Shown: positions 1 to 64,000 of the stretch, one piece after another
Layout of the letters: every line of letters starts with the position of its first letter
Position numbering within the stretch: position 1 is the stretch's first letter
Assembly: GCF_019393635.1 (NCBI RefSeq)
Contig: NC_057866.1
Span: 9,682,223-9,746,222 of the forward strand
Length of the DNA stretch: 64,000 nucleotides
From: Dromiciops gliroides
Taxonomy: Eukaryota; Chordata; Mammalia; Microbiotheria; Microbiotheriidae
Reading direction: 5' to 3'
Translations under genes and position numbers: made by a program
The notes under the pieces: model-generated
Database searches by the model: none
Seen by the model: the letters and a program-made list of their open reading frames with translations, nothing else
What the model was told of the DNA's origin: nothing

Positions 1-149
1 ACTGGGAGGGGACCTCGGAGATCCCTGAAGGCAGAAGGGACAACACTGCCGGGAGGGGCGGGGGGGGGGGGAGTGGCGCAGGGAGAGGTGCCCTAAAGTG
101 TGGGAGGGACAGAAAAGGCTGGAAGAGGCGGGAGGATCTGGGAGCCCCC

Positions 150-780
150 AACCTTCCCCTCCCAAGGAACCCCCACCCCCGATTTGGGCTAGGCCGGGCC
201 CCCCTCCAGCCAGGGAAATTCCGCAGCCTGGCGTGGAGACCTCGCGGTGCCGCCCTCCGGGACGCCCGCCCTGCTTCAGTTCACTGAGCCCGGGGACTTA
301 CGGTGAGGTGCTCGCAGCCAAGCTGAGCAGTTCCGGTCCCAGTCCCGGTGCTGGTCCCGGTGCCAGCAGCGCAGGACGGGCGGCGACGGCACAGAAGACC
401 CTCGGCAAGCGGGGACCGAACTGTTCCCAGGCCCGGGGCCAGCAGCTCCGCCTCCGCGGGCCCCGCCCCAGGCCCAGACGAGCCAATGGCCGCCCTGACT
501 CTGGCCCGGCCCGGCCAGGCCCGGCCCGAGCCGGCTCCGCCCCGCCCCGCCAGCTGCTGCTTGGGACCATCCTCTGCCTGGGCCATCGAGGTGGGGTGGG
601 GAGACCGGGGTGGGGTGAGGTGGGAGGAGAAGGAGAGAGTGGGAGGAAAGGGAGTGAGTGTGGGGAGGAGGGAGGAGGGAAGACCCAAGGGACCCAGACC
701 AGCTCGTGTCCGGCCTGGGGCTTGGCCTTGAAGGACGCCTGGGGCCCGTCGGGCCGCGGAGTTCGGACCCGTCAGTCACC
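150..780. promoter_or_regulatory. CDC42EP2: CpG island, probable CDC42EP2 promoter
   Basis: The stretch is very rich in G+C and CpG, with repeated GGCCCGGCC-like blocks near 500-545, unlike the flanking intergenic DNA. It surrounds the donor of the putative first exon at 302. Many long open frames on both strands here are a by-product of high GC and show no recognisable protein. CpG-island promoters of housekeeping-type genes look like this; assignment to CDC42EP2 rests on synteny with POLA2. Confidence 0.6.
302..560 (-). other. CDC42EP2: Putative untranslated first exon of CDC42EP2
   Basis: On the minus strand a good splice donor, CTCACC followed by GTAAGTC, ends an exon at 302 inside the CpG island. 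The upstream end (about 560) is only a guess because no cap site can be read. In human, CDC42EP2 (a CDC42 effector, Borg family) lies next to POLA2 in the same orientation and, as recalled, has a non-coding first exon followed by one coding exon. That coding exon would lie left of the window. The identification is inferred from position and splice signal, not from coding homology. Confidence 0.45.
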
Positions 781-1570
781 CGTCAGTCAGTCACTCCCAA
801 AGGAGGTCAGTCTTGCCCCCACACCCAGTAAGTGCCCTCTGGGTGGCCAAGCTAGGGGCCGGGAGCACACACACAATCCTTGCCTTCAAGAAGCTTACAT
901 TCGGTCCGGGCAGGCCCTGGAAGCTCTGGGCAGGAGGCCCTTACCCGGACCTTACCCGCCCCACCTCCCACCCTCCCGCGAGGCCACTTGGAAGCTTAGG
1001 CCATTCATTGTCCAGAGCAGTGGTTCTCGAAACTGCTTTGATAATGCTGCTGAAACGTTTCCATTCTGACTGGTAAGGTTTGCTCCCTGTGACCCACATA
1101 CTTGCTCGCTCTTTAATTATTGAGGGGAGTTCCCAGTTAAGAGTGGAATGGGAACCTGAGCTGAAACAGCTTGAGAACACCGGAGTTCTAATAGTGAGAA
1201 GTTAAGGGACCTACCTAGGAGCCAGTAGTAATCAGATCCAGAGCTGGAATCCAGTCTTCCCAGTTTTGTCCATCCTGGCTCTCAGTCGCTAGCCACGTGG
1301 CCTATTGGATATACATAAATAGATACCAAATCTACAAAAAGTCAAAAACGTGACTACGGGATTATTTAGGGGAAGGCTGTGGAGCCTGCCACCTCCCACT
1401 CAGGTCCCTGGGAAAGTCAATCCATATCCCTGCAGCTTCAGCCCAAGAGCCCAACTGAGGTCATTTGTGAGGGAGAATCTACCAACTCATCTAACCCACT
1501 CGTGGCTGGCCCCAGATAGCAGACCCTGGGACAACTTCCTGGGAGCTCTCCAAACATCCTCTTCCCCCGT

Positions 1571-1790
1571 CCCCTTCCCTAAATGAGCACCTAGCACACA
1601 GTAGGTACCAAATAGATGCCTTTCCCTTCCCTAATCATCTTGCCCCCAGGTCTCTTAGCTTTCCTTGGTGGAATGTATGCTTGGGGACAGGCACTGTTTC
1701 TCTTCTAAACTTTGTATCCCCAGCATTAGCCCAATACCTGACACACAGAAATGCTCTTGTAGAAGGTGACCCTTTGAGCTGAACTTTGAA
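1571..1790 (+). repeat. L2-like 3' end
   Basis: It shows the usual order of an L2-type tail: a stretch about a maximum/total amount, then TTTGTATCCCCAGCATTAGC, then a 'cacacagaaatgctc' end. The copy is diverged and lacks a clear tail repeat. Confidence 0.45.
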
Positions 1791-1839
1791 AGAAACTAAG
1801 GATTGATCTAGTACCTTTGTACTTAGTACTTTCCCTGAC

Positions 1840-1925
1840 ACCAACCTGTGAAATGGGTCCTCTTTATCTCCATTTTACTGATAAGGAGACTGAGATATAG
1901 AGACTGAAAGCTATTAGAGCATGTC
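1840..1925 (-). repeat. MIR-like fragment
   Basis: Contains the reverse of the CORE-SINE phrase 'tttacagataaggaaactgag', in the form 'ttttactgataaggagactgag'. Short and diverged. Confidence 0.4.
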
Positions 1926-2149
1926 AAGGTTTGGATTAAAGTGGGGAGGGAAATTTTGGGGTCACTGGCTTAAGGGGAGATAGGGTTCTTGGGCCCAGGG
2001 CCCTACTTAAAAGTGATTGCTATGAACTGACCTTCTGAAATTCTGTGAGTCTATAAGGATTCTATGTATCCTTTCTGGGAGAGTCAAGACAAACCCTAGT
2101 TTAAATCAGGTAAATATGTGACAGTTCATATGGACACAAAGCTTAAATT

Positions 2150-2279
2150 GGAGTGGCTGAGTGGCTCAGGGCATGATGGCCCTGGAATCAGGAAGACCTG
2201 AGTTCAAATGTGACCTCAGACACTTAATAGCTGTGTGACCCTGGGCAAGTCACTTAACCCCAAATGGCTCCAAAAAAAA
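2150..2279 (+). repeat. WSINE/MIR-type SINE, diverged
   Basis: Reads gaggct-like head, 'ggaatcaggaagacctgagttcaaat', then 'gtgaccctgggcaagtcacttaacc' and an A-rich end. More diverged than the other copies in the window. Confidence 0.75.
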
Positions 2280-3328
2280 GTATGTTAGAAGCTAATTCTT
2301 AGTTTCACGCAAGTAAAGGGAAGGGCAAAAGTCCTTCCTTTTTCCCCCTTAGAGAGTTTATTTTAGGTGAAAAGCCCAGAGTTCAATCACAATTGCAGTT
2401 AGGAAAATTCCCAACATCTAGCAGGGGTTAAGCTTTTTATCCAAACACCTCTTTGTCCCTGAGGCAAAATTCAATTTATTGGGAACATTTTGGTAACCAA
2501 AGAGTGGACAACAGATCATATTATAGTATGTGGTGTCCAGAGAGGACCGGGGACCTTCCCGAGTCCTCTGCCAAGATAGCAGAACCAATGACGGTGGAAT
2601 TCAGACATTCAGAAGCTCATCCCACCGCTCCCCAGCCCCCATCCACAAAGACAGACAAATTCTGAGATCTCCAGAGATAAAAACTCTCCCTTCTACACCA
2701 ATTGCTTTGGGTAGGGTCTAGCCTCTCTCAAAAAAGTTGGGATCCCAAGAGGCATGCAGAGCCGGTCATTCAGTTCCGATTTGCAGATTGAGTCACAAAG
2801 GGTCTTCCTCTGGTCAAATCGCCAGACTTTGCATCTAAATGGTTTTCCACCACATCCTTACACTAGTAGTTGCTGGTTTTTTTTGGGGGGGGGTGGAAGG
2901 AAAAGGAAAAGGGAACCTAGGGATAGGATTGACACCCTCCCCCTCCAAAATGAGAAGAAAACTGAAGGGCAGAAGGACTCCTAGACAGGTTGGAGAGCTT
3001 TGAAAATTACAGATTGGATTTATTATACACTTAAAAAAGAAAAGCAGACTACATCACAGAGATTTGCAGTATACTGTGTAACCCTCTCCCATTCTACAGT
3101 GTATATGGAAACAACTTATTTTTACTTGGTGTTTACTAAGTCCAGAATTAAAAAAAAATAAAGTGGAAAAAACCCTTACTTTGTAGTTTTTCATTTTCCA
3201 TATTTCTGTATATAGTCGAGTAAAAAACATTTATTAAGTGCCTACTATGTGCCAGACATTGTGCAAAAACACAGTCACTGCCTTCAAGGAGTTCAAAGTC
3301 CTATGGGGGAGACAACAGACAAATATAT

Positions 3329-3362
3329 ATGCATGCATGCATGTATGCATGCATGTATAGTA
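3329..3362. repeat. (GCAT)n microsatellite
   Basis: Short run of GCAT/GTAT tetramers within an L2-like stretch. Confidence 0.8.
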
Positions 3363-3470
3363 TAGTAAATGTATTGCTGCTTCCACTGTAGTCTCTGGGA
3401 GGCCAGAGACTGATCCTTTCAATGTTGTCTTTGCATCCCCTTTGGTTTTTCGGTTTGTTGTTTTTTTCCC

Positions 3471-3619
3471 TTTTTTTTTTTTTTGCTGGTCAATTGGGGT
3501 TAAGTAACTTGCCCAGGGTCACACAGCTAGTAAGTGTTAAATGTCTGAGGTCAGATTTGAACTCAGGTCCTCCTGAATCCAGGGCCAGTGCTCTATCCAC
3601 TGTGCCACCTAGCTGCCCC
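3471..3619 (-). repeat. WSINE1-like SINE inserted into another SINE tail
   Basis: Poly-T start, CAATTGGGGTTAAG variant, ends ctagctgcccc. It sits in the tail region of the next copy: the pair together is bracketed by a repeat of TTTGCATCCCCTTTG at about 3430 and 3784, and this copy has its own flanking 'gtttgttg'. Confidence 0.9.
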
Positions 3620-3631
3620 GTTTGTTGTTGC

Positions 3632-3780
3632 TTTTTTTTTTTTTTTTTTTGCAGAGCAATGAGGGTTAAGTGGCTTGCTTAGGATCACACAGCTAGTGTC
3701 TAGCGTCAGAGATTGAATTTGAACTCAGGTCCTCCTGAATCCAGGACAGGTGCTTCATCCACTGTGCTACCTAGCCGCCC
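3632..3780 (-). repeat. WSINE1-like SINE, older
   Basis: Poly-T of about 20, then gcagagcaatgagggttaag and the full body to ctagccgccc. More diverged than the copy inserted beside it; the outer TTTGCATCCCCTTTG duplication belongs to this one. Confidence 0.9.
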
Positions 3781-3794
3781 TCTTTTGCATCCCC

Positions 3795-3905
3795 TTTGTA
3801 ACACAGTTTTACAGAATTGCCTAAGGACACTGAAGAGTAAAGTGACCTGCCCTAGGTCACAGAGCAGAATCTGAACCCAGGTCTTCCTGACTCCAAGGCT
3901 AGCTC
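3795..3905 (-). repeat. MIR-like fragment
   Basis: Contains 'aaagtgacctgccctaggtcac' and 'gaacccaggtcttcctgactcc', the reverse CORE/MIR body. Confidence 0.55.
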
Positions 3906-4120
3906 TGTTCAAATCTGCCTCAGACACAAGGTGTGTGACCATAGCTAAGACACTTAAACCTCTGTTTCAGTTTCCTCACCTGTAAAATGTGAATGATAAT
4001 AGCATCTCCCTCACAGGGTTGTTGTGAGGCTAAGGTGAAATAATATTTGTAAAGTGCTTTGAAAGCTTAAAGCATTGGATAAATGCTAGCTATTGTTATT
4101 ATCATCATTATCTATGATAG
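3905..4120 (+). repeat. MIR-like element
   Basis: Has 'tcagtttcctcacctgtaaaatg', 'ctcacagggttgttgtgagg' and 'taaagtgctttgaaagc', the classical MIR body and 3' end in order. Confidence 0.75.
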
Positions 4121-4306
4121 GATGCTGGCCTTTCTATAACTAGTGCAATCCATTTTCTTCTGTTCCCTTTCCTCTTTGGAACACTTTACATTTACTTTTT
4201 ACTGTTTCATAGCTTTTGTTTTTAACATCACCTTTTTTCCTCTAAATAAACCTCTCCCCATCCCTTGCCCAGAGAACTATCCCTTGCAACAAAAAATACA
4301 AAAGGT

Positions 4307-4451
4307 GGGGCAGCTAGGTGGCGAAGTGGATAAAGCACCGGCCTTGGATTCAGGAGGACCTGAGTTCAAATTCAGCCTCCGACACTTGACACTTACTAGC
4401 TGTGTGACCCTGGGCAAGTCACTTAACCCGCATTGCCCCCCCCCCCCAAAA
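4307..4451 (+). repeat. WSINE1-like SINE
   Basis: GGGGCAGCTAGGTGG head, 'acacttgacacttactagc', end in CATTGCC followed by a C-run and A. Flanked by a short 'aaaatacaaaa' duplication; it splits older L1-type 3' sequence. Confidence 0.92.
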
Positions 4452-4619
4452 TACAAAAAACCCCACCAAAAATCAGTTCAGCAAACTAAAAACCAATTGT
4501 CACATCAAGTGATGAGATTGATAGCATATGATATTGAGATGGATAGTTTATCTAATGTTTCACATCCATGGTCTTGATATGGGGGAAATCGGGTACGGGT
4601 TGTGGAAAGTTCCTTTAAT

Positions 4620-4720
4620 GAAGGTGGACCATCCCCCACTGGTGGTAGCTGGGGGAATTGGGTGAGGAGTGGAGGACCATCCCCCACTAGTAGTGACTAG
4701 AGGAATTGGGTGAGGGGTGG
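4620..4720. repeat. Two-copy 48-bp tandem repeat
   Basis: The unit holding 'ggaccatcccccact' and 'ggaattgggtgagg' occurs at about 4626 and again at 4674, 48 bases apart, with a few differences. Confidence 0.7.
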
Positions 4721-4937
4721 CTACGGATCCCTCTTCAGGACACAAAGGCCGCAGCCACACCCAAACTTATCTCCCCAGGGTAAGGGAGACCAGAATGAAG
4801 GGTAGGAATCCCAAGCTAGCTCAGTCCGATTTGGTTCCTCTAGGCGTTATCTGTCCTCTGGTTTAGTCTCTCAAGGAGAAGATTCCTCGGTGTGCCCCAG
4901 AGAAATTCTGGGGTGCTCTGTACCCCATGACAGTCTT

Positions 4938-5083
4938 ATTTATTTATTTTTTTTGCAGGGCAATGAGGGTTAAGTGACTTGCCCAGGGTCACACAGCTAG
5001 TCAAGTGTCTGAGGCTAGATTTGAACTCAGGTCCTCCTGAATCCAGGGCTGGTGCTTTATCCACTGCGCCACCTAGCTGCCTC
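4938..5083 (-). repeat. WSINE1-like SINE
   Basis: T-rich start, CAATGAGGGTTAAG variant, ends acctagctgcct. Flanks share 'catgacagtct/catggtct'. Confidence 0.9.
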
Positions 5084-5104
5084 ATGGTCTTTTTTACTCA
5101 AGTA

Positions 5105-5400
5105 AACAAGGGGGGGATTTCCCTCTAGGACCAAGCTTGGTTGCTGTATTGACCCCGCATTCGGTGTTTTTGTTGTTATTTCCTTGTACATTGTTGCAAC
5201 CATTATGTATACTGTTTTCTAGTCTACCTACTTCACCTTGCCTCCATTCATATAAGTCACTGCCTGCTGCTCTGAATTCTTTGTTTTTTATGGTGCATAC
5301 TGTTCCATTACACACTAGAGTTCCATTTTACAAAACCTTGCCTCATATTCAATTTCTCAGGAGCACAATGCCTGTTGTCCGATCAAGTTCACTTCTTTGC
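5105..5400 (-). repeat. L1 3' end fragment
   Basis: The plus strand contains the reverse of the marsupial L1 3' untranslated region: 'ttgttgcaaccattatgtatactg', 'tctacctacttcacc', 'catataagtc', 'ggtgcatactgttccatta'. Truncated and diverged. Confidence 0.6.
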
Positions 5401-8050
5401 CCTCCATAATCTGACACAGCCCTACTTTTCCAGTCTCTCCACTCCATGAACACTATGCCCTAGCCAAACTGGGTCATTTTCTGCCCCTCCTACCCCGCCT
5501 CCAAACAAGCCTTGCTCTTGTTTTCCTCCCCCCACCCCTTCCTCCTTGGACCTTGCTCTAGCCCTGTGTTTGCACCCTGATGCATTTCTCCTACCCTATT
5601 TTGTTTTATCCCTAGTTCTCTGAGTTAGTCTTCTCCCGGTGCCTCTCTCTGGCCCACAGCAAGGAGGAGGAGGCCCAGCATCCTTTTCTGGGGGTGAAGG
5701 ACCTTGCTGTTTCTTGGCAGAGCTGAACTTCCCCTAAAATCCCAGGCCCTGTGATGTGATAGGAAGCTGACGACTCAGCCCAGGAACTAGACAGTCACGG
5801 CTTCCAGGATGTGACAGTGTCCGTCTGCTGTTCGCCTGTTCCCAGGAGATTCATTTGGGAAGTTGAGGGGCCTGGAGCTCTGGCTACATGTCCTCTTTTT
5901 CTTCTGGTATAGAGAGTGGGGGAAGGGGACTTTCTCACCAAACCCCTCTCCTCACTCAAGCTCAGGTCCCAGGGGGCTGGCAGACTCTGGCCAGGGAGCA
6001 CATACTTTAATAAAAGATGCCCTCCCTAGAGTGCTTAATTTAATCATTATTACTCATGAAGTAATTTAATCTAATGAATTTAATCTAAAAAGACTCAGAA
6101 AAGTGTGACTTGTCCATGGTCAAGTTAGTGAGTCAGGGGTGAGAACCGAACCTAGGTCTTCCTGACTCCAACTAATCTTACGGGAGGAAGTACAGGTAAG
6201 CTTATTCCCATTCTACAGTTGGGCAAATTGTGGGTCAGAGAGGGAAAGTGACTTGCCCAAGGTCATGTAGTTCAATGAATGTCAGAGCTGGGATTTGACC
6301 CCAGATCAGCAGACTGCCTGTCCAGGGCATCTTTCCACAATACTCTACTGCCCCCACCTCCATCCAGTTTTCCCCATTGCTGTCCCACCATCTCAGAGGC
6401 ATTTCCTTGGGGTTTCCTGAAGCAAGGGAATCTGGGAGATGGTGCTCCCTAGTAGCAAAAAGCCCGAGGAGGCCCCCCAGGCTGCCCCAGGCTCTGAGAC
6501 CCTCTCCCTCATCTCACCCCAGGCTGGTCCTGCCTCACCTATCCATCTGCCATGAGAGGCTGGGCCCTGGCCTTGCCTCTTCCTTCCTCTCAGTGACTCT
6601 TGCTTCCTCCACAGAGATCAGCGGTTGTCATCAGGACTTGAGCCGCGGCAGGGAGTGGAAGGGGTGGACTGGCCAGCTTCCTCTCATCCGCAGGTCCCGG
6701 CCCTGAATCAAGTGGAGGTGCCAGTCTGGGCCAAGAAAGCACCAGTTCCCTTTTCTTCTGAGGATGCTCAGGCCTCCCCGGGCCCAAGACATTTATAGTT
6801 CAGGGGGGTGGGAGGATGGAGGCCGAGGTTAGAGAGCAGGCCCCGAAGGACACCTGGAGACACCTGCCCTCTTTGGACCTCAGGCTCCCCGCAGCTAAAA
6901 TGGCGGGTGTGTCCCAGGGGATCTCTGTGCTCTCAGGGCTAACTCTGAGAAGCTGCCAGTGGAGCCAGACACGGAGCACCCAAGCTCCCGTCCCTAGGAC
7001 CTCGGCTCCCTTACCCTGCTGGGTTCTGATTTCTTCCTCTGCCAGATGTGGGGAGTTAGGCTAGGTGAAGTCTCAGGTCTTCCCATCTCCAGGCTCTGTG
7101 ATCCCATGATCCCAGAATCCCACAATCACTGGACTGAGACATCGGGAGCAGGGACCCTGCTTTGGCCTTTCCTTGCATCCCTGCGCCGAGCTTGCTGTCT
7201 GGTACACAGTCAGGCCTTAACAACCTAATGAGGACAGTGCCAGATCTGTGAGCCTAGGCCTGGGTCAGGGTGGAAGCCCTAGGGCAGGGGGCGGTTTGGG
7301 GGATGGGAACAACAGAAGGAGGGACTGGAGGCTACAGGGATGCTCACCCTTCCAAAACTGTCCAGAAGCTTGATTCCAGCCCCTTTCCTTGAGCTCTCTG
7401 GTCGCTGCATTTTAGCTGGAGTAGGGCCCAGGATGTCATTCACCCCAGGAATCCCAGGGTCGGGAGTCCAGGAATGGAGGGTGGGGTACAGATGGGGCCA
7501 ACAGAGATCTTGGGAGGGTCCAACAATGCTTTCCCCTCTTCCCAGGACCAGAGAGGAATAGAGAAGATAGGTCAGGGTCGTTCCCCACAAAGCCCTGCTC
7601 CAGCCCCACTTTGGCCTCCAGAGAGCACGGTGTCCTGAAATAACCCCCGGGACTCTGTGATTTCTTCTTGCTTGGGTTGTTTCTTACTTCCTTTCCTCAG
7701 CACCCTGCCAATCTCCAACCCTGACTGCTTCCCCATCTCTTCCTTCCTTTTATACAAGGTCAGGCGTGCAGCCTCTGGTCCCCAACAAAGGCTGGGCAAG
7801 CTCTCCAGCTTCTTCCAAGGCCAATAATAGGACGCTCTCGGCCTCCACGGTTTCCTTGGTAACAAACAGGATGAGAACAGCTTAGAGGGGAGATATCGTT
7901 CCCCCCAAACCAGGGACTCCAGAGCAGTGCCACCAACTACTTTTTAGATATCTGGAGTAGGATGTCCTGGTGGCATCTCCCAAACCATATCAGGCTCATT
8001 ATCTCTGGCTCCTCCCCCTTTCAGAACTTTCTTATTTTTGTCAAAAAAGG
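5400..8050. other. Intergenic stretch, no gene recognised
   Basis: No open frame here resembles a known protein or is bounded by convincing splice sites. It holds MIR-like matter at 6090-6350 and otherwise unique-looking moderately GC-rich DNA. Confidence 0.5.
6090..6350 (-). repeat. Two MIR-like fragments
   Basis: Near 6100 'gtgacttgtccatggtcaag' and 'gaacctaggtcttcctgactcc'; near 6190-6340 'cccattctacagttgggcaa', 'gtgacttgcccaaggtcatg' and 'gggatttgaccccag'. Both are reverse MIR-type bodies. Confidence 0.6.
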
Positions 8051-8053
8051 GGG

Positions 8054-8182
8054 GGGGCAGCTAGGTGGCACAATGGATAGAGCTCTGGCCCTGGAGTCAA
8101 GAGGACCTGAGTTCAAATCTTAACTCAGACACTTACTAGCTGTGTGACCCTGGGCAAGTCACTTCACCACAATTGCCTTAAA
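8054..8182 (+). repeat. WSINE1-like SINE
   Basis: GGGGCAGCTAGGTGGCACAATGG head through 'caagtcacttcaccacaattgcct'. The tail A-run is lost. Confidence 0.9.
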
Positions 8183-8699
8183 CATCCGGGGACATCTCCA
8201 GTCATCTTGTTATACAACTTGCCCTGGGCCCAGATGGCTCTGGAGGAGAGTGTGGTGCTGGTGACCTTGCACAGCCCAGCCTCACTTCAATTTACTGCAA
8301 GTCATGACATCACCCTCCTCCATCCGCCTGTTTCTCTTCACTTGGACCCCTGTCCGGATCTTCCCCGAATTACTGAGCATTAGTGTTCTGCTCTCTCTCC
8401 TCTCTCTTCTCTCCAGCCTGCCCTTCACACAGTTAACACAGAGATATTCTCTCCTGCTCAAGAAGCTTTTGAGGCTCCCCCTTCTAGCTCCTCATGTTGG
8501 CATTTAAAGCCCTTCAGCCCAGCATTTCAGGCTGATTTGATGTTACTTCCCCTCACTCTATGTTCCAGCCAAGTCGGCCAACATCCTGTTCTCCAAACCT
8601 GACTGATATTTCATCTCCTACCTCTGGGCAATGCTGTTCCTTCTCACCTCCAGGACCATCTGATTTCCCCAATTGGTGAGATGCTCTCCCTTCCATTCC

Positions 8700-8937
8700 C
8701 CTATGTTGTTCAGTTGTGTCCGACTCTTCATGTCTTCACTGTGTTTGTTGTTGTTTTTTTTTGAGAGATACTGGAGTGGTTCACCATTTCCTTCTCCAGT
8801 TCCTTTTACAGATGAGGAAAGAGGAACAGTGACTGGCCCAGGGTCACACACCTAGGAAGCACCCGAGGCTGGATTTGAACTCAGGTCTTCTGGACACCAG
8901 GCTTGGAGCTCTATCCACTGTACCACCCAGGCATCCT
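8700..8937 (-). repeat. MAR1-type longer SINE
   Basis: Begins with the reverse of 'gtcggacacaactgaacaac', then 'tccttctccagttccttttacagatgagg', then the WSINE-like body ending 'ctgtaccacccagg'. The longer 3' part separates it from the WSINE1-like copies. Confidence 0.8.
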
Positions 8938-8939
8938 AG

Positions 8940-10660
8940 CCAATTTATTACTTTGTATTTACTTTCTGTATATTTTGATTTGACTTACTTGCATACAGGC
9001 TTGTTTCCCCATCCCTATAGGGATGAGAATAAGCATGGCAGGGTTGTAGTGTTTTGTTTTGTTTTGTCTGTTTTTTTATTTTCTCCCCAGCCTGGCCCCT
9101 AACGCTGGCCTTAGCACAGAACAGGCAATTAATAAAAACTTGCGCATTGAGCCATTGAGCCAAGGCCAGAATGAAGCCCCCACTTTCTCTGGGAGCTCTC
9201 TGTGGGAGGACAGGAAGCTGCTGGGCTTCCAGAGAGTGAGGGTGCTGTCCTGGGCGGCTTCAGGAGTGGAGCCAGCCTTCCCTCCCTTAACGAGCAGGGA
9301 GGTTTTCTTTGGCTTCCTAATGCACTGATCCGGACCCAGGAAGATCAGGGCCTGGTGGGCGAGGTGACCGCCAGCCAAGTCTCTGAGCATCTCAGTGCCC
9401 CCAGGCAAACTGTCCAGACCAGTTGTGGCAAAGCAGGTGCAGATCCCCCTCCTTAGCATGGAGGCCTAGGGTCAGGCGCAATTCTGGCCTCACTGTCCAC
9501 ATGGACTCCATACGTCCCCCCAAGAACTGAGCTAAAACTCCAGGGATTTGAAAACTCGTGCTTGCCCCCAACGGGCCTCTGATCTAATGGGATGGTCAGC
9601 TGGTAAGTGATTAGGTGCTTACCAGAGGGCCACAGTGGTGGTGGACTCGGGGGTCCCCAAGGTAAAAGCCCTGGGAGTAGGCAGAGGAGGCCAGGAAAGG
9701 GGCCGGTGCCCTCCACACTGGGATAGTCAAGCAGAAGAATGCCTATTGTTCTGTGGGAGCCTTTGCTGCAACAGTGGAGGGGTCTGAGGCATGTGGCTGA
9801 GGGCCAGGGAGGTAGGACCTGAAAAGAACGGTCAGTCAGCAAGCATGTCTTAAAGGCCTGGCTCTGTGCTGGACCCTGGGCGAGCAGGAACCAGAGGGCA
9901 GGCCAGACAGCTTTGGGGAACTGCTTGAGTAGCTTTAGCCACCCCGGGCTTCCTCTGGAAACAAGGGCCCAACTTGTAGAGAAGGGCACCTCATGGGTAA
10001 TGGCGTGTGGCCCCCAGCCATGGAACGCTGCCTTCTGGGAGGAATGCAAGCTGGAAGTTGTCCAAAGGGCAGCGGAGAGGCCCGGGAGGGCAGGCCCAAA
10101 CTGTGTGATGTCACCAGAGGGAGGTTAGATGGAAAAGGAGGCGGCCTGGTCCTGGGTGAGATCGAGGGCTAGAAGATGCAAGCTTGCCCTGTGGAGTGGC
10201 AGCATGGGAGGATGCCCATCACCCATTGCTGCAGAGGCTCCAGAGTACTACATGAAGAACCCTGGAGAAGCTAAGGGGGCAGTGAACAAGAGGAGAGGGT
10301 GTGAATGGGTTTGGACTGCATGCACTCCACTACTCCATAAGCTTCACTGGCTCCCTATTACCCCTAAGGTCTTCTGTTTGGCATCTAGTGCCCTTTACAA
10401 CCTGGGCCTGACCTCATTGCTTACCTTGAGCTCTCTACTCAATGACCTCCACAGCCTCTAGATCAGTTCAACTGGTCTTCCTGCCATTCTGCACACGTCC
10501 CTCCAATTGTCTATCTCTGGGCCTTTGCCCAGGCTGCCTCCATGCTGGTCTTACTTGTCTCACTCCTTAAAATTCCATTTTCCTCAACTAGCTCAAGTAA
10601 CCTTCTCCACAAGGACTTTTACCTTCCACCATTACCCTGTATTATGATTTATTTTTTATA
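8940..10660. other. Intergenic stretch, no gene recognised
   Basis: Only diverged repeat phrases (for example 'agcaagcatgtcttaaaggcctggctctgtgctgg' cut short, an L2/MIR-like part near 9835) are visible. No coding exon could be supported. Confidence 0.45.
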
Positions 10661-10815
10661 TATCCACATATGTGCCTGTCCTCTCCTCCATTGGAATGGG
10701 AGCTTCTTGGAGGCAGGCAGGGATTATTTTGTTTTATTTTCTGTCTTCACAGCCTCCGCACCTAGCATCTCTGCTGGCACATAGTGGGCCCTTTAAAGTG
10801 CTTGTAGAACAGAAC
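10660..10815 (+). repeat. L2-like 3' end
   Basis: Shows 'ggaatgggagcttcttggagg', 'cagggattattttg', 'cctagcatctctgctggcac' and 'atagtgggccctttaa' in the usual order. Confidence 0.6.
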
Positions 10816-10970
10816 TAATGTGGGAATAACTATACATATATAACCTATATCAAATTGCTTGCCATCCCAAAGTGGGGGGGGAGGAAGAAGGGAGAGAATT
10901 TGGAATTCAAAGTTTTTAAAAATAGATGTTAAAACTGTCTTTACATGTAAGTGGGGGGGAAATAAAATAC

Positions 10971-11072
10971 AAAAGAAAGGAAGGAAGGAAGGAAAGAAAG
11001 AAAGAAAGAAGGAAAGAAAGAAGGAAGGAAGGAAAGAAGGAAAGGGAAAGAAGGAAGGACGGAAAGAAAGAA
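10971..11072. repeat. (GGAA/GAAA)n microsatellite
   Basis: About 100 bases of mixed AAAG and AAGG tetramers with few interruptions. Both strands stay open across it but this is a repeat artefact. Confidence 0.97.
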
Positions 11073-11483
11073 AACATCCATTAAAAAAAGAATCCTTAAA
11101 AAATGCTTGTAGAGTGACTGATTCTTGGGAGGGAACATTTTATCTCAAGATCTTAGGACTGTTAACATACTGAAGCCTTCCTCTAAGAGACAGTGAGCTC
11201 CAGGAGATTCTTCTCTCCTTCAGTGGTGCACACAGCAGGCACTTGATTCATGTTTGTTGAATGAATGAATGAAAGCCAGGAAATCTGTCATTTTAATATC
11301 CCACATTAAAGTTGGCAGAGATCTTTTCTCCCAGCAGGGGAGCCCTGTGTGCTGCTTAATTATCACCCACATTTTGCAGGTGGGGAACCTGAGGCTTGGA
11401 GGACCAGATCTGGAGTGAGAGGAGGTATGTCTGATAATTATTACTTGTTTGGCCTTAGAAATACTACTTTTTTTAAAATTACA

Positions 11484-11635
11484 TTTTTTTTGTGTGTGTG
11501 TGGGGGCAATGGGGGTTAAGTGACTTGCCCAGGGTCACACAGCTAGCAAGTGTCAAGTGTCTGAGATCAGATTTGAACTCAGGTCCTCCTGAATCCAGGG
11601 CTGGTGCTTTATCCACTGCGCCACCTAGCTGCCCC
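11484..11635 (-). repeat. WSINE1-like SINE with target-site duplication
   Basis: CAATGGGGGTTAAG variant. Perfect 15-bp duplication AGAAATACTACTTTT at 11457-11471 and 11638-11652. Confidence 0.95.
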
Positions 11636-11942
11636 CTAGAAATACTACTTTTGAGCCTGTTTCCTCATCTATAAAATGGGACTAAGGATCCCAGTTGTAT
11701 TCACCTCTGAGGGTTGTGGTGAGAATTGCTTTGGATCCTCTTTAAGTGAAGAAAGAACTTTGGACAATCCCTGAAGGGTTAACATCCTGGTAAATAGAAC
11801 TGTGAGGCACTGGGAAAGCCCAATGTTCCATTGGCATTAAGTGCTTACCTGGTGTTTGGCCCGAACTTCACTGGCCTCCCCACAAGTTGCTTACATTTCT
11901 TAGGGAGAATTGCCTGGAGAAGTAAACACGAGATAATTTGTG

Positions 11943-12015
<73 letters not shown>
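11943..12015. repeat. (GA)n microsatellite
   Basis: About 70 bases of nearly perfect GA dinucleotides. Confidence 0.98.
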
Positions 12016-12018
<3 letters not shown>

Positions 12019-12019
12019 C

Positions 12020-13360
12020 TCAGCCTGAGGCTGAGCTGAGTCTGGAAGTGGGCCAGGAAATCTTAGGGGAGGTGAGGAGGGAGGGGGCACATTCCAGGCT
12101 GGGATTCAGAGGCCTGGGAAGGAATATGGAGTTGAGGGGAACAGCAAACAGGCCAGTTTGGCTGGAATGGAGAATGTGCAAAGGGGAGCACGTGAACTGG
12201 GCATTTCATGTGAAATAAGACCGCAGAGACAAGATGCCCTGGAACCAGAAGACGGGCTGTCAGGGATGACCGATTGAGGATCCTGGGGGCCCTCTGGATC
12301 CTCGTGGGCTGGGGTGATGTGGTCTGAGCTGGGTTTTAGGGGGTCACGTTCACAGCTGTGTGGAGAATGGAGTGGAGAGAGGAGAGAGGCAAGGTGGGGA
12401 GAGGCGATAAAGACCTCATGAGGGTTGGGAGAATGGAGAGAAGGGAATGATGGATATGAGAGAGATCGTGGTGGGCAGGCAGAACTCTGCACCGGAAGGG
12501 TGTATATGAGGAGGGGGGAGAGGCGGAATGGAGGGTCAGGACCACAGACACACCCGTGGCCCTGCAGAACTGCCAGGTTTAGTGGCTCCCTGGACAGAGG
12601 GGGGTCGGAAGAGGGCTCACTCATCTGGAGTTGGGCCCAGAAGCCCTGCTATCAGGCCTTGGTCTTTCCAGCAGGAAATATTCTTCGGGTGTGGCTAAAT
12701 CCTAGTCCGACCCTGAAGTTCTGTGATTCCTGAGCTGGACCGGGGTCAGCCTGTCAGGCCTGCTCCCTCCCAGTGAAGGGGAAGCCCTACCCTGGGAGGG
12801 CGGCTGGAAAGGCCTTGGATGTGCCCGGTTCATTCTACCAACAGGAAATGCTTCCGAGCATGGGAACATTTGCAGGGAGTGGAGGAGGAGGCCAAGGGAG
12901 CAGCGGCCCCAAGTTGGCGGCCTGCCTGGGTTCTCACAGAGCCCTTCGCGCTGGGTTCAGAGGTCAGGCAGGGTCACACACCCACAGATGTCCCCTCTGC
13001 TCCCAGCTGCCTAGCGGGGAAGAGATCAATGGGCAGTCACAGGGACACTCAGCTGTGCTGGGACATGGGGCTGGGGGAAGGAAGAGCCAGTCCCTTCTTC
13101 CCTCCCTTCCTCAAAACCCCAAACCCCACAAGGACAAAGGGGCCCGGACCTGACATCTAGGCTGGAGGGCAGGGAAATGGCCAGGGGCGGGAGCGGGGTG
13201 ACCTGCGGGCCCCTCCTCTGCTCCCAGCTGAGCCTGGGCCGCACCTGACCGACAAGGCAGGGACACACAGGACTGGGACTGTGGGCCTCAGAGGAGGCCC
13301 CTTCCAGCTCCAGCAAGAATGAGGGGGAGCTCCCTTGGGAGCCTGTGGAGGGCTAAGGGC
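12020..13360. other. Intergenic GC-rich stretch, no gene recognised
   Basis: Long open frames occur on both strands but none has recognisable homology; their low-complexity composition follows base bias. Confidence 0.4.
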
Positions 13361-13364
13361 AAGA

Positions 13365-13855
13365 GAGACACGGAGAGAGAGATAAGGAGAGACAGAGAGT
13401 GACAGAGAGCAAGAGAAAACGAAAAGAGAAACAAGATGAGAAAGAGTGGGAGAGGGGAAGAGGGGAGGGGAAGAGAGAGAAGGGGGGAGGGGAGAGAGAG
13501 AGAGGGGAGGAGAGAGATGAGAGAAGGGGGAGGGAAAGAGGGAGAGGAGGGAGAGGAGGGGGAGGGGGGAGAGAGAGAGAGAAGGGGGAGGGGAAAAGAG
13601 GGAGAGGAGGGGGCGGGGGAGAGAGAAGGGAGGAGAGAGATGAGAGAAGGGGGAGGGGAAAAGAGGGAGAGGAGGGGGAGGGGGAGAGAGAGGGGAGGAG
13701 AGAGATGAGAGAAGGGGGAGGGGAAAAGAGGGAGAGGAGGGGGAGGGGGGAGAGGGAAGGGAGGAGAGAGATGAGAGGAGGCGGAGGGGGAAGAGAGAGG
13801 GGGAGGGGAAGGGGAAAGAGGGAGAGAGATGAGAGAAGGGGGAGGGGAGAGTCCT
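13365..13855. repeat. Purine-rich GA/GGGGA satellite-like tract
   Basis: Nearly 500 bases of almost pure purine on the plus strand. A higher-order unit marked by 'gatgagag' recurs at 13517, 13639, 13704, 13770 and 13828, so the period is about 58-66 bases. The open frames through it (Arg/Glu/Gly on one strand, Ser/Leu/Pro on the other) are repeat artefacts. Confidence 0.95.
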
Positions 13856-14143
13856 TGTGAGTAATCTCCAGGTTCCAGGTCTCAGAGTTTTCAAGCTCAT
13901 AAAACTTGGCAGTCTGGTGGACAAGAGAGAGCCAGCTGCCCAGTTGCAGCCCCAGGGCCCGTGAGGCTCCTGGACCAGCTGGGAAGGGTTGCCTCATATC
14001 CTAAGTAGATATCCATTCCCAGGGCAGCTGAGTGCCGGACCCTGGGATTACTGGTCCAGGGCTCGGGCTCAAAGTGATGCCTGTGTCTGACACCAGCCTC
14101 AGATGCTAGAAAACTTAGGAGAGAGAAATCAAAAAAGAGAAGC

Positions 14144-14279
14144 ATTTTTTTTTTTGGTGGGGCAATGAGGGTTAAGTGACTTGTCCAGCTAGTATCAAGT
14201 GTCTTTGGCCAGATTTGAACTCAGGTCCTCCTGAATTCAGGGCTGGTGATTTATCCACTGCACCACCCAGCTGTCCCCC
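14144..14279 (-). repeat. WSINE1-like SINE, internally short
   Basis: Body lacks the 'gggtcacaca' piece between 'cttgtcc' and 'agctagt'. Flanked by 'aagagaagca' on both sides. Confidence 0.9.
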
Positions 14280-14613
14280 ACCCCACTTTTTTTTAAGAGA
14301 AGCAATTTGAAAGCAAGCCCATGATACAAACAGGTAGAGGGAAGGGTGAAGCCCCCAAAGCAAAAACCAAACAGAGGAGAGGGAAGGACAAATAAAGAAG
14401 GAAAAGGAGGTCACACGGTGATTTACAAACCTCTCCTTGTCATCTCTCTCCAACCAATTCCTAGGAACCTAGCTTAGAGCCAGAAGGGACTTTAGAGATC
14501 ATCTCATCCACTCCCTTCGTTTTACATGTAGCAGCACCTGGGAGTTCCCTCTGGGGGACACATGGATCTCCTAGACCAAAATACTCCAGGATTGAGGTAT
14601 CAAAACTAGCTCA

Positions 14614-14777
14614 GGGGGCAGCTAGGTGGTGCAGTGGATAGAGCACCGGCCCTAGAGTCAGGAGTACCTTAGTCAAATCCAACCTCAGACACTTAACACT
14701 TACTAGCTGTGTGACCCTGGGCAAGTCACTTAACCCCAATTGCCTCACTAAAAACCAAAAACCAAAACCAAAAAACC
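14614..14777 (+). repeat. WSINE1-like SINE
   Basis: Head at 14614, 'acacttaacacttactagc', AATTGCCTCAC variant, long A-rich tail. Confidence 0.93.
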
Positions 14778-15214
14778 CTCTAGCTCACAAGCCCCCACTG
14801 GTGTGGTTATCTTTACGAATCAACCAGAGGACACAATTTAAAGCAAAGACATTTAATGAAGTACCGAGAAAGAAAAGTAGCCATAAAATATTTCTGTCAT
14901 CAATCTGGGGCATACTCTGTTCCAAAACATGTAGCGCCCTGGAGAGGATACAGACTAATGCTATCATGCACAGGCACTTAGGGAACATGTTGGCCAGGGA
15001 ACATATGTGGAAGGATACACACGTCGGGAACATGTGTGGAGTGGCAACTACATCTACAATGGTACAGAGCCAGGGACTGTAGCTCCTTCTGGCTCTGCCG
15101 CCCATTGCTCCTTTCTGGTCTCTTTCTCCCCAGTCTCTGTTTTCCTATCCATTTGTCCAACGCTCCCTCTCCCACTCTATTTTTCTATCTGTCTCTGTTG
15201 TCTCCCCTGACAAT

Positions 15215-15312
15215 AGTAAGCACCCTGAAGCCAGTGTTTTGTTTTTGTCTTTGTGTCCCTAGCACCAGCAGGGGGCCTGGCGCACAGTAGGACCTTCATA
15301 AATTCTGATCGA
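15215..15312 (+). repeat. L2-like 3' end
   Basis: Shows 'taagcaccctgaagccagtg', 'gtccctagcaccagcag' and 'gcacagtaggaccttcataaa'. Confidence 0.55.
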
Positions 15313-15419
15313 TGGACTCTAAGCCAAGGGAACAAGGTCCTTATCTTCTCCTACCCTAGTAAAATTCCTCTGTTGTGTATATGTGGCCAACAGAGCCTTT
15401 TCTGATTTTGAGCCCATCC

Positions 15420-15535
15420 TTGCTTACAGATAGGGAAACTGAGGTCCAGAAAGAGGAAGAGACTCACCTAAGGTCACACAGGCAGTAAGTAGTAGAGCTG
15501 GGGGTCACAGGTGTACACAGGGCAGGAAGCCTTTT
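15420..15535 (-). repeat. MIR-like fragment
   Basis: Contains 'gatagggaaactgaggtccag' cut short and 'ctaaggtcacacaggcagtaag'. Confidence 0.6.
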
Positions 15536-15574
15536 AGTCTGCCTAGGATGCCCAGCAGCATTGAGATCAAGGTA

Positions 15575-15765
15575 TACTGGGCAGTGAGCTGTAGTGAACA
15601 GAGCATTGGACTTGGGAGCTGGGGGTAAGTCCCACTTCAGACACTTAGCTGTGTGACCCTGGGCACATCCCTTCCTCTCTCTGGGCCTCAGTTTCTTTAT
15701 CTGTAAAATGAAAGAGTCAACCTCTAAATCTGTGATTCTAAGGAGAACTTTCATCCTTTTCCCCT
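15575..15765 (+). repeat. MIR-like element
   Basis: Contains 'gtgaccctgggcacatcc' and 'cctcagtttctttatctg' followed by 'gtaaaatgaaagagtc'. Confidence 0.65.
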
Positions 15766-15907
15766 CCCACCCTGAAGCAGGGTCATTGAGAAGCAGCTGC
15801 CCAACCATAGGACAAGATGGCAAGATGGGTCAGCTGGGGAAACTGAGTTAGTCCTGAGTCAGCAGGAGGCCAGAGAAGAGAAGCTGAGGAGGGGAGTTAG
15901 GGTCCAG

Positions 15908-15934
15908 GGTGTGTGTGTGTGTGTGTGTGTGCAT
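15908..15934. repeat. (GT)n microsatellite
   Basis: Short GT run followed by GCATGC. Confidence 0.9.
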
Positions 15935-15979
15935 GCACAAGTGTGTGCCTGTGTGCCTGCCTGTCCCCTCCCACAGCTT

Positions 15980-16131
15980 CTTTTTTTTTTTTTTTTTTTG
16001 GTGAGGCAATTGGGGTTAAGTGACTTGCCCAGGGTCACACAGCTAGTGTCAAGAGTCTGAGGTCAGATTTGAACTCAGGTCCTCCTAAATCCAGGGCCAG
16101 TGCTCTATCCACTGCACCACCTAGCTGCCCC
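15980..16131 (-). repeat. WSINE1-like SINE
   Basis: Poly-T start, CAATTGGGGTTAAG variant, ends tagctgccc. Flanked by 'ccacagcttcttttt/ccagcttcttttt'. Confidence 0.93.
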
Positions 16132-16720
16132 CAGCTTCTTTTTAAATGTTGTCCTTCTTGTGTATGTGGGGGAGGGGTGGAGCAGAAGCAGGTGGACAGA
16201 GTAATCCTAAAGTGATTTGATGGTCACAGTGGGCCCCAAGATAGAAATCCCCCACTTTCCCCCTGGGTTGCTAACAGTATGACGTTGATTACTTCCTCCC
16301 TCTTTCCCGATGACTCATGGACTGTAACCCTGTATCAGGCTTTCCCACCAGCTGGACTGACTGAGCCAATTCAGTGAATATACCCTTGTGTTTGTCTCCA
16401 GCCCCTCTCAGGACCAATGAACTACAAGTTATGACTTCAACCCTCACTTGGGCACCTACCTTCCCTGGTGCCAGCTGCCAGCCGTCACATCTTACCACTT
16501 CTGTCTTCTAGCTGTTACAAGGAGAGTGGGTAGATTCACTTAGGAAAAACCTGTCCCTAAAAATGAGCGTCCCCTTCAGACGGTGATTTACAACTAAAGT
16601 ATGTTCATTTCCATTTTTTCATTTATTTCACTGACCTCCTCATTGTGACATGGAGGTGGCTCTGAGCTCTCAAATCAATTAAGCAACAAGCATTTATTAA
16701 GTACCTGCTGTATACCAACA

Positions 16721-16972
16721 TGGGGCAGCTAGGTTGTGCAGTAGATAGAATGTTGGGCATGAAATCAAGAAGATATGAGTTCAAATATGGCCTCAGACAC
16801 CTACTATCTGTGTGATCCTGGGCAAGTCATGTCACCCTATTTGCCTCAGTTTCCTTATCTATAAAATGAACTAGAGAGGGAATGGCAAACCACTCAGGTA
16901 ATCTTTGTCAAGAAAACCCCAAATGGGATTACAGAGTCAAACACAACTGAAAAATAATTCAACAACTATAAT
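16721..16972 (+). repeat. MAR1-type longer SINE
   Basis: Head 'ggggcagctaggttgtgc', body, then 'ctcagtttccttatctataa', 'ggcaaaccactcaggtaatc' and 'gtcaaacacaactgaa'. Confidence 0.85.
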
Positions 16973-17039
16973 GCAATATATAACAACATAAATATTTGCT
17001 GACTGACTGCTGTCCAAGGACCAGTGTAATAAGGTTGTT

Positions 17040-17330
17040 GTTGTTCAATAAGTCATTAGAATGTAAACTCCTTGAGGGCAGAGACTGTCTTTTTTTTTTT
17101 TTTTGAGGCAATTGGGGTTAAGTGACTTGCCCGGGGTCACACAGCTAGTAAGTGTTAAGTGTCTGAGGCCAGATTTGAACTCAGGTCCTCCTGACTCCAG
17201 GACTGGCGCTCTATCCACTTTGCCACCTCGCTGCCCCAGGGACTGTCTTTTACTTCTATTCTTGCCCTCAGTGCTTAGCTCGGTGCTGGAGCATGGTTAA
17301 TGTGTTTCATGAAGACTTGGGGGTTGGTGG
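17040..17330 (+). repeat. L2-like 3' end split by a SINE
   Basis: 'Agaatgtaaactccttgagg' before and 'ctcagtgcttagctcggtgc' after the SINE belong to one older L2-type 3' end. Confidence 0.55.
17091..17237 (-). repeat. WSINE1-like SINE
   Basis: CAATTGGGGTTAAG variant with 'aagtgttaagtg'. Its target duplication is 'gagactgtctttt/gggactgtctttt'. Confidence 0.93.
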
Positions 17331-17399
17331 GTGTGACATAGGAGCTTTCTTCAAATATCTGAAGAGTTGTCAAGTCCGAAGAGTTATTAGACTTATTCC

Positions 17400-17720
17400 T
17401 TTTGGCCTCAAAGGCAGATGTTCTTTATTTGAGGATGACGAATGACATCACGAGGGTGATGTCTTGACTGGCGAGTGAATCGGGTTTGAGGGAGTCCAGC
17501 AGGAGGACAAAAGTCAAGATGACTGGTCATGGGCTGGGATGCAGCGGAGGACCTCGATCTTCTCAAATGAAGGTCTTTCCCAGGTTTCAGTTTGTCGGAG
17601 GTAACACTCATTCGGTGACGAAGGACTGGGACAAAAGATGGCCCCTTTACTGTTACAAAAGCATCAATTTGGGGGAGAGGCAAAGTGAGGCTCTCCCATT
17701 GTCTGCACCATAGATTTAGG
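17400..17720. repeat. Possible old interspersed repeat, family not identified
   Basis: Phrases such as 'gacaaaagtcaagatgactgg' shortened, 'gggctgggatgcagcggagg' and 'ggtttcagtttgtcggagg' remind me of a dispersed marsupial repeat, but I cannot name it. No gene evidence. Confidence 0.35.
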
Positions 17721-17734
17721 GTTACAGGGGCATG

Positions 17735-17875
17735 AATTAGGGCACCTAATCCAACTACTTCACTTTATGGATGAGGAAACAGATCTAGAGGAGGTCAGTG
17801 ACTTGCTCAAGGTAGCACAGACAGCTTTCGAACTCAAGACCCCTGTCTCCCAACCCAGGACTCCTCCATGGCACC
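17735..17875 (-). repeat. MIR-like fragment
   Basis: Contains 'tttatggatgaggaaaca' and 'gtgacttgctcaaggtagcac' and 'cgaactcaagacccctgtct'. Confidence 0.6.
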
Positions 17876-17879
17876 GTAC

Positions 17880-20320
17880 TGTCTCACTAGTGGCTGCCTA
17901 GCCGAGACTGGAGAACCTTTGTCCGTCATGTTGTGGGGAGAGTTCTATGGGTCCCTTCCAAACCTGACACTCGGATTCTGTGAATTCCGTTCTCAGAGTG
18001 AGGGACAGCCAAGCACATCTTCCCCCTCTCCCCGGTTTCTTCAAAGGTTCCTCCTGTGCTTGGCTGGGCTGTGCCAGGGTCAAGAGGCTGTCCCCTTACA
18101 GCAGGTTAAGAGGAAGCCCAGCCCAGTGGTTGGAACTGCATGCTGCCCCCTCCCTGGGCTGGCCCCTCTGAGGGGAAAGGGAGATAATTGCAAAGAAGTC
18201 ACGGCCCACCCACCCAGCCAAGAGGATGACTCCCAGCCAAAGGGAAGCAGCAGGGCCGGGTGGTGACCCCTGCTGAAGGTCAAGGGAAAGGAAGCACGGG
18301 GTGGCCAGAATGGTCTGCAGATGTCAGGGAGGGATGGTGGGGCCGGAGGCTGGGCCCCTGCCCTCAGCCCTCCCCCCTTCAGTGAGGGCCCAGTGGGATT
18401 CTGTGGTGCCCAGTTGGTTTCCCATGTGCCTGCTGCCCACGAGCTCTTAGGGCCCTCTGTTCTTCCTTCCCTCCCCCAGCTGTGGCTGAAATCCCAAACA
18501 GTGCCCTGTGAAGGGGCAGATGGATGCCAGGGGAGGGGTAAGGGAAGCAGGAAGGCAGGTCAAACAGGTAGGAGGACGGTGAGAGGAAGTGTGCCCTCCT
18601 CTCTCTGCCCTCTCCTAGTTAGTCCACAAAGGGCTTGTGCCCTTATTTCACAGGGAGCCTCAGCCTCTGCTCTGTGGGAGGGAAAGCTTAGAGGCCCTGA
18701 GGCTGCGGGTGAGCCCGTCCAGGACTCTTTGGTGCCCACCACTCACCTCCCTGCCCTGGCCTTTAAAAGGCCTGTAGGAGAGGGGGCAGGGGCCAGAATT
18801 CTCTAGGATGAGGGAGACACCACGAAGAGGAAGTGGGAAGTGACCTGGGAGAGAAGGGGTCTGGGGACCCCAGGAGGCCTCATGCTAATGGCTGAGCAGC
18901 AGCATCCCCAAGGCCTGTCCTCTGCCAAGCATGTGCACCCCTTCTTTTAATTCTGAAATGCCTGCTGGGGCAACTGCACTCTGGGGCCCACAACTGACTC
19001 CTAAGTCCTGCCCTCCTCTTTGCATTTTAATGGATGCCCCTTCCCCTGTTCTCACCAGCCCCATGGGGCGGGATGGCCCGAAAAGCCAGTAATGAAAAGC
19101 TGGGCCTGGAGAGATCTGAGTGGGACCTCGGGCGACCTTCGCAGGGGGCATGGGAGGCTGCTCGTTCACCCTCTTTTTAGAGCAGAAGAGACTGAGGACC
19201 AGAGTCCCCTGGCTTGGAAGCCAGGCCTAGTCCAGAGGGAGGGAGCTTTCCACAGCAGTCTGCTCACCTGCTCACCTGCGTTGGTTGCCAGATCCCAATG
19301 TCCATTAGCAGAAGCTTCCAGGATGCCATCTTGGGGGTGGGGGAGGGGGAGAGGAGAAATGGAAGGGGCATCCTGAAGGCCCCCCCTCAGTCTAGCTCTT
19401 CCTAGGCCTCTGCCAGGGAAGTTGGGGGGATGGGATGGACTGCCCTCTGCCCCCAGTGCCTAAATGCCCGCCTGGCATCTGGGCCCACGAGGTGCTTGCT
19501 CCCAGTGGTGGTAGGTGGGCAGTGGGAGATAAGGCCAGAGAGGACACGCAGGTCTGGTGTCTTGGCTGATCTTAACCAGGGGCCCGCTGGTTAATCTTCA
19601 CCCCTGAGATAGGGAGGGGGCCTGCTTCTGGCTCCAGCAAACACTGGCGGTTCTGGAAGAGGGGCCCAAAGGTCACAACCCTCCTTCTCAGTGTCTGGGA
19701 GGCCACCCCAGCTGGGCTCTGCTGCCCCGGTGCTCATTAGCTGAGGGCCCTGTCTTTCTGGTCTTAGCAGCTATCAGGGCCAGAGGGAACCCCCGCAGTT
19801 AGGAGGGCCGCCACCTGATCCAACGTCCAATAGGATGACTCCCTTTCACCCATCCCTGCCAGCAGCTCCCTCCTGTAGAAGGGGCCAGTCCTGTGGGCCT
19901 GGGGTCAGACCACGTGGGCATAAGCAGCTGGCTGAGCTGGGGCTGCTGCAAAGGTTCACTCTCCTCCCAGAGCCCCCAGCCACAGGCTGCTCCGTGTCTT
20001 GGCAAAGTGGCATCCCCAGGGAATCCGCATGGTGGGGTCTCCTCCCCTCCAGATGGAGAGGGGTGGGGCCGCCGCTCCCGGCTCACATACAGGAGGGGCT
20101 GGGGGGAAGCGGGCCGGCCGGTCACTCTAACAGCCCCTCGTCTGCAGCTTGGGCCTAGGGGATTGGAAGTAGGGTCAACTGGGGAGGGGTAAAGACCAAG
20201 CCCCACTGATGCTCTTGTTCTCTGTGTACAGGATGTGTGGGAAGCATGCTCTTCAGAGAGAAAAAGGGACAGCCCAAGACAGGAACAAAATGATCACATC
20301 CACAAGCAGGATTGTAAAGA
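17880..20320. other. Intergenic GC-rich stretch downstream of POLA2
   Basis: No exon, RNA gene or clear repeat was recognised. The stretch is unusually free of SINEs compared with its neighbours, so it may contain conserved non-coding DNA; this is only an inference. Confidence 0.4.
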
Positions 20321-20339
20321 GATTGAATTTTTACAAATG

Positions 20340-20345
20340 TTTATT
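20340..20345 (-). terminator. POLA2: POLA2 polyadenylation signal AATAAA
   Basis: TTTATT on the plus strand reads AATAAA on the minus strand, 208 bases past the stop codon. It would give a short 3' untranslated region of roughly 230 bases ending near 20320. Confidence 0.65.
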
Positions 20346-20552
20346 TTTGTTTCATGTAGAAAATATCCCTGCCCTGTTCCTTCCCCAAACATAGGGCTGG
20401 GTGTGCACATGTACCTATTAAGAGAGGGGAGGCTGCTTCCTCCTGTAGGGAGGGGCCCACTTGGGCCAAAGGCACTGCCAAGGTCTCCCTGGCCAGAGCC
20501 CCCATTGTCCACTAGCAGTGCCCAGGGGCCGGGGTCCCAAAGGGAGGGGGAA

Positions 20553-20702
20553 TCAGATCTTGACCACCTGGGCCGCCGTGCACGGACCCTTCCTCCCACT
20601 GTCGTCGGCAGCCGGCCTGCTGATGTACAGACGCCCAAAGGTGCCCCCTACCTGCCCCTTGGCGAGGCGGCCCGGGTTCATGCAGACACAACCTAAGATG
20701 TC
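20553..20702 (-). CDS. POLA2: POLA2 exon 18 (residues 558-606 and stop)
   Basis: 150 bases with the TGA; DILGCVCMNPGRLAKGQVGG then TFGRLY and the C-terminal QVVKI. Confidence 0.97.
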   Translation of the reverse strand, partial: DILGCVCMNPGRLAKGQVGGTFGRLYISRPAADDSGRKGPCTAAQVVKI

Positions 20703-23700
20703 CTGGAAAGAAAGGAGAACATGGGTCGGGAGGGCTTCAGGGGCTGGGGGTGGGTGCAAGTGGCCTGTGGTGTCACCCGTGAGAGGAAATCCTCTGGCTG
20801 CAGACAGGCTTAGGGTCAGGAAGTCAGGGCAGAGGCAGATCTCGAATCCAGGGTCTGCTGACTCTGAGGCCCAGGATTTAAGGCCTGCTCAGAGGAAGGC
20901 CTTCCTGGGCAGCCGCCTTTGGGGCGACCTCTAACAGTGACTAACAGCCTGCCATGTGCCCAGCACGGGTGCTAAGTGCTTCACAAACATCACCCTCCCC
21001 ACAACCACCCTGGGAAGGGGCCCAGCCATCTTGGGTCCACTCCACAGGGAGTATAGAGCTGCAAGAGACCTTCAAGGCCTTCTCATCCCCCATTTTACAG
21101 ATGAGGAAACAGGCCCAAGTAGTGTGTGACTTGCCAAGGTCAAACAAGCCAGAGAACCAGACGGTGAGCCAGGTCCTCACTGGGCTGGTAGGGAAGATGG
21201 GAGGCGCAAATCCGGCTGACTTTGGCAGCTCAGCTTCCAGAGAGGCCTCCTCTCCTGCCGCCTCCCCACCAGGAGGTCAGCGGGAACACAGCCAGGTGGC
21301 TGGGGGAAAAGCAGCTGGCCCCCGCCCATGTGCCCCCCAATGGCCCGGTAACTGCCCCGACATCTCCTTCCCCTTGGGACTGTGTCAGACACGGCGACTT
21401 CAAACGGACCTTGACAAAGTATCTCAGGTCTGACGGAATAATGAAGACATCCGGTGTGACAGGAAGCTGGGCATAGGAATAGAAATGCTCATAGTCGATG
21501 CTCATCTCATCGAAGGGGGGGTACAGGGGGTAGTAGCTGCAGAGACACAGAGCGAACAAGTTCACATCGACATGGGGGAGGTTGAGCCCTTCTCCGGCTG
21601 GCCTGGCCAGAGCCGAGGCTCACACGAGGGACATCGGCACAGCCTCCTCAGTGTACAGCTGGGGAAACTGAGGCACAGAGAGTTGGGCTAGAGCTGGGAT
21701 TGGATCCAGGTTAAATGTGACTGGGAGATGCTGGACAACATAAAGACAAATACCACATGATGTTCTGTTCCGGTACAAACCCAGTGCTCTCCTATCCTGG
21801 CTCTTCTCACCAGTGCCAACATCGCTTGCTGGCTCCTGCCCCGTCCATGGCCACACTGCAGGCCACCACCCCTTCAGGGGGCCATCAGTCACAGCGATAG
21901 CCTGGCCAAAGCTCCTGAATCCAGGCCCACTGAGGGCCCATGTTCCAACCTGGCACCTGATCTCAGGTATAGTGGGCAGGGATTGGCCTCACCTCCTCTG
22001 GGTCAGGATGTGTTTGAGGATCCGGCTAAATCTGTCCGAGGTGCTGGACGAGCTGGAGAAGGAAGGGCCAGAGACACATGTCAGTCTGGGCACCTGGCAT
22101 GGGGCCAGTCATGGTTTGTGACAGACCCAGGTGGCAGGACGCCCCTCACGAACATGGGAAAAGAACCCGGCTTGTCTTCATCGGGTGAAGGGGCCCCTCC
22201 CTGCGGACCTGAGGACCAACTCAAGGGCGGTCACGAAGAAGACCCCGAAACAACATTGTGCAAGCCAGGCTTTATGATCCCCTGGTGACCCGGCCGATGA
22301 GCACACGCCCATCTGACTTAGCCCACGCCTGCAGCCAACATTCCTTCCCCCAGATGATGTGCTAGGAAGGCTGAGCTTCCAAGTCCAAACTCAAATACTT
22401 GGCTGAACGTGATCTGGTCCCCTCCCAGAGCTGCATGCCATTCCAGTCAGAGGAGGAAGCCCCAGACCATGGAGCTTCCCCCCTTACAATATTCAGAGAG
22501 GCCCGGAGACTTTTGTGGAAATAAATCAACCCGTCTAGGTTCCAACTCAAGATGGGATGGGTGGGAGAGTCAGAAAACTGATTGGGGACCCCTGCCCGGT
22601 GAAGTGAGAAGGCAAAGAGGACAGGAGTAGTCTGAATGCCAGGGACATAGGCCACTGAGCCGGCCAAGGGAAATAAACAAGGCAACAAACATGACCTTGC
22701 CACCTGGACAATGTCAAGAGTGCCGGTGGCCACCTGCCAAGGGCCTCTGGGGAATGTGGCTGTGAAGAAGGCCCACCCTCTGATATCAGACAACACCCTA
22801 GGCCATCGCTAGCCCTGTGAGGGGCCCTGGGGAGGGGGCGGGCCCAGAATCCACGTCTTTGCCTGCTGGGCCATGAGCTCCCCAGCTCTCTCACCTACTG
22901 ATTTCTTCTGCTCCCATGTGAAACAGCAGGTCCGTTGAGGTCAAGCCCAGAATCACTCCATTTATGGAGAGGGTGCAGGGGTCAGACATAAAGTGTACCC
23001 GCTGAAGGGAGAAAGAATGGAAATAAAGGTGCTTTCCTTAGACATCGAAGCTATAGCGGCCCCTGTCCCCACAAAAGGCGGGCTCTTTAAGGCCCTCCCA
23101 CTGAGCTGGGTGTGTCAGCAAGGAAGGAAAGGCAAAATCCCTGACAGCAAGGTCAGGAGGCCTTGTGTGCTAAGAGACACTCACACAGATACATACATGT
23201 GCAAATACAGATACACACAATATGGATACCCACACACACACAGATACACACATGTGCAAATACAGATACACACAATATGGATACCCACACACACACAGAT
23301 ACACACATGTGCAAATACAGATACACACAATGTGGATGCCCACACAGACACACAATGGAGATACCCACAAGTGCAAATACACATACAGATATACACAAAA
23401 AGATCCATGTATGACACACATACACACATGCAGACACACACACAAATAGATACACATTCATACACACACACACACACACACCTGCCCAGCACACTGGGAA
23501 CACTACCAAGATACCAAAGAGACGTGTGAGAAGCAGATCTCCTATGTGCCGATGGAGCAGCACTGAATTTCAGGGACCCCAAGCCTGAACGAGAACTTCC
23601 CTGTCCATAACATCCCCGCTCAACAGCCCCATTTGTCATCTTCACATGAAGCCTCAAGTCTTTCCCAAGCACTTTGTGTCTCACACCCCCGGTCCTGGTT

Positions 23701-25227
23701 GTGTCTTCTGATAGAGCCCTCTTTAACTGCCCCTCCACTGGAGGCAGGCACTCAAGGTCACACGCTCAGGAGGGAAGGAGGCTGACCAGGGCAGCGCAGC
23801 GTGCCCTTTGTCCCTGGAAGCTGGGCTGGCCTAACTCAGCCCACCGTGCTTCTGACTGGCAGGCCACTCAAACCCCAGATACTTCTCACTGCTGAGCCTC
23901 CCCATCTCAGATCCAGAAGTTTCATTTTCTTTTTTTTTCTTTTTGCGCAGGGCAATGGGGGTTAAGTGACTTGCCCAGGGTCACACAGCTAGTAAGTGTC
24001 AAGTATCTGAGGTCAAACTTGAACTCAGGTCCTCCTGAATCCAGGGACAGTGCTTTATTCACTGCGCCACCTAGCTGCCCCAGAAGTTTCATTTTCTAAG
24101 CCCAAAGGTGAGACTGTCCATTTCTTCTTAGATTTACCTCTGCCTTGCGGGGGTTAACCAGTACCTGTTTGTCCTCTTTGGGAAGGTCCGGGAAGCTGAA
24201 AGGTGGCTGGGGGTACACGGGCTGATGGTGCACATCTCGCAGGGATGGGATGAACACAAGGTGGGTGCCTGAACTATGCATCAGAGAACAGAGAGGTACA
24301 GCTGAGTCATGACAGGAAGCTGCTGAACAGGAGGGGAGGAGGCAGTGCCCCAACCTCCCAGGGGAAGTTTTCAGGGAGGCCTATTTTCCTGGGGGACTGA
24401 GGGAGGAATGATTGGGAATCACTGGGAGACAGACATTTGTAGATGCCAGCCCTGCAAGTCTGCTTTACCAGGCTGCATTGGTTAAAAGGGAAGGGTTTTG
24501 GGGGCAGATTGTAAAGGGACATGTGTGCACATGAACAGTGATGCCAACAAGGAGCCACACACGCACACATGATCTAAAGGTGATCCTACCCTCCTCTTCT
24601 TTGGTTAGGGAAATGTTCACGTCCACTGGTGTTTGTGGAGTCTGCAGTGACACCACATGGAGCTGGCAGGTCAAGGACCCTACCACTGGGCCACCTCCTA
24701 ACTGCTGGGGCCTCGTCTGCAGGGCTCCTGGATCGCTCAGGCTTGGGGCTGGCTCTGAGTCAGTTGTGAAAGTTCCCTGGGGCTCATGGCTCCAGGTTAT
24801 TTGAAGGACCCTTTTGGTTTTGTGATCTGATGGTTCCAAGACTCTCACGGGGACTCATCACCTAAAACCTGACCCTTGGTGGCAGTGCCCTGCCTGGGAA
24901 GGCTCAGGGATGATTTTTACCATCTGCCATGGAAGATCATAGGAAAAGAGGCCTCACTGGTGGTAGAGCCAGGAACCTGCAAGTTCTTACTACACTTGGG
25001 ACCTGACTCACCATTTGTCTAGTAAAGTGGCATGGGGCGGGCACCTCACACTGTTTCCTGGGAAAAATCAGGCTGACTCACACTGGGCCACAGGTCCTAA
25101 TACTGCTAATGCAAACATTGTGTCACAACCACAAGGTGATAAAGATGCACACTCCAGGGAGTCTGGACGGAGAAAGAACCAAGCTCCATTTTCACTTAAT
25201 TATGTGTGGAGCCGCCCCCCCCCTGCG

Positions 25228-25263
<36 letters not shown>

Positions 25264-28200
25264 CCACCAGCACTGCTCTGCAGACCACCTACAGAAAATG
25301 AGCCACGCTGCTACCAGCAGCGCTCAGTCTCGTTAGAGCTACAGCAAAAAGCAAAAGCCAAGCCCTCAGAGTTCAGTCGTGTGCCTTTGCGGGAGGAGAC
25401 AGAGGACATGGGACCCTGTTCCTGTGGCTTCCATGAGCCACCTGTGGTAGAGATGGCCACGTTAGGGCCATACTGGAGGCATGTCCACCCACAGCTCATT
25501 GTCCTGTCCCTGGGTCCTCAGGGATGAGGTCGTGTCCACGGCAGATGCTCCACAAACACCATGGACTGGAGAACCAGAAAGCTCATCCTGAGGAAATTGG
25601 ACATTTGGAAAGTTTTGGCCCCGGGAAGCTGGCTGCCCAGCAAGGCTGATGGGTGGTGGGGCTCTGGACCACTGCTCTGGGGCCTGAATGACTTTCCCAT
25701 CAGTCGTAGCTGTCCCCATCCTGAAGAGTGACGCTCACAAAGGGGTCTATGCAGCTGGCTTCTGTGGGAGCTGCCAGGAGGTAGGCCCCACGGGGGCCCC
25801 AGTCCACGAGGTGGCCCCGGGGCCGTGTGTGCTGCCCAGCTTCCCTGGAGGCGTTCAGAGAGTGTTTGTTAGGAGAAAACAGCCTGGCTGCTTGTGGCTC
25901 TGAGCCAGCTGCAGGGGGAGGGACTGGGAGGACAATTCCAACTATGTTCCGGGATTTCACAACTTCACACATCGTGGTGGGAGGGTTCCCACAGGCTCTT
26001 CCTCAAGTCCCCAGCATGGGAACAAGGGTACTCGGTCCCTGGCCGGAGCCACAAGGGCAGCAGGAGCCTCCTGGGTCCAGGCCTCACTGACTGCCGGGCT
26101 CAGGGCCAAGGACACACCTCAGCTGGGCCTGACACTTCTCTAAAGGGAAGGGGAGGGAGAGACATCCCACCACTGAGGAGTCTGGAAAATTTGGGAGGTG
26201 CCCCCCCCCCCCAACAGTCACTAGCAGCAGATGAAAGTGCCTGGTGGTGCCCTGTACGGCCCTTTGGGAACAATGTCGGGTCTGTTCTTTGTTGTTACTC
26301 TCGGTACCACACAGTGGTGGGAGGCCAAAACCAGAACCAACCCCTCCCATGCGGGCATCTCCCCACCCTCCGGGCCCTGCTGGAGCCCTGGGAAGGCCCA
26401 AGGGCAGCCAGGAAGAGCACCTGCCCCAGCCGCTGAGGGGGCTCACTTAGCCAGTGCGTGATCTTACTGGCGCTCCGGCCCCTGGGGCCAGCCGGCCCCT
26501 GGGAGGGAGAGCTGAAGGCCTGCCTAGGAGCCTGAGGTCAGGCCTGGCTCCACCTCCCTGGTTAGGAAGTGCTCCAATTACTAATCACATCCAGGGATCA
26601 GTTCTCGGCTAAGGGGCAAAGGCCACGCCTCTCCTTTGGAGAAAACCTTGGTGACAGGGACTTGTTTTTTCTAGGCTCATCCTCTGCTCTCAGACAAGAG
26701 TGAGCGCCCCCCCCCCACCCCGAGGGAGGCAGGCCTGGGGCCGAGGACGTCTGCTTCCTGAATGACTTTCTAGTCCCCAAATTAGATGCGGCCTCTCTTT
26801 CGTATCTGATATGACCCTTTTAGAGGCTGCTTTACGAGAATAGCTCAAAAACTCTGCTCTAACTTGTTACTGTTACTGTTAGCGGCTTCTAGCTGCCACC
26901 CCCGTTTGCCACAGCAACAGCGAGAGGGAGGAGAGGGGAGTCGGGGCAGGACCCGGAGAACGTGGATGGGTGGCCTGCTCCTGACTGAGGCTCTAGGCCA
27001 GAGAAGCCCTCCAATGTTTCTCCAGGATTCACCCCAGAAAGATTCCCATGGTGGGCCCCTAGGAGGGAGACAGCAGGAGGGGACACCAGCTCCCACTCAC
27101 TGCTGACCATCAATACCCCACACAGTGTTGGGTGATGAAGTGGGGGTGGGGAATCTGGGAAGGTGGAAGTTTCTATGGACCCTGCTAGCTGGCACACTCA
27201 AAACCTCACCTTCTGGTCCCTTCGATAATTGTCCGCAAACAACGTCTGAACACTTCTTCAAACGAGGTGGTCAGCTGACAGTTCTGTAAGAAGGGGAGGG
27301 ATGGGCTGAAGGTGGCGGGACAGCAAGTGCTGCCCACAGGGGCCCCAAAGCCACCATCCTGAAAACCAAGCTGGTCCCTGGGAAGAGCCCTTTGAAGGGC
27401 TCTGTGCCCAGGTCAGTGGGGTGGGAAGCCTTTCCTCAGTGCTGGCATCAAGGCCCTGCTGGGCACGTGATGTGCCCCAGAGACACCTCATTAGCATGCT
27501 CTGCTAGGGTCCTGGCCAGGAGGGAGGGGCCCTTTGGACCCTCTGGGCCGGGTATATTCTCAAGCAGGAGTAGACGTTTCAGAGGCGGTCAGCCTTCTCC
27601 TAGCCTGCTGGGAGGGCCTGAGGGTTTTCCCAGGTGGCTTCTCTTACCTCAATCTGTTCATGCTTAGCATCAAGGAAAGGTCCCAACTGCAGAGAAAGAG
27701 AAACAGAGGTGTCAACAGGGCAGGCTGATGGGAAGACCAGCCAAACAGTGGGGGACAAAGGAGGGTCCCCCAAACTGGAACGCTTCTCCAGAGCCTGCCT
27801 GGCACAGGGAGGCCTCCCCAGAATCCTGTTTTCGGCTCAGCCGCAGGTAGAAGGGCTGCCATGCTTGTGGGCGTGGTTGGAGGGGGCTAGCCCCACCCCC
27901 CCACATGCTGCCTAGGAGGGAGGAAAGGAACCAATTCCCTACTGGACGAGTCGGCCCAAGGCAGATGGAGACACGTCCACCTCCCTGAACAGGGCAGAGC
28001 CAGAGGAAACCAAGGCGAGAGCCAAGCTCCAAGCATCTCAGGCTGGGGGAGCCAGGCAGGCCGCCAGTCCCCGAGGGCATAGCTCCAGCTCTCAGGCCAC
28101 CACAGCTACCCAGGGGCCTTGTACCAGAATGCAGACGTCCGGCTGGTCTCTGGCAATGACACTGATCAGGTCGATCATGGGGTCGTAGGTGACGCTGTCA

Positions 28201-31200
28201 GACGTGGTGTAAGGCCCACAGGCGACCAGGACCATCCGCTGATCTGAATCTGGGAAGGACAGCAGGACTCAAGAGGCTGTGGACATGACTGATGCTATGA
28301 GCACTGTGGGGGGTCCGGGGGCTTCAGGGAAAGGAGTAACAGAGCTCTGCTGGGAGCTGCCCCCCAGGTTCTTGCTAGGCAGCACCCCTTCATGCCTCTA
28401 AAGGGACGACCTGTCTCCTCTGTTGGGCCCTGCACTGCCCCTGCCCCTTGACTCCCGCTGGGAATCATTTCCTGCATTGCTCACTAAACACGAGCACCAG
28501 AACTTGAAGGTAGTGGCCATCCCCAAGGGTCTGTTTGCTTGTAGGGAGGGGGGCTTCAGTTCTATGCTCACGACAAACGTTATTTCCCCTCCTGTTTCTC
28601 ATCTGGGCTTCAGCACTTCCAGGACATGAGACTTCACCCCCCATTGCAGATTGCAGCTCCCCAGTGGTCTGGCATTTCTTGTGGGTCAGGGGCTTCCCTG
28701 GACTGGCGGGGCTGAGCCCACAATGGGAGAGTGGTGGGAGAACATCCTCATGCAAACCCTGCCTCTGCTTAGGAATTCTTTGGCCAGTTCCAAATACATC
28801 AGCACTGGGCCATGCACCTGCCCCTCCTGTGGCCCCAACCATGAGTGTCCCAACCACATGTGACCAGCCCCAGCTCCCTCCACCATTGTTACTGATGTTC
28901 GCTCTATGATGGAGAATCCACGCTTGAGGACCCTTGGCCTGTAGCTACAGGGTGGCCCTGCCGGCTTTCCCCAAAAGGAATTCTATTTTTTTTGTGGGGC
29001 AAAGGGGGTTAAGTGACTTGCCCAGGGTCACACAGCTAGTAAGTGTCAAGGGTCTGAGGTCGGATTTGAACTCAGGTACTCCTGACTCCAGGGCCAGTGC
29101 TCTATCCACTGTGCCACCTAGCTGCCCCCAGGAATTCTATTTTTAAACCCAAACTCACCTCCATCCTCTTCTGTGGGCTGGTGGAAGGGAAGAGGCACGC
29201 CCTTAAAAACAAGAACAAGTTCAATTAAGGGTGTTTGCTGCATTTGGAGCAAGGAATCTTGGGCTGGGGGGAGGTGGCAAAGCCCTCTCCCTCAATCTTT
29301 TTTTTTTTTTGGGTGAGGCAATTGGGGTTAAGTGACTTGCCCAGGGTCACACAGCTAGTAAGTGTCAAGTGTCTGAGGCTGGATTTGAACTCAGGTCCTC
29401 CTGAATCAAAGGCCAGCGCTTTATCCACTGCGCCACCTAGCTGCCCCCCACTCAATCATTTCAGAGGCTAATGACTGGTTCTTGCCACCTTGCTAAGGTG
29501 CAGAGACGGCGGCAAGGAAAGGAAGCTGGGACCATGGCTGTCCTTTGGAAGCGTTCAAAGCGCTTAACGCGTGCTGCCCGTGACTGCGTGTGGGGTGTCC
29601 GGCCCCTGAGGGTCACTAAAGCCAAAGGTCATAGGTTGGCCTCCTGTGCCTCAGAAGCAAGTGAAAAGCCCCCTGTGGAGGCCGTCTCTGGCCACGTGGT
29701 CAGCAGCTTATTTCCCTCCTGTCTGTGAGGCCTAGGAAGGGGGCGCGACCCCCAGGAGGAGCCACCCTGGGACAGAGCTCGGTCTCACCTCGTAGAGTTT
29801 GGTGGCAATGAACCTCTTTCCTGTCGTGTTGGTTCCCTCCATAACGACCACCTGAAACACACAGAGCAGAACCCCCAGCCCCTCAGGAGGCTTCTCTGAA
29901 GGAAGCTCCAAATGTGTTCAGGGGCTTATTCCCTAGGCCCTCCCCATGCCCAGCAGAGCAGCCCCTGACTAGCTGACTCTGGCGCTGTCTGGCTCTCACA
30001 CCTGGGGAGCTCCTGAGAGGAGGCCTCCCTCCATCCCACTAGGGCCAAGAGCCAGGAGGCTGCTCTGAGCCCCGTGTCCCCGAAGGATGATGATGGAGCC
30101 TCACCTGGCCAGGAAAGAGCGAATATTCCTTGAGCTCCGAGAGATCCACTGGGATCTGCATCCCTAGGGAGTGCTCCCGGTCTCCTTCCAGAATCACTGA
30201 TTTCGAGTTCAACTTCCCATTGCTGTCACAGCCAATCTGTCCCAGCAAAGTGACTGGTTCCTAGGGAAGAAAAGAGGTAACAGGAAGATGGCAGCCTGAG
30301 GTGGGACCCCCCCCGCCCCGCCCCCCCCCCCAGCTCCCAGAGCTGTTCAGGGGAACGAACGAACAGGACCGTAGCTCTCCACATGGCCCTGACCCAAGTG
30401 AACCTGAGGCTTAGCGATGCCAACGGTCCCTGGGAAATCTAGATGGCCACGGCACCCCGGGGGAGCAGGTTCAGTTCATACAAGTGGTACATGAAAGGAA
30501 AGCGATGGGAGGACCCCACTTAGGAGTGGGGCTGCAGCTGGCCCTCAGCCCCCTGCCCCCAGTAGTGTCTAGCCACTCAGACTCGAGGTTCAGGTCAGGC
30601 CAATGTGGAGAGGGGCGGGGCTCAGCTCACCTGGGCCGGCACGGAGACCGAACTGAAGGCCTCAATCTTGTAAACCTCTTTCAGTTCACAGCCCAGCTCT
30701 TCAATCTTGCAGGTCAGAACTGAAGCCGAGAGGATCAAAGGCCTGAGGGTCCACAGGAGGAAAAGGCCCCCCCCACCCCCAAGGTGTGGAGCACACGGGT
30801 GGTCGGCTGGGCGCTGCCCATGTGGGCGGCTCTAGGGGCCTGAACAGCTTCCAACAGGCCCGCCGGGTGGACAGCTCCACCCCCAGCCCCCGTGACCCGA
30901 CTTCTAGCTCCATGCCTGCTTCTGTGCTTCCCTCCAGCCTCTACCCTTGGCACTAGAGAGCAGCCCGCCCCCTCCCCGAGCCTCCAAAACAAAGCGACTG
31001 CCTCTCCTGACACCAAGAAGCACCAGGTGAAGGGAGGACTCCCAACAGGGCCCCCATGTCCTGAGATGAAAACCGAGGGGAAGGGGTTTGCTCCTGGGCA
31101 GCAGCCCCGAGCCCAGGGCCTTCTGATCCATCCCAAACGGTGACCTTTGACTCCTCAAAGGGGCGTCTATGGAGTGGTCAGGGGCAGGACTAACTCAGCT

Positions 31201-34200
31201 GTTGCCTGTGGTCCTGAGGCCCTGAACATGAAGACTACAACCATGAGTCAGGCCCAAGATCTCGCTCAGCCCCATGTGGCCAAAGGTCTGGTGGCCAGAC
31301 CTTTCCACGTGCGGGGCTGTCATGGGGATATCTGTGGGGGTGGGGGTGGGAAGCACCTTCTCGGACGTCTGTGAGCTTCTGGAACATGGATTTGTAGGTG
31401 CCGGTGACGCCTCTGGCACCGTCCATGACCTTCACCCTGAGGCCGCCGCCGCCTCCTTTCCCGGACCACGACATTCCCTGTGTGGAGCCAAAGGAGGTCA
31501 CCACCTCTCCGCGGCTGCTTCTGGAGCTGTACTTCTGAGAGGGCGTGGCACTGGGCAGGAACAAAACAGAGGGCCTCCGCTGGGCGCCACGTTGGCCACG
31601 TAGCCTATGGGGACAGGGTCTGCCAGGTCCCGTTGGCACCGGGACTGCGGCCCCAGCCACATGTCCAGGGGCTGAGGGTGCTGACAGATGGGCCTGTCTG
31701 AGGACTCTTACAAAAGGGACCCCAGGTAGTCCAGAAAATACTGGGAGGGGTTTGGGTAAATGAGCGTATCTAGGGTTACACTGTTCCCCAGTGGTTTAGC
31801 AAGACCCCAAGCACCCCCTAGAACTCCAGGGTGCCCTCCGGGAAGGCCAGCTGCCTGCAGAGCAGCACAGGGCTGCACAGCTGAGCTGGCACTTGGGCCA
31901 CGTGCCCCCACCCCCAAAGGAGGTTGGTCAAGCTCACCATCAGGATGCCACCCCTCCCCTCCCTAAGCTGGAGCAGGTGCTGGCCCTGGCAACAATGCTG
32001 AAGCAGGGCCGCACCACCTGCCAAGGCCGTGTCCCACAGGCCACTGAGGATAGTGGCTTTGGGATCAGGGGGAGCACACGGACCCCCAGCACTGCTTTGT
32101 TACTGGCCCCCTATCCCACACCTGACCAACTCAAATGTTTAACAGCCAGTCCAGTCCCGCCTCTCTTCACCTCTGGGCCAGCCTAGACACTCAGGCCTGG
32201 TCTGACCTCTCCAAGCCAGGTACATCCCCAACCTTCTGCCCCAGGATGGCCAGAGTGGAGTCACCCAGCCCTGGAGGCCGCCTTTGCCAGAGAGGGGCCT
32301 GGGGCCACTCCCAACAATGGGGATGAGGGAGGGCTGCAGCAGGAGGGGACCCTGGGGACCCCAGGCCCTCCTCACACTGTGGCAGCTGCAGGGTCAGGGA
32401 GAATGCGTCACCTGAACTCTAGGAGACCTAGATTCAAGCCCCTGCCTGGCTGAGTGACATGGGGCAAGTCATGTCTCTCTGGGCCTCAGTTTCCTTCTTT
32501 CTGCCACCGGCCTGACAAGTGGGCCCTTGGCTCCTGCGCCCGCTGCCTCCTCCTGAGGAGCCCACCCCAGTCGTGGGGCTCCCCTCCTCTAGGAATTGTT
32601 AGGCAGCTTTTCCTTTCATGAAGCCCAGGTCTGGGCTCTCCCTCCTGGTGTTCCTCACAAGGAGGTTTCCTCTCGATCCCTCCGTCTAGAAGATGCTTAT
32701 TGCGGGGCCTGAAGTCTGTTCTAGATCCTCACAGGCCTTTTCACTGAACCTTGTCTGGGGTGATCTGGTGGCCCTTCCCTTCTCTCCCTACACTCTCCGG
32801 CTGAACAGGACTGCCCAGAAGTAGCTGGAGCAGGGAGGAATGCGCAGGCCGGTGGCACCTTCCCCGGCCCAGGCCCTAGGCCTTTATGCCCGCTCGAGTC
32901 CGCAATGTGTGAGACAAAGAATTTAAGAGGGCAAAGAGTCCATGAAAACCAACCAACAGCAAGTCCAGCACGGCACGTCCTCATCAGAGAAGGCCCGCGC
33001 TCTATGCGCACTTGGAGAACCCGCCCCAATATTCAGTTTGGGCCCAACCTGGGGCAGAGCCTATTGGCAGACACACAGCCAGCCCTTGACTCTCACACAC
33101 CACCTGAGCTTTCTCTTCAGAGCCAAGCCCAGCATCATACTTACAATGCTCAGGCAAAGAAAAACAAAACAAAGCAAAGCTTGAAATTACTCAAAACCCA
33201 CGCTTGAAATCCCATTTTATTTTCCATTTCTGAGCCTAAATGTGTGTGCAATGGAGAGGAGACCCCTCCGCCCAGGGGTGCTAGAGGAACACTGAATTAT
33301 TCATGGCTAGTAGGTAATCAGGCCGCTGGTTCACCAGGCCTGGAGTCAGGAAGACCTGAATTCAAATCCGACCTCAGACACTTCAGAGCTGGGTGACCCG
33401 TGTCAAGTCGCTTTACCCTATCTACCTCAGTTTCCCCATCTGTAAAATGAGCTGGAGGACATGGCAAAGCAGTCCAGTATCTCTGCCAAGAAAACCCCCT
33501 ACTGTATTGGCATGTGATGGTCCATGGGGTCATGCCTCAACAAGGTGGTCTCTTACTTTTTTTTTTTTTTTAAACTTTTTTTTTTTTTTTTTTAGTGAGG
33601 CAATTGGGGTTAAGTGACTTGCCCAGGGTCACACAGCTAGTAAGTATTAAGTGTCTGAGGCCGGATTTGAACTCAGGTACTCCTGAATCCAGGGCCGGTG
33701 CTCTATCCACTGCGCCACCTAGCTGCCCCGTGGTCTCTTACTTTTAATGGAAGAACACTCTAGGCCTGCCACATCACGTCTATGTGCCGTCACCATCACA
33801 GCAGTGATGTCATACCATTCTCTGGCCATGTCTATCCTGAACAGGAATGAGCACTGTATCTTTGACAACTCTCATGCACCCATTATGTAATCAGCCCCCC
33901 GGGAGCAAATACAAAATGCCTGGTTTGTCCTGCCCCTCCTGCGTTCTCACACCTCACTCCCCAACACATCCTGGCTGTTCCCCCAGCATCCTCTCTGGCT
34001 GTCCCCCAGGTCTGGCTCTCTCACCTACCTGGCTTCAAACCCCAACTCAAACATCCCTTTCATGGGAAGCCTTCCCCAAGCCCTCTTAGTTCCAGGGCAG
34101 ACTTTGTCCCTCTGTTTTACAGCCTTCTTTGTATATGTTCATGGGCATGTTGTCCCTCAGCTAGACCAGAAGCTCCCTGAGCGAAGGGACTGGTTTTGTA

Positions 34201-37200
34201 CTTTGCTTTGTATCCTCTGTGCTTAGCAGTGCCTGGAACAGGGCAGGTGCTTAATCAATGCTTGCTGACTGACTGTCCCAGGAATGGGAGGTGAGCCACC
34301 TGATGCACAGAAGCCTTCCCATGAGCCAAGGTTACAAGGGCCTGGCTCCCTCCAGGACGCAGAGCTGTGAGAAGCCTCGAAGGCTGGTGAGGTGGCTGGC
34401 AGGGGCCACACAGGCAGCAAGTGGCTGGGCCAGGGCAGGGTTCAGGATGCTCGGCCAGGGACGGGCAGGTCAGAGGCCCTCACTTCTCAGTCACAAGCCA
34501 AGGCTACCTAAAGCAGGAGATTGGAATTTCTCTCTGCTCCTAAGTAATTTAGGAATCATTTTCAGAACATACAAGGCCCTGTTTCTTTCTTTTTTTTTTT
34601 TTTAGAAATATTTTTAATTTTTTTTTTGTGGGGCAATGGGGGTTAAGTGACTTGCCCAGGGTCACACAGCCAGTAAGTATCAAGTGTCTGAGACTGGATT
34701 TGAACTCAGGAACTCCTGAATCCAGGGCCGGTGCTTTATCCACTGCGCCACCTAGCCGCCCCCAAGGCCCTGTTTCTGACATCGGCTTACTCAGCCCAAG
34801 TCTCCTTGCTTCTCACCCTGCCCCGCCCTTCCTGTGAGCCATCTGAAAGGGGCCCCTGGCACACAACGAAGGCCCATACTCAGGTCAACTTTATTTGGTT
34901 TGGTTTGGGTTTTCTGTGGGGTTATGAGGGTTAAGTGACTTGTCCAGGTTCACACAGCTAGTAAGTGTCAAGTGTCAGAGGCAGGATTTGAACCCAGGTC
35001 CTCCCGATCCCAGGGCTGGTGCTTTATCCACTGTGCCACCTAGCTGCCCCCTCAGGTCAACTTTAAAGCTCCCCCCTCCCCCCTGCCTTGTTCTGCCTGG
35101 CTCCGGTAGGGGGGCCGGCACCCACACCTGCAGTTTCTAGGAGACCCCACAGAGTTCTGAGGTGCTTGCTCATTTACGAGGGCAGGGAGTCCTCCCAAAG
35201 GTAGTGAGGGAGTCTCCTCAGCCTCTCCCCCATCCCCCCCAGCCTCTCAAATTTAATGACCACCCCTCTGGAGGAACGGGAGAGTCTGGATCCCATCCAT
35301 TCTGAACCACCAGGGTTCTCGACTCAGTTTTACTTTAAACTTCTGGCCCCCACCCCAAGGAGGCCAAAGGCAGGAAGAAAGGCCCAAACATGGCCAAGGA
35401 AAAGAGCACCCTGGGGATGGGAAAGATGGAAACAAAGCAGATGCCCAGCGAGTGGGGGATGGGAAACAAACTGTGGTGTATCAATGTCCAGGAGCACCAC
35501 CGTGACTTAAGCAATGAGGACCGGGGGCAGCTAGGTGGCGCAGTGGATAGAGCACCGGCCCTGGATTCAGGAGTATTTGAGTTCAAATCCGGCCTCAGAC
35601 ATTTGACACTTACAAGCTGTGTGACCCTGGGCAAGTCACTTAACCCCCATTGCCCTACAAAAAAAAAGAAAAAAAAAAAGAAATGAGGACCAAGAAGGAC
35701 CAGGAGAAGCCAAGCCGGTGTCTGCGTAGACAGAGGAGGCTGGACTAGGAAAATAACCCCTACAGGACGATTTCAGCAACAGGAATGGGAAGACCGAGAC
35801 CAAGACGGAGCTGGACGCTGCTGGATCTTAATAATGGGGCCGAGCACGTGGCCAGGGAGGAGGGGAGAAAGCTCGGCTCCCTCCTGTCGTAGAGGCCCGT
35901 GCTATGCTCCCTTGGCTGACGTGCTGGTCAGTCTTGCTGCCCTGCTTCTCCTTCCTTCTTCCCCCCTCCCTTTCCCCTCTGAATAGACGAGGGGAAAGAA
36001 TATATTTGGAATTTAAAGCACCAAAAAGTCCACCCCCCCCCCCAGCTCTGCCAAGTGTCTGCTGTACTTAGCGCTTTACTGGTCAATGCAGGGATGACCC
36101 CTCCCACCCTGTACTGTCCTTCTGCTCCCCTGGGCACTGACCTCAGGGAGCTGGGGGTGGGGGGAAAAGAAATGGAGCCCACATAGGAAATGGTACTTGG
36201 TGGATCTCCAGGACCCCCAGAAACAAAGCTAAGGCCCCCGGCCTCTCTGGAGTGGACATGCGTGTTGCCTTGGTGAGTGAGGGGGAGGGTCTCCTAAGCC
36301 AGCCTAGGGCTGCCAGGAAATGTCCCAGCTCTGTGTAACTTGAGTGAGGAACAAGAAGTAGGTTATGTAACATTATAGGTGCAGATTGGATTCTTTTAAA
36401 AACAGCAAAACAACAATTCCTAATCCTTTGACCATTTCAGAAAACGCCCAACAAGAGAAGCCGGTGAAAGCCCATTTGAACCAGCTGACAGGCCACTAGC
36501 TATCAGCTGTTCCTTATCTAGGAAGTGAGCCCTTGAAAACTGGGCAGAAGTCAAATTTCCTCAATGACTCCAAGACACAGTAATTTTCCATAAAGGAAGA
36601 GCCAAGTGGATGCAGGGTGAGCAGGGCAGGCACCAGCCCAGCGTGCTGGCCTTCTGCACAACCGCCCCTGTCCTTGGGGTAACTAAGATGGTCCCCGCCT
36701 CCAAAGAACCGACCCTGGCCCCGTACCTTGGTGAGAAGCTGGAGGGGGAAAAAAGCAGATGGGGGCTGCGGGCTGCCACCACATTCCGTTTGGACTGGGG
36801 AGTCTCAGGGGTGCTGACGCTGCGTTTCTGAGAACCCTGGAAGGAGAGCGGCACATCAGGGCCAGGCAACATGAAGTCCGAGTTGTTGAACAAGTGCGGA
36901 GTCTCGAGAAGGAATGAAAGGGAGAGGCCACAGACAAGCGGGGGATGGGAATGCACTGGCCACCCCAGAGAAACCTGTCTAAAATGAGAATCTAGGCCCC
37001 CATTTCCAAGGCAGACAGGCCAAAGCACAAACCACTTAGGATTTCACAAGAAGCCCCATTCTGATGGCTGACCATGGCAAGGAGACCTGGCAGCCCTGAC
37101 CTGGTCTTTTTTTTTGGGGGGTGGTGGTGGTGGTACGCAATGAGGGTTAAGTGACTTGCCCAGGGTCACACAGCTAGTAAGTGTCAAGTGTCTGAGGCTG

Positions 37201-40200
37201 GATTTGAACTCAGGTCCTCCTGAATCCAGGGCCGGTGCTTTATCCACTGTGCCACCTAGCTGCCCCCAGCCCTGACCTAGTCTTACTAAGCTGCCATGCT
37301 GTGAAATATGGGACAGGGATGGAGTGTGCGTTTGCTGAATGAAGGTCAGTTTAGTTAAATTGGTAGAGGTCCAACAGCAGGCTAGCTTCCGGGGGGATTC
37401 ATTTTGGCCATGGCAAGTCCGGAAAGCCCATCTATAGGCCTTGGGGGACTGAAATCTGCCTTCCTGCAGGGTATCCACCCTGATAAAGTCACAAACCCTG
37501 GAAGTCTCCAAAGGTACCAGGCAGAAACGCTTTCCCCGGTGATTCCTGGGGGGCCAGGAAGCCGCCCTCTCCTATTCTTTAGATGATAACACAAGCTACT
37601 GTGACCTGACGGACGATATCCTTCCTGAGATGGGCTAGGGCCAAGTCATCGCTCATTCTTTGCACTTTATTTGTTTGCCTTTTTTTTTTTTTTTAAAGTG
37701 AGGCAATTGGGATTAAGTGACTTGCCCAGGGTCACGCAGCTAGTAAGTGTTAAGTGTCTGAGGCCGGATTTGAACTCAGGTACTCCTGATTCCAGGGCCG
37801 GTGCTCTATCCACTGTGCCACCTAGCTGCCCCATTCTTTGCACTTTATTGACTTGATCTTTTTCAAATAAAAAAAGGAGCGAGTCCAGCCTGATAACGTG
37901 TCTGAGCTCTGGCTTGGGCCTGTCCGGCCCATACTCTAGGTCATGTTCTCGCTGGAGAATTCAGGAGTTTTAATCCAAGTCCCAGCAGGAAAAACCGCAG
38001 GGTCTGGAAGGCTGGGAATCCACTGTCTCTAACCTAGTTTGTGAGACCCCAGACAAGAGCTTTGCTTTCCTCGGGGAGGCCGGGGAAGGACTCAGCTGCA
38101 AAGGAGGAACAATATTAAAAATAAAAAATCCTGCCTTGAGCTGGAGCAGGAGCCAGAGCCAGAGCCAGAGCCAGAGGCTGCACTTGGGCGCCCCCTGGGG
38201 GCTTGATGGGGGTCTGGCTCCTCAGGCACAGATGCTCCTTAAACATTTTTGAGTTCAAGACTGGGCCTAAAACAAGCCACGGCAGTAGCTCTGCCTTCTG
38301 CGAGAAGCCCTTCTCGCCCCACCCCCCAATCAATGCTCTTCACCCTCTCCCGGCGAGAGCTTGCCTGGCATTCTCTCTCCCCTTAGACTGGAGATGTTCT
38401 CTGCCTTTCACTGTATCCCTAGAGCTTAGCCCAGTGCCTGGTATACACCGGGCACTTAATAAATGCTTATTCACTGGTGGATAGAGGTACAACCTCACAT
38501 GGTGACCAGACAGTTTTAAATTACACAAATCTAAGTGATTAAACACTAAACCCAAACCCTTTCCAATGAAAATCTTCCGCCTTCTTTGGTGATATGGGGG
38601 GTGACTCCACCTTGAGCTGAGGGGGCACAAGAACAAACCGCGCCTAGCATGTGTAACGACTGCCGAGTGTAACACACTGACTTCCCGCACCTAGACATAA
38701 CTGACTGAAGCCGTGTGGAACGCCACGCTTCCCAGAGTGTTCGCTCACCTTGGATGGCGTTGTGTAAGAGTTCAGGAGGGTTTCTTCTTTGGCTTCCACT
38801 TCAATCCTGAGCATTGGAGTTATGGAAAACAAGGCGTGGACATGAGCCCCCAGCCCGAGCTCTGAGAGGCCAGGGCTTGGGGCACGCTGATGGTGCCCTT
38901 GTCCTTGCCAGAAAAGGATACAGCTCTTGAATGGAGACAATGTCCCAGGTGCCCGGGTGGCTGTTGTCCTTCTTGGTGGCACTGTGCCGGGCTTTGGCTA
39001 TTCTTTTGGTTAGAAACTGGGGAAGAAAGGAAGGCAGTAATGTGGCATTGACAAAGCCCCAGGTTCTAGCTCCTGCTCAATAAACAGATATTAGGTGCCA
39101 GGGAAGAGAAGACACAGTGCCTGCCCTTGTCAGGCTTACAGTTCAAGAACAGGACAAGACACGGACAGAGACAACATGAGTTTGGGTGTATTGCCTGGAG
39201 AGGAATCATGAGACAAGGTTGGAAATGCTGTGGGGAGGGGGCTGTAGGGGGCCTACATATCAGTCTCGGTAGGAAGAATGGCGTTTCTCTAGATTGTGAT
39301 GGAGTTGGAGGTGGGGGAGAGAGGCCAAAGACCTGTCTGGGAGTGACTGTACTCGTCCCCAGGTGTGGGAATGAATGTAAGAGATGCTCCGAGGGTGGAA
39401 TCCACGGGATTTGGGAGCCCACCGAGGAGAGAGGGAACAGACGTGCCAGCAAGAACCCAAGTCTTCAAACGTGGGAGATGAGGCGATGGTGTGGACAGAA
39501 ATGATGCCTTCAAAAGGAGTGACACATCATTCAGTATAGTCTGGAGTGGCTCAGTCTGAGGGACTGGTGGTACCTTTTCCAGAAAGAGCCGTCCTATTGG
39601 CAGTTAAGGATGAGATCGGGGCCAGGCAAGCTGCAAGCTGGCGGGGTGGGACACAAAGGTGGCCGTGGGAGAGGGGCTAGTGACAGGAGAGGCCGAGACA
39701 CAAGGGACAGCACGGCCCAAGGCCCAGGAAGATGAGGAGTCAGCAGAGAGAAGCAGGAGGGCTCAGAAGTGAAGAGAGGAGCCCATAGGAAGGGGAGTCA
39801 ACAGTGCAGACAACTGGGGCACTGGCCGTCTGAGAGGTCCCTGGGGACCGGAGGGGGCAGCAGAGGCCAGGGGTGAACCAAGAAATGACCAAGTCCCAGC
39901 TTCTCTCCTCAGAGGTCTCACTCGAGATGCAACAGAGGCCACACTGCAGGGGCTGAACAGAAGGGAGGTCGGGAAGGAGAAGCATCTTCTCATAAGCTCA
40001 GCAGTGAAAGGGATGGAGACGGGAGGGCAAAGTCAGAGAGAGGCCTGGAGACCAGGGAAGCCAGGGATTATCTGGAGGCAGCAGAGAGGGAGAGAGTGAC
40101 AAGGGACAGAGACAGGGGACTCCTGAGGGGAGGCCCTGAAGAGGCAGGAGAGCAGGTGTGGGTATGGATCAGTTCTAGTAAAGAGGCCAGAGGAAGCAGG

Positions 40201-42452
40201 AAACAGCAGGGGAGTTGGCTGAGAACTTGCAACAAGATGAGAGGGGATGTCGCCGGCTGCCTAGGCCAAGGTGGGTGGTGTTGGAGACTTCTTTTTAAAG
40301 CAGTCTGGGGGCAGCTAGGTGGCGCAGTGGATAGAGTACCGGCCTCGGAGTCAGGAGTACCTGAGTTCACATACTAGCTGTGTGATCCTGGGCAAGTCAC
40401 TTAACCCCAAATGCCTCACTAAAAAAACCAAACCCCCCCCCCCCAAACCAAACAAAAATAAAGCAGTCTGGCCCAATGATCTCAGGAGCTTTTCTATGCG
40501 AGGCAGGGATGCAGGAGGCTAAGCCTCTGCCTTTGACCAGCTCCCAGACTCTCAGAAGGAAAAAGCCCCTACTAATACCTGACCCAGAGCAAGGCTTGGT
40601 GAGTGTCACCTGAAGGACTGAGATGCCCCAGGTACAGGGCACAAGGACAGGCTCTGTGGCCCTGGCAGATACCACGGACTACGAGAGGGACCAGCCGGAC
40701 TACAGTCAAGGACTGCGAGACAAGGACCAGAGGGGAATTTTCTCAGCCAGGTGTGAAGTGGGGGGATGGAGGGGAGAGTAAACTTGGGTGGCTCAGGACG
40801 AGAAAGGAGAGGGGGTGGGAGATCAGATGCCTAGAAGGAGATCCTGCAGTGGGAATGTGGGGGAGGGAGCTGGCATTTAGAGGGCACTTGAAGGTTTGTA
40901 AAATGCTGCTCCAATATTCTCTCATTTGATCCCCAGAGCAACACAGGGAGGCGGGTACTATTATCCTCACCCTCATTTTATAGTTGAAGAGACAGGGTTA
41001 AGTGACTTGCCCAGGGTCACATGGCGAATGAGTGCTTGAGGCTGGGCTGGAGCTCAGTCCTCCCAACTCCTCAAGCTGGCAGGACTCAGGTCACACCCCT
41101 TGTGTGTGAGGTTTCAGCTACCATGTGCAGAACACTGGAGGCGGGAGGTGGCCCCAGACACACAAACCTGCATCTTCCACACACTCTTACCTCATTTCCC
41201 TTTTTTTTTTGGTGAGGCAATTGGGGTTAAGTGACTTGCCCAGGGTCACACAGCTAGTAAGTGTTGTGTCTGAAGCTGGATTTGAACTCAGATCCTCCCG
41301 AATCCAGGGCCGGTGCTCTATCCACTGTGCCACCCAGCTGCCGCTTACCTCATTTTCAAAGGAGCTGAGGTTCTCCAAGGTTAGGAAGACTTTGCCGGTG
41401 TTGCTGCTAAAGGCGACCAGCTCGGCCACCAGCTCATCCTCCGTCTGCCTGTACAGCGGGCACAGCTCCACCACTGCGGGACAGAGACAGGTCAGCAGCC
41501 GCCTCTCCCCACAGGTCACCTCCCTGGGTCCTCTGCAGGTCCTAAAGATCAGACCTTCCAGCACGTGCCTCCCCCTCCCTGTGGGTCCTAGTGGGTTTGG
41601 CCACAGAACACCCCACAGCAGGGGTGAAGCCCTTTAAGTTCCCAGAACTCCCGAAGGAGGTTCTGTGAAACACAGGGCTGAGCAACACCCGGGGCCAGCC
41701 CGACGGAGTGAGATGTTCCCTGGGCTGAGAACTTGTGAGGGACACAGAGAAGCCCACGAAGAGCTGGAGCAACTGACGCAGCAGAGAGCAACAGACGAGG
41801 AGGCTGCAACAATGGGAGAGGCTGAGGATGGGGGGGGAGGGCAGTGCCCGGCCCAGCCCGCACAGGCCGGCAGACTCTGGGTCCATGGGCTGTGCTGAGG
41901 GTGCTGCCTCTAGTTAACACTGTGCATGGATGCGCATGGATGTAGGCGTGCCTGTATTTATCTGGGCTCCCCAACTAGGGTGGAAAGTGTGGATAAAAGC
42001 ACCCCCTCCCCCAGCCATGGCACCTGGAGGGGGGGATTTAGTGTGTGCCTCCTGTGTACCAGCCCCCCCTTCCATTCCTGGCAATACCTCTACCCTCCCC
42101 CCCCACTTTACATACAGTAAGCACTTAATAAATGCTTCCTCTAACGGAGGAGACAGGGGCACACTCCCCCAGCCCCTCCAGCCAAGTACTTGGGGTGGGG
42201 GAGGGGTCAGAGAAGGCTTCCCCAGGAGCCGGCGGCGCCTGGGGTAGGGAGGGCACCCCGGGAGAGGGGCCGGCCAAAGGCTCGGCAAGGGGAAACCGGG
42301 GCGGGGGGGGGTGCCTGTGCGTGGGGTCCGGAGGGGTCCCGCCCCCCGCACTCACGCTTCTCGTAGGCCGCCTCCTCGCAGTCCAGACCGAACATCTGCA
42401 GCTCGGAGGCCAGGCGCTCGGCCGACACGGAGCCGGAGCCCCCGGGCCCCAT
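20553..42452 (-). CDS. POLA2: POLA2, DNA polymerase alpha subunit B (complete, 18 coding exons)
   Basis: POLA2 is the regulatory B subunit of the nuclear DNA polymerase alpha-primase complex; it ties the catalytic subunit to primase and to the replisome when DNA synthesis starts. Eighteen exons join into a 606-residue frame with GT-AG ends and matching phases. Human POLA2 is 598 residues as recalled. Layout: N-terminal helical domain about residues 1-80; a Ser/Thr/Pro-rich linker about 110-180 with STPETP at 133-138, a likely CDK site; an OB fold about 225-345; and an inactive phosphoesterase-like domain about 345-590. The C-terminal end is QVVKI. The start ATG at 42452 has G at -3 and +4 and no other in-frame ATG precedes it nearby. 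Introns hold most of the SINEs. Oddities are a U12-type intron 3 and a SINE at the exon 2 donor. Confidence 0.97.
20925..21160 (-). repeat. MIR-like fragment in POLA2 intron 17
   Basis: Contains 'cccattttacagatgaggaaac', shortened here, and 'gtgacttgccaaggtcaaac', with 'taacagcctgccatgtgccc' before it. Confidence 0.6.
21410..21536 (-). CDS. POLA2: POLA2 exon 17 (residues 515-557)
   Basis: 127 bases; YYPLYPPFDEMSIDYEHFYS and AQLPVTPDVFIIPSDLRYFV then K. The donor AAG/GTCCGT is weak at +3 and +4. Confidence 0.96.
21993..22052 (-). CDS. POLA2: POLA2 exon 16 (residues 495-515)
   Basis: 60 bases; SSSTSDRFSRILKHILTQR. The Ser-rich start fits human SSSSGTSDRFSRILKHIL. Confidence 0.96.
22895..23001 (-). 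CDS. POLA2: POLA2 exon 15 (residues 460-495)
   Basis: 107 bases; RVHFMSDPCTLSINGVILGL then TSTDLLFHMGAEEIS. Confidence 0.97.
23180..23485. repeat. CA-rich minisatellite, 55-bp period, in POLA2 intron 14
   Basis: The unit with 'gcaaatacagatacacacaa' recurs at 23201, 23256 and 23311, exactly 55 bases apart, then decays into (CA)n to about 23485. Open frames here are artefacts. Confidence 0.95.
23931..24080 (-). repeat. WSINE1-like SINE with 17-bp target duplication
   Basis: CAATGGGGGTTAAG variant. CAGAAGTTTCATTTTCT stands at 23914-23930 and again at 24081-24097. The near edge is 84 bases past the exon 14 donor. Confidence 0.96.
24165..24273 (-). CDS. POLA2: POLA2 exon 14 (residues 423-459)
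   Basis: 109 bases; SGTHLVFIPSLRDVHHQPVY and PQPPFSFPDL. The position of the metal-binding histidines of active phosphoesterases is taken by the family's DVHH segment; the subunit is known to be catalytically inactive. Confidence 0.97.
24274..27209 (-). other. POLA2: POLA2 intron 13
   Basis: Largest stretch of this gene without a WSINE1 copy (about 2.9 kb). Apart from the C35 tract no feature was recognised. Confidence 0.8.
25228..25262. repeat. Uninterrupted C35 tract in POLA2 intron 13
   Basis: Thirty-five consecutive C on the plus strand (G on the transcribed-gene sense strand), after a short GCCGCC-type lead-in. Length in the true genome is uncertain because such runs are badly assembled. 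Confidence 0.9.
27210..27283 (-). CDS. POLA2: POLA2 exon 13 (residues 399-423)
   Basis: 74 bases; NCQLTTSFEEVFRRCLRTII then EGTR. Confidence 0.96.
27648..27686 (-). CDS. POLA2: POLA2 exon 12 (residues 386-398)
   Basis: 39 bases; LGPFLDAKHEQIE, phase 0 at both ends, so skipping would keep the frame. Confidence 0.96.
28125..28249 (-). CDS. POLA2: POLA2 exon 11 (residues 344-385)
   Basis: 125 bases; MVLVACGPYTTSDSVTYDP, the start of the phosphoesterase-like domain, then ARDQPDVCIL. Confidence 0.97.
28991..29129 (-). repeat. WSINE1-like SINE close to exon 10
   Basis: Target duplication AGGAATTCTATTTTT at 28976-28990 and 29130-29144. The SINE begins about 29 bases past the exon 10 donor. Confidence 0.95.
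29159..29201 (-). CDS. POLA2: POLA2 exon 10 (residues 330-344)
   Basis: 43 bases; GVPLPFHQPTEEDG. A SINE lies in the intron about 30 bases past its donor. Confidence 0.95.
29298..29448 (-). repeat. WSINE1-like SINE in POLA2 intron 9
   Basis: CAATTGGGGTTAAG variant, poly-T start, flanked by 'ctcaatc' repeats. Confidence 0.94.
29789..29851 (-). CDS. POLA2: POLA2 exon 9 (residues 309-329)
   Basis: 63 bases; VVVMEGTNTTGKRFIATKLY plus E. In-frame exon, phase 0 at both ends. Confidence 0.96.
30105..30260 (-). CDS. POLA2: POLA2 exon 8 (residues 257-308)
   Basis: 156 bases; EPVTLLGQIGCDSNGKLN and IPVDLSELKEYSLFPGQ, almost identical to human. Confidence 0.97.
30631..30719 (-). CDS. POLA2: POLA2 exon 7 (residues 227-256)
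   Basis: 89 bases; VLTCKIEELGCELKEVYKIE, start of the OB region. Confidence 0.95.
31357..31550 (-). CDS. POLA2: POLA2 exon 6 (residues 162-227)
   Basis: 194 bases, the longest; ATPSQKYSSRSSRGEVVTSF and YKSMFQKLTDVRE. Contains a five-Gly run where human has GGAGN. Confidence 0.96.
32405..32505 (+). repeat. MIR-like fragment
   Basis: Contains 'gagtgacatggggcaagtca' and 'gggcctcagtttccttctt'. Confidence 0.6.
33310..33545 (+). repeat. MAR1-type longer SINE
   Basis: Has 'ggagtcaggaagacctgaat', 'ctcagtttccccatctgtaa' and 'ggcaaagcagtccagtatct', the longer SINE body in the plus orientation; the 3' end is diverged. Confidence 0.7.
33561..33729 (-). repeat. WSINE1-like SINE
   Basis: CAATTGGGGTTAAG variant with an A/T-rich tail interrupted by 'aaac'. 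GTGGTCTCTTACTTTT is repeated at 33545 and 33730. Confidence 0.95.
34130..34275 (+). repeat. L2-like 3' end
   Basis: 'Agaagctccctgagcgaagg', 'ctgtgcttagcagtgcctgg', 'gcaggtgcttaatcaatgct' in order. Confidence 0.65.
34587..34762 (-). repeat. WSINE1-like SINE
   Basis: CAATGGGGGTTAAG variant with a complex T-rich tail. CAAGGCCCTGTTTCT at 34572-34586 and 34763-34777. Confidence 0.95.
34895..35050 (-). repeat. WSINE1-like SINE
   Basis: Tail is 'tttggttt'-rich instead of pure T. CTCAGGTCAACTTTA at about 34880 and 35051. Confidence 0.94.
35524..35682 (+). repeat. WSINE1-like SINE
   Basis: 'Acatttgacacttacaagc', CCCCCATTGCCC end, A-rich tail. Flanked by 'aatgaggacc'. Confidence 0.94.
36727..36836 (-). 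CDS. POLA2: POLA2 exon 5 (residues 126-162)
   Basis: 110 bases; GSQKRSVSTPETPQSKR then SPSSFSP. Carries the STPETP motif, a likely cyclin-dependent-kinase target in the linker. Confidence 0.96.
37108..37266 (-). repeat. WSINE1-like SINE in POLA2 intron 4
   Basis: CAATGAGGGTTAAG variant; tail has a GGTGGTGGT run. Flanks share 'cagccctgacctggtctt', with one change. Confidence 0.94.
37672..37831 (-). repeat. WSINE1-like SINE in POLA2 intron 4
   Basis: CAATTGGGATTAAG variant; flanked by 'cattctttgcactttatt' on both sides. Confidence 0.95.
38143..38178. repeat. (GAGCCA)n hexamer repeat
   Basis: About five tandem GAGCCA units. Confidence 0.85.
38390..38480 (+). repeat. L2-like 3' end
   Basis: 'Tgtatccctagagcttagcc', 'cagtgcctggtatacacc', 'gggcacttaataaatgctta'. 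Confidence 0.7.
38749..38806 (-). CDS. POLA2: POLA2 exon 4 (residues 106-125)
   Basis: 58 bases; IEVEAKEETLLNSYTTPSK, matching the human acidic stretch and LLNSYTTPSK. Confidence 0.96.
38807..38921 (-). other. POLA2: POLA2 intron 3, U12-type (minor spliceosome)
   Basis: 115-base intron. The donor GTATCCTTTT fits the U12 5' consensus RTATCCTTT. A branch-site match TTTTCCATAACTCC (one mismatch to TTTTCCTTAACTCY) lies about 13 bases before the AG, the spacing typical of U12 introns. There is no polypyrimidine tract. Confidence 0.85.
38922..39016 (-). CDS. POLA2: POLA2 exon 3 (residues 75-106)
   Basis: 95 bases; FLTKRIAKARHSATKK through DIVSIQEL. The downstream boundary is not a normal GTRAGT donor but GTATCCTTTT, the U12-type consensus. 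Confidence 0.95.
40307..40460 (+). repeat. WSINE1-like SINE in POLA2 intron 2
   Basis: Internal gap removes 'aatccggcctcagacactt'. Tail is A/C-rich. Flanked by 'aaagcagtctgg'. Confidence 0.93.
40875..41075 (-). repeat. MIR-like element
   Basis: 'Ggtactattatcctcaccct', 'cattttatagttgaagagac', 'gtgacttgcccagggtcaca', with 'gcacttgaaggtttgtaaaa' before: a MIR body in reverse. Confidence 0.65.
41198..41343 (-). repeat. WSINE1-like SINE inserted at the POLA2 exon 2 splice donor
   Basis: Complete SINE, CAATTGGGGTTAAG variant, ten-base poly-T. The 12-bp target duplication CTTACCTCATTT stands at 41186-41197 and 41344-41355. On the minus strand that target is AAATGAG/GTAAG, so it contains the last seven bases of exon 2 and the first five of the intron. 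The SINE head starts at intron position +6, and a second copy of the donor follows the SINE, 158 bases downstream in the gene. Confidence 0.96.
41349..41473 (-). CDS. POLA2: POLA2 exon 2 (residues 33-74)
   Basis: 125 bases; encodes LVELCPLYRQTEDELV through LSSFENE, the rest of the N-terminal helical domain. Acceptor CCCGCAG. Its donor GTAAG is followed directly by a SINE (see the SINE at 41198-41343). Confidence 0.96.
42356..42452 (-). CDS. POLA2: POLA2 exon 1 (residues 1-32)
   Basis: Begins MGPGGSGSVSAERLASEL and includes FGLDCEEA, which matches human FGLDCEEA. It is a few residues longer at the start than human. Donor GAAGC/GTGAGT; ends in phase 1. Confidence 0.95.
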
Positions 42453-42585
42453 CCCGTCCTCCCGGAACCGAATCGGACTGAGAAAGAAAAAACCCAACAA
42501 AACCAAAAACCCGCCAAACTCCTCCGCGCGCAGGCGCCCTGCTCCGAGAGGCTTCGTCCACCCCCTTCCTCCCCCCCCGCCCCGG

Positions 42586-42597
42586 CGCGCGTGCGCA
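42586..42597 (-). promoter_or_regulatory. POLA2: NRF1-type site
   Basis: TGCGCACGCGCG on the minus strand fits YGCGCAYGCGCR at all positions. It lies 134 bases upstream of the start codon. Confidence 0.6.
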
Positions 42598-42639
42598 CCG
42601 CCCACTCAGCCCGCTCCACCTCCGGCCCTGAGTCCGCCT

Positions 42640-42651
42640 GGCGCACGCGCG
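42640..42651 (+). promoter_or_regulatory. POLA2: NRF1-type site, one mismatch
   Basis: GGCGCACGCGCG differs from YGCGCAYGCGCR only at the first base. A third weaker match, TGCGCATCCGCA, lies at 42675-42686. Confidence 0.45.
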
Positions 42652-42660
42652 CTGGATGCG

Positions 42661-42668
42661 GGCGGGAA
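42661..42668. promoter_or_regulatory. POLA2: E2F-type site GGCGGGAA
   Basis: Exact match to the E2F consensus TTSSCGCS family in reverse, in the promoter island of a gene known to be S-phase controlled. Confidence 0.55.
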
Positions 42669-42737
42669 GGAGAATGCGCATCCGCATGGCAGGAGGCGGG
42701 GTGGGGGCAGGAGGTGGAGTCGAAAGTGTCTGTTCGA

Positions 42738-42910
42738 GGCAGCTAGGTGGTGCTGTGGTTAGAGCACCGGCCCTGGATTCAGGGGGACCTGAGTTCAAAT
42801 TCGACCGCAATACACTCGACACTTACTAGCTGTGTGACCCTGGGCAAGTCACTTAACCCTTATTGCCCCGCCAAAAAAAAAAAAAAGAAAAGAAAAAAGA
42901 AAAAAACCCA
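42738..42910 (+). repeat. WSINE1-like SINE bordering the POLA2 promoter
   Basis: Head 'ggcagctaggtggtgctg', 'acactcgacacttactagc', CTTATTGCCCCGCC end, long A-rich tail. Lies about 285 bases upstream of the start codon and marks the edge of the island. Confidence 0.93.
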
Positions 42911-43069
42911 AAACAAACAAACAAAAAAAACCCAAAAGTGTCCTTTCCCTCCTCCCCTCTCCTGCCCCCCTCCTAATCATTTAAAGGACCAGGGGTCTTC
43001 TAACTTGATTCTCAGTGCTAGCTGATCTCCAGTATATCCTGCCTAGCTCCTGTTTGCTTGTGGTTTGGC

Positions 43070-43180
43070 TCCCGCTTTAGACTGTAAGCTCCCTAAGGGC
43101 AGGACTGTCTTCTGCCTTTCTTTGTTATTCACAGCAATTAGCCAATACCTGATGCATAGTAGGAACTTAATAAGCACTGG
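43070..43180 (+). repeat. L2-like 3' end
   Basis: 'Agactgtaagctccctaagg', 'gcaattagccaatacctgat', 'gcatagtaggaacttaataa'. Confidence 0.7.
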
Positions 43181-43189
43181 TCCACTTGA

Positions 43190-43285
43190 GTTTCTCTGAG
43201 CCTCAGTTTTCTACTCTGTAAAATCAGTGGATTGGAGTAGATGGACCCTGAGGTCCCCTTACCTTCCATCTTACGATTCTCTGAG
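43190..43285 (+). repeat. MIR-like fragment
   Basis: 'Tctgagcctcagttttctac' and 'tctgtaaaatcagtgg'. Confidence 0.55.
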
Positions 43286-43531
43286 CCCCCAGTAGTGGGG
43301 ATCTCTACTACCCCACGGGCAAAACCTTTCCTCTCCTGAACCTGCCTATAGAAATAGGTACGGTCTCCTAGATTCCCAAGCTCAGAGTCATCCCAGCTGC
43401 TCGTTATCCTTCACGCCAATAGCTACACATCTGACCACTTCTCCTCACTCGGGAGGCTACACTACTTTGGCTCAGGCAGTCATTACCCCTCTCACCTGGC
43501 CTACGGCAGTGGCTTTAACCCCACTTCAATC

Positions 43532-43534
<3 letters not shown>

Positions 43535-43600
<66 letters not shown>
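43535..43600. repeat. (CT)n microsatellite
   Basis: About 66 bases of CT running straight into the T-tail of a SINE, so the run probably grew from that tail. Confidence 0.97.
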
Positions 43601-43606
<6 letters not shown>

Positions 43607-43742
43607 GCAGGGCAATGAGGGTTAAGTGACTTGCCCAGGGTCACACAGCTAGTTAAGTGTCAAGTGTCTGAGGCCGGATTTGAACTCAGGGAGTCCTGAA
43701 TCCAGGGCCGGTGCTTTATCCACTGTGCCGCCTAGCTGCCCC
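43601..43742 (-). repeat. WSINE1-like SINE
   Basis: CAATGAGGGTTAAG variant, 'taagtgtcaagtg', ends ctagctgcccc. Confidence 0.94.
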
Positions 43743-43968
43743 CACCAAAAGCAACTTTACCACAAATAGACCCGAGGACTGTGAAAGATAACAGCAGCTG
43801 ATACAACCAGGGGTTAGATAAGTCAGAATTAGGTCTGATCAGAGGCAGGATTTGAACTCAGGGCTTCCTGCCTCCAGGTCCAGCCCTTTCCCCCCTGCTA
43901 ACACTTAGCTACCTTTCACAAAAGGGGGAGTCCCTGACTCTAAAAGAGCTTAAATTCTAATGCAGGTT

Positions 43969-44095
43969 ATGATTTATATATGTGTATATATGTGCATACA
44001 TATGATTTATATATGTGTATATATGTGCATACATATGATTTATATATGTGTATATATGCGCATACATATACACATGTGCATATATGTATAGGCAG
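43969..44095. repeat. AT-rich minisatellite, 33-bp period
   Basis: Unit starting 'atgatttatatatgtg' at 43969, 44002 and 44035, exactly 33 bases apart, then decays. Confidence 0.93.
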
Positions 44096-44367
44096 TTTTA
44101 AGCATAAACTATAAACCAAGTCCACCTGCTTGGAATGTGTTGTGTCCCTCAGAGAACTGGGGAACTTTGTTCATTTTTAGGGGACAGTTCATGCTGAGTT
44201 CTCGCATTTTTATGCTCTTCTGTCTGGGTACCCAAGTCCAGCCTATTCCTGGCCCTGGCCTTTCTTCCTGGTGGCCAGAAGGTGGCAGCCTTTCTATGTT
44301 GCCTGAGGCTGTTGCCACTCCTGGTCTAGGCTGATCTGTCCTCTGGCCTAGAGACAAGTTAAATGCC

Positions 44368-44410
44368 CCCGTCTGAAATGGGGGTGCCCGTCTGAAATGG
44401 GGGTGCCCAT
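44368..44410. repeat. Short tandem duplication
   Basis: 'Gtctgaaatgggggtgccc' occurs twice in direct succession. Confidence 0.85.
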
Positions 44411-44845
44411 TTTATTCTTTAGTTAGATTGAGATTCCTTCTGCAAGTCCCAGGGCTGGATCTTCTCCTTTTGTGTGCCCAGGGTGCTGAACACCGTTAAA
44501 TAGGGTGAAGGTTGACCAGCCTTCCACTTTTATTCAACCAATCAGCAAGACTTTTGGGAGGCCAAGGCTGGTGCATCTTTTGATTAAGCCAAGTGGGGGC
44601 CTGCCCTAAGTTTGGCATTCATAGGGTAAGCCTGCCCCTGTCATTGGTGGGGTGTGGGGAGGACCAGGTCAAAATTCCTGAACCTATCTGAGATGGACCA
44701 AGCCCTGAGTAGATCCTGCATTTCCACTCTGCACAAGGTCTTTAAAACAAAACAAAAAGGAATCTATTAAGCACCTACTATGTGCCAGGGACTGTACTAG
44801 GGATATCAATGAACCAGTCCCTGATCTCAAGGAGCCTGCATTTTC

Positions 44846-45006
44846 TTTTTTTTTCTCTTTTTTTTTTTTGGTGGGGCAATGGGGGTTAAGTGACTTGCCC
44901 AGGGTCACACAGCTAGTAAGTGTCAAGTGTCTGAGGCTGGATTTGAACTCAGGTCCTCCTGAATCCAGGGCCGGTGCTTTATCCACTGTGCCACCTAGCT
45001 GCCCCT
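44846..45006 (-). repeat. WSINE1-like SINE
   Basis: CAATGGGGGTTAAG variant. GAGCCTGCATTTTC at 44832-44845 and 45007-45020. It splits an L2-like phrase 'aagcacctactatgtgccag' near 44770. Confidence 0.95.
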
Positions 45007-45596
45007 GAGCCTGCATTTTCAATGAGGAGACAAGTCCACATATGTATATGCACATTTTTTGAAGGGGAATCAGACCTATGATTTCATTAATGTTACTGAC
45101 ATTGGTGAAATCGGGGACTCCTAGGATCAGATCCATGCTTAAGGAAATTTATTTGGCCACAGAGGGTCTAGAATTGAGATAGTATTGAGGAAGGGAGACC
45201 CCCCAGTTCCATGTCTAACCCTAATTCTCACGCTGTTGCAATAATCTAGGCAAGAGCTGCGAGGGCAGCAGATTGAAGACATAGATAGAAATGGTAGGAG
45301 CTGGCAATTGACTGGATGTGTGGGCTGAGGGAGATGAGGAGGGGAGGATACATAATGTCACCTCCTGCACACCTATAGCTGTTCACCTCCCAGAAATCAC
45401 CTTGGATTTGTTGTAGACAGCCTTATTTTACGTATACATGTCAGTATGATGTGGTGTGTAGATGGAGAGATGGCCTCAGAGTTAGGGTGAACTGAATTTA
45501 TGTCTAGTCTCTGACTCATCATATCTGGGTGACCCTGGGAGTCTCAGATTTCACCAATTTCACCTCCAATTACCTCTAGAATCAATGATAAACTCT

Positions 45597-45741
45597 TCTT
45601 TTTTTTTTGTTCGGGGCAATGAGGGTTAAGTGACTTGCCTAGGGTCACACAGTAAGTGTCAAGTGGCTGAGGCAGGATTTGAACTCAGGCCCTTCTGAAT
45701 CCAGGGCTGCTGCTCTATCCACTGAACCACCTAGCTGCTCC
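45597..45741 (-). repeat. WSINE1-like SINE
   Basis: CAATGAGGGTTAAG variant, lacks 'gctag' after 'cacacag'. Ends ctagctgctcc. Confidence 0.92.
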
Positions 45742-45966
45742 CTCCTCTGGTTAGCTCTTAAAGCCTTTTATAATCTGGCCCAAATCCTTCTCCTGTACAG
45801 CCTCATTGGATATTACTCAGTCAGCTAACCACAATAGGTGGTGTTTACTAAGATGATAAGTGGAACCTGGGTTGCCCATTTCTAACATGGTGCCCAATGC
45901 ATCCCACCACGTGGTTGGGGGTGTTCTCCCTTGATTGGCTGCCTGCTTTGGTCTTTAAGACTGGGG

Positions 45967-46121
45967 AGGGGCAGCTAGGTGGTGCAGTGGATAGAGCACT
46001 GGCCCTGGATTCAGGAGGACCTGAGTTCAAATCTGGCCTCAGACACTTAACACTTACTAGCTGTGTGACCCTGGGCAAGTCACTGTCACTTAACCCCAAT
46101 TGCCTCACCAAAAAAAAAAAA
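45967..46121 (+). repeat. WSINE1-like SINE
   Basis: 'Acacttaacacttactagc', AATTGCCTCACC end, A tail. A 6-base 'cactgt' insertion in 'caagtcactgtcactt'. Flanked by 'agactgggga'. Confidence 0.95.
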
Positions 46122-46129
46122 AGACTGGG

Positions 46130-47330
46130 GAGACTGAGCTCTTTGGGTTTTTACCCCCAGTTGCTTCTTTTTGTCCACTTCTATCTGCTGGGTGCAGCAT
46201 GGGAGCTATGAACTGATCTGGTGAGAGGGGAAGGACTTGCCTTCCCCCCAGCTCAGAGAAAGGGGCCTGGGGAGGTTTGTTTCTGTTCTGTGTTGTAGGC
46301 CCTCTTCAGTTCACAGGGGATCTCCACGGGCCATGATGACCCTGGGGCTAGGATCACAGGTAGGCTGCATAGCCAGCCAACCCAGCAGGGTGGGGATCAT
46401 TGCCAGGGGGGAGTTTGGACTTGGATCCACAGGAACCAAGTGAAGCTTTGAACCTGATCCCCTTCCCCTCCCCAGCAGCTGAGGTGGTGGTGGTGGGGGG
46501 GCTGAGAATTATGCCTCTCACATTTGAGGGGGAGGCGGAAAGATAAGTTCTGTTTTGGAAATGGTGCCAACGGGATAACCAGTTTACGATATCTAAAAGG
46601 CAGTTGGTGATGTAGGACTGAAACTCGGACAAGAGGTTAGGGCTTCATGCGATTCTGCCTCCCTTAAATCTAATTTATGCATGAGTCATTACACCACTTT
46701 ACGACCTCAAAGTCCTGTGGTCACAGGCAAACGATGTAGCAACAGGTCTGGATACACTGTGAACTGTAATCACAGCCCAGACTATAGGGACATCTTTCTC
46801 CTTGGACTGAAGCAGCAATTGGGCTATCTGGCAGCCCCCTGGGTATCTGAACAACTGTATCTAAGGACTGCACAGCAGTGACGAAGGGGCTAGAAAAGGT
46901 GTCCTAGAAGTTGTGCTTTGCCTAACCTAACCCTGGACTGCTTACCCTGGTAAGCAGGGATCCCGTCCCCAGGATTGAAACACACACACAAACGTACAAA
47001 AACTTTTGTGAAGATGATTCCACTCATCGCTGATACATGGAACGGTCACCTGTTTATGCACAACATGAGATGCAGCAGACCTGAAGGATGAACAGCTCTT
47101 GTTGCGAGAGAACTCAGCAGGTATCTCATCCAAATTGCAGTCCTGAGGGAAATGAGGCCAGCAAAGGGAAGCCAGCTCACTGAAGCAGGAGCTGGATACC
47201 CATTTTCCTGGAGTGGCTTCAGGGAAGGGAAGGTTTTACAACCAAAACGAATCCAGTCAACAAGCTTGCATGGCTCCCCAAAAGAGCAATTGACAGGCTC
47301 CTGACGAAGCAATTGCCACTTCCAGGCAAG
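46130..47330. other. Intergenic stretch, no gene recognised
   Basis: No coding exon or known repeat could be supported. Parts near 46680-47300 may be an old dispersed repeat that continues past the minisatellite, but the family is not identified. Confidence 0.4.
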
Positions 47331-47336
47331 CACCAT

Positions 47337-47444
47337 GCCACCATCATCAGTGCCCACGCTGCTACCATCATCAGTGCTCACGCTGCTACCATCATCAGTG
47401 CCCACGCTGCCACCATCATCAGTGCTCATGCTGCCACCATGATG
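47337..47444. repeat. 24-bp minisatellite, 4.5 copies
   Basis: Units at 47337, 47361, 47385 and 47409 plus a half unit, all 24 bases, alternating 'gtgcccacgct' and 'gtgctcacgct' types. Because 24 is a multiple of three both strands remain open (STDDGSSVG-like on minus), but no gene context supports coding. Confidence 0.95.
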
Positions 47445-47859
47445 AACCCTGGTGAAGTCCAAGACATGTCTACGAAGCCCTGGAGACCCTCACCCTCAAT
47501 GTGCCGAGACAGGACAAGTGTGTAATTCTGGGTGACTGCCACACACTCCCAGATGTGGCAGGGAGTCCGGCATTGGGAGGAATGGACTTGTAAACAGCTC
47601 GATGAGCAAAGCAGAATTTCAGTAGCTCCAAAGAAATGGGAGGTGCACAAATCCAGAGCCATCTCCACTCCCAATGTTCATGTGGACTATTTATGTCTGA
47701 GCTTGTATTGGTGTGAGCAGCCACAGTCAGACACACTTGACCCTGACACAGTGATGCCATTCTCATCCTTTTGATGAAGGACAACAACCACCACTTGAGG
47801 AAAGCCAGGCTCAAATGTATAGGACAAATTGATAATGGATTCTAATTTATAAGACTAAG

Positions 47860-48720
47860 GGTTCTTCAACAGGAAAATGATAAAAGGAGATAAACAGAAT
47901 GATGTTTTCAGAGGAAGGAATCAAAGGAATTAATAGGCATTCAGAAATGTTTCAAAGCACCAATTATTAGAGAAATGCAACTCAAAGCAACTCTGAGCTT
48001 CCTTCTACCCATCAGACCAGCAAGGATGGCAGCGAGAAAAATAAATGAGCAATGTTGGAGGAGCTGTGGGGAAAGAGGCCCGTTAGAACACTGGTGGCGT
48101 TCTGGGCTTTCTGGAAAGCAATCTGGAGCACGTTACTAAACCATGTCTCCCCTTTGACCCAGGAAAACCTCTACCAGGACCTTTATGTACAAAACATTTG
48201 ATAGCAACTTTTTTTTTTTTTTTTGGTGGCCAAAAGTTGAAACCAAGGGATTGCCCACCTCTCCAGCAGTGGCTAAACAAATGGTAATGTACGAATGTAA
48301 TGGAATATCATTTTGCCATAAGAAAGGATGAAATGGACAGTTTCAGAGGAAACCAGGAAGACCTTCATGAACCGAGTTAGAGCAAAGAAAGCAGAGCTAG
48401 GAAAACGATTTATACAATGATAACCAAATTGTTGAGAAAAACAACCCCGAAGGACTTTAGAACTCTGATCAAGGCAATGAGTCCAAAAGCATGACGATCA
48501 CTCATACTATTCACTTGTTCCTAGAGAGGTGAGAAATTTAAAATGCAAAAAGAGACTTACTTTTGGGAATGACCAATGTGTGTATTTGTTCTGGCTGATT
48601 ATGTGTGCATGTATTCAGGGCTTTATTATTATTTAGGGAAAATTATCCAATGGAGGGACAGATTAATAAATGAAAAAGTAACAAATAGAGACAATTGTAA
48701 TAATTTTAGAAAATAAAGTA
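47860..48720 (+). repeat. L1 3' end, 5'-truncated
   Basis: Runs through 'gagaaatgcaactcaaagc', 'catcagaccagcaaggatgg', 'caatctggagcacgttac', 'ggccaaaagttgaaaccaag', 'tgtaatggaatatcattttg' in the order of the mammalian L1 ORF2 end/3' UTR. Confidence 0.75.
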
Positions 48721-49961
48721 CAACATGATAGGAGGGATGGAAAGGTTTGGAAAAGCTGCTGTGGAGAGTAGGTTATGGAGTCAATGATGGAGGTGTAAAA
48801 GAATTTCCTTGAAGCACTGCAGCCCCAGTTCAGATAATATCACACAAATGTGTAGTGGATCCAGTTAGCACAGTTTAATGCTTTGCTCCAACTTAAGTCC
48901 ATAACATCAGGGTAGGGGTGATGGCAGTGGATGAAGAGCATAATTCAGGGCTAACACTTGGCAGGACAAGATCAGCAATAAGATAAAGGGGCCATGGGAC
49001 TTGAAAGACAGTGTGCAATGTACTGGTAGCCAGTGTAGGGATGATGGCCCCGGAAACAACCAAGGGTTCCAGTGACTAGAAGTCACAGGAATGACAAAGA
49101 ACAAACCCAAGCCTGGCCTGTAAGGTAGAGGGAGAAGTGGGATGACAACTGGTTATAATGAGATAAGGGAATTTCAGAGTTTATATATGTGGAAGTAGAA
49201 CATTTGTGAGTGATGGGAAACTGAAAAGTATAACAATTTCTCTGTATGGTTGAAGCGAGATGCAATAGCCATAATAAACGAGCAACATGAGAAACTTGGG
49301 AGCTAAGGGTGTTTGAGGAAGCATCATTATGTATGTTGAAGTCCCCTAATATAAGGACATGTGTTGAAAGGGAGACATTGTCAGCCAGGCACTGAACTCA
49401 TTGAGGGAAAATGAGGAGTGGCATAGAGGTCAGTAGACAGTAGCTAGCAGACCTGTGATTGGAGGCTGGATGTGCACTGAGTGACACTCAAAAGAGGGGA
49501 AGGTACTGAGTGGTAGAGGTAGAGGGATAGCCTAGAAATGGCTGTGAGGATCACGGGGTATTCCAAATCCCCCACTTCAACCAGTGAGTCAGAAGAAATG
49601 AGTGAAAATGCCACCAGTACTAAAGACAATGGCCAGGGAGGCTGTGTCTTCAGGAGGGGGCCAGGCCTCAGTGAGATCCAGAAGAGAAAATTAGGGGGAG
49701 AAGAGATTTCAGATGAAAACAAGTTTGTTGCCTACTGCATATATACATTCCAAAGTGCGCAGTGGGATGTGAGATGGGATGATGGAGGTGGGGGTTGTGA
49801 AGTGCATGGTAAAGAGGAATCAGGTAATGGGGAATATACTATAATGGCTGAGACATGACATGATAAGGGCCTGGACTACTGTGTGGTTATGTGAATAGAG
49901 AAAAAGGAATATAACTGTATGTGAGTGTGTATGTATATATGTTCACATATATGTATATATG

Positions 49962-50002
<41 letters not shown>

Positions 50003-51095
50003 ATATATGCACACACACACCGGAACACACATATATTCCTTTCTCTATGTGTGTTTCTGTATACATGCATCTATCTATCCATCAATGATGTGGCAGAGGT
50101 GATAATGATCAGATTTGGTGACTGATTGTACATGGGGGTAAGGGACTTTAAGGAGGTGAGGATAATACTTAGGTTGTAAAATTGAATGACTGAAGTAGAT
50201 TCCCTTGATAGAAATGTTAAAGCTCCAAAAATAGCTTAGTTTTTGGGGAAAGAGAACAAGCTTTCTTTAGGCCATGTTGAGTTTGAGATGGCTATACATC
50301 ACATGGTTTGAAATGACCAATAGGCTCTTGGCAATATGCCTAGAGGTCAGGAGAGAGACTTGGGCTGGATTTATATATCTGAGAGTAATCTGCTTAGAGA
50401 AGATAACTAAGCCCATGAAAGTTGATGAGGTCACCCAGTGAGGTAGAGGAGAGAGAGGAGGAAAGGGGATCCATGGCAGAGCCTTGGGGAACATGGGTCA
50501 CTAGGGCACATAATATCACTGATGATCCGGGGAGACTGAGAAGGAGCAGTAGGAGCAGGACTATGAGAGAGCAGCGTCATGAAAATTTAAGAGAGGGAGA
50601 GCATCCAGTAGGAGAGGGCGTTTGTCGTTGTAGAATGCTAAGGAACTTCTAAGGAAGATTAGAACAGAGAAAAGACCATCAGATTTGGCAATTAACAGTT
50701 CTTGGTAATGTTTTTGGTTATTATAATGTTACCACATTGCTAATGTTAGAGGACACAGTTTCACTATTGGCCTCGATTTTCTTAGTAAATAAGAAAGAGA
50801 ATCCTTCATCTGAGAAGGTGGGAGCAAGGGTGATGTGGAAGGTTCGAGGAGAGAAAAGAAGGTTGGAAACAGTCTCATGAGGAATGGGATAATGAATCAG
50901 GGAGGAAAAAGTAGAAGGATTGCCTTGCGGTAATAAAAGTGTGTTTGAGATTGGATAACATGAATGTATAGTGGATCCAGTCTACATGGTTTATTGACTT
51001 ACATCTCTTCAGAAACACATGACCTGACCATAGGAGTAATGAAAGCAGGGATTGGAAATATTCAAGGGTTGGGGATTGGCAAGGTTTGATTAGTG
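48720..51095. other. Intergenic stretch, no gene recognised
   Basis: Plus-strand text such as 'ggcagagccttggggaac' resembles old mammal-wide repeats, but I cannot name the family. Contains the AT/GT microsatellite at 49918-50025. Confidence 0.4.
49918..50025. repeat. (TA)n/(GT)n microsatellite
   Basis: Repeats of 'tgtatatatgttca', then about 30 bases of TA, then GT and CA runs. Confidence 0.95.
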
Positions 51096-51099
51096 GTTT

Positions 51100-51345
51100 T
51101 TGTTGTTCAGTTGTTTTCAATAACACTTGACTCTTTTGTGATCTCATTCAGGGCTTTCTTGGAAAATATAGCAGTGGTTTTCCATTTCCTTCTCCAGTTC
51201 ATTTTACAGATGGGGAAACTGAGGTAAACAGTTTTAAGTGACTTGTCCAGGGTCAAACAACTACTAAATGTCAGAGGTCAGATTTGAATTCAGGAAGATA
51301 AGGCTCCCTGACTCCATCCCAGGGCTCTATCCATTGCACAATCTG
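51100..51345 (-). repeat. MAR1-type longer SINE
   Basis: 'Tgttgttcagttgttttcaa', 'tttccttctccagttcattt', 'tacagatggggaaactgagg' and the SINE body in reverse. Confidence 0.8.
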
Positions 51346-51502
51346 TCCCGTGTCCACTGTCCCATGATTAGTGATAGATATGATTACTGATCAGGGAGTA
51401 ATATCGATTAACAGGACATTGTAGAGTTTTTCTGGTGAAGTGGAGGGTCAAGATGGGGTGGGGAGGGAATGGAAGTCATTTTGATGATGAAGAAGAGGAT
51501 GA

Positions 51503-51652
51503 GGAGGCAGCTGGGTGGTACAGTGGATAGAGCACCAGCCCTGGAGTCAGGAGGACCTGAGTTCAAATCTGACCTCAGACACTTAACACTTATTAGCTGT
51601 GTGGTCCTGGGCAAGTCACTTAACCCCAATTGCCTCACAAAAAAAAAAAAAA
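51503..51652 (+). repeat. WSINE1-like SINE
   Basis: 'Acacttaacacttattagc', AATTGCCTCAC end, A tail. Flanked by 'aagaggatgagga'. Confidence 0.95.
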
Positions 51653-51854
51653 AGAGGATGAGGAGTAGGATAGAGGAATAGATTGATTGAATGAATAGAT
51701 ATTGCAACCAATAGAAGAATGGCAGTGATTTTGTGAATGTAGAAATTTTTCCCAATCCCCACTTAGTGCTGGTGTCTTCCCTCTGTTGATTATTTCCATT
51801 TGGTGCTGTCTTGTTCCTGTTTGTGCACACATGTTCTCAATGTTTTTGCCCCCA

Positions 51855-51970
51855 TTAGACTGTGAGCTCCTTGAGAGCAAGCACTGTCTCTTGCCTTTTT
51901 TTGTAGTCACTTTGCTTCACACCATGCCTAGAAATACAATAGGCACTAAATAAATGCTTTTTGACTTCTA
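51855..51970 (+). repeat. L2-like 3' end
   Basis: 'Tagactgtgagctccttgag', 'caccatgcctagaaatac', 'aataggcactaaataaatgc'. Confidence 0.75.
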
Positions 51971-52189
51971 TTAACTTGACCAAGGAATTAGAACTGTTGT
52001 GGTTAATGGTGAGCTCATAAGTGTGATCATGGTTGTGCGATTATGTGTGGCTGAGGTGGAGAGGAGGGTGTCACTGGATTTAAAAGTACCATGGGATTTG
52101 TTGGAAGTTACAGGGTTCAGGTATGGTGAAGTCTGCTGGTATGGGGGCAGGACTTTGGGAGAAGAGCAGGCTCATGAAGAAGACACTGG

Positions 52190-52300
52190 CAGACCTTAGA
52201 GCCATCTAGTCAAAGCTCTTCATTTTACAAGAGAAGAAACTGAGGTACAGAGAGAATAAGCGACTTCCTTAAGGGCATAGGTATGGGATGTAGCACTACT
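52190..52300 (-). repeat. MIR-like fragment
   Basis: 'Cattttacaagagaagaaac' and 'tgaggtacagagagaataag'. Confidence 0.5.
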
Positions 52301-52686
52301 GGGATTTGCACGCAGGACTTCTCTCTAAAGATGCCTTCCCCAGAGTGGAGGGAGGTTCCCCTAATCAAGGTGCCCTTGTATGTTCCCCAAGGAGCTACAA
52401 GGATCAAAGGGCTGCTTTATCTGTATATGGTGCTCCTTACCTTGCTTTGTATTTCCACCTCTTATTAGAAGACAACACTGACTTGCCAGACCAGGAAGAT
52501 AATGAATGGGACAACCATTGTTTGCCTCAGCACCTGACCAACCCAAACAGACTTTCCCAGAGGGAGAAAACTTTGTCAAGATCTATGGGCATGTCCTGAG
52601 GTAGTGAGCAAGGTCTCAGAGGGTCTCCTGCACTAACCAGCCAAGGGGGGAATTATTGTATTTCTCCTCATTGTTTATTCTACTCA

Positions 52687-52836
52687 TTTTTTTTTTTTTT
52701 GGTGAGGCAATTGGGGTTAAGTGACTTGCTCAGGGTCACACAGCTAGTAAGTGTCAAGTGTTTGAGGCTGGATTTGAACTCAGGTCCTCCTGAATCCAAG
52801 GCCAGTGCTCTATCCACTGTGCCACCCAGCTGCCCC
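52687..52836 (-). repeat. WSINE1-like SINE
   Basis: CAATTGGGGTTAAG variant with 'aagtgtcaagtgtttgagg'. Flanks share 'actcatttt'. Confidence 0.94.
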
Positions 52837-53214
52837 AATTGCACTCATTTTCAAGTATGATGTTTAACAATGAATCCTTTATTTTATGAACTGAATTGCT
52901 GGGAAGTTCTACCAGGTCACCTTGTTCCATCCACTCAGCAGGCAGAGAATGCACTTCTCAATCCAGAAAATGTAGATCATACTTCACAATAAGGAAAAAT
53001 AACAAAGCTGTGTCCAGACATTGGAGTCCCTCAGAAGCATGGTTGAGGGCCCACAGGAAAGTGTCAAATTGTGCTCTCAGCTTGTGGCATTTCAGGCATA
53101 AGGAAGGCTGGTCTCTCCTGAATGTCTTTCTTGGCATTTCCTTTCAGAGACTGTGCCCTCTTCATCCTGGTCAAGGAGGAACAGAGACAAAGCCATTCTT
53201 GAGATAATCATATG

Positions 53215-54775
53215 ATTTTGGTTAGTTTTCTTATTGATGTGGTTGATTATATTAATAGTTTTTCTAATGTTGAACCAGCCCTACATTCCTGGTATAAAGC
53301 CCACCTGGTCATAGCGTATTATCCTGGTGATCACTTGCTACAATCTTCTTTCTAATATTTTATTTAAGATTTTTGCATCAATATTCATTAGGGAAATTGG
53401 TATATAACTTTCTTTCTCTGTTTTGGCTCTGCCTGGTTTAGATATTAACTCTATATTTATGTCATAAAATCAGTTTGGTAGAACTCCTTCTTCACCTATT
53501 TTTCCATATAGTTTGTATAGTATTGGAATTAATGGTTCTTTAAATGTTTGGTAGAATTCACTTGTAAACCCATCTGGCTCTGGAGATTTTTTCTTAGGGA
53601 GTTCATTGATGACTTATTCAATTTCTTTTTCTAAAATGGTCCTATTTAAGGATTTTATTTCCTCTTCAGTTAACTTGGGCCATTTGTATTTTTATAAATA
53701 TTCATCCATTTCATTTAGATTGTCAAATTTATTGGCATACAGTTGGGCAAAATAGCTCCTAATTATTGCTTTAAATTCCACTTCATTGGTGGTGAAATCA
53801 CCCTTTCATTTTTGATACTGGTAATTTGGTTTTCTTCTTTCTTTTTTAAAATCAAATTAACCAAAGGCTTATCTATTTTATTGTTTTTTTTTTCATAGAA
53901 CCAGCTCTTAGTTTTATTGATTAGTTCTAGTTTTCTTGTTTTCAATTTTATTAATTTCTCCTTTGATTTTCTGGATTTCTAGTATTTAGTTGGGGATTTT
54001 AAATTTATTCTTTTTCCAGCTTTTTTAGTTGCCTGCCCAATTCATTGATCTCTTCTTTCTCTTTTTTACTAATGTAAGCATTTAGAGATATAGAATTTCC
54101 TCTAAGCACTGCTTTGGCTACATCCCATAGATTTTGGTATGTTGTCTCATTATTGTCATTCTCTTGGATGAAGTTATTGATTGTTTCTATGATTTGTTGT
54201 TTGACCCACTCATTCTTTTTTTTTTTTAGATAGGCAATTGGGGTTAAGTGACTTGCCCAGGGTCACACAGCTAGTAAGTGTTAAGTGTCTGAGGCCGGAT
54301 TTGAACTCAGGTACTCCTGACTCCAGGGCTGGTGCTCTATCCACTGCACCACCTAGCTGCCCGTGACCCACTCATTCTTTAGGATGAGATTGTTTAGTTT
54401 CCAATTAATTTTCAGTCTACCTTTCCATGGTTCTTTATTACATGTAATTTTTATTGCATCATGATCTGAGAAGGATGCGTTTACTATTTCTGCCTTTCTA
54501 CATTTGATTATGAGGTTTTTGTGCCCTAATACATGGCCAATTTTTGAGTATGTGCCATATACTGCTGAGAAGAAGGTATATTCCTTTCTATCCCCATTCA
54601 GTTTTTTCCAGATGTCTATCATATCTAACTTTTCTAATATTTTATTCACCTCTTTAACTTCTTTCTTATTTATTTTGCAGTTAGATTTATCTAATTCTGA
54701 GAGGGGAATGCTCAGAACCCCCACTAGTAGAGTTTTGCTGTCTATTTCCTCTCACCTACATGAGTTCCAATCTAG
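53215..54775 (-). repeat. L1 ORF2 fragment (end of endonuclease into reverse transcriptase)
   Basis: Minus-strand translation at 54364-54720 gives the C-terminal half of the endonuclease (DIWKKLNGDRKEYTFFSAVY, TYSKIGHVLGHKN, SFSDHDAIKI). Toward 53220 come SEFYQTF-, [14 protein letters not shown]- and QVGFIPGMQGWFNIRK-like parts of the reverse transcriptase. Frames are broken by stops and shifts, both ends are truncated, and a SINE sits inside. Confidence 0.85.
54219..54363 (-). repeat. WSINE1-like SINE nested in the L1 fragment
   Basis: CAATTGGGGTTAAG variant with 'aagtgttaagtg'. Exact 17-bp duplication TGACCCACTCATTCTTT at 54202-54218 and 54364-54380; the L1 reading resumes after it. Confidence 0.97.
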
Positions 54776-54955
54776 CCCCTGACACTAGCTGTGTAACCCT
54801 GGGCAAGTGATTTAACCCTGTTGGCCTCAGTTGCTCATTTGTCAAAGGAGCTGGAGAATGAATTGGAAAACCACTCCAGTACCTTTGCCAAGAAAGCCCC
54901 AAATGGTGCCACAAAGAGTTGGACATGACTGAAAGGAATCAACAATCAAAAGGCT
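54773..54955 (+). repeat. MAR1-type longer SINE, 5'-short
   Basis: 'Tgtaaccctgggcaagtgat', 'ggagaatgaattggaaaacc', 'actccagtacctttgccaag', 'gagttggacatgactgaaag'. Confidence 0.8.
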
Positions 54956-55184
54956 CAAGGAAATCCCATGTGAAAGAAGCAGAAAAGGGCTTATGGAGTT
55001 GGGGGAGAGATGGGAGAGAAGCAGGGCAGTGAAAAGCTTAAGAGCTGAAGTCCTGAGTAAGATCAGTGTACTCCTCCCCCACAAGCTAACCACTGGCACC
55101 TGGACAGAATCTGAGTGCACCTGAGTAGGGGTGATCCTTCTCTGGTTGGCAATGGGAGAACAGATCTGAGTAAGCAGGCGCGCG

Positions 55185-55195
55185 CGCGTGCGCGT

Positions 55196-55234
<39 letters not shown>
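55185..55234. repeat. (CG)n/(CA)n microsatellite
   Basis: A CGCGCG run merges into about 32 bases of CA. Confidence 0.95.
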
Positions 55235-55238
<4 letters not shown>

Positions 55239-55384
55239 CCTCTTGCTAAGGGAATAAGGAAATGTCCACATCCATCATGGAGGGGAAAACCATATTGGAT
55301 GTCCCCTATCCCATTCAGTTTGAAATATTGTGCTCAGTTTTGGGCATAACATTTGAGGAAGGACATTGTCAAGCAGGCTGAGGA

Positions 55385-55605
55385 TGGTCAATGGGCACAG
55401 GACCATGGATTTAGAGCCAAAAGGAACCTCAGAGGCATCTCCACCCTGCCCCTCTTTATGAAGATGAGGAGAGTGGGGCTCAGGGAGGTAAAGTGACTTG
55501 TCCAATGTCTCTCCCATGTGTCAGTGTCAGAGGCCAGGTCTGACCTCAGGTTGTCCTGTCTCCAGGCCCAGTGATCTGGCCACTGCATCCCCAGCTGCCT
55601 CTCAC
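55385..55605 (-). repeat. MIR-like element
   Basis: 'Gatgaggagagtggggctca', 'gtaaagtgacttgtccaatg', 'ccagtgatctggccactgca'. Confidence 0.6.
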
Positions 55606-55679
55606 TAGAGGAGCAGGAGGACTATTTAAGACTTTACTTTGGACAATTGTCCACTTGTTCCTGAGCTCTTCCTGAGCCT

Positions 55680-55890
55680 GTATGGAGTTTTCTTGTCAAA
55701 GATGCTGCAGTGGTTTGCCATGTCCTTGTCCAGCTCATTTTACAGATGAAGAACTGAGAGAAACAGGGATAAATGACTTGCCCAGAATCACACAGCTAGT
55801 AAGTATCTGAGGCTAGATTTGAACTCAGGAATATACATTTTCCTGACTTCAGGCCCAGTACTCTATCCCTTTACCACCTACCTGCCCTAC
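55680..55890 (-). repeat. MAR1-type longer SINE
   Basis: 'Ttttcttgtcaaagatgctg', 'cagtggtttgccatgtcctt', 'acagatgaagaactgagaga' then the SINE body in reverse. Confidence 0.75.
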
Positions 55891-56003
55891 ATTGCACATG
55901 GTAGGTATTTAATTGGTATTTGTTAAGGCAAATTAAAATGACAGGTATTTTAATGAGATAACTGAAGTGAACCCTCTGGTATATCTATAAAAATGAATTG
56001 AGG

Positions 56004-56168
56004 GGGCAGCTAGGTGGTGCAGTGGATAAAGCACTAGCCCCCAAATCAGCAGAACCTGAGTTCAAATCCAGCCTCAGACACTTGAGCCTTACTAGCTGGG
56101 CAAGTCACTTAACCCTCATTGCCCTGCAAACCACGCCCCCCCCCAAACAAAACAAAACAAAACAAAAC
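56004..56168 (+). repeat. WSINE1-like SINE
   Basis: CATTGCCCTGC end, then a (CAAAA)n tail. AAAAATGAATTGAGG at 55989-56003 and 56169-56183. Confidence 0.96.
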
Positions 56169-56433
56169 AAAAATGAATTGAGGTATGTCTAAGGATTTCT
56201 ATTCCCAGTAATTGTCACTTTAACTTAATGCAATGTTTGTCTTATTTTAATGATGCACAGAAAGAAGAGATTTAGGGACTGGCTTTGGAATTTGGGCTTG
56301 TTATTATAACTACCCAGTGTATTTCCCTGGGCACTCTTACATATTCTGAGTCCAGGGGAAAGAAGATCCTCAAAGATACACTCCTGGTCTCATTTTCCAG
56401 TTACACTTCCACTGATAGGAGTCAGGGACTCAC

Positions 56434-56637
56434 CTGTTTTCTGTCTCTTGGATGGTTTGAAGCAGCGGGAGGCCATGGGTCTCAATCAAGAAGGAGACAG
56501 CAATGGCAGAAAGGATAGGCACTCCTCCAAATAAGAGAGGCTGCAGAACAGGGCTATAGTTGCCAATGATGAATACAAGGGGAGCTAGCAGTCCACCAAA
56601 GTTTGCTGCTAAACCACAAAAACTCACTCCCTGCTGC
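56434..56637 (-). CDS. SLC22A20: SLC22A20-like exon 9
   Basis: 204 bases. RQQGVSFCGLAANFGGLLAP, then SPVLQPLLFGGVPILSAIAV and LIETHGLPLLQTIQETENR; this is helix 11-12 and the conserved ET.G.PL.. ..Q. tail. Open, donor GTGAGTC. Confidence 0.92.
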
Positions 56638-59600
56638 CTGTAAGTGAACAAAATTAGAGGAAAAGTTAGAATGTAGGTGACTTGAAGGACTGCTTTGCTT
56701 TTCTGCTGCCTGCCCCAAACCTAGCTCAGTGTCTTTTCCATAATAGGAGAGAATTTTAATGGATAGATCTCAATAATTACCTCGTTTAGTGCCCTTGTGC
56801 AGCTGAGAGATGAGGGGGAGCAGGTCACTCATCCAAGAGCTAAAAGCTGCCTGCTCCAGCTTTGGCATTAATAAATTCTGTACCACTGGGAGACCTCAAA
56901 GTGATGGGCTACATCTTGTACTATCAAGATCCAGAGGAACTTTGAGACACCTTCCTGCCCCTTGTCCTGTAACCTTCTGAGCATTAATTTATCCTTTAGA
57001 AGCTTTTTTTCTTGTCCTTCTCATAGAGTTCTAGGGCCCAAAGTGGTTTGAACTCTACATAGTGTCTGTTCACACATGTACAGATAGATACATATATTTG
57101 TATATACATAAAGACATGTATATATGTGCATATATGTGTAAACCTCCAAAAGATCTGATACAAACACAATGGAAGGTTTATTTCTTTGATTTTCACTTGG
57201 ACAGTTTATTGAAGAATATGTGAAGAGTTCAAACTTCTCTGGAGCCATTAAATCTTTTTGATTTTTAACCACTACAGTAGGACAACAAGTATACATGGTA
57301 TTGAATTGAACTGAATATATGCACCCTCTTATACTAAAAGCAAGAAAGAAACTGCCCTAGAACATCCCCAGAGGAGGAGCAAAGTGGCAGCCTTAGCATA
57401 GGCCTTACAATACCTTCCCACCCCTGGGAGTGAAACTTGAAGTGCTTTTGCTGGTCCCTTCATGGATGTCACAAGGAATGCAGTTTTGCTTCCCATTTTG
57501 TCAGGGAATATTAGGTTTGCCTAGCTTCCCATATTCCTCCTCCTCTTACCCCAGGCCCATGAGCCTGATTAGTCTGTAGGCTCACAAAACCTCCAATAAA
57601 GCATTTTATACAGTAATGAATTTAAATTTTGATATCTATCTTAATGTTGTTGTACAAAAGGTTCTGCCCTGGAATGAATGGTTAGGTGATTTTCACAGCT
57701 CCCAAGCCTTGTGGTCCCACTGACTAAAAAACTCCAGAACCTGCAGAGATCCTGTAAGAGTTCCTGAATATAGCATAGAGAGATTATGGTATTATTAACA
57801 AAACATGTCAAAGAAACACAAATATCCAGTTTGAAGAGTCCTAACAATATGTAGTCTAATAGTTTCCTCATTGGACAGAGGAGGAAACTGAGTCTCAGAG
57901 AAATGCCTGACCAATGTCTCAAAATGTAGTTAGCATCAGAGCCAGGTAGGATTTGAACCCAGGTCCTCTCACTTCAGTGAAGGGGTTCTCCCCCTGTTAC
58001 CTTGATATCTATAGCCCTCAGCCATATTACATGATGGTTTTGTGTTAGGGTTCCCTTTGTGGTTCTCTTTTACTGTTGTGATCAAGGGGGTTTCAACTTG
58101 AAAGGGAGAGAAATTCAGATTGTGGAGAGAAACGATTGGTGGAATAATGAATTTGACAGCAAAGGATTTGAAAGGACAGGCATCTGCAGGTGAGTGAGTT
58201 AATAAATTCTGGAGGAATTTTCTGCAATGGATATTGAGATATGGCAAAACTTGTTAATGACTGAATAATACTGCTAGTATAGTGAAGGAAAGATCAGAAC
58301 CTTGGACAGAGGGGGCTGAAAGGGTTTGCTCTGCTTATAGTTCCTTGCTTTTCTTTTTGTGTCTTCCCTTCCTTCCTTATCCCAATATATGTCCTCTCCC
58401 ATATCATGATATTTAAAACATATTTTCTTTATTGTTTTTCAGAGACTTTACATCTAAGATCTCTACCTTTTAGCTGGAGAAGATCACAGCAGTGGCTGAC
58501 CTAACAAACACCTGGACCAAAAATTGTTAAGGAGCAGCAAGTTAATATGGCTCCAATGCAAAATAAAAAGACTTATTGTTGTCTGTGTTCCAGTGTGCCA
58601 CAGACAGTTTTCAGACTGGTTTATAAGCCTTTTTCTTATGCAATTCACTGTATTGTTCTTCTTTAGTCAAATAAGGCAAACTACACCACAGAATAGAGAG
58701 ATTTTTGTTGAATCATTTGATGTCAGCATTATAATCCATACTTTGAATATTCAAATTTAATGCAAAGTCAATAGAATGGAAGCTCTTTGAAAACAGGATG
58801 GGGTTCTTCTTTGCCTTTCTATCCCAAGTGTCAAGCACAGTGTTTGGCTCCTAGTAGTCACTTGATAAGTATTGGTTCAATTGAATTGAATTCAATATAC
58901 ACGGGCTGTGTTCTCAAGCCAATGTCCCTACATCTACACCTGACTGAATCCTTGATAGGTACAGTTTGCCATCATTGACCTTTAATGTTCTGGTCCCATT
59001 TTCCTTAAATTCTTACCTGATTTCAGTTGGGTAGAGTTCCAGTGTGAAGAGGTGAAGACATAAAAACAAAAATCCCATACCTCCTTTCCCAAGCACACTG
59101 ATTATCAACCTAAGGGTAGCCATATCTGAGGACAAACAATGAGTTAGCAGCAGTTTATTCAAGCTCAGCAGGTGGTTCTGACTCCCTAGTCTTCATTTGC
59201 AACCTCCTTCATTTACATTCAGGACAGGGAGTTTTTCATAGTTCCTGTAGCTCTTATTAATTCACTTATTATTGATTCTTTGCTTTTTAGTTTTATTTCT
59301 TACTCACTTTAGAAACCTGAGTCTCACCTGCGTCCCTCAGTGCTCACTGTCCATTCAATTACCAAAACAACTGCCCTCCTGGTTATTCTTTAAGGAGTTG
59401 CAGCTAGTCCCTCTGCTTGTATGATGCCCTAGATGTTTAGAGGCAGACAGTTATTTAGACATTCTCCCACTCCTCAGGCTTCATAACAGAGCAGAGAAGA
59501 GAATGGTCAGAGTGAGCCCAGTACATGGAATAACATATGGGATTTTTGAACTGCAGTAGATTAAGACCCACTTCCTTTACTGATATCTTTGGTTTTTAAA

Positions 59601-62600
59601 TGCTACTCATTGCCATATATAACCCTCCTCCATTTTCTACCTAGGAAATAATTTCTTTTCACAAAACACCCAAAAGAATGAGATAAAACCACTCCAGCAA
59701 ATGTAGCCAATTGTCTCCTGGGGTTGATTGCATATATAGTGTTCTGCACACATAGGCCCTCACCTTGGCAGTAAGGGACAGGGAAAGAGCTTTCCCTCTC
59801 TTTTAATGGTGAAGTTTGATCATTAGAATTGCATAGCATTCATCTTTTGTTACTGTTGCAGTTACTTATTCTTACATTGTTGTACTCATGTATATTGTTT
59901 TCTTGTTCATCTTATTTCATTCTGCATAAGCTCCTATATACTCTTCATATTCATTATTTGTTTTTTCTATTGTTGCAGTTACATCTTCTTACTCAACAAA
60001 CATTTATTTTATTTTCCATTTACATGTAAGGGTAGTTTTCAACATTCATTTTCATAAGATTTAGAGTTCCAAATTTTTCTCCCTCCCTCCTTCCCTTTCC
60101 TCTCCCCTCCACAAGATCGCAATCAGGTTATAGATGTACAATCCACAAGTGTTCTTTTTATCAGTTCTTTCTATAGCAGTACATAGTAAGCTTCCTCGTT
60201 AGTTCCTTGGGATTGTCCTGGATCATTGTACTGCTGAGAGTAGCTAAGTCATTCACAATTACTCATTGAACAATACTGCTGTCACTATGCACAATGTCTT
60301 CTCAGCTCTGCTCACTTCACCATACATAGATGTTCATTAGTCTTTCAAGGTTTTTCTGGCATCATCCTGTTTATCTTTTCCTGTAGCACAAGTCCATTCC
60401 ACTACAATCATATAACACAGCTTTTCTCATCATTCCTCAATTGATGGACATTCCCTTGATTCTCAATTCTTAGCCTCCACCAAGAGTTGCTATAAATATT
60501 TTTTTTGTACAATTTTCCCACCTTTTTTCTTTTTCATGATTACTATTGTTAACTGTTTCCCTTCCATCCTATTCCCTTCCCCATGATATCTATTCTATTA
60601 TCCATCTTCTTTCATCCTATCACTCTTCAAAAGGGATTTGCTTCTGTCTGTCCCCTCCCCCACTCTGCCCTTCCTTCTTTTGCCCCTCTCTCTTTATCCC
60701 CTTCCCCACCTATTTTCCTGCAGGGTTATAGAGATTACTCTACCCAATCGAGTGTGTACATTAGTCCCTCCTTGAGCCAATTCTAATGAGATTGAGGTCT
60801 TTGAGCCAATTTTAATGGGTGTTAGGCTCATTTACTGCCCAGATTAAATAGATTACTCTCCCCAGTTGGGTGTGTCTATTAGTCCCTCCTTGAGGCAGCT
60901 CTGATGAGTTTAAGATCTTTGAGCCTTTTCTGATGAGTGTAAAATTCATTTACTGTCCTGCTCCTCTCCCATCTCTTCCCCTACTCCATAAGCCTTTTCC
61001 TGTTACTTTCATGTAGGATTTCACCTCTGCCCTTCCCCCTCCTCCAATGAGTTCCCTTCACCCCTCAATTTAACCCTAAAGATGTTATCATCTAGCTAAG
61101 TGACACAGTGGACAAAGCATCACCCCTGGACCCAGGGGATTCCCAACCAAAACCTGGCCTCAGACACAAGACAGTTGCCCATTGTATGACCCCAGGTATG
61201 TCCCCCAGCTCCAATTTTTTTTTTTATGATTCTCTAGGGTCTTGTATTTGAAAGTCAAATTTGCCATTCAGTTCAGGTCTTTTCATCACAAATATCTGAA
61301 AGTCTTCTTTTTCATTAAAGTCCCATTTTTTCTGCTGAAAGATAATGCTGAGTTTTGCTGGGTAGGTGACTCTTGCTTGTAATCCCATTTCCTTTGCCCT
61401 TTGGAATATCATATTCCATGCCCTCCAGTCCTTTAATGTAGAAGCTGCTAGATCTTGTGCTATCCTGACTGGGGCTCCACAGTACTTGAATTCTTTCTTT
61501 TTGGCAGCTTGCAATATTTTCTCCTTGACCTGAGAACTCTGGAATTTGGCTATAATATTCCTAGGAGTTTTCTTTTTGGGATCTGTTTCTGGAGGTGATC
61601 AGTGGATTCTTTCAATTTCTATTTTAGCTTCTGCTTCTAGAATTTCAGGGCAATTTTCCCTGAGAATATCTTGGAAGATGGTGTCTAAGCTCTTTCCTTG
61701 ATCATGGTTTTCAGGTAGACCAATAATTTTCAAATGATCTCTCCTGGACCTATTTTCCAGGTCAGCAGTTTTTCCCAGAAGATATTTCACATTGCCCTCT
61801 ATTTTTTTATTCATTTGGATTTGCTTTATTGTGGTTTCTCCTAAAGTCACTGGCCTCCATTTGCTCAATCCTAATTCTTAGGCAATTATTTTCATCAGAG
61901 AGCTTTTATACCTCCTTTTCCATTTGACTTTTCAAGCTGTTGACTTTTTTTTCATGTGTTTCCTGCATCACCCTCATTTCTTTTTCCATTTTTCCTTCTA
62001 CCTCTCTAATTTTATTTTCAAAGTCCTTTTTGAGCACTTCTATGGCCTGAGACCAATTGGTATTTTTCTTGGAAGCTTTAGATATAGGGGCCCTGATGTT
62101 GACATCTTCCTCTGAGGGTGCCCCTTGGTCTTCTTTGTTACTGAAGAAACTTTCTATGGTCCTCACCTTTCTCTGTCGGCTCATCTTGCCTTTCTTTTAC
62201 TTGACTTTTAGCTCCTTAAAGTGGGGCACTGTTTCCAGGCTGCAGTATCCCAAGCTTAAGACGTCCCAGGTGGTATGATTTAAGGAGAATCAGGTTCTTC
62301 CCTTGCCCGGCCTGTTTCCTGGTCCTAGATGACCCCAGACCAACTTGCCAATCAATCAGCTTTGTGTGTTGTGGTTGTTAGCTCAGACGAGCCTGTGTTC
62401 CTCCCCCACCCGGCCACCTCTACTCGAGCCTACCTCCTGGTTCTCAGCAGGAGTGTAAAATCCAAGTTCTGCCTTAGCACCTGTAGTCTCTCCCCTGCTC
62501 AGGGCTCAGCCCACTCACCAGACTATGAGCTTAGTTCCAGACGACACTGGTGCTTCAGCTGATTCAGAGGCTCTGGGGGTCTCCTTCTCTGGTGAGGCCT

Positions 62601-63322
62601 TCCTGGGACTGGATCTTTGTCAGGGTGACTGTGGGGTTGGGCCCAACTCCTGTATCAGCACAGCAGCTCCCTCCTTCTGACTTTCCAAGCCGTTCTTGGT
62701 TAGAAGATGATTTTAGCACATTCTTCTGTGAGTTTTGCTGCTCCGGGCATTTTCCTATGGTGTTATTTGGATGTTTTTTGGAGTGATTGTGTCATGAGTT
62801 CGGGAGCTCACTCAGTTACATCTTCTTACATTGTTGTACTCATGTATATTGTTTTCTTGCTCCTATATATTCTTCATATTCATTGTTTCTTTCAGGAGAG
62901 CAACTGACATTCTGTTACAATCCTGTAGCACTATTTGCTTGTCCACCCTCCAGTCAAGCTTGTTCCACTTTCAGACTTCTGGTTAAGAATAGTTTCATTG
63001 TTTCTCATTTCATCTGCGTTGTTCTAGAGCCTAAACACAATCACAACACTCAGTCGTTTTAAATACTTTATAAATAATGCAGTGCATTCAATGAAAAATT
63101 TCTCACCTCGAGGCACAAATATGTCAGTGATTATCATGCACCCAGAGAAAACTGCACAGAAGATGAAGCTTAATCGGTTTCCACAATGAGACATGATAAT
63201 AGCTGCAAGGAAGCGCATTGGGAAATCTATGAGTGCAAATAGCACTTGGACCAAGTAAATGCTGAACCCAAATTTCTGCAAGTCCAAAATCAGTCCATAA
63301 AAGGAGAATCCAGCAGCAAACC
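56434..63322 (-). CDS. SLC22A20: SLC22A20-like organic anion transporter, three 3' exons (gene partial, possibly a pseudogene)
   Basis: SLC22 proteins are 12-helix plasma-membrane carriers; the OAT branch exchanges organic anions for dicarboxylates, and SLC22A20 (OAT6) is an olfactory-type member in mouse. Three exons of 216, 109 and 204 bases match the SLC22A6-like exons 7, 8 and 9 in order, phase and length, apart from one extra base in the first. Together they cover about the last third of the protein (helices 8 to 12). Exons 1-6 would lie beyond 64000, and the short last exon was not found between 43 and 56 kb. The name rests on synteny with POLA2; SLC22A20 is a pseudogene in human. Other OATs cannot be excluded from sequence alone. 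Confidence 0.75.
57840..57975 (-). repeat. MIR-like fragment
   Basis: 'Cattggacagaggaggaaac', 'tgagtctcagagaaatgcct' and 'ggatttgaacccaggtcctc'. Confidence 0.6.
58770..58900 (+). repeat. L2-like 3' end
   Basis: 'Gaatggaagctctttgaaaa', 'tcaagcacagtgtttggctc', 'ctagtagtcacttgataagt'. Confidence 0.65.
59017..59125 (-). CDS. SLC22A20: SLC22A20-like exon 8
   Basis: 109 bases, the family length. DMATLRLIISVLGKGGMGFL and FTLELYPTEIR; the LGKG and ELYPTEIR motifs are SLC22 signatures. Open, with good acceptor and GTAAG donor. Confidence 0.9.
59845..59992 (-). repeat. L1 3' UTR fragment, left of the HAL1-like insertion
   Basis: Reverse L1 3' sequence 'cattgttgtactcatgtata', 'ttgttttcttgttcatctta'. 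Its right end carries the first copy of the target duplication; a shorter tandem copy follows the insertion. Confidence 0.6.
60731..60960 (-). repeat. 118-bp tandem duplication in the HAL1-like 3' UTR
   Basis: 'Gattactct.ccca..' with 'attagtccctccttgag' occurs from 60733 and again from 60851, with scattered differences. Confidence 0.8.
61089..61210 (+). repeat. Diverged SINE inside the HAL1-like 3' UTR
   Basis: 'Agctaagtgacacagtggac', 'cctggcctcagacacaagac', 'gaccccaggtatgtccccca'; a worn SINE body. Confidence 0.45.
61224..62184 (-). pseudogene. L1-type ORF1 of the HAL1-like element
   Basis: Starts MSRQRKVRTIESFFSNKEDQ, then a Lys/Glu-rich coiled coil, then ADLENRSRRDHLKIIGLPEN (RRM start), IERIH-SPPETDPKKKTPR and the C-terminal domain with CGAPVRIAQDLAASTLKDWR. 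It is broken by two stops (near 61909 and 61601, the latter likely CGA to TGA) and one frameshift near 61840, so it is a dead copy. ORF1p binds RNA and helps retrotransposition. Confidence 0.85.
62813..62910 (-). repeat. L1 3' UTR fragment, right of the HAL1-like insertion
   Basis: Repeats 'cattgttgtactcatgtata' and 'cttcatattcattgtttctt', parallel to 59875-59970 but missing about 25 bases. Confidence 0.6.
63107..63322 (-). pseudogene. SLC22A20: SLC22A20-like exon 7, with a one-base insertion
   Basis: Starts FAAGFSF, then after the shift YGLILDLQKFGFSIYLVQV and LFALIDFPMRFLAAI; human OAT1 has FATSFAYYGLVMDLQGFG. The exon is 216 bases where the family has 215, and a TTTTT run near 63299-63303 is the place. 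The conserved loop motif L-G-R-R appears as C-G-N-R. Either the gene is decayed or the base is a sequence error. Confidence 0.75.
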
Positions 63323-63614
63323 TGGAAGTAGAACCATTTATTATAGAGTATAGGTGTCATTATTTATTATTTTAAATGAAATACTTCCTTTTCCTTAAAA
63401 TGGAAATATTCTCATTCTGTGACTAATTAAAATAATAATCCCAGCCTCTCAAGCAACTCATAAGTCCCATTTTATTAAACTTCTGAGACCCAATTTTTCA
63501 TTCGTTCTCCTAGATTTGGGGTGATAGCATTCTTAGGACCTAACCTGCATAGTAAGTATATCTGACTTTTGGTGAATTGTTTGAATGCTCTGCTTGTTAT
63601 TAGCTGATTTATAA

Positions 63615-64000
63615 TGAAGTTTCCACGTCCAAAGTACTACAGAACTGTGTATACCCTTTTATCCCACAATACCACTGCTAGGTTTATATCTCAAAGATAT
63701 CCACCAAAAGAGAAAAAGACCTATTTGTACAAAAACATTTCTAGCACCTCTTTTTGTGCTGCCTTAGAATTGGAAATCAAAGGAATGCCCATCCACTGGA
63801 GAATGGCTAAAATAGCTGTGGTATATGATGGTGATGGAATATTATAGTGCTATAAGAAATGAGAAGCACGATGATTTCAGAAAGACTTGTATGAACTGAT
63901 GTACAGTGAAGTGAGCAGAACCAAGAGAAACTTGTGCACAGAGACAGCAGTATTGTTTGATGAAGAACTCTGGATGACTTAACTATTCTAATCAGTACAA
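63615..64000 (+). repeat. L1 3' end, runs past the window
   Basis: 'Tatcccacaataccactgct', 'gtacaaaaacatttctagc', 'gaatgcccatccactggaga', 'gatggaatattatagtgcta', 'gtgaagtgagcagaaccaag': marsupial L1 3' sequence. Confidence 0.8.

What the first reader, a model, noticed from the sequence alone, without database searches (positions are those of the whole stretch)
41186..41355. SINE insertion duplicated the POLA2 exon 2 splice donor
The 12-bp target duplication of the WSINE1-like copy at 41198-41343 is AAATGAGGTAAG on the gene strand, which is the exon 2 donor itself. The gene now has two identical donors, one on each side of the SINE. Use of the second would add 158 bases: 52 open codons of SINE, then a frame shift that meets TAA two codons into exon 3. 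The first donor keeps the 125-base exon but with +6 supplied by the SINE. So one transposition may have made a low-level poison-exon isoform in a replication gene.
Basis: seen in the sequence. Interest (0 to 1): 0.75.

Follow-up and report, generated by a model that had tools for sequence, protein, structure and literature searches.

The report
SINE insertion duplicated a POLA2 donor
In this apparently marsupial genome a small jumping element landed exactly on the start of an intron in the DNA-replication gene POLA2, copying the splice signal to both sides of itself; the first copy should keep the gene working, and at least three other genes in the same genome carry the same kind of scar.

Summary
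A 146-nt WSINE1-like SINE (41343-41198, minus strand) lies between two identical 12-bp copies of AAATGAGGTAAG, each carrying the POLA2 exon 2 donor; the donors match from -7 to +5 and differ at +6 (C/A). Using the second adds 158 nt and gives a stop at codon 129, 88 nt before the next junction (expected NMD). POLA2 is otherwise intact (18 exons, 606 residues); a search with spliced exons 1-7 found no second copy. Only donor 1 gives that protein, so donor 1 must carry working expression. In a published reporter library the first of two consensus donors was mostly used (pairs 2-77 nt apart; here 158). A low-level donor-2 isoform is possible but unshown: no RNA was available. It would be an exon extension, not a poison exon. 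About 5-6% divergence makes an assembly error unlikely. New here: 778 places in this genome have AGGTRAG 0-3 nt before a WSINE1 head. In 198 read, at least three end recognisable coding exons (INPP5-type, ABCA-type, DNAH12), each with a second donor-like copy after the SINE. POLA2 belongs to a recurrent class, a natural test of tandem-donor choice.

The parts
20553..42452 (-). POLA2 coding region, start codon to stop codon, 18 exons, 606 residues when donor 1 is used
   Evidence: tblastn with human POLA2, exon assembly, PDB match of the exon 2-4 peptide
41349..41473 (-). POLA2 exon 2, 125 nt, acceptor tgtcccgcag|TGG
41344..41355 (-). upstream copy of the target-site duplication AAATGAGGTAAG; holds donor 1 (last exon base 41349, GT 41348-41347; +6 = C from the SINE side)
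41198..41343 (-). WSINE1-like SINE, sense to the gene, tail AAAAAAAAAAGGG
   Evidence: 46 nhmmer hits in the window; K2P 0.046 without CpG sites, 0.060 with, from the consensus of 35 window copies; no other scored genome copy above 96% identity
41186..41197 (-). downstream copy of the duplication AAATGAGGTAAG; holds donor 2 (last exon base 41191, GT 41190-41189; +6 = A, the pre-insertion context)
38922..39016 (-). POLA2 exon 3, 95 nt; the shifted frame meets TAA at exon nt 5-7
40310..40427 (+). antisense WSINE1-like copy in intron 2 that could pair with the focal SINE and loop out donor 2
   Evidence: hit; predicted duplex -198.6 kcal/mol against a minimum of -90.6 for other sampled pieces; role is speculation

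Best explanation
A WSINE1-like element was copied by target-primed reverse transcription into an A-rich site at the end of POLA2 exon 2. The 12-bp staggered break spanned the exon/intron junction, so filling-in left a complete donor on each side of the SINE. The upstream donor, joined to exon 2 as before and with only its +6 base changed, is the one the spliceosome uses: the mRNA is unchanged, the SINE ends 151 nt into intron 2, and the downstream donor is a redundant relic used rarely or not at all; any such transcript would be degraded by NMD. The insertion was tolerated because the duplicated site is a donor and the upstream copy wins. Shown: anatomy, duplicate donors, reading-frame consequences, intact gene, recurrence in other genes. 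Inferred: donor 1 dominance, NMD and the insertion mechanism.
For: Anatomy. Donor scores 6.31 and 5.97 bits on a recalled frequency table and equal U1 duplex energy, -9.6. Only the donor 1 join gives the human-like POLA2 protein; the 18-exon frame is intact, and the exon 1-7 search gave 7 matches, every one an exon of this gene, so a gene recalled to be essential must be spliced from donor 1. PMC6783452 (passages): with both tandem donors set to consensus the first was predominantly used (p = 3.3e-5), and equal-strength sites favour the first. RNAplfold makes donor 1 9- to 85-fold more accessible than donor 2 in four settings. Three other exons in this genome carry the same arrangement: INPP5-type (PDB E 1.7e-9), ABCA-type (E 3.2e-17), DNAH12 (E 1.3e-15); donor-2 use meets an in-frame stop in the first two, and in DNAH12 adds an open 160 nt that shifts the frame. 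Age: K 0.046-0.060 over 0.0045/Myr (PMC3403934, section 16) gives about 10-13 Myr.
Against: No RNA data. The library's tandem donors were 2-77 nt apart; here the spacing is 158 nt and intron 2 is 2332 nt. The same paper calls earlier evidence conflicting; an intron-proximal preference for duplicated donors is recalled from the SF2/ASF literature. The empty-site donor was predicted about as inaccessible as donor 2, so the accessibility gap may mean little. Age is soft: several differences are shared with other copies, so it could be only a few Myr. An unchanged 12-bp downstream copy is expected 48-57% of the time at this divergence, so its identity shows no selection.
Confidence: 0.82

Rival explanations
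1. Donor 2 is used appreciably (intron-proximal preference of equal donors), so a sizeable share of POLA2 transcripts is destroyed by NMD and the insertion lowered POLA2 output, as the first reader proposed in a milder form.
For: Both donors are in the top 1% of GT sites on the gene strand of the window (21 and 28 of 3135 score as high). Donor 2 keeps the original intronic context. The long product has a stop 88 nt before the next junction.
Against: First-donor preference in the tandem-donor library (PMC6783452, passages). The insertion stands in a gene recalled to be essential, and similar insertions stand in other genes.
Confidence: 0.1
2. Pure neutral scar: donor 2 is never used, and the duplication has no consequence at all. 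(A sub-case of the best explanation.)
For: First-come preference; higher predicted accessibility of donor 1.
Against: Donor 2 is a strong site; some leakage from such sites is common (general knowledge).
Confidence: 0.35
3. Assembly error or a rare young allele of the sequenced animal.
For: Only one genome could be read; no relatives were held.
Against: The SINE has its own differences from the family (about 5-6%), no other scored genome copy is above 96% identical to it, and it has a clean duplication and a normal tail, in a contig of 280 Mb.
Confidence: 0.04
4. The SINE pairs with the antisense SINE in intron 2 (40310-40427), folding donor 2 into a loop of about 770 nt and leaving donor 1 just outside the stem, so structure enforces the choice.
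For: Predicted duplex -198.6 against a minimum of -90.6 and median of -66.3 kcal/mol for other sampled pieces of about 140 nt.
Against: Copies of one SINE in opposite directions pair in silico anyway: an antisense copy upstream of the gene scores -233.7. A partial sense copy at 41071-40973 could compete. No such fold has been observed.
Confidence: 0.08

Closest known systems
Canine merle allele of PMEL (SINE at the intron 10/exon 11 boundary, 15-bp target duplication; PMC7349775, passages)
   Same: A SINE inserted at an exon/intron boundary with a target duplication at a splice site; the SINE leads to alternative splicing.
   Different: Acceptor side, antisense SINE, cryptic acceptor inside the SINE, changes coat colour depending on tail length. 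Here donor side, sense SINE, both competing sites are copies of the original donor, and the arrangement looks tolerated.
Introners that take a splice site from their target duplication (PMC9860276, passages)
   Same: A transposon's target duplication supplies a splice site.
   Different: Introners create a new intron from the element; here an existing intron gains length and a spare donor. That paper reports no evidence for introners in mammals.
Tandem alternative 5' splice sites, including duplicated-site library variants (PMC6783452, passages)
   Same: Two equal donors in series, with a first-come first-served choice.
   Different: Those were designed or native sites 2-77 nt apart; here a SINE separates them by 158 nt, and usage is not measured.
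WSINE1 CORE-SINEs of Australian marsupials (PMC3403934, sections 15, 16 and passages)
   Same: Short element with a poly(A) tail and target duplications, expected to be moved by LINE1; recently active.
   Different: Nothing evident beyond the insertion place; the name was assigned by resemblance, not by a repeat library.

Membership tests
WSINE1 CORE-SINE | poly(A) tail and flanking target-site duplication | tested here: met
   AAAAAAAAAAGGG tail and 12-bp duplication
WSINE1 CORE-SINE | high-copy family in the genome | tested here: met
   46 nhmmer hits in 64 kb, 35 nearly full length; genome search scored 40 of 948 candidates, giving 41 matches: 40 near full length at 92-100% (the focal copy included) and one partial at 87%
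WSINE1 CORE-SINE | tRNA-related head and truncated 41-nt CORE | tested here: inconclusive
   Head reads like tRNA A and B boxes by eye; ARAGORN and Rfam (gathering threshold) gave no hit; no repeat library to compare with
WSINE1b subtype | 7-nt insert near position 80 | tested here: inconclusive
   Window consensus has the tandem GACACTT GACACTT there, in line with the position and length given in section 15 of PMC3403934; the published letters were not seen
Tandem alternative 5' splice site | two competent donors serving one exon | tested here: met
   Identical from -7 to +5, scores 6.31 and 5.97, U1 -9.6 both; competence is by score only
Tandem alternative 5' splice site | both donors used in RNA | not testable with these tools
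   no RNA reads
Poison exon | separate cassette exon carrying a stop | tested here: not met
   The extra sequence is a 3' extension of exon 2, not a cassette
NMD target | stop more than about 50-55 nt upstream of an exon junction (recalled rule) | tested here: met
   Stop at codon 129, 88 nt before the exon 3/4 junction, in the long form
Introner | element itself becomes a new intron | tested here: not met
   The SINE lies at the start of the 2332-nt intron 2, which has its own acceptor

The most novel reading that the evidence does not exclude
Donor duplication by target-site duplication is a recurrent, splice-safe way for sense-strand, L1-moved SINEs to settle at exon ends: A-rich exon ends and donors are good cutting sites, the upstream donor copy keeps the mRNA intact, and the G-rich WSINE1 head can even rebuild or strengthen donor positions +5/+6 (in DNAH12 the SINE-side donor reads CAGGTAAGG while the downstream copy reads CAGGTAAAA). 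Each case leaves a spare donor that can leak into, or later evolve into, a SINE-containing isoform, so the genome holds ten or more natural duplicated-donor experiments.
Probability: 0.3. Interest if true: 0.62.

Novelty: new variant of a known kind. Interest (0 to 1): 0.5.

Why it matters
Which of two identical donors is chosen has been studied with constructs, with conflicting earlier evidence according to PMC6783452. Here nature made the same duplication in POLA2 and in at least three other genes of one genome, at spacings of 158-182 nt, beyond the published library. RNA from one animal would test the first-come rule in native genes and show whether SINE insertions on donors are silent or cost expression. 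It also explains how an element can land on a splice site of a needed gene without destroying it.

Tried and rejected
Retrocopy as fossil transcript: the 753-nt spliced query of exons 1-7 gave 7 matches from 6 scored candidates, every one inside the POLA2 gene of the window, so no mRNA record was found at that sensitivity.

Assembly artefact or very young allele: judged unlikely from divergence, tail and duplication.

Selection on the downstream donor: not testable from one genome, since 12 unchanged bases are expected about half the time.

Rfam (gathering threshold) and ARAGORN found nothing in the window. POLA2 with 'U12-type intron' gave no paper. Five searches for splice-site duplication by an insertion listed no title or abstract start that describes a mammalian donor-side SINE case. 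Only titles and abstract starts were seen, the lists were partly capped (20 of 23, 12 of 14), a listed paper on LINE-1 insertions and MET exon 14 (PMC12934576) was not opened, and most subscription papers are not held; absence from print is not claimed.

Class survey: 778 places match AGGTRAGN{0,3}GGCAGCTRGGTGGY. I read 198 of them besides POLA2: the 100 listed, the 58 others of the 65 CAGGTAAG places and 40 of the 65 GAGGTAAG places (6 more were already among the 100, one is POLA2, 18 were not fetched). The sample is not random: first-listed places of contig C1 plus two donor subsets. Of the first 100, 66 met a loose script test for a duplicated GT; some of these are chance, and many downstream copies are not good donors. 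Coding exons were called from open frames ending at the donor. Fifty peptides went through Pfam with one hit (INPP5-type); ABCA and DNAH12 were recognised by eye and confirmed against PDB; one further peptide had only a chance-level PDB match, E 0.82. The remaining frames, including those, were judged by eye only. Pfam missed two real exons, so three of 198 is a lower bound. For most of the short 186-191-nt pieces the downstream duplicate was not read.

In one search the antisense copy 42738-42882 is labelled intron 1; it lies upstream of the start codon (42452) and is used only as a counter-example. Scripts stopped with errors and were rerun; the exon 18 look-up found nothing and was redone in 64 and 65.
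Full report
What is there. On the minus strand of the window lies a complete POLA2 gene. tblastn with human POLA2 placed its exons. Assembling 18 exons from splice signals gave one open frame of 606 residues and a stop, and the exon 2-4 peptide matched the solved human protein (5exr/4y97, E 3.3e-29). Exon 2 is 41473-41349. Straight after its donor lies a 146-nt SINE, 41343-41198, in the same direction as the gene. The SINE is bounded by AAATGAGGTAAG on both sides, 12 of 12 identical. Each copy contains the junction GAG|GTAAG.

The two donors. They share every base from -7 to +5 and differ at +6 (C from the SINE side, A from the original intron). On a recalled frequency table they score 6.31 and 5.97 bits; U1 pairing energy is -9.6 for both. 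Only 21 and 28 of 3135 GT sites on the gene strand of the window score as high. The other POLA2 donors range from -2.34 to 7.47, leaving out the U12-like intron 3, and the exon 12 donor is the same 9-mer as donor 2.

Consequence of donor 2. Exon 2 grows from 125 to 283 nt. The SINE is open in that frame; the protein runs on for 52 codons, then reads S-F-stop at codon 129. The stop lies 88 nt before the next junction, so NMD is expected by the usual rule (recalled). This is an alternative 5' splice site, not a poison exon.

Which donor is used. No RNA was available. Three arguments favour donor 1. First, only the donor 1 join makes POLA2, the frame is intact, and a search of the 3.3-Gb genome with spliced exons 1-7 matched only this gene. 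[quoted passage not shown] those sites were 2-77 nt apart, so this is an extrapolation. Third, folding predicts donor 1 to be 9- to 85-fold more accessible than donor 2, though the pre-insertion donor was predicted about as inaccessible as donor 2 and must have worked, which weakens this point. I therefore expect normal splicing from donor 1 with little or no leakage.

Age. The SINE differs from the 35-copy window consensus by K2P 0.046 without CpG sites and 0.060 with them. Among the scored genome copies no other exceeds 96% identity. With the WSINE1 rate of 0.0045 per Myr in PMC3403934 (section 16) this gives about 10-13 Myr. Some differences, including the 2-nt deletion, are shared with other copies (4 of 41), so the true age may be only a few Myr. 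Either way an assembly error is unlikely. At this divergence an unmutated 12-bp copy is expected about half the time, so the perfect duplication does not show selection on donor 2.

Not a one-off. In the same genome 778 places have AGGTRAG within 0-3 nt of a WSINE1 head (384 forward, 394 reverse, 0 for the reversed control pattern). I read 198 of them besides POLA2. Three end a recognisable coding exon. L011 is an inositol polyphosphate 5-phosphatase exon (Pfam E 8.7e-7; PDB INPP5K E 1.7e-9), with AAAAGGACCAGGTGAGGG before and AAAAGGACCAGGTAAGGG after the SINE. L028 is an ABCA-family exon (ABCA1 E 3.2e-17) with AAGAACAGGTAAGGAGG, 17 of 17 identical. L124/L173 is a DNAH12 exon (E 1.3e-15) with donor CAGGTAAGG before and CAGGTAAAA after. 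Using the second donor would add 163, 182 and 160 nt; the first two meet in-frame stops, the third stays open across the SINE but shifts the frame. Three of 198 is a lower bound, since the exon test misses short or unfamiliar exons (Pfam missed two of the three) and many frames were judged by eye. No exon was recognised among the 40 GAGGTAAG places. Simple scaling of 3 of 198, or of 2 in the first 100, to 778 places gives about 12-16 such genes for this narrow pattern, but the sample was not random.

Mechanism. [quoted passage not shown] LINE1 nicks A-rich sites (recalled); exon ends such as GAAAATGAG|GTAAG fit, and this gives a sense-strand SINE whose duplication spans the donor. In the DNAH12 case the WSINE1 G-run appears to supply +5 and +6 of the upstream donor, making it better than the downstream copy. 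This is inference from one case.

Relation to known cases. The nearest precedent seen is canine merle, a SINE with a 15-bp target duplication at an acceptor (PMC7349775, passages). Introners take splice sites from target duplications but form new introns, and that study found no evidence for them in mammals (PMC9860276, passages). Five searches of the open library, of which I saw titles and abstract starts, listed no donor-side SINE duplication in a mammal; this does not show that none is published.

Verdict. A real, cleanly dissected natural experiment, most likely harmless to POLA2, belonging to a recurrent class that makes the tandem-donor rule testable in native genes.

Noticed in passing
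38807-38921: POLA2 intron 3 (115 nt) looks U12-type: 5' site GTATCCTTT, identical to the U12-GT consensus quoted in PMC6783452, and a branch-like TTTTCCATAACTCC shortly before the acceptor. A search for POLA2 with 'U12-type intron' found no paper.
   Followed up: partly
L116 (G000:C5:123996640-123997240): Two WSINE1 copies in a row, each preceded by AAGAATCCCCAGGTAAG: a donor-like site that was hit or duplicated twice. The upstream sequence looks non-coding by eye.
   Followed up: no
L173 (G000:C1:742738500-742738980): DNAH12 exon where the SINE-side donor (CAGGTAAGG) is closer to consensus than the downstream copy (CAGGTAAAA), as if the SINE head had improved the donor.
   Followed up: partly
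40310-40427: Antisense WSINE1-like copy in intron 2 that could form a long hairpin with the focal SINE; possible editing substrate.
   Followed up: no
L200 (G000:C3:442172424-442172609): The open frame before the GAGGTAAG there resembles part of a LINE1 ORF2 protein (recalled resemblance, not searched).
   Followed up: no
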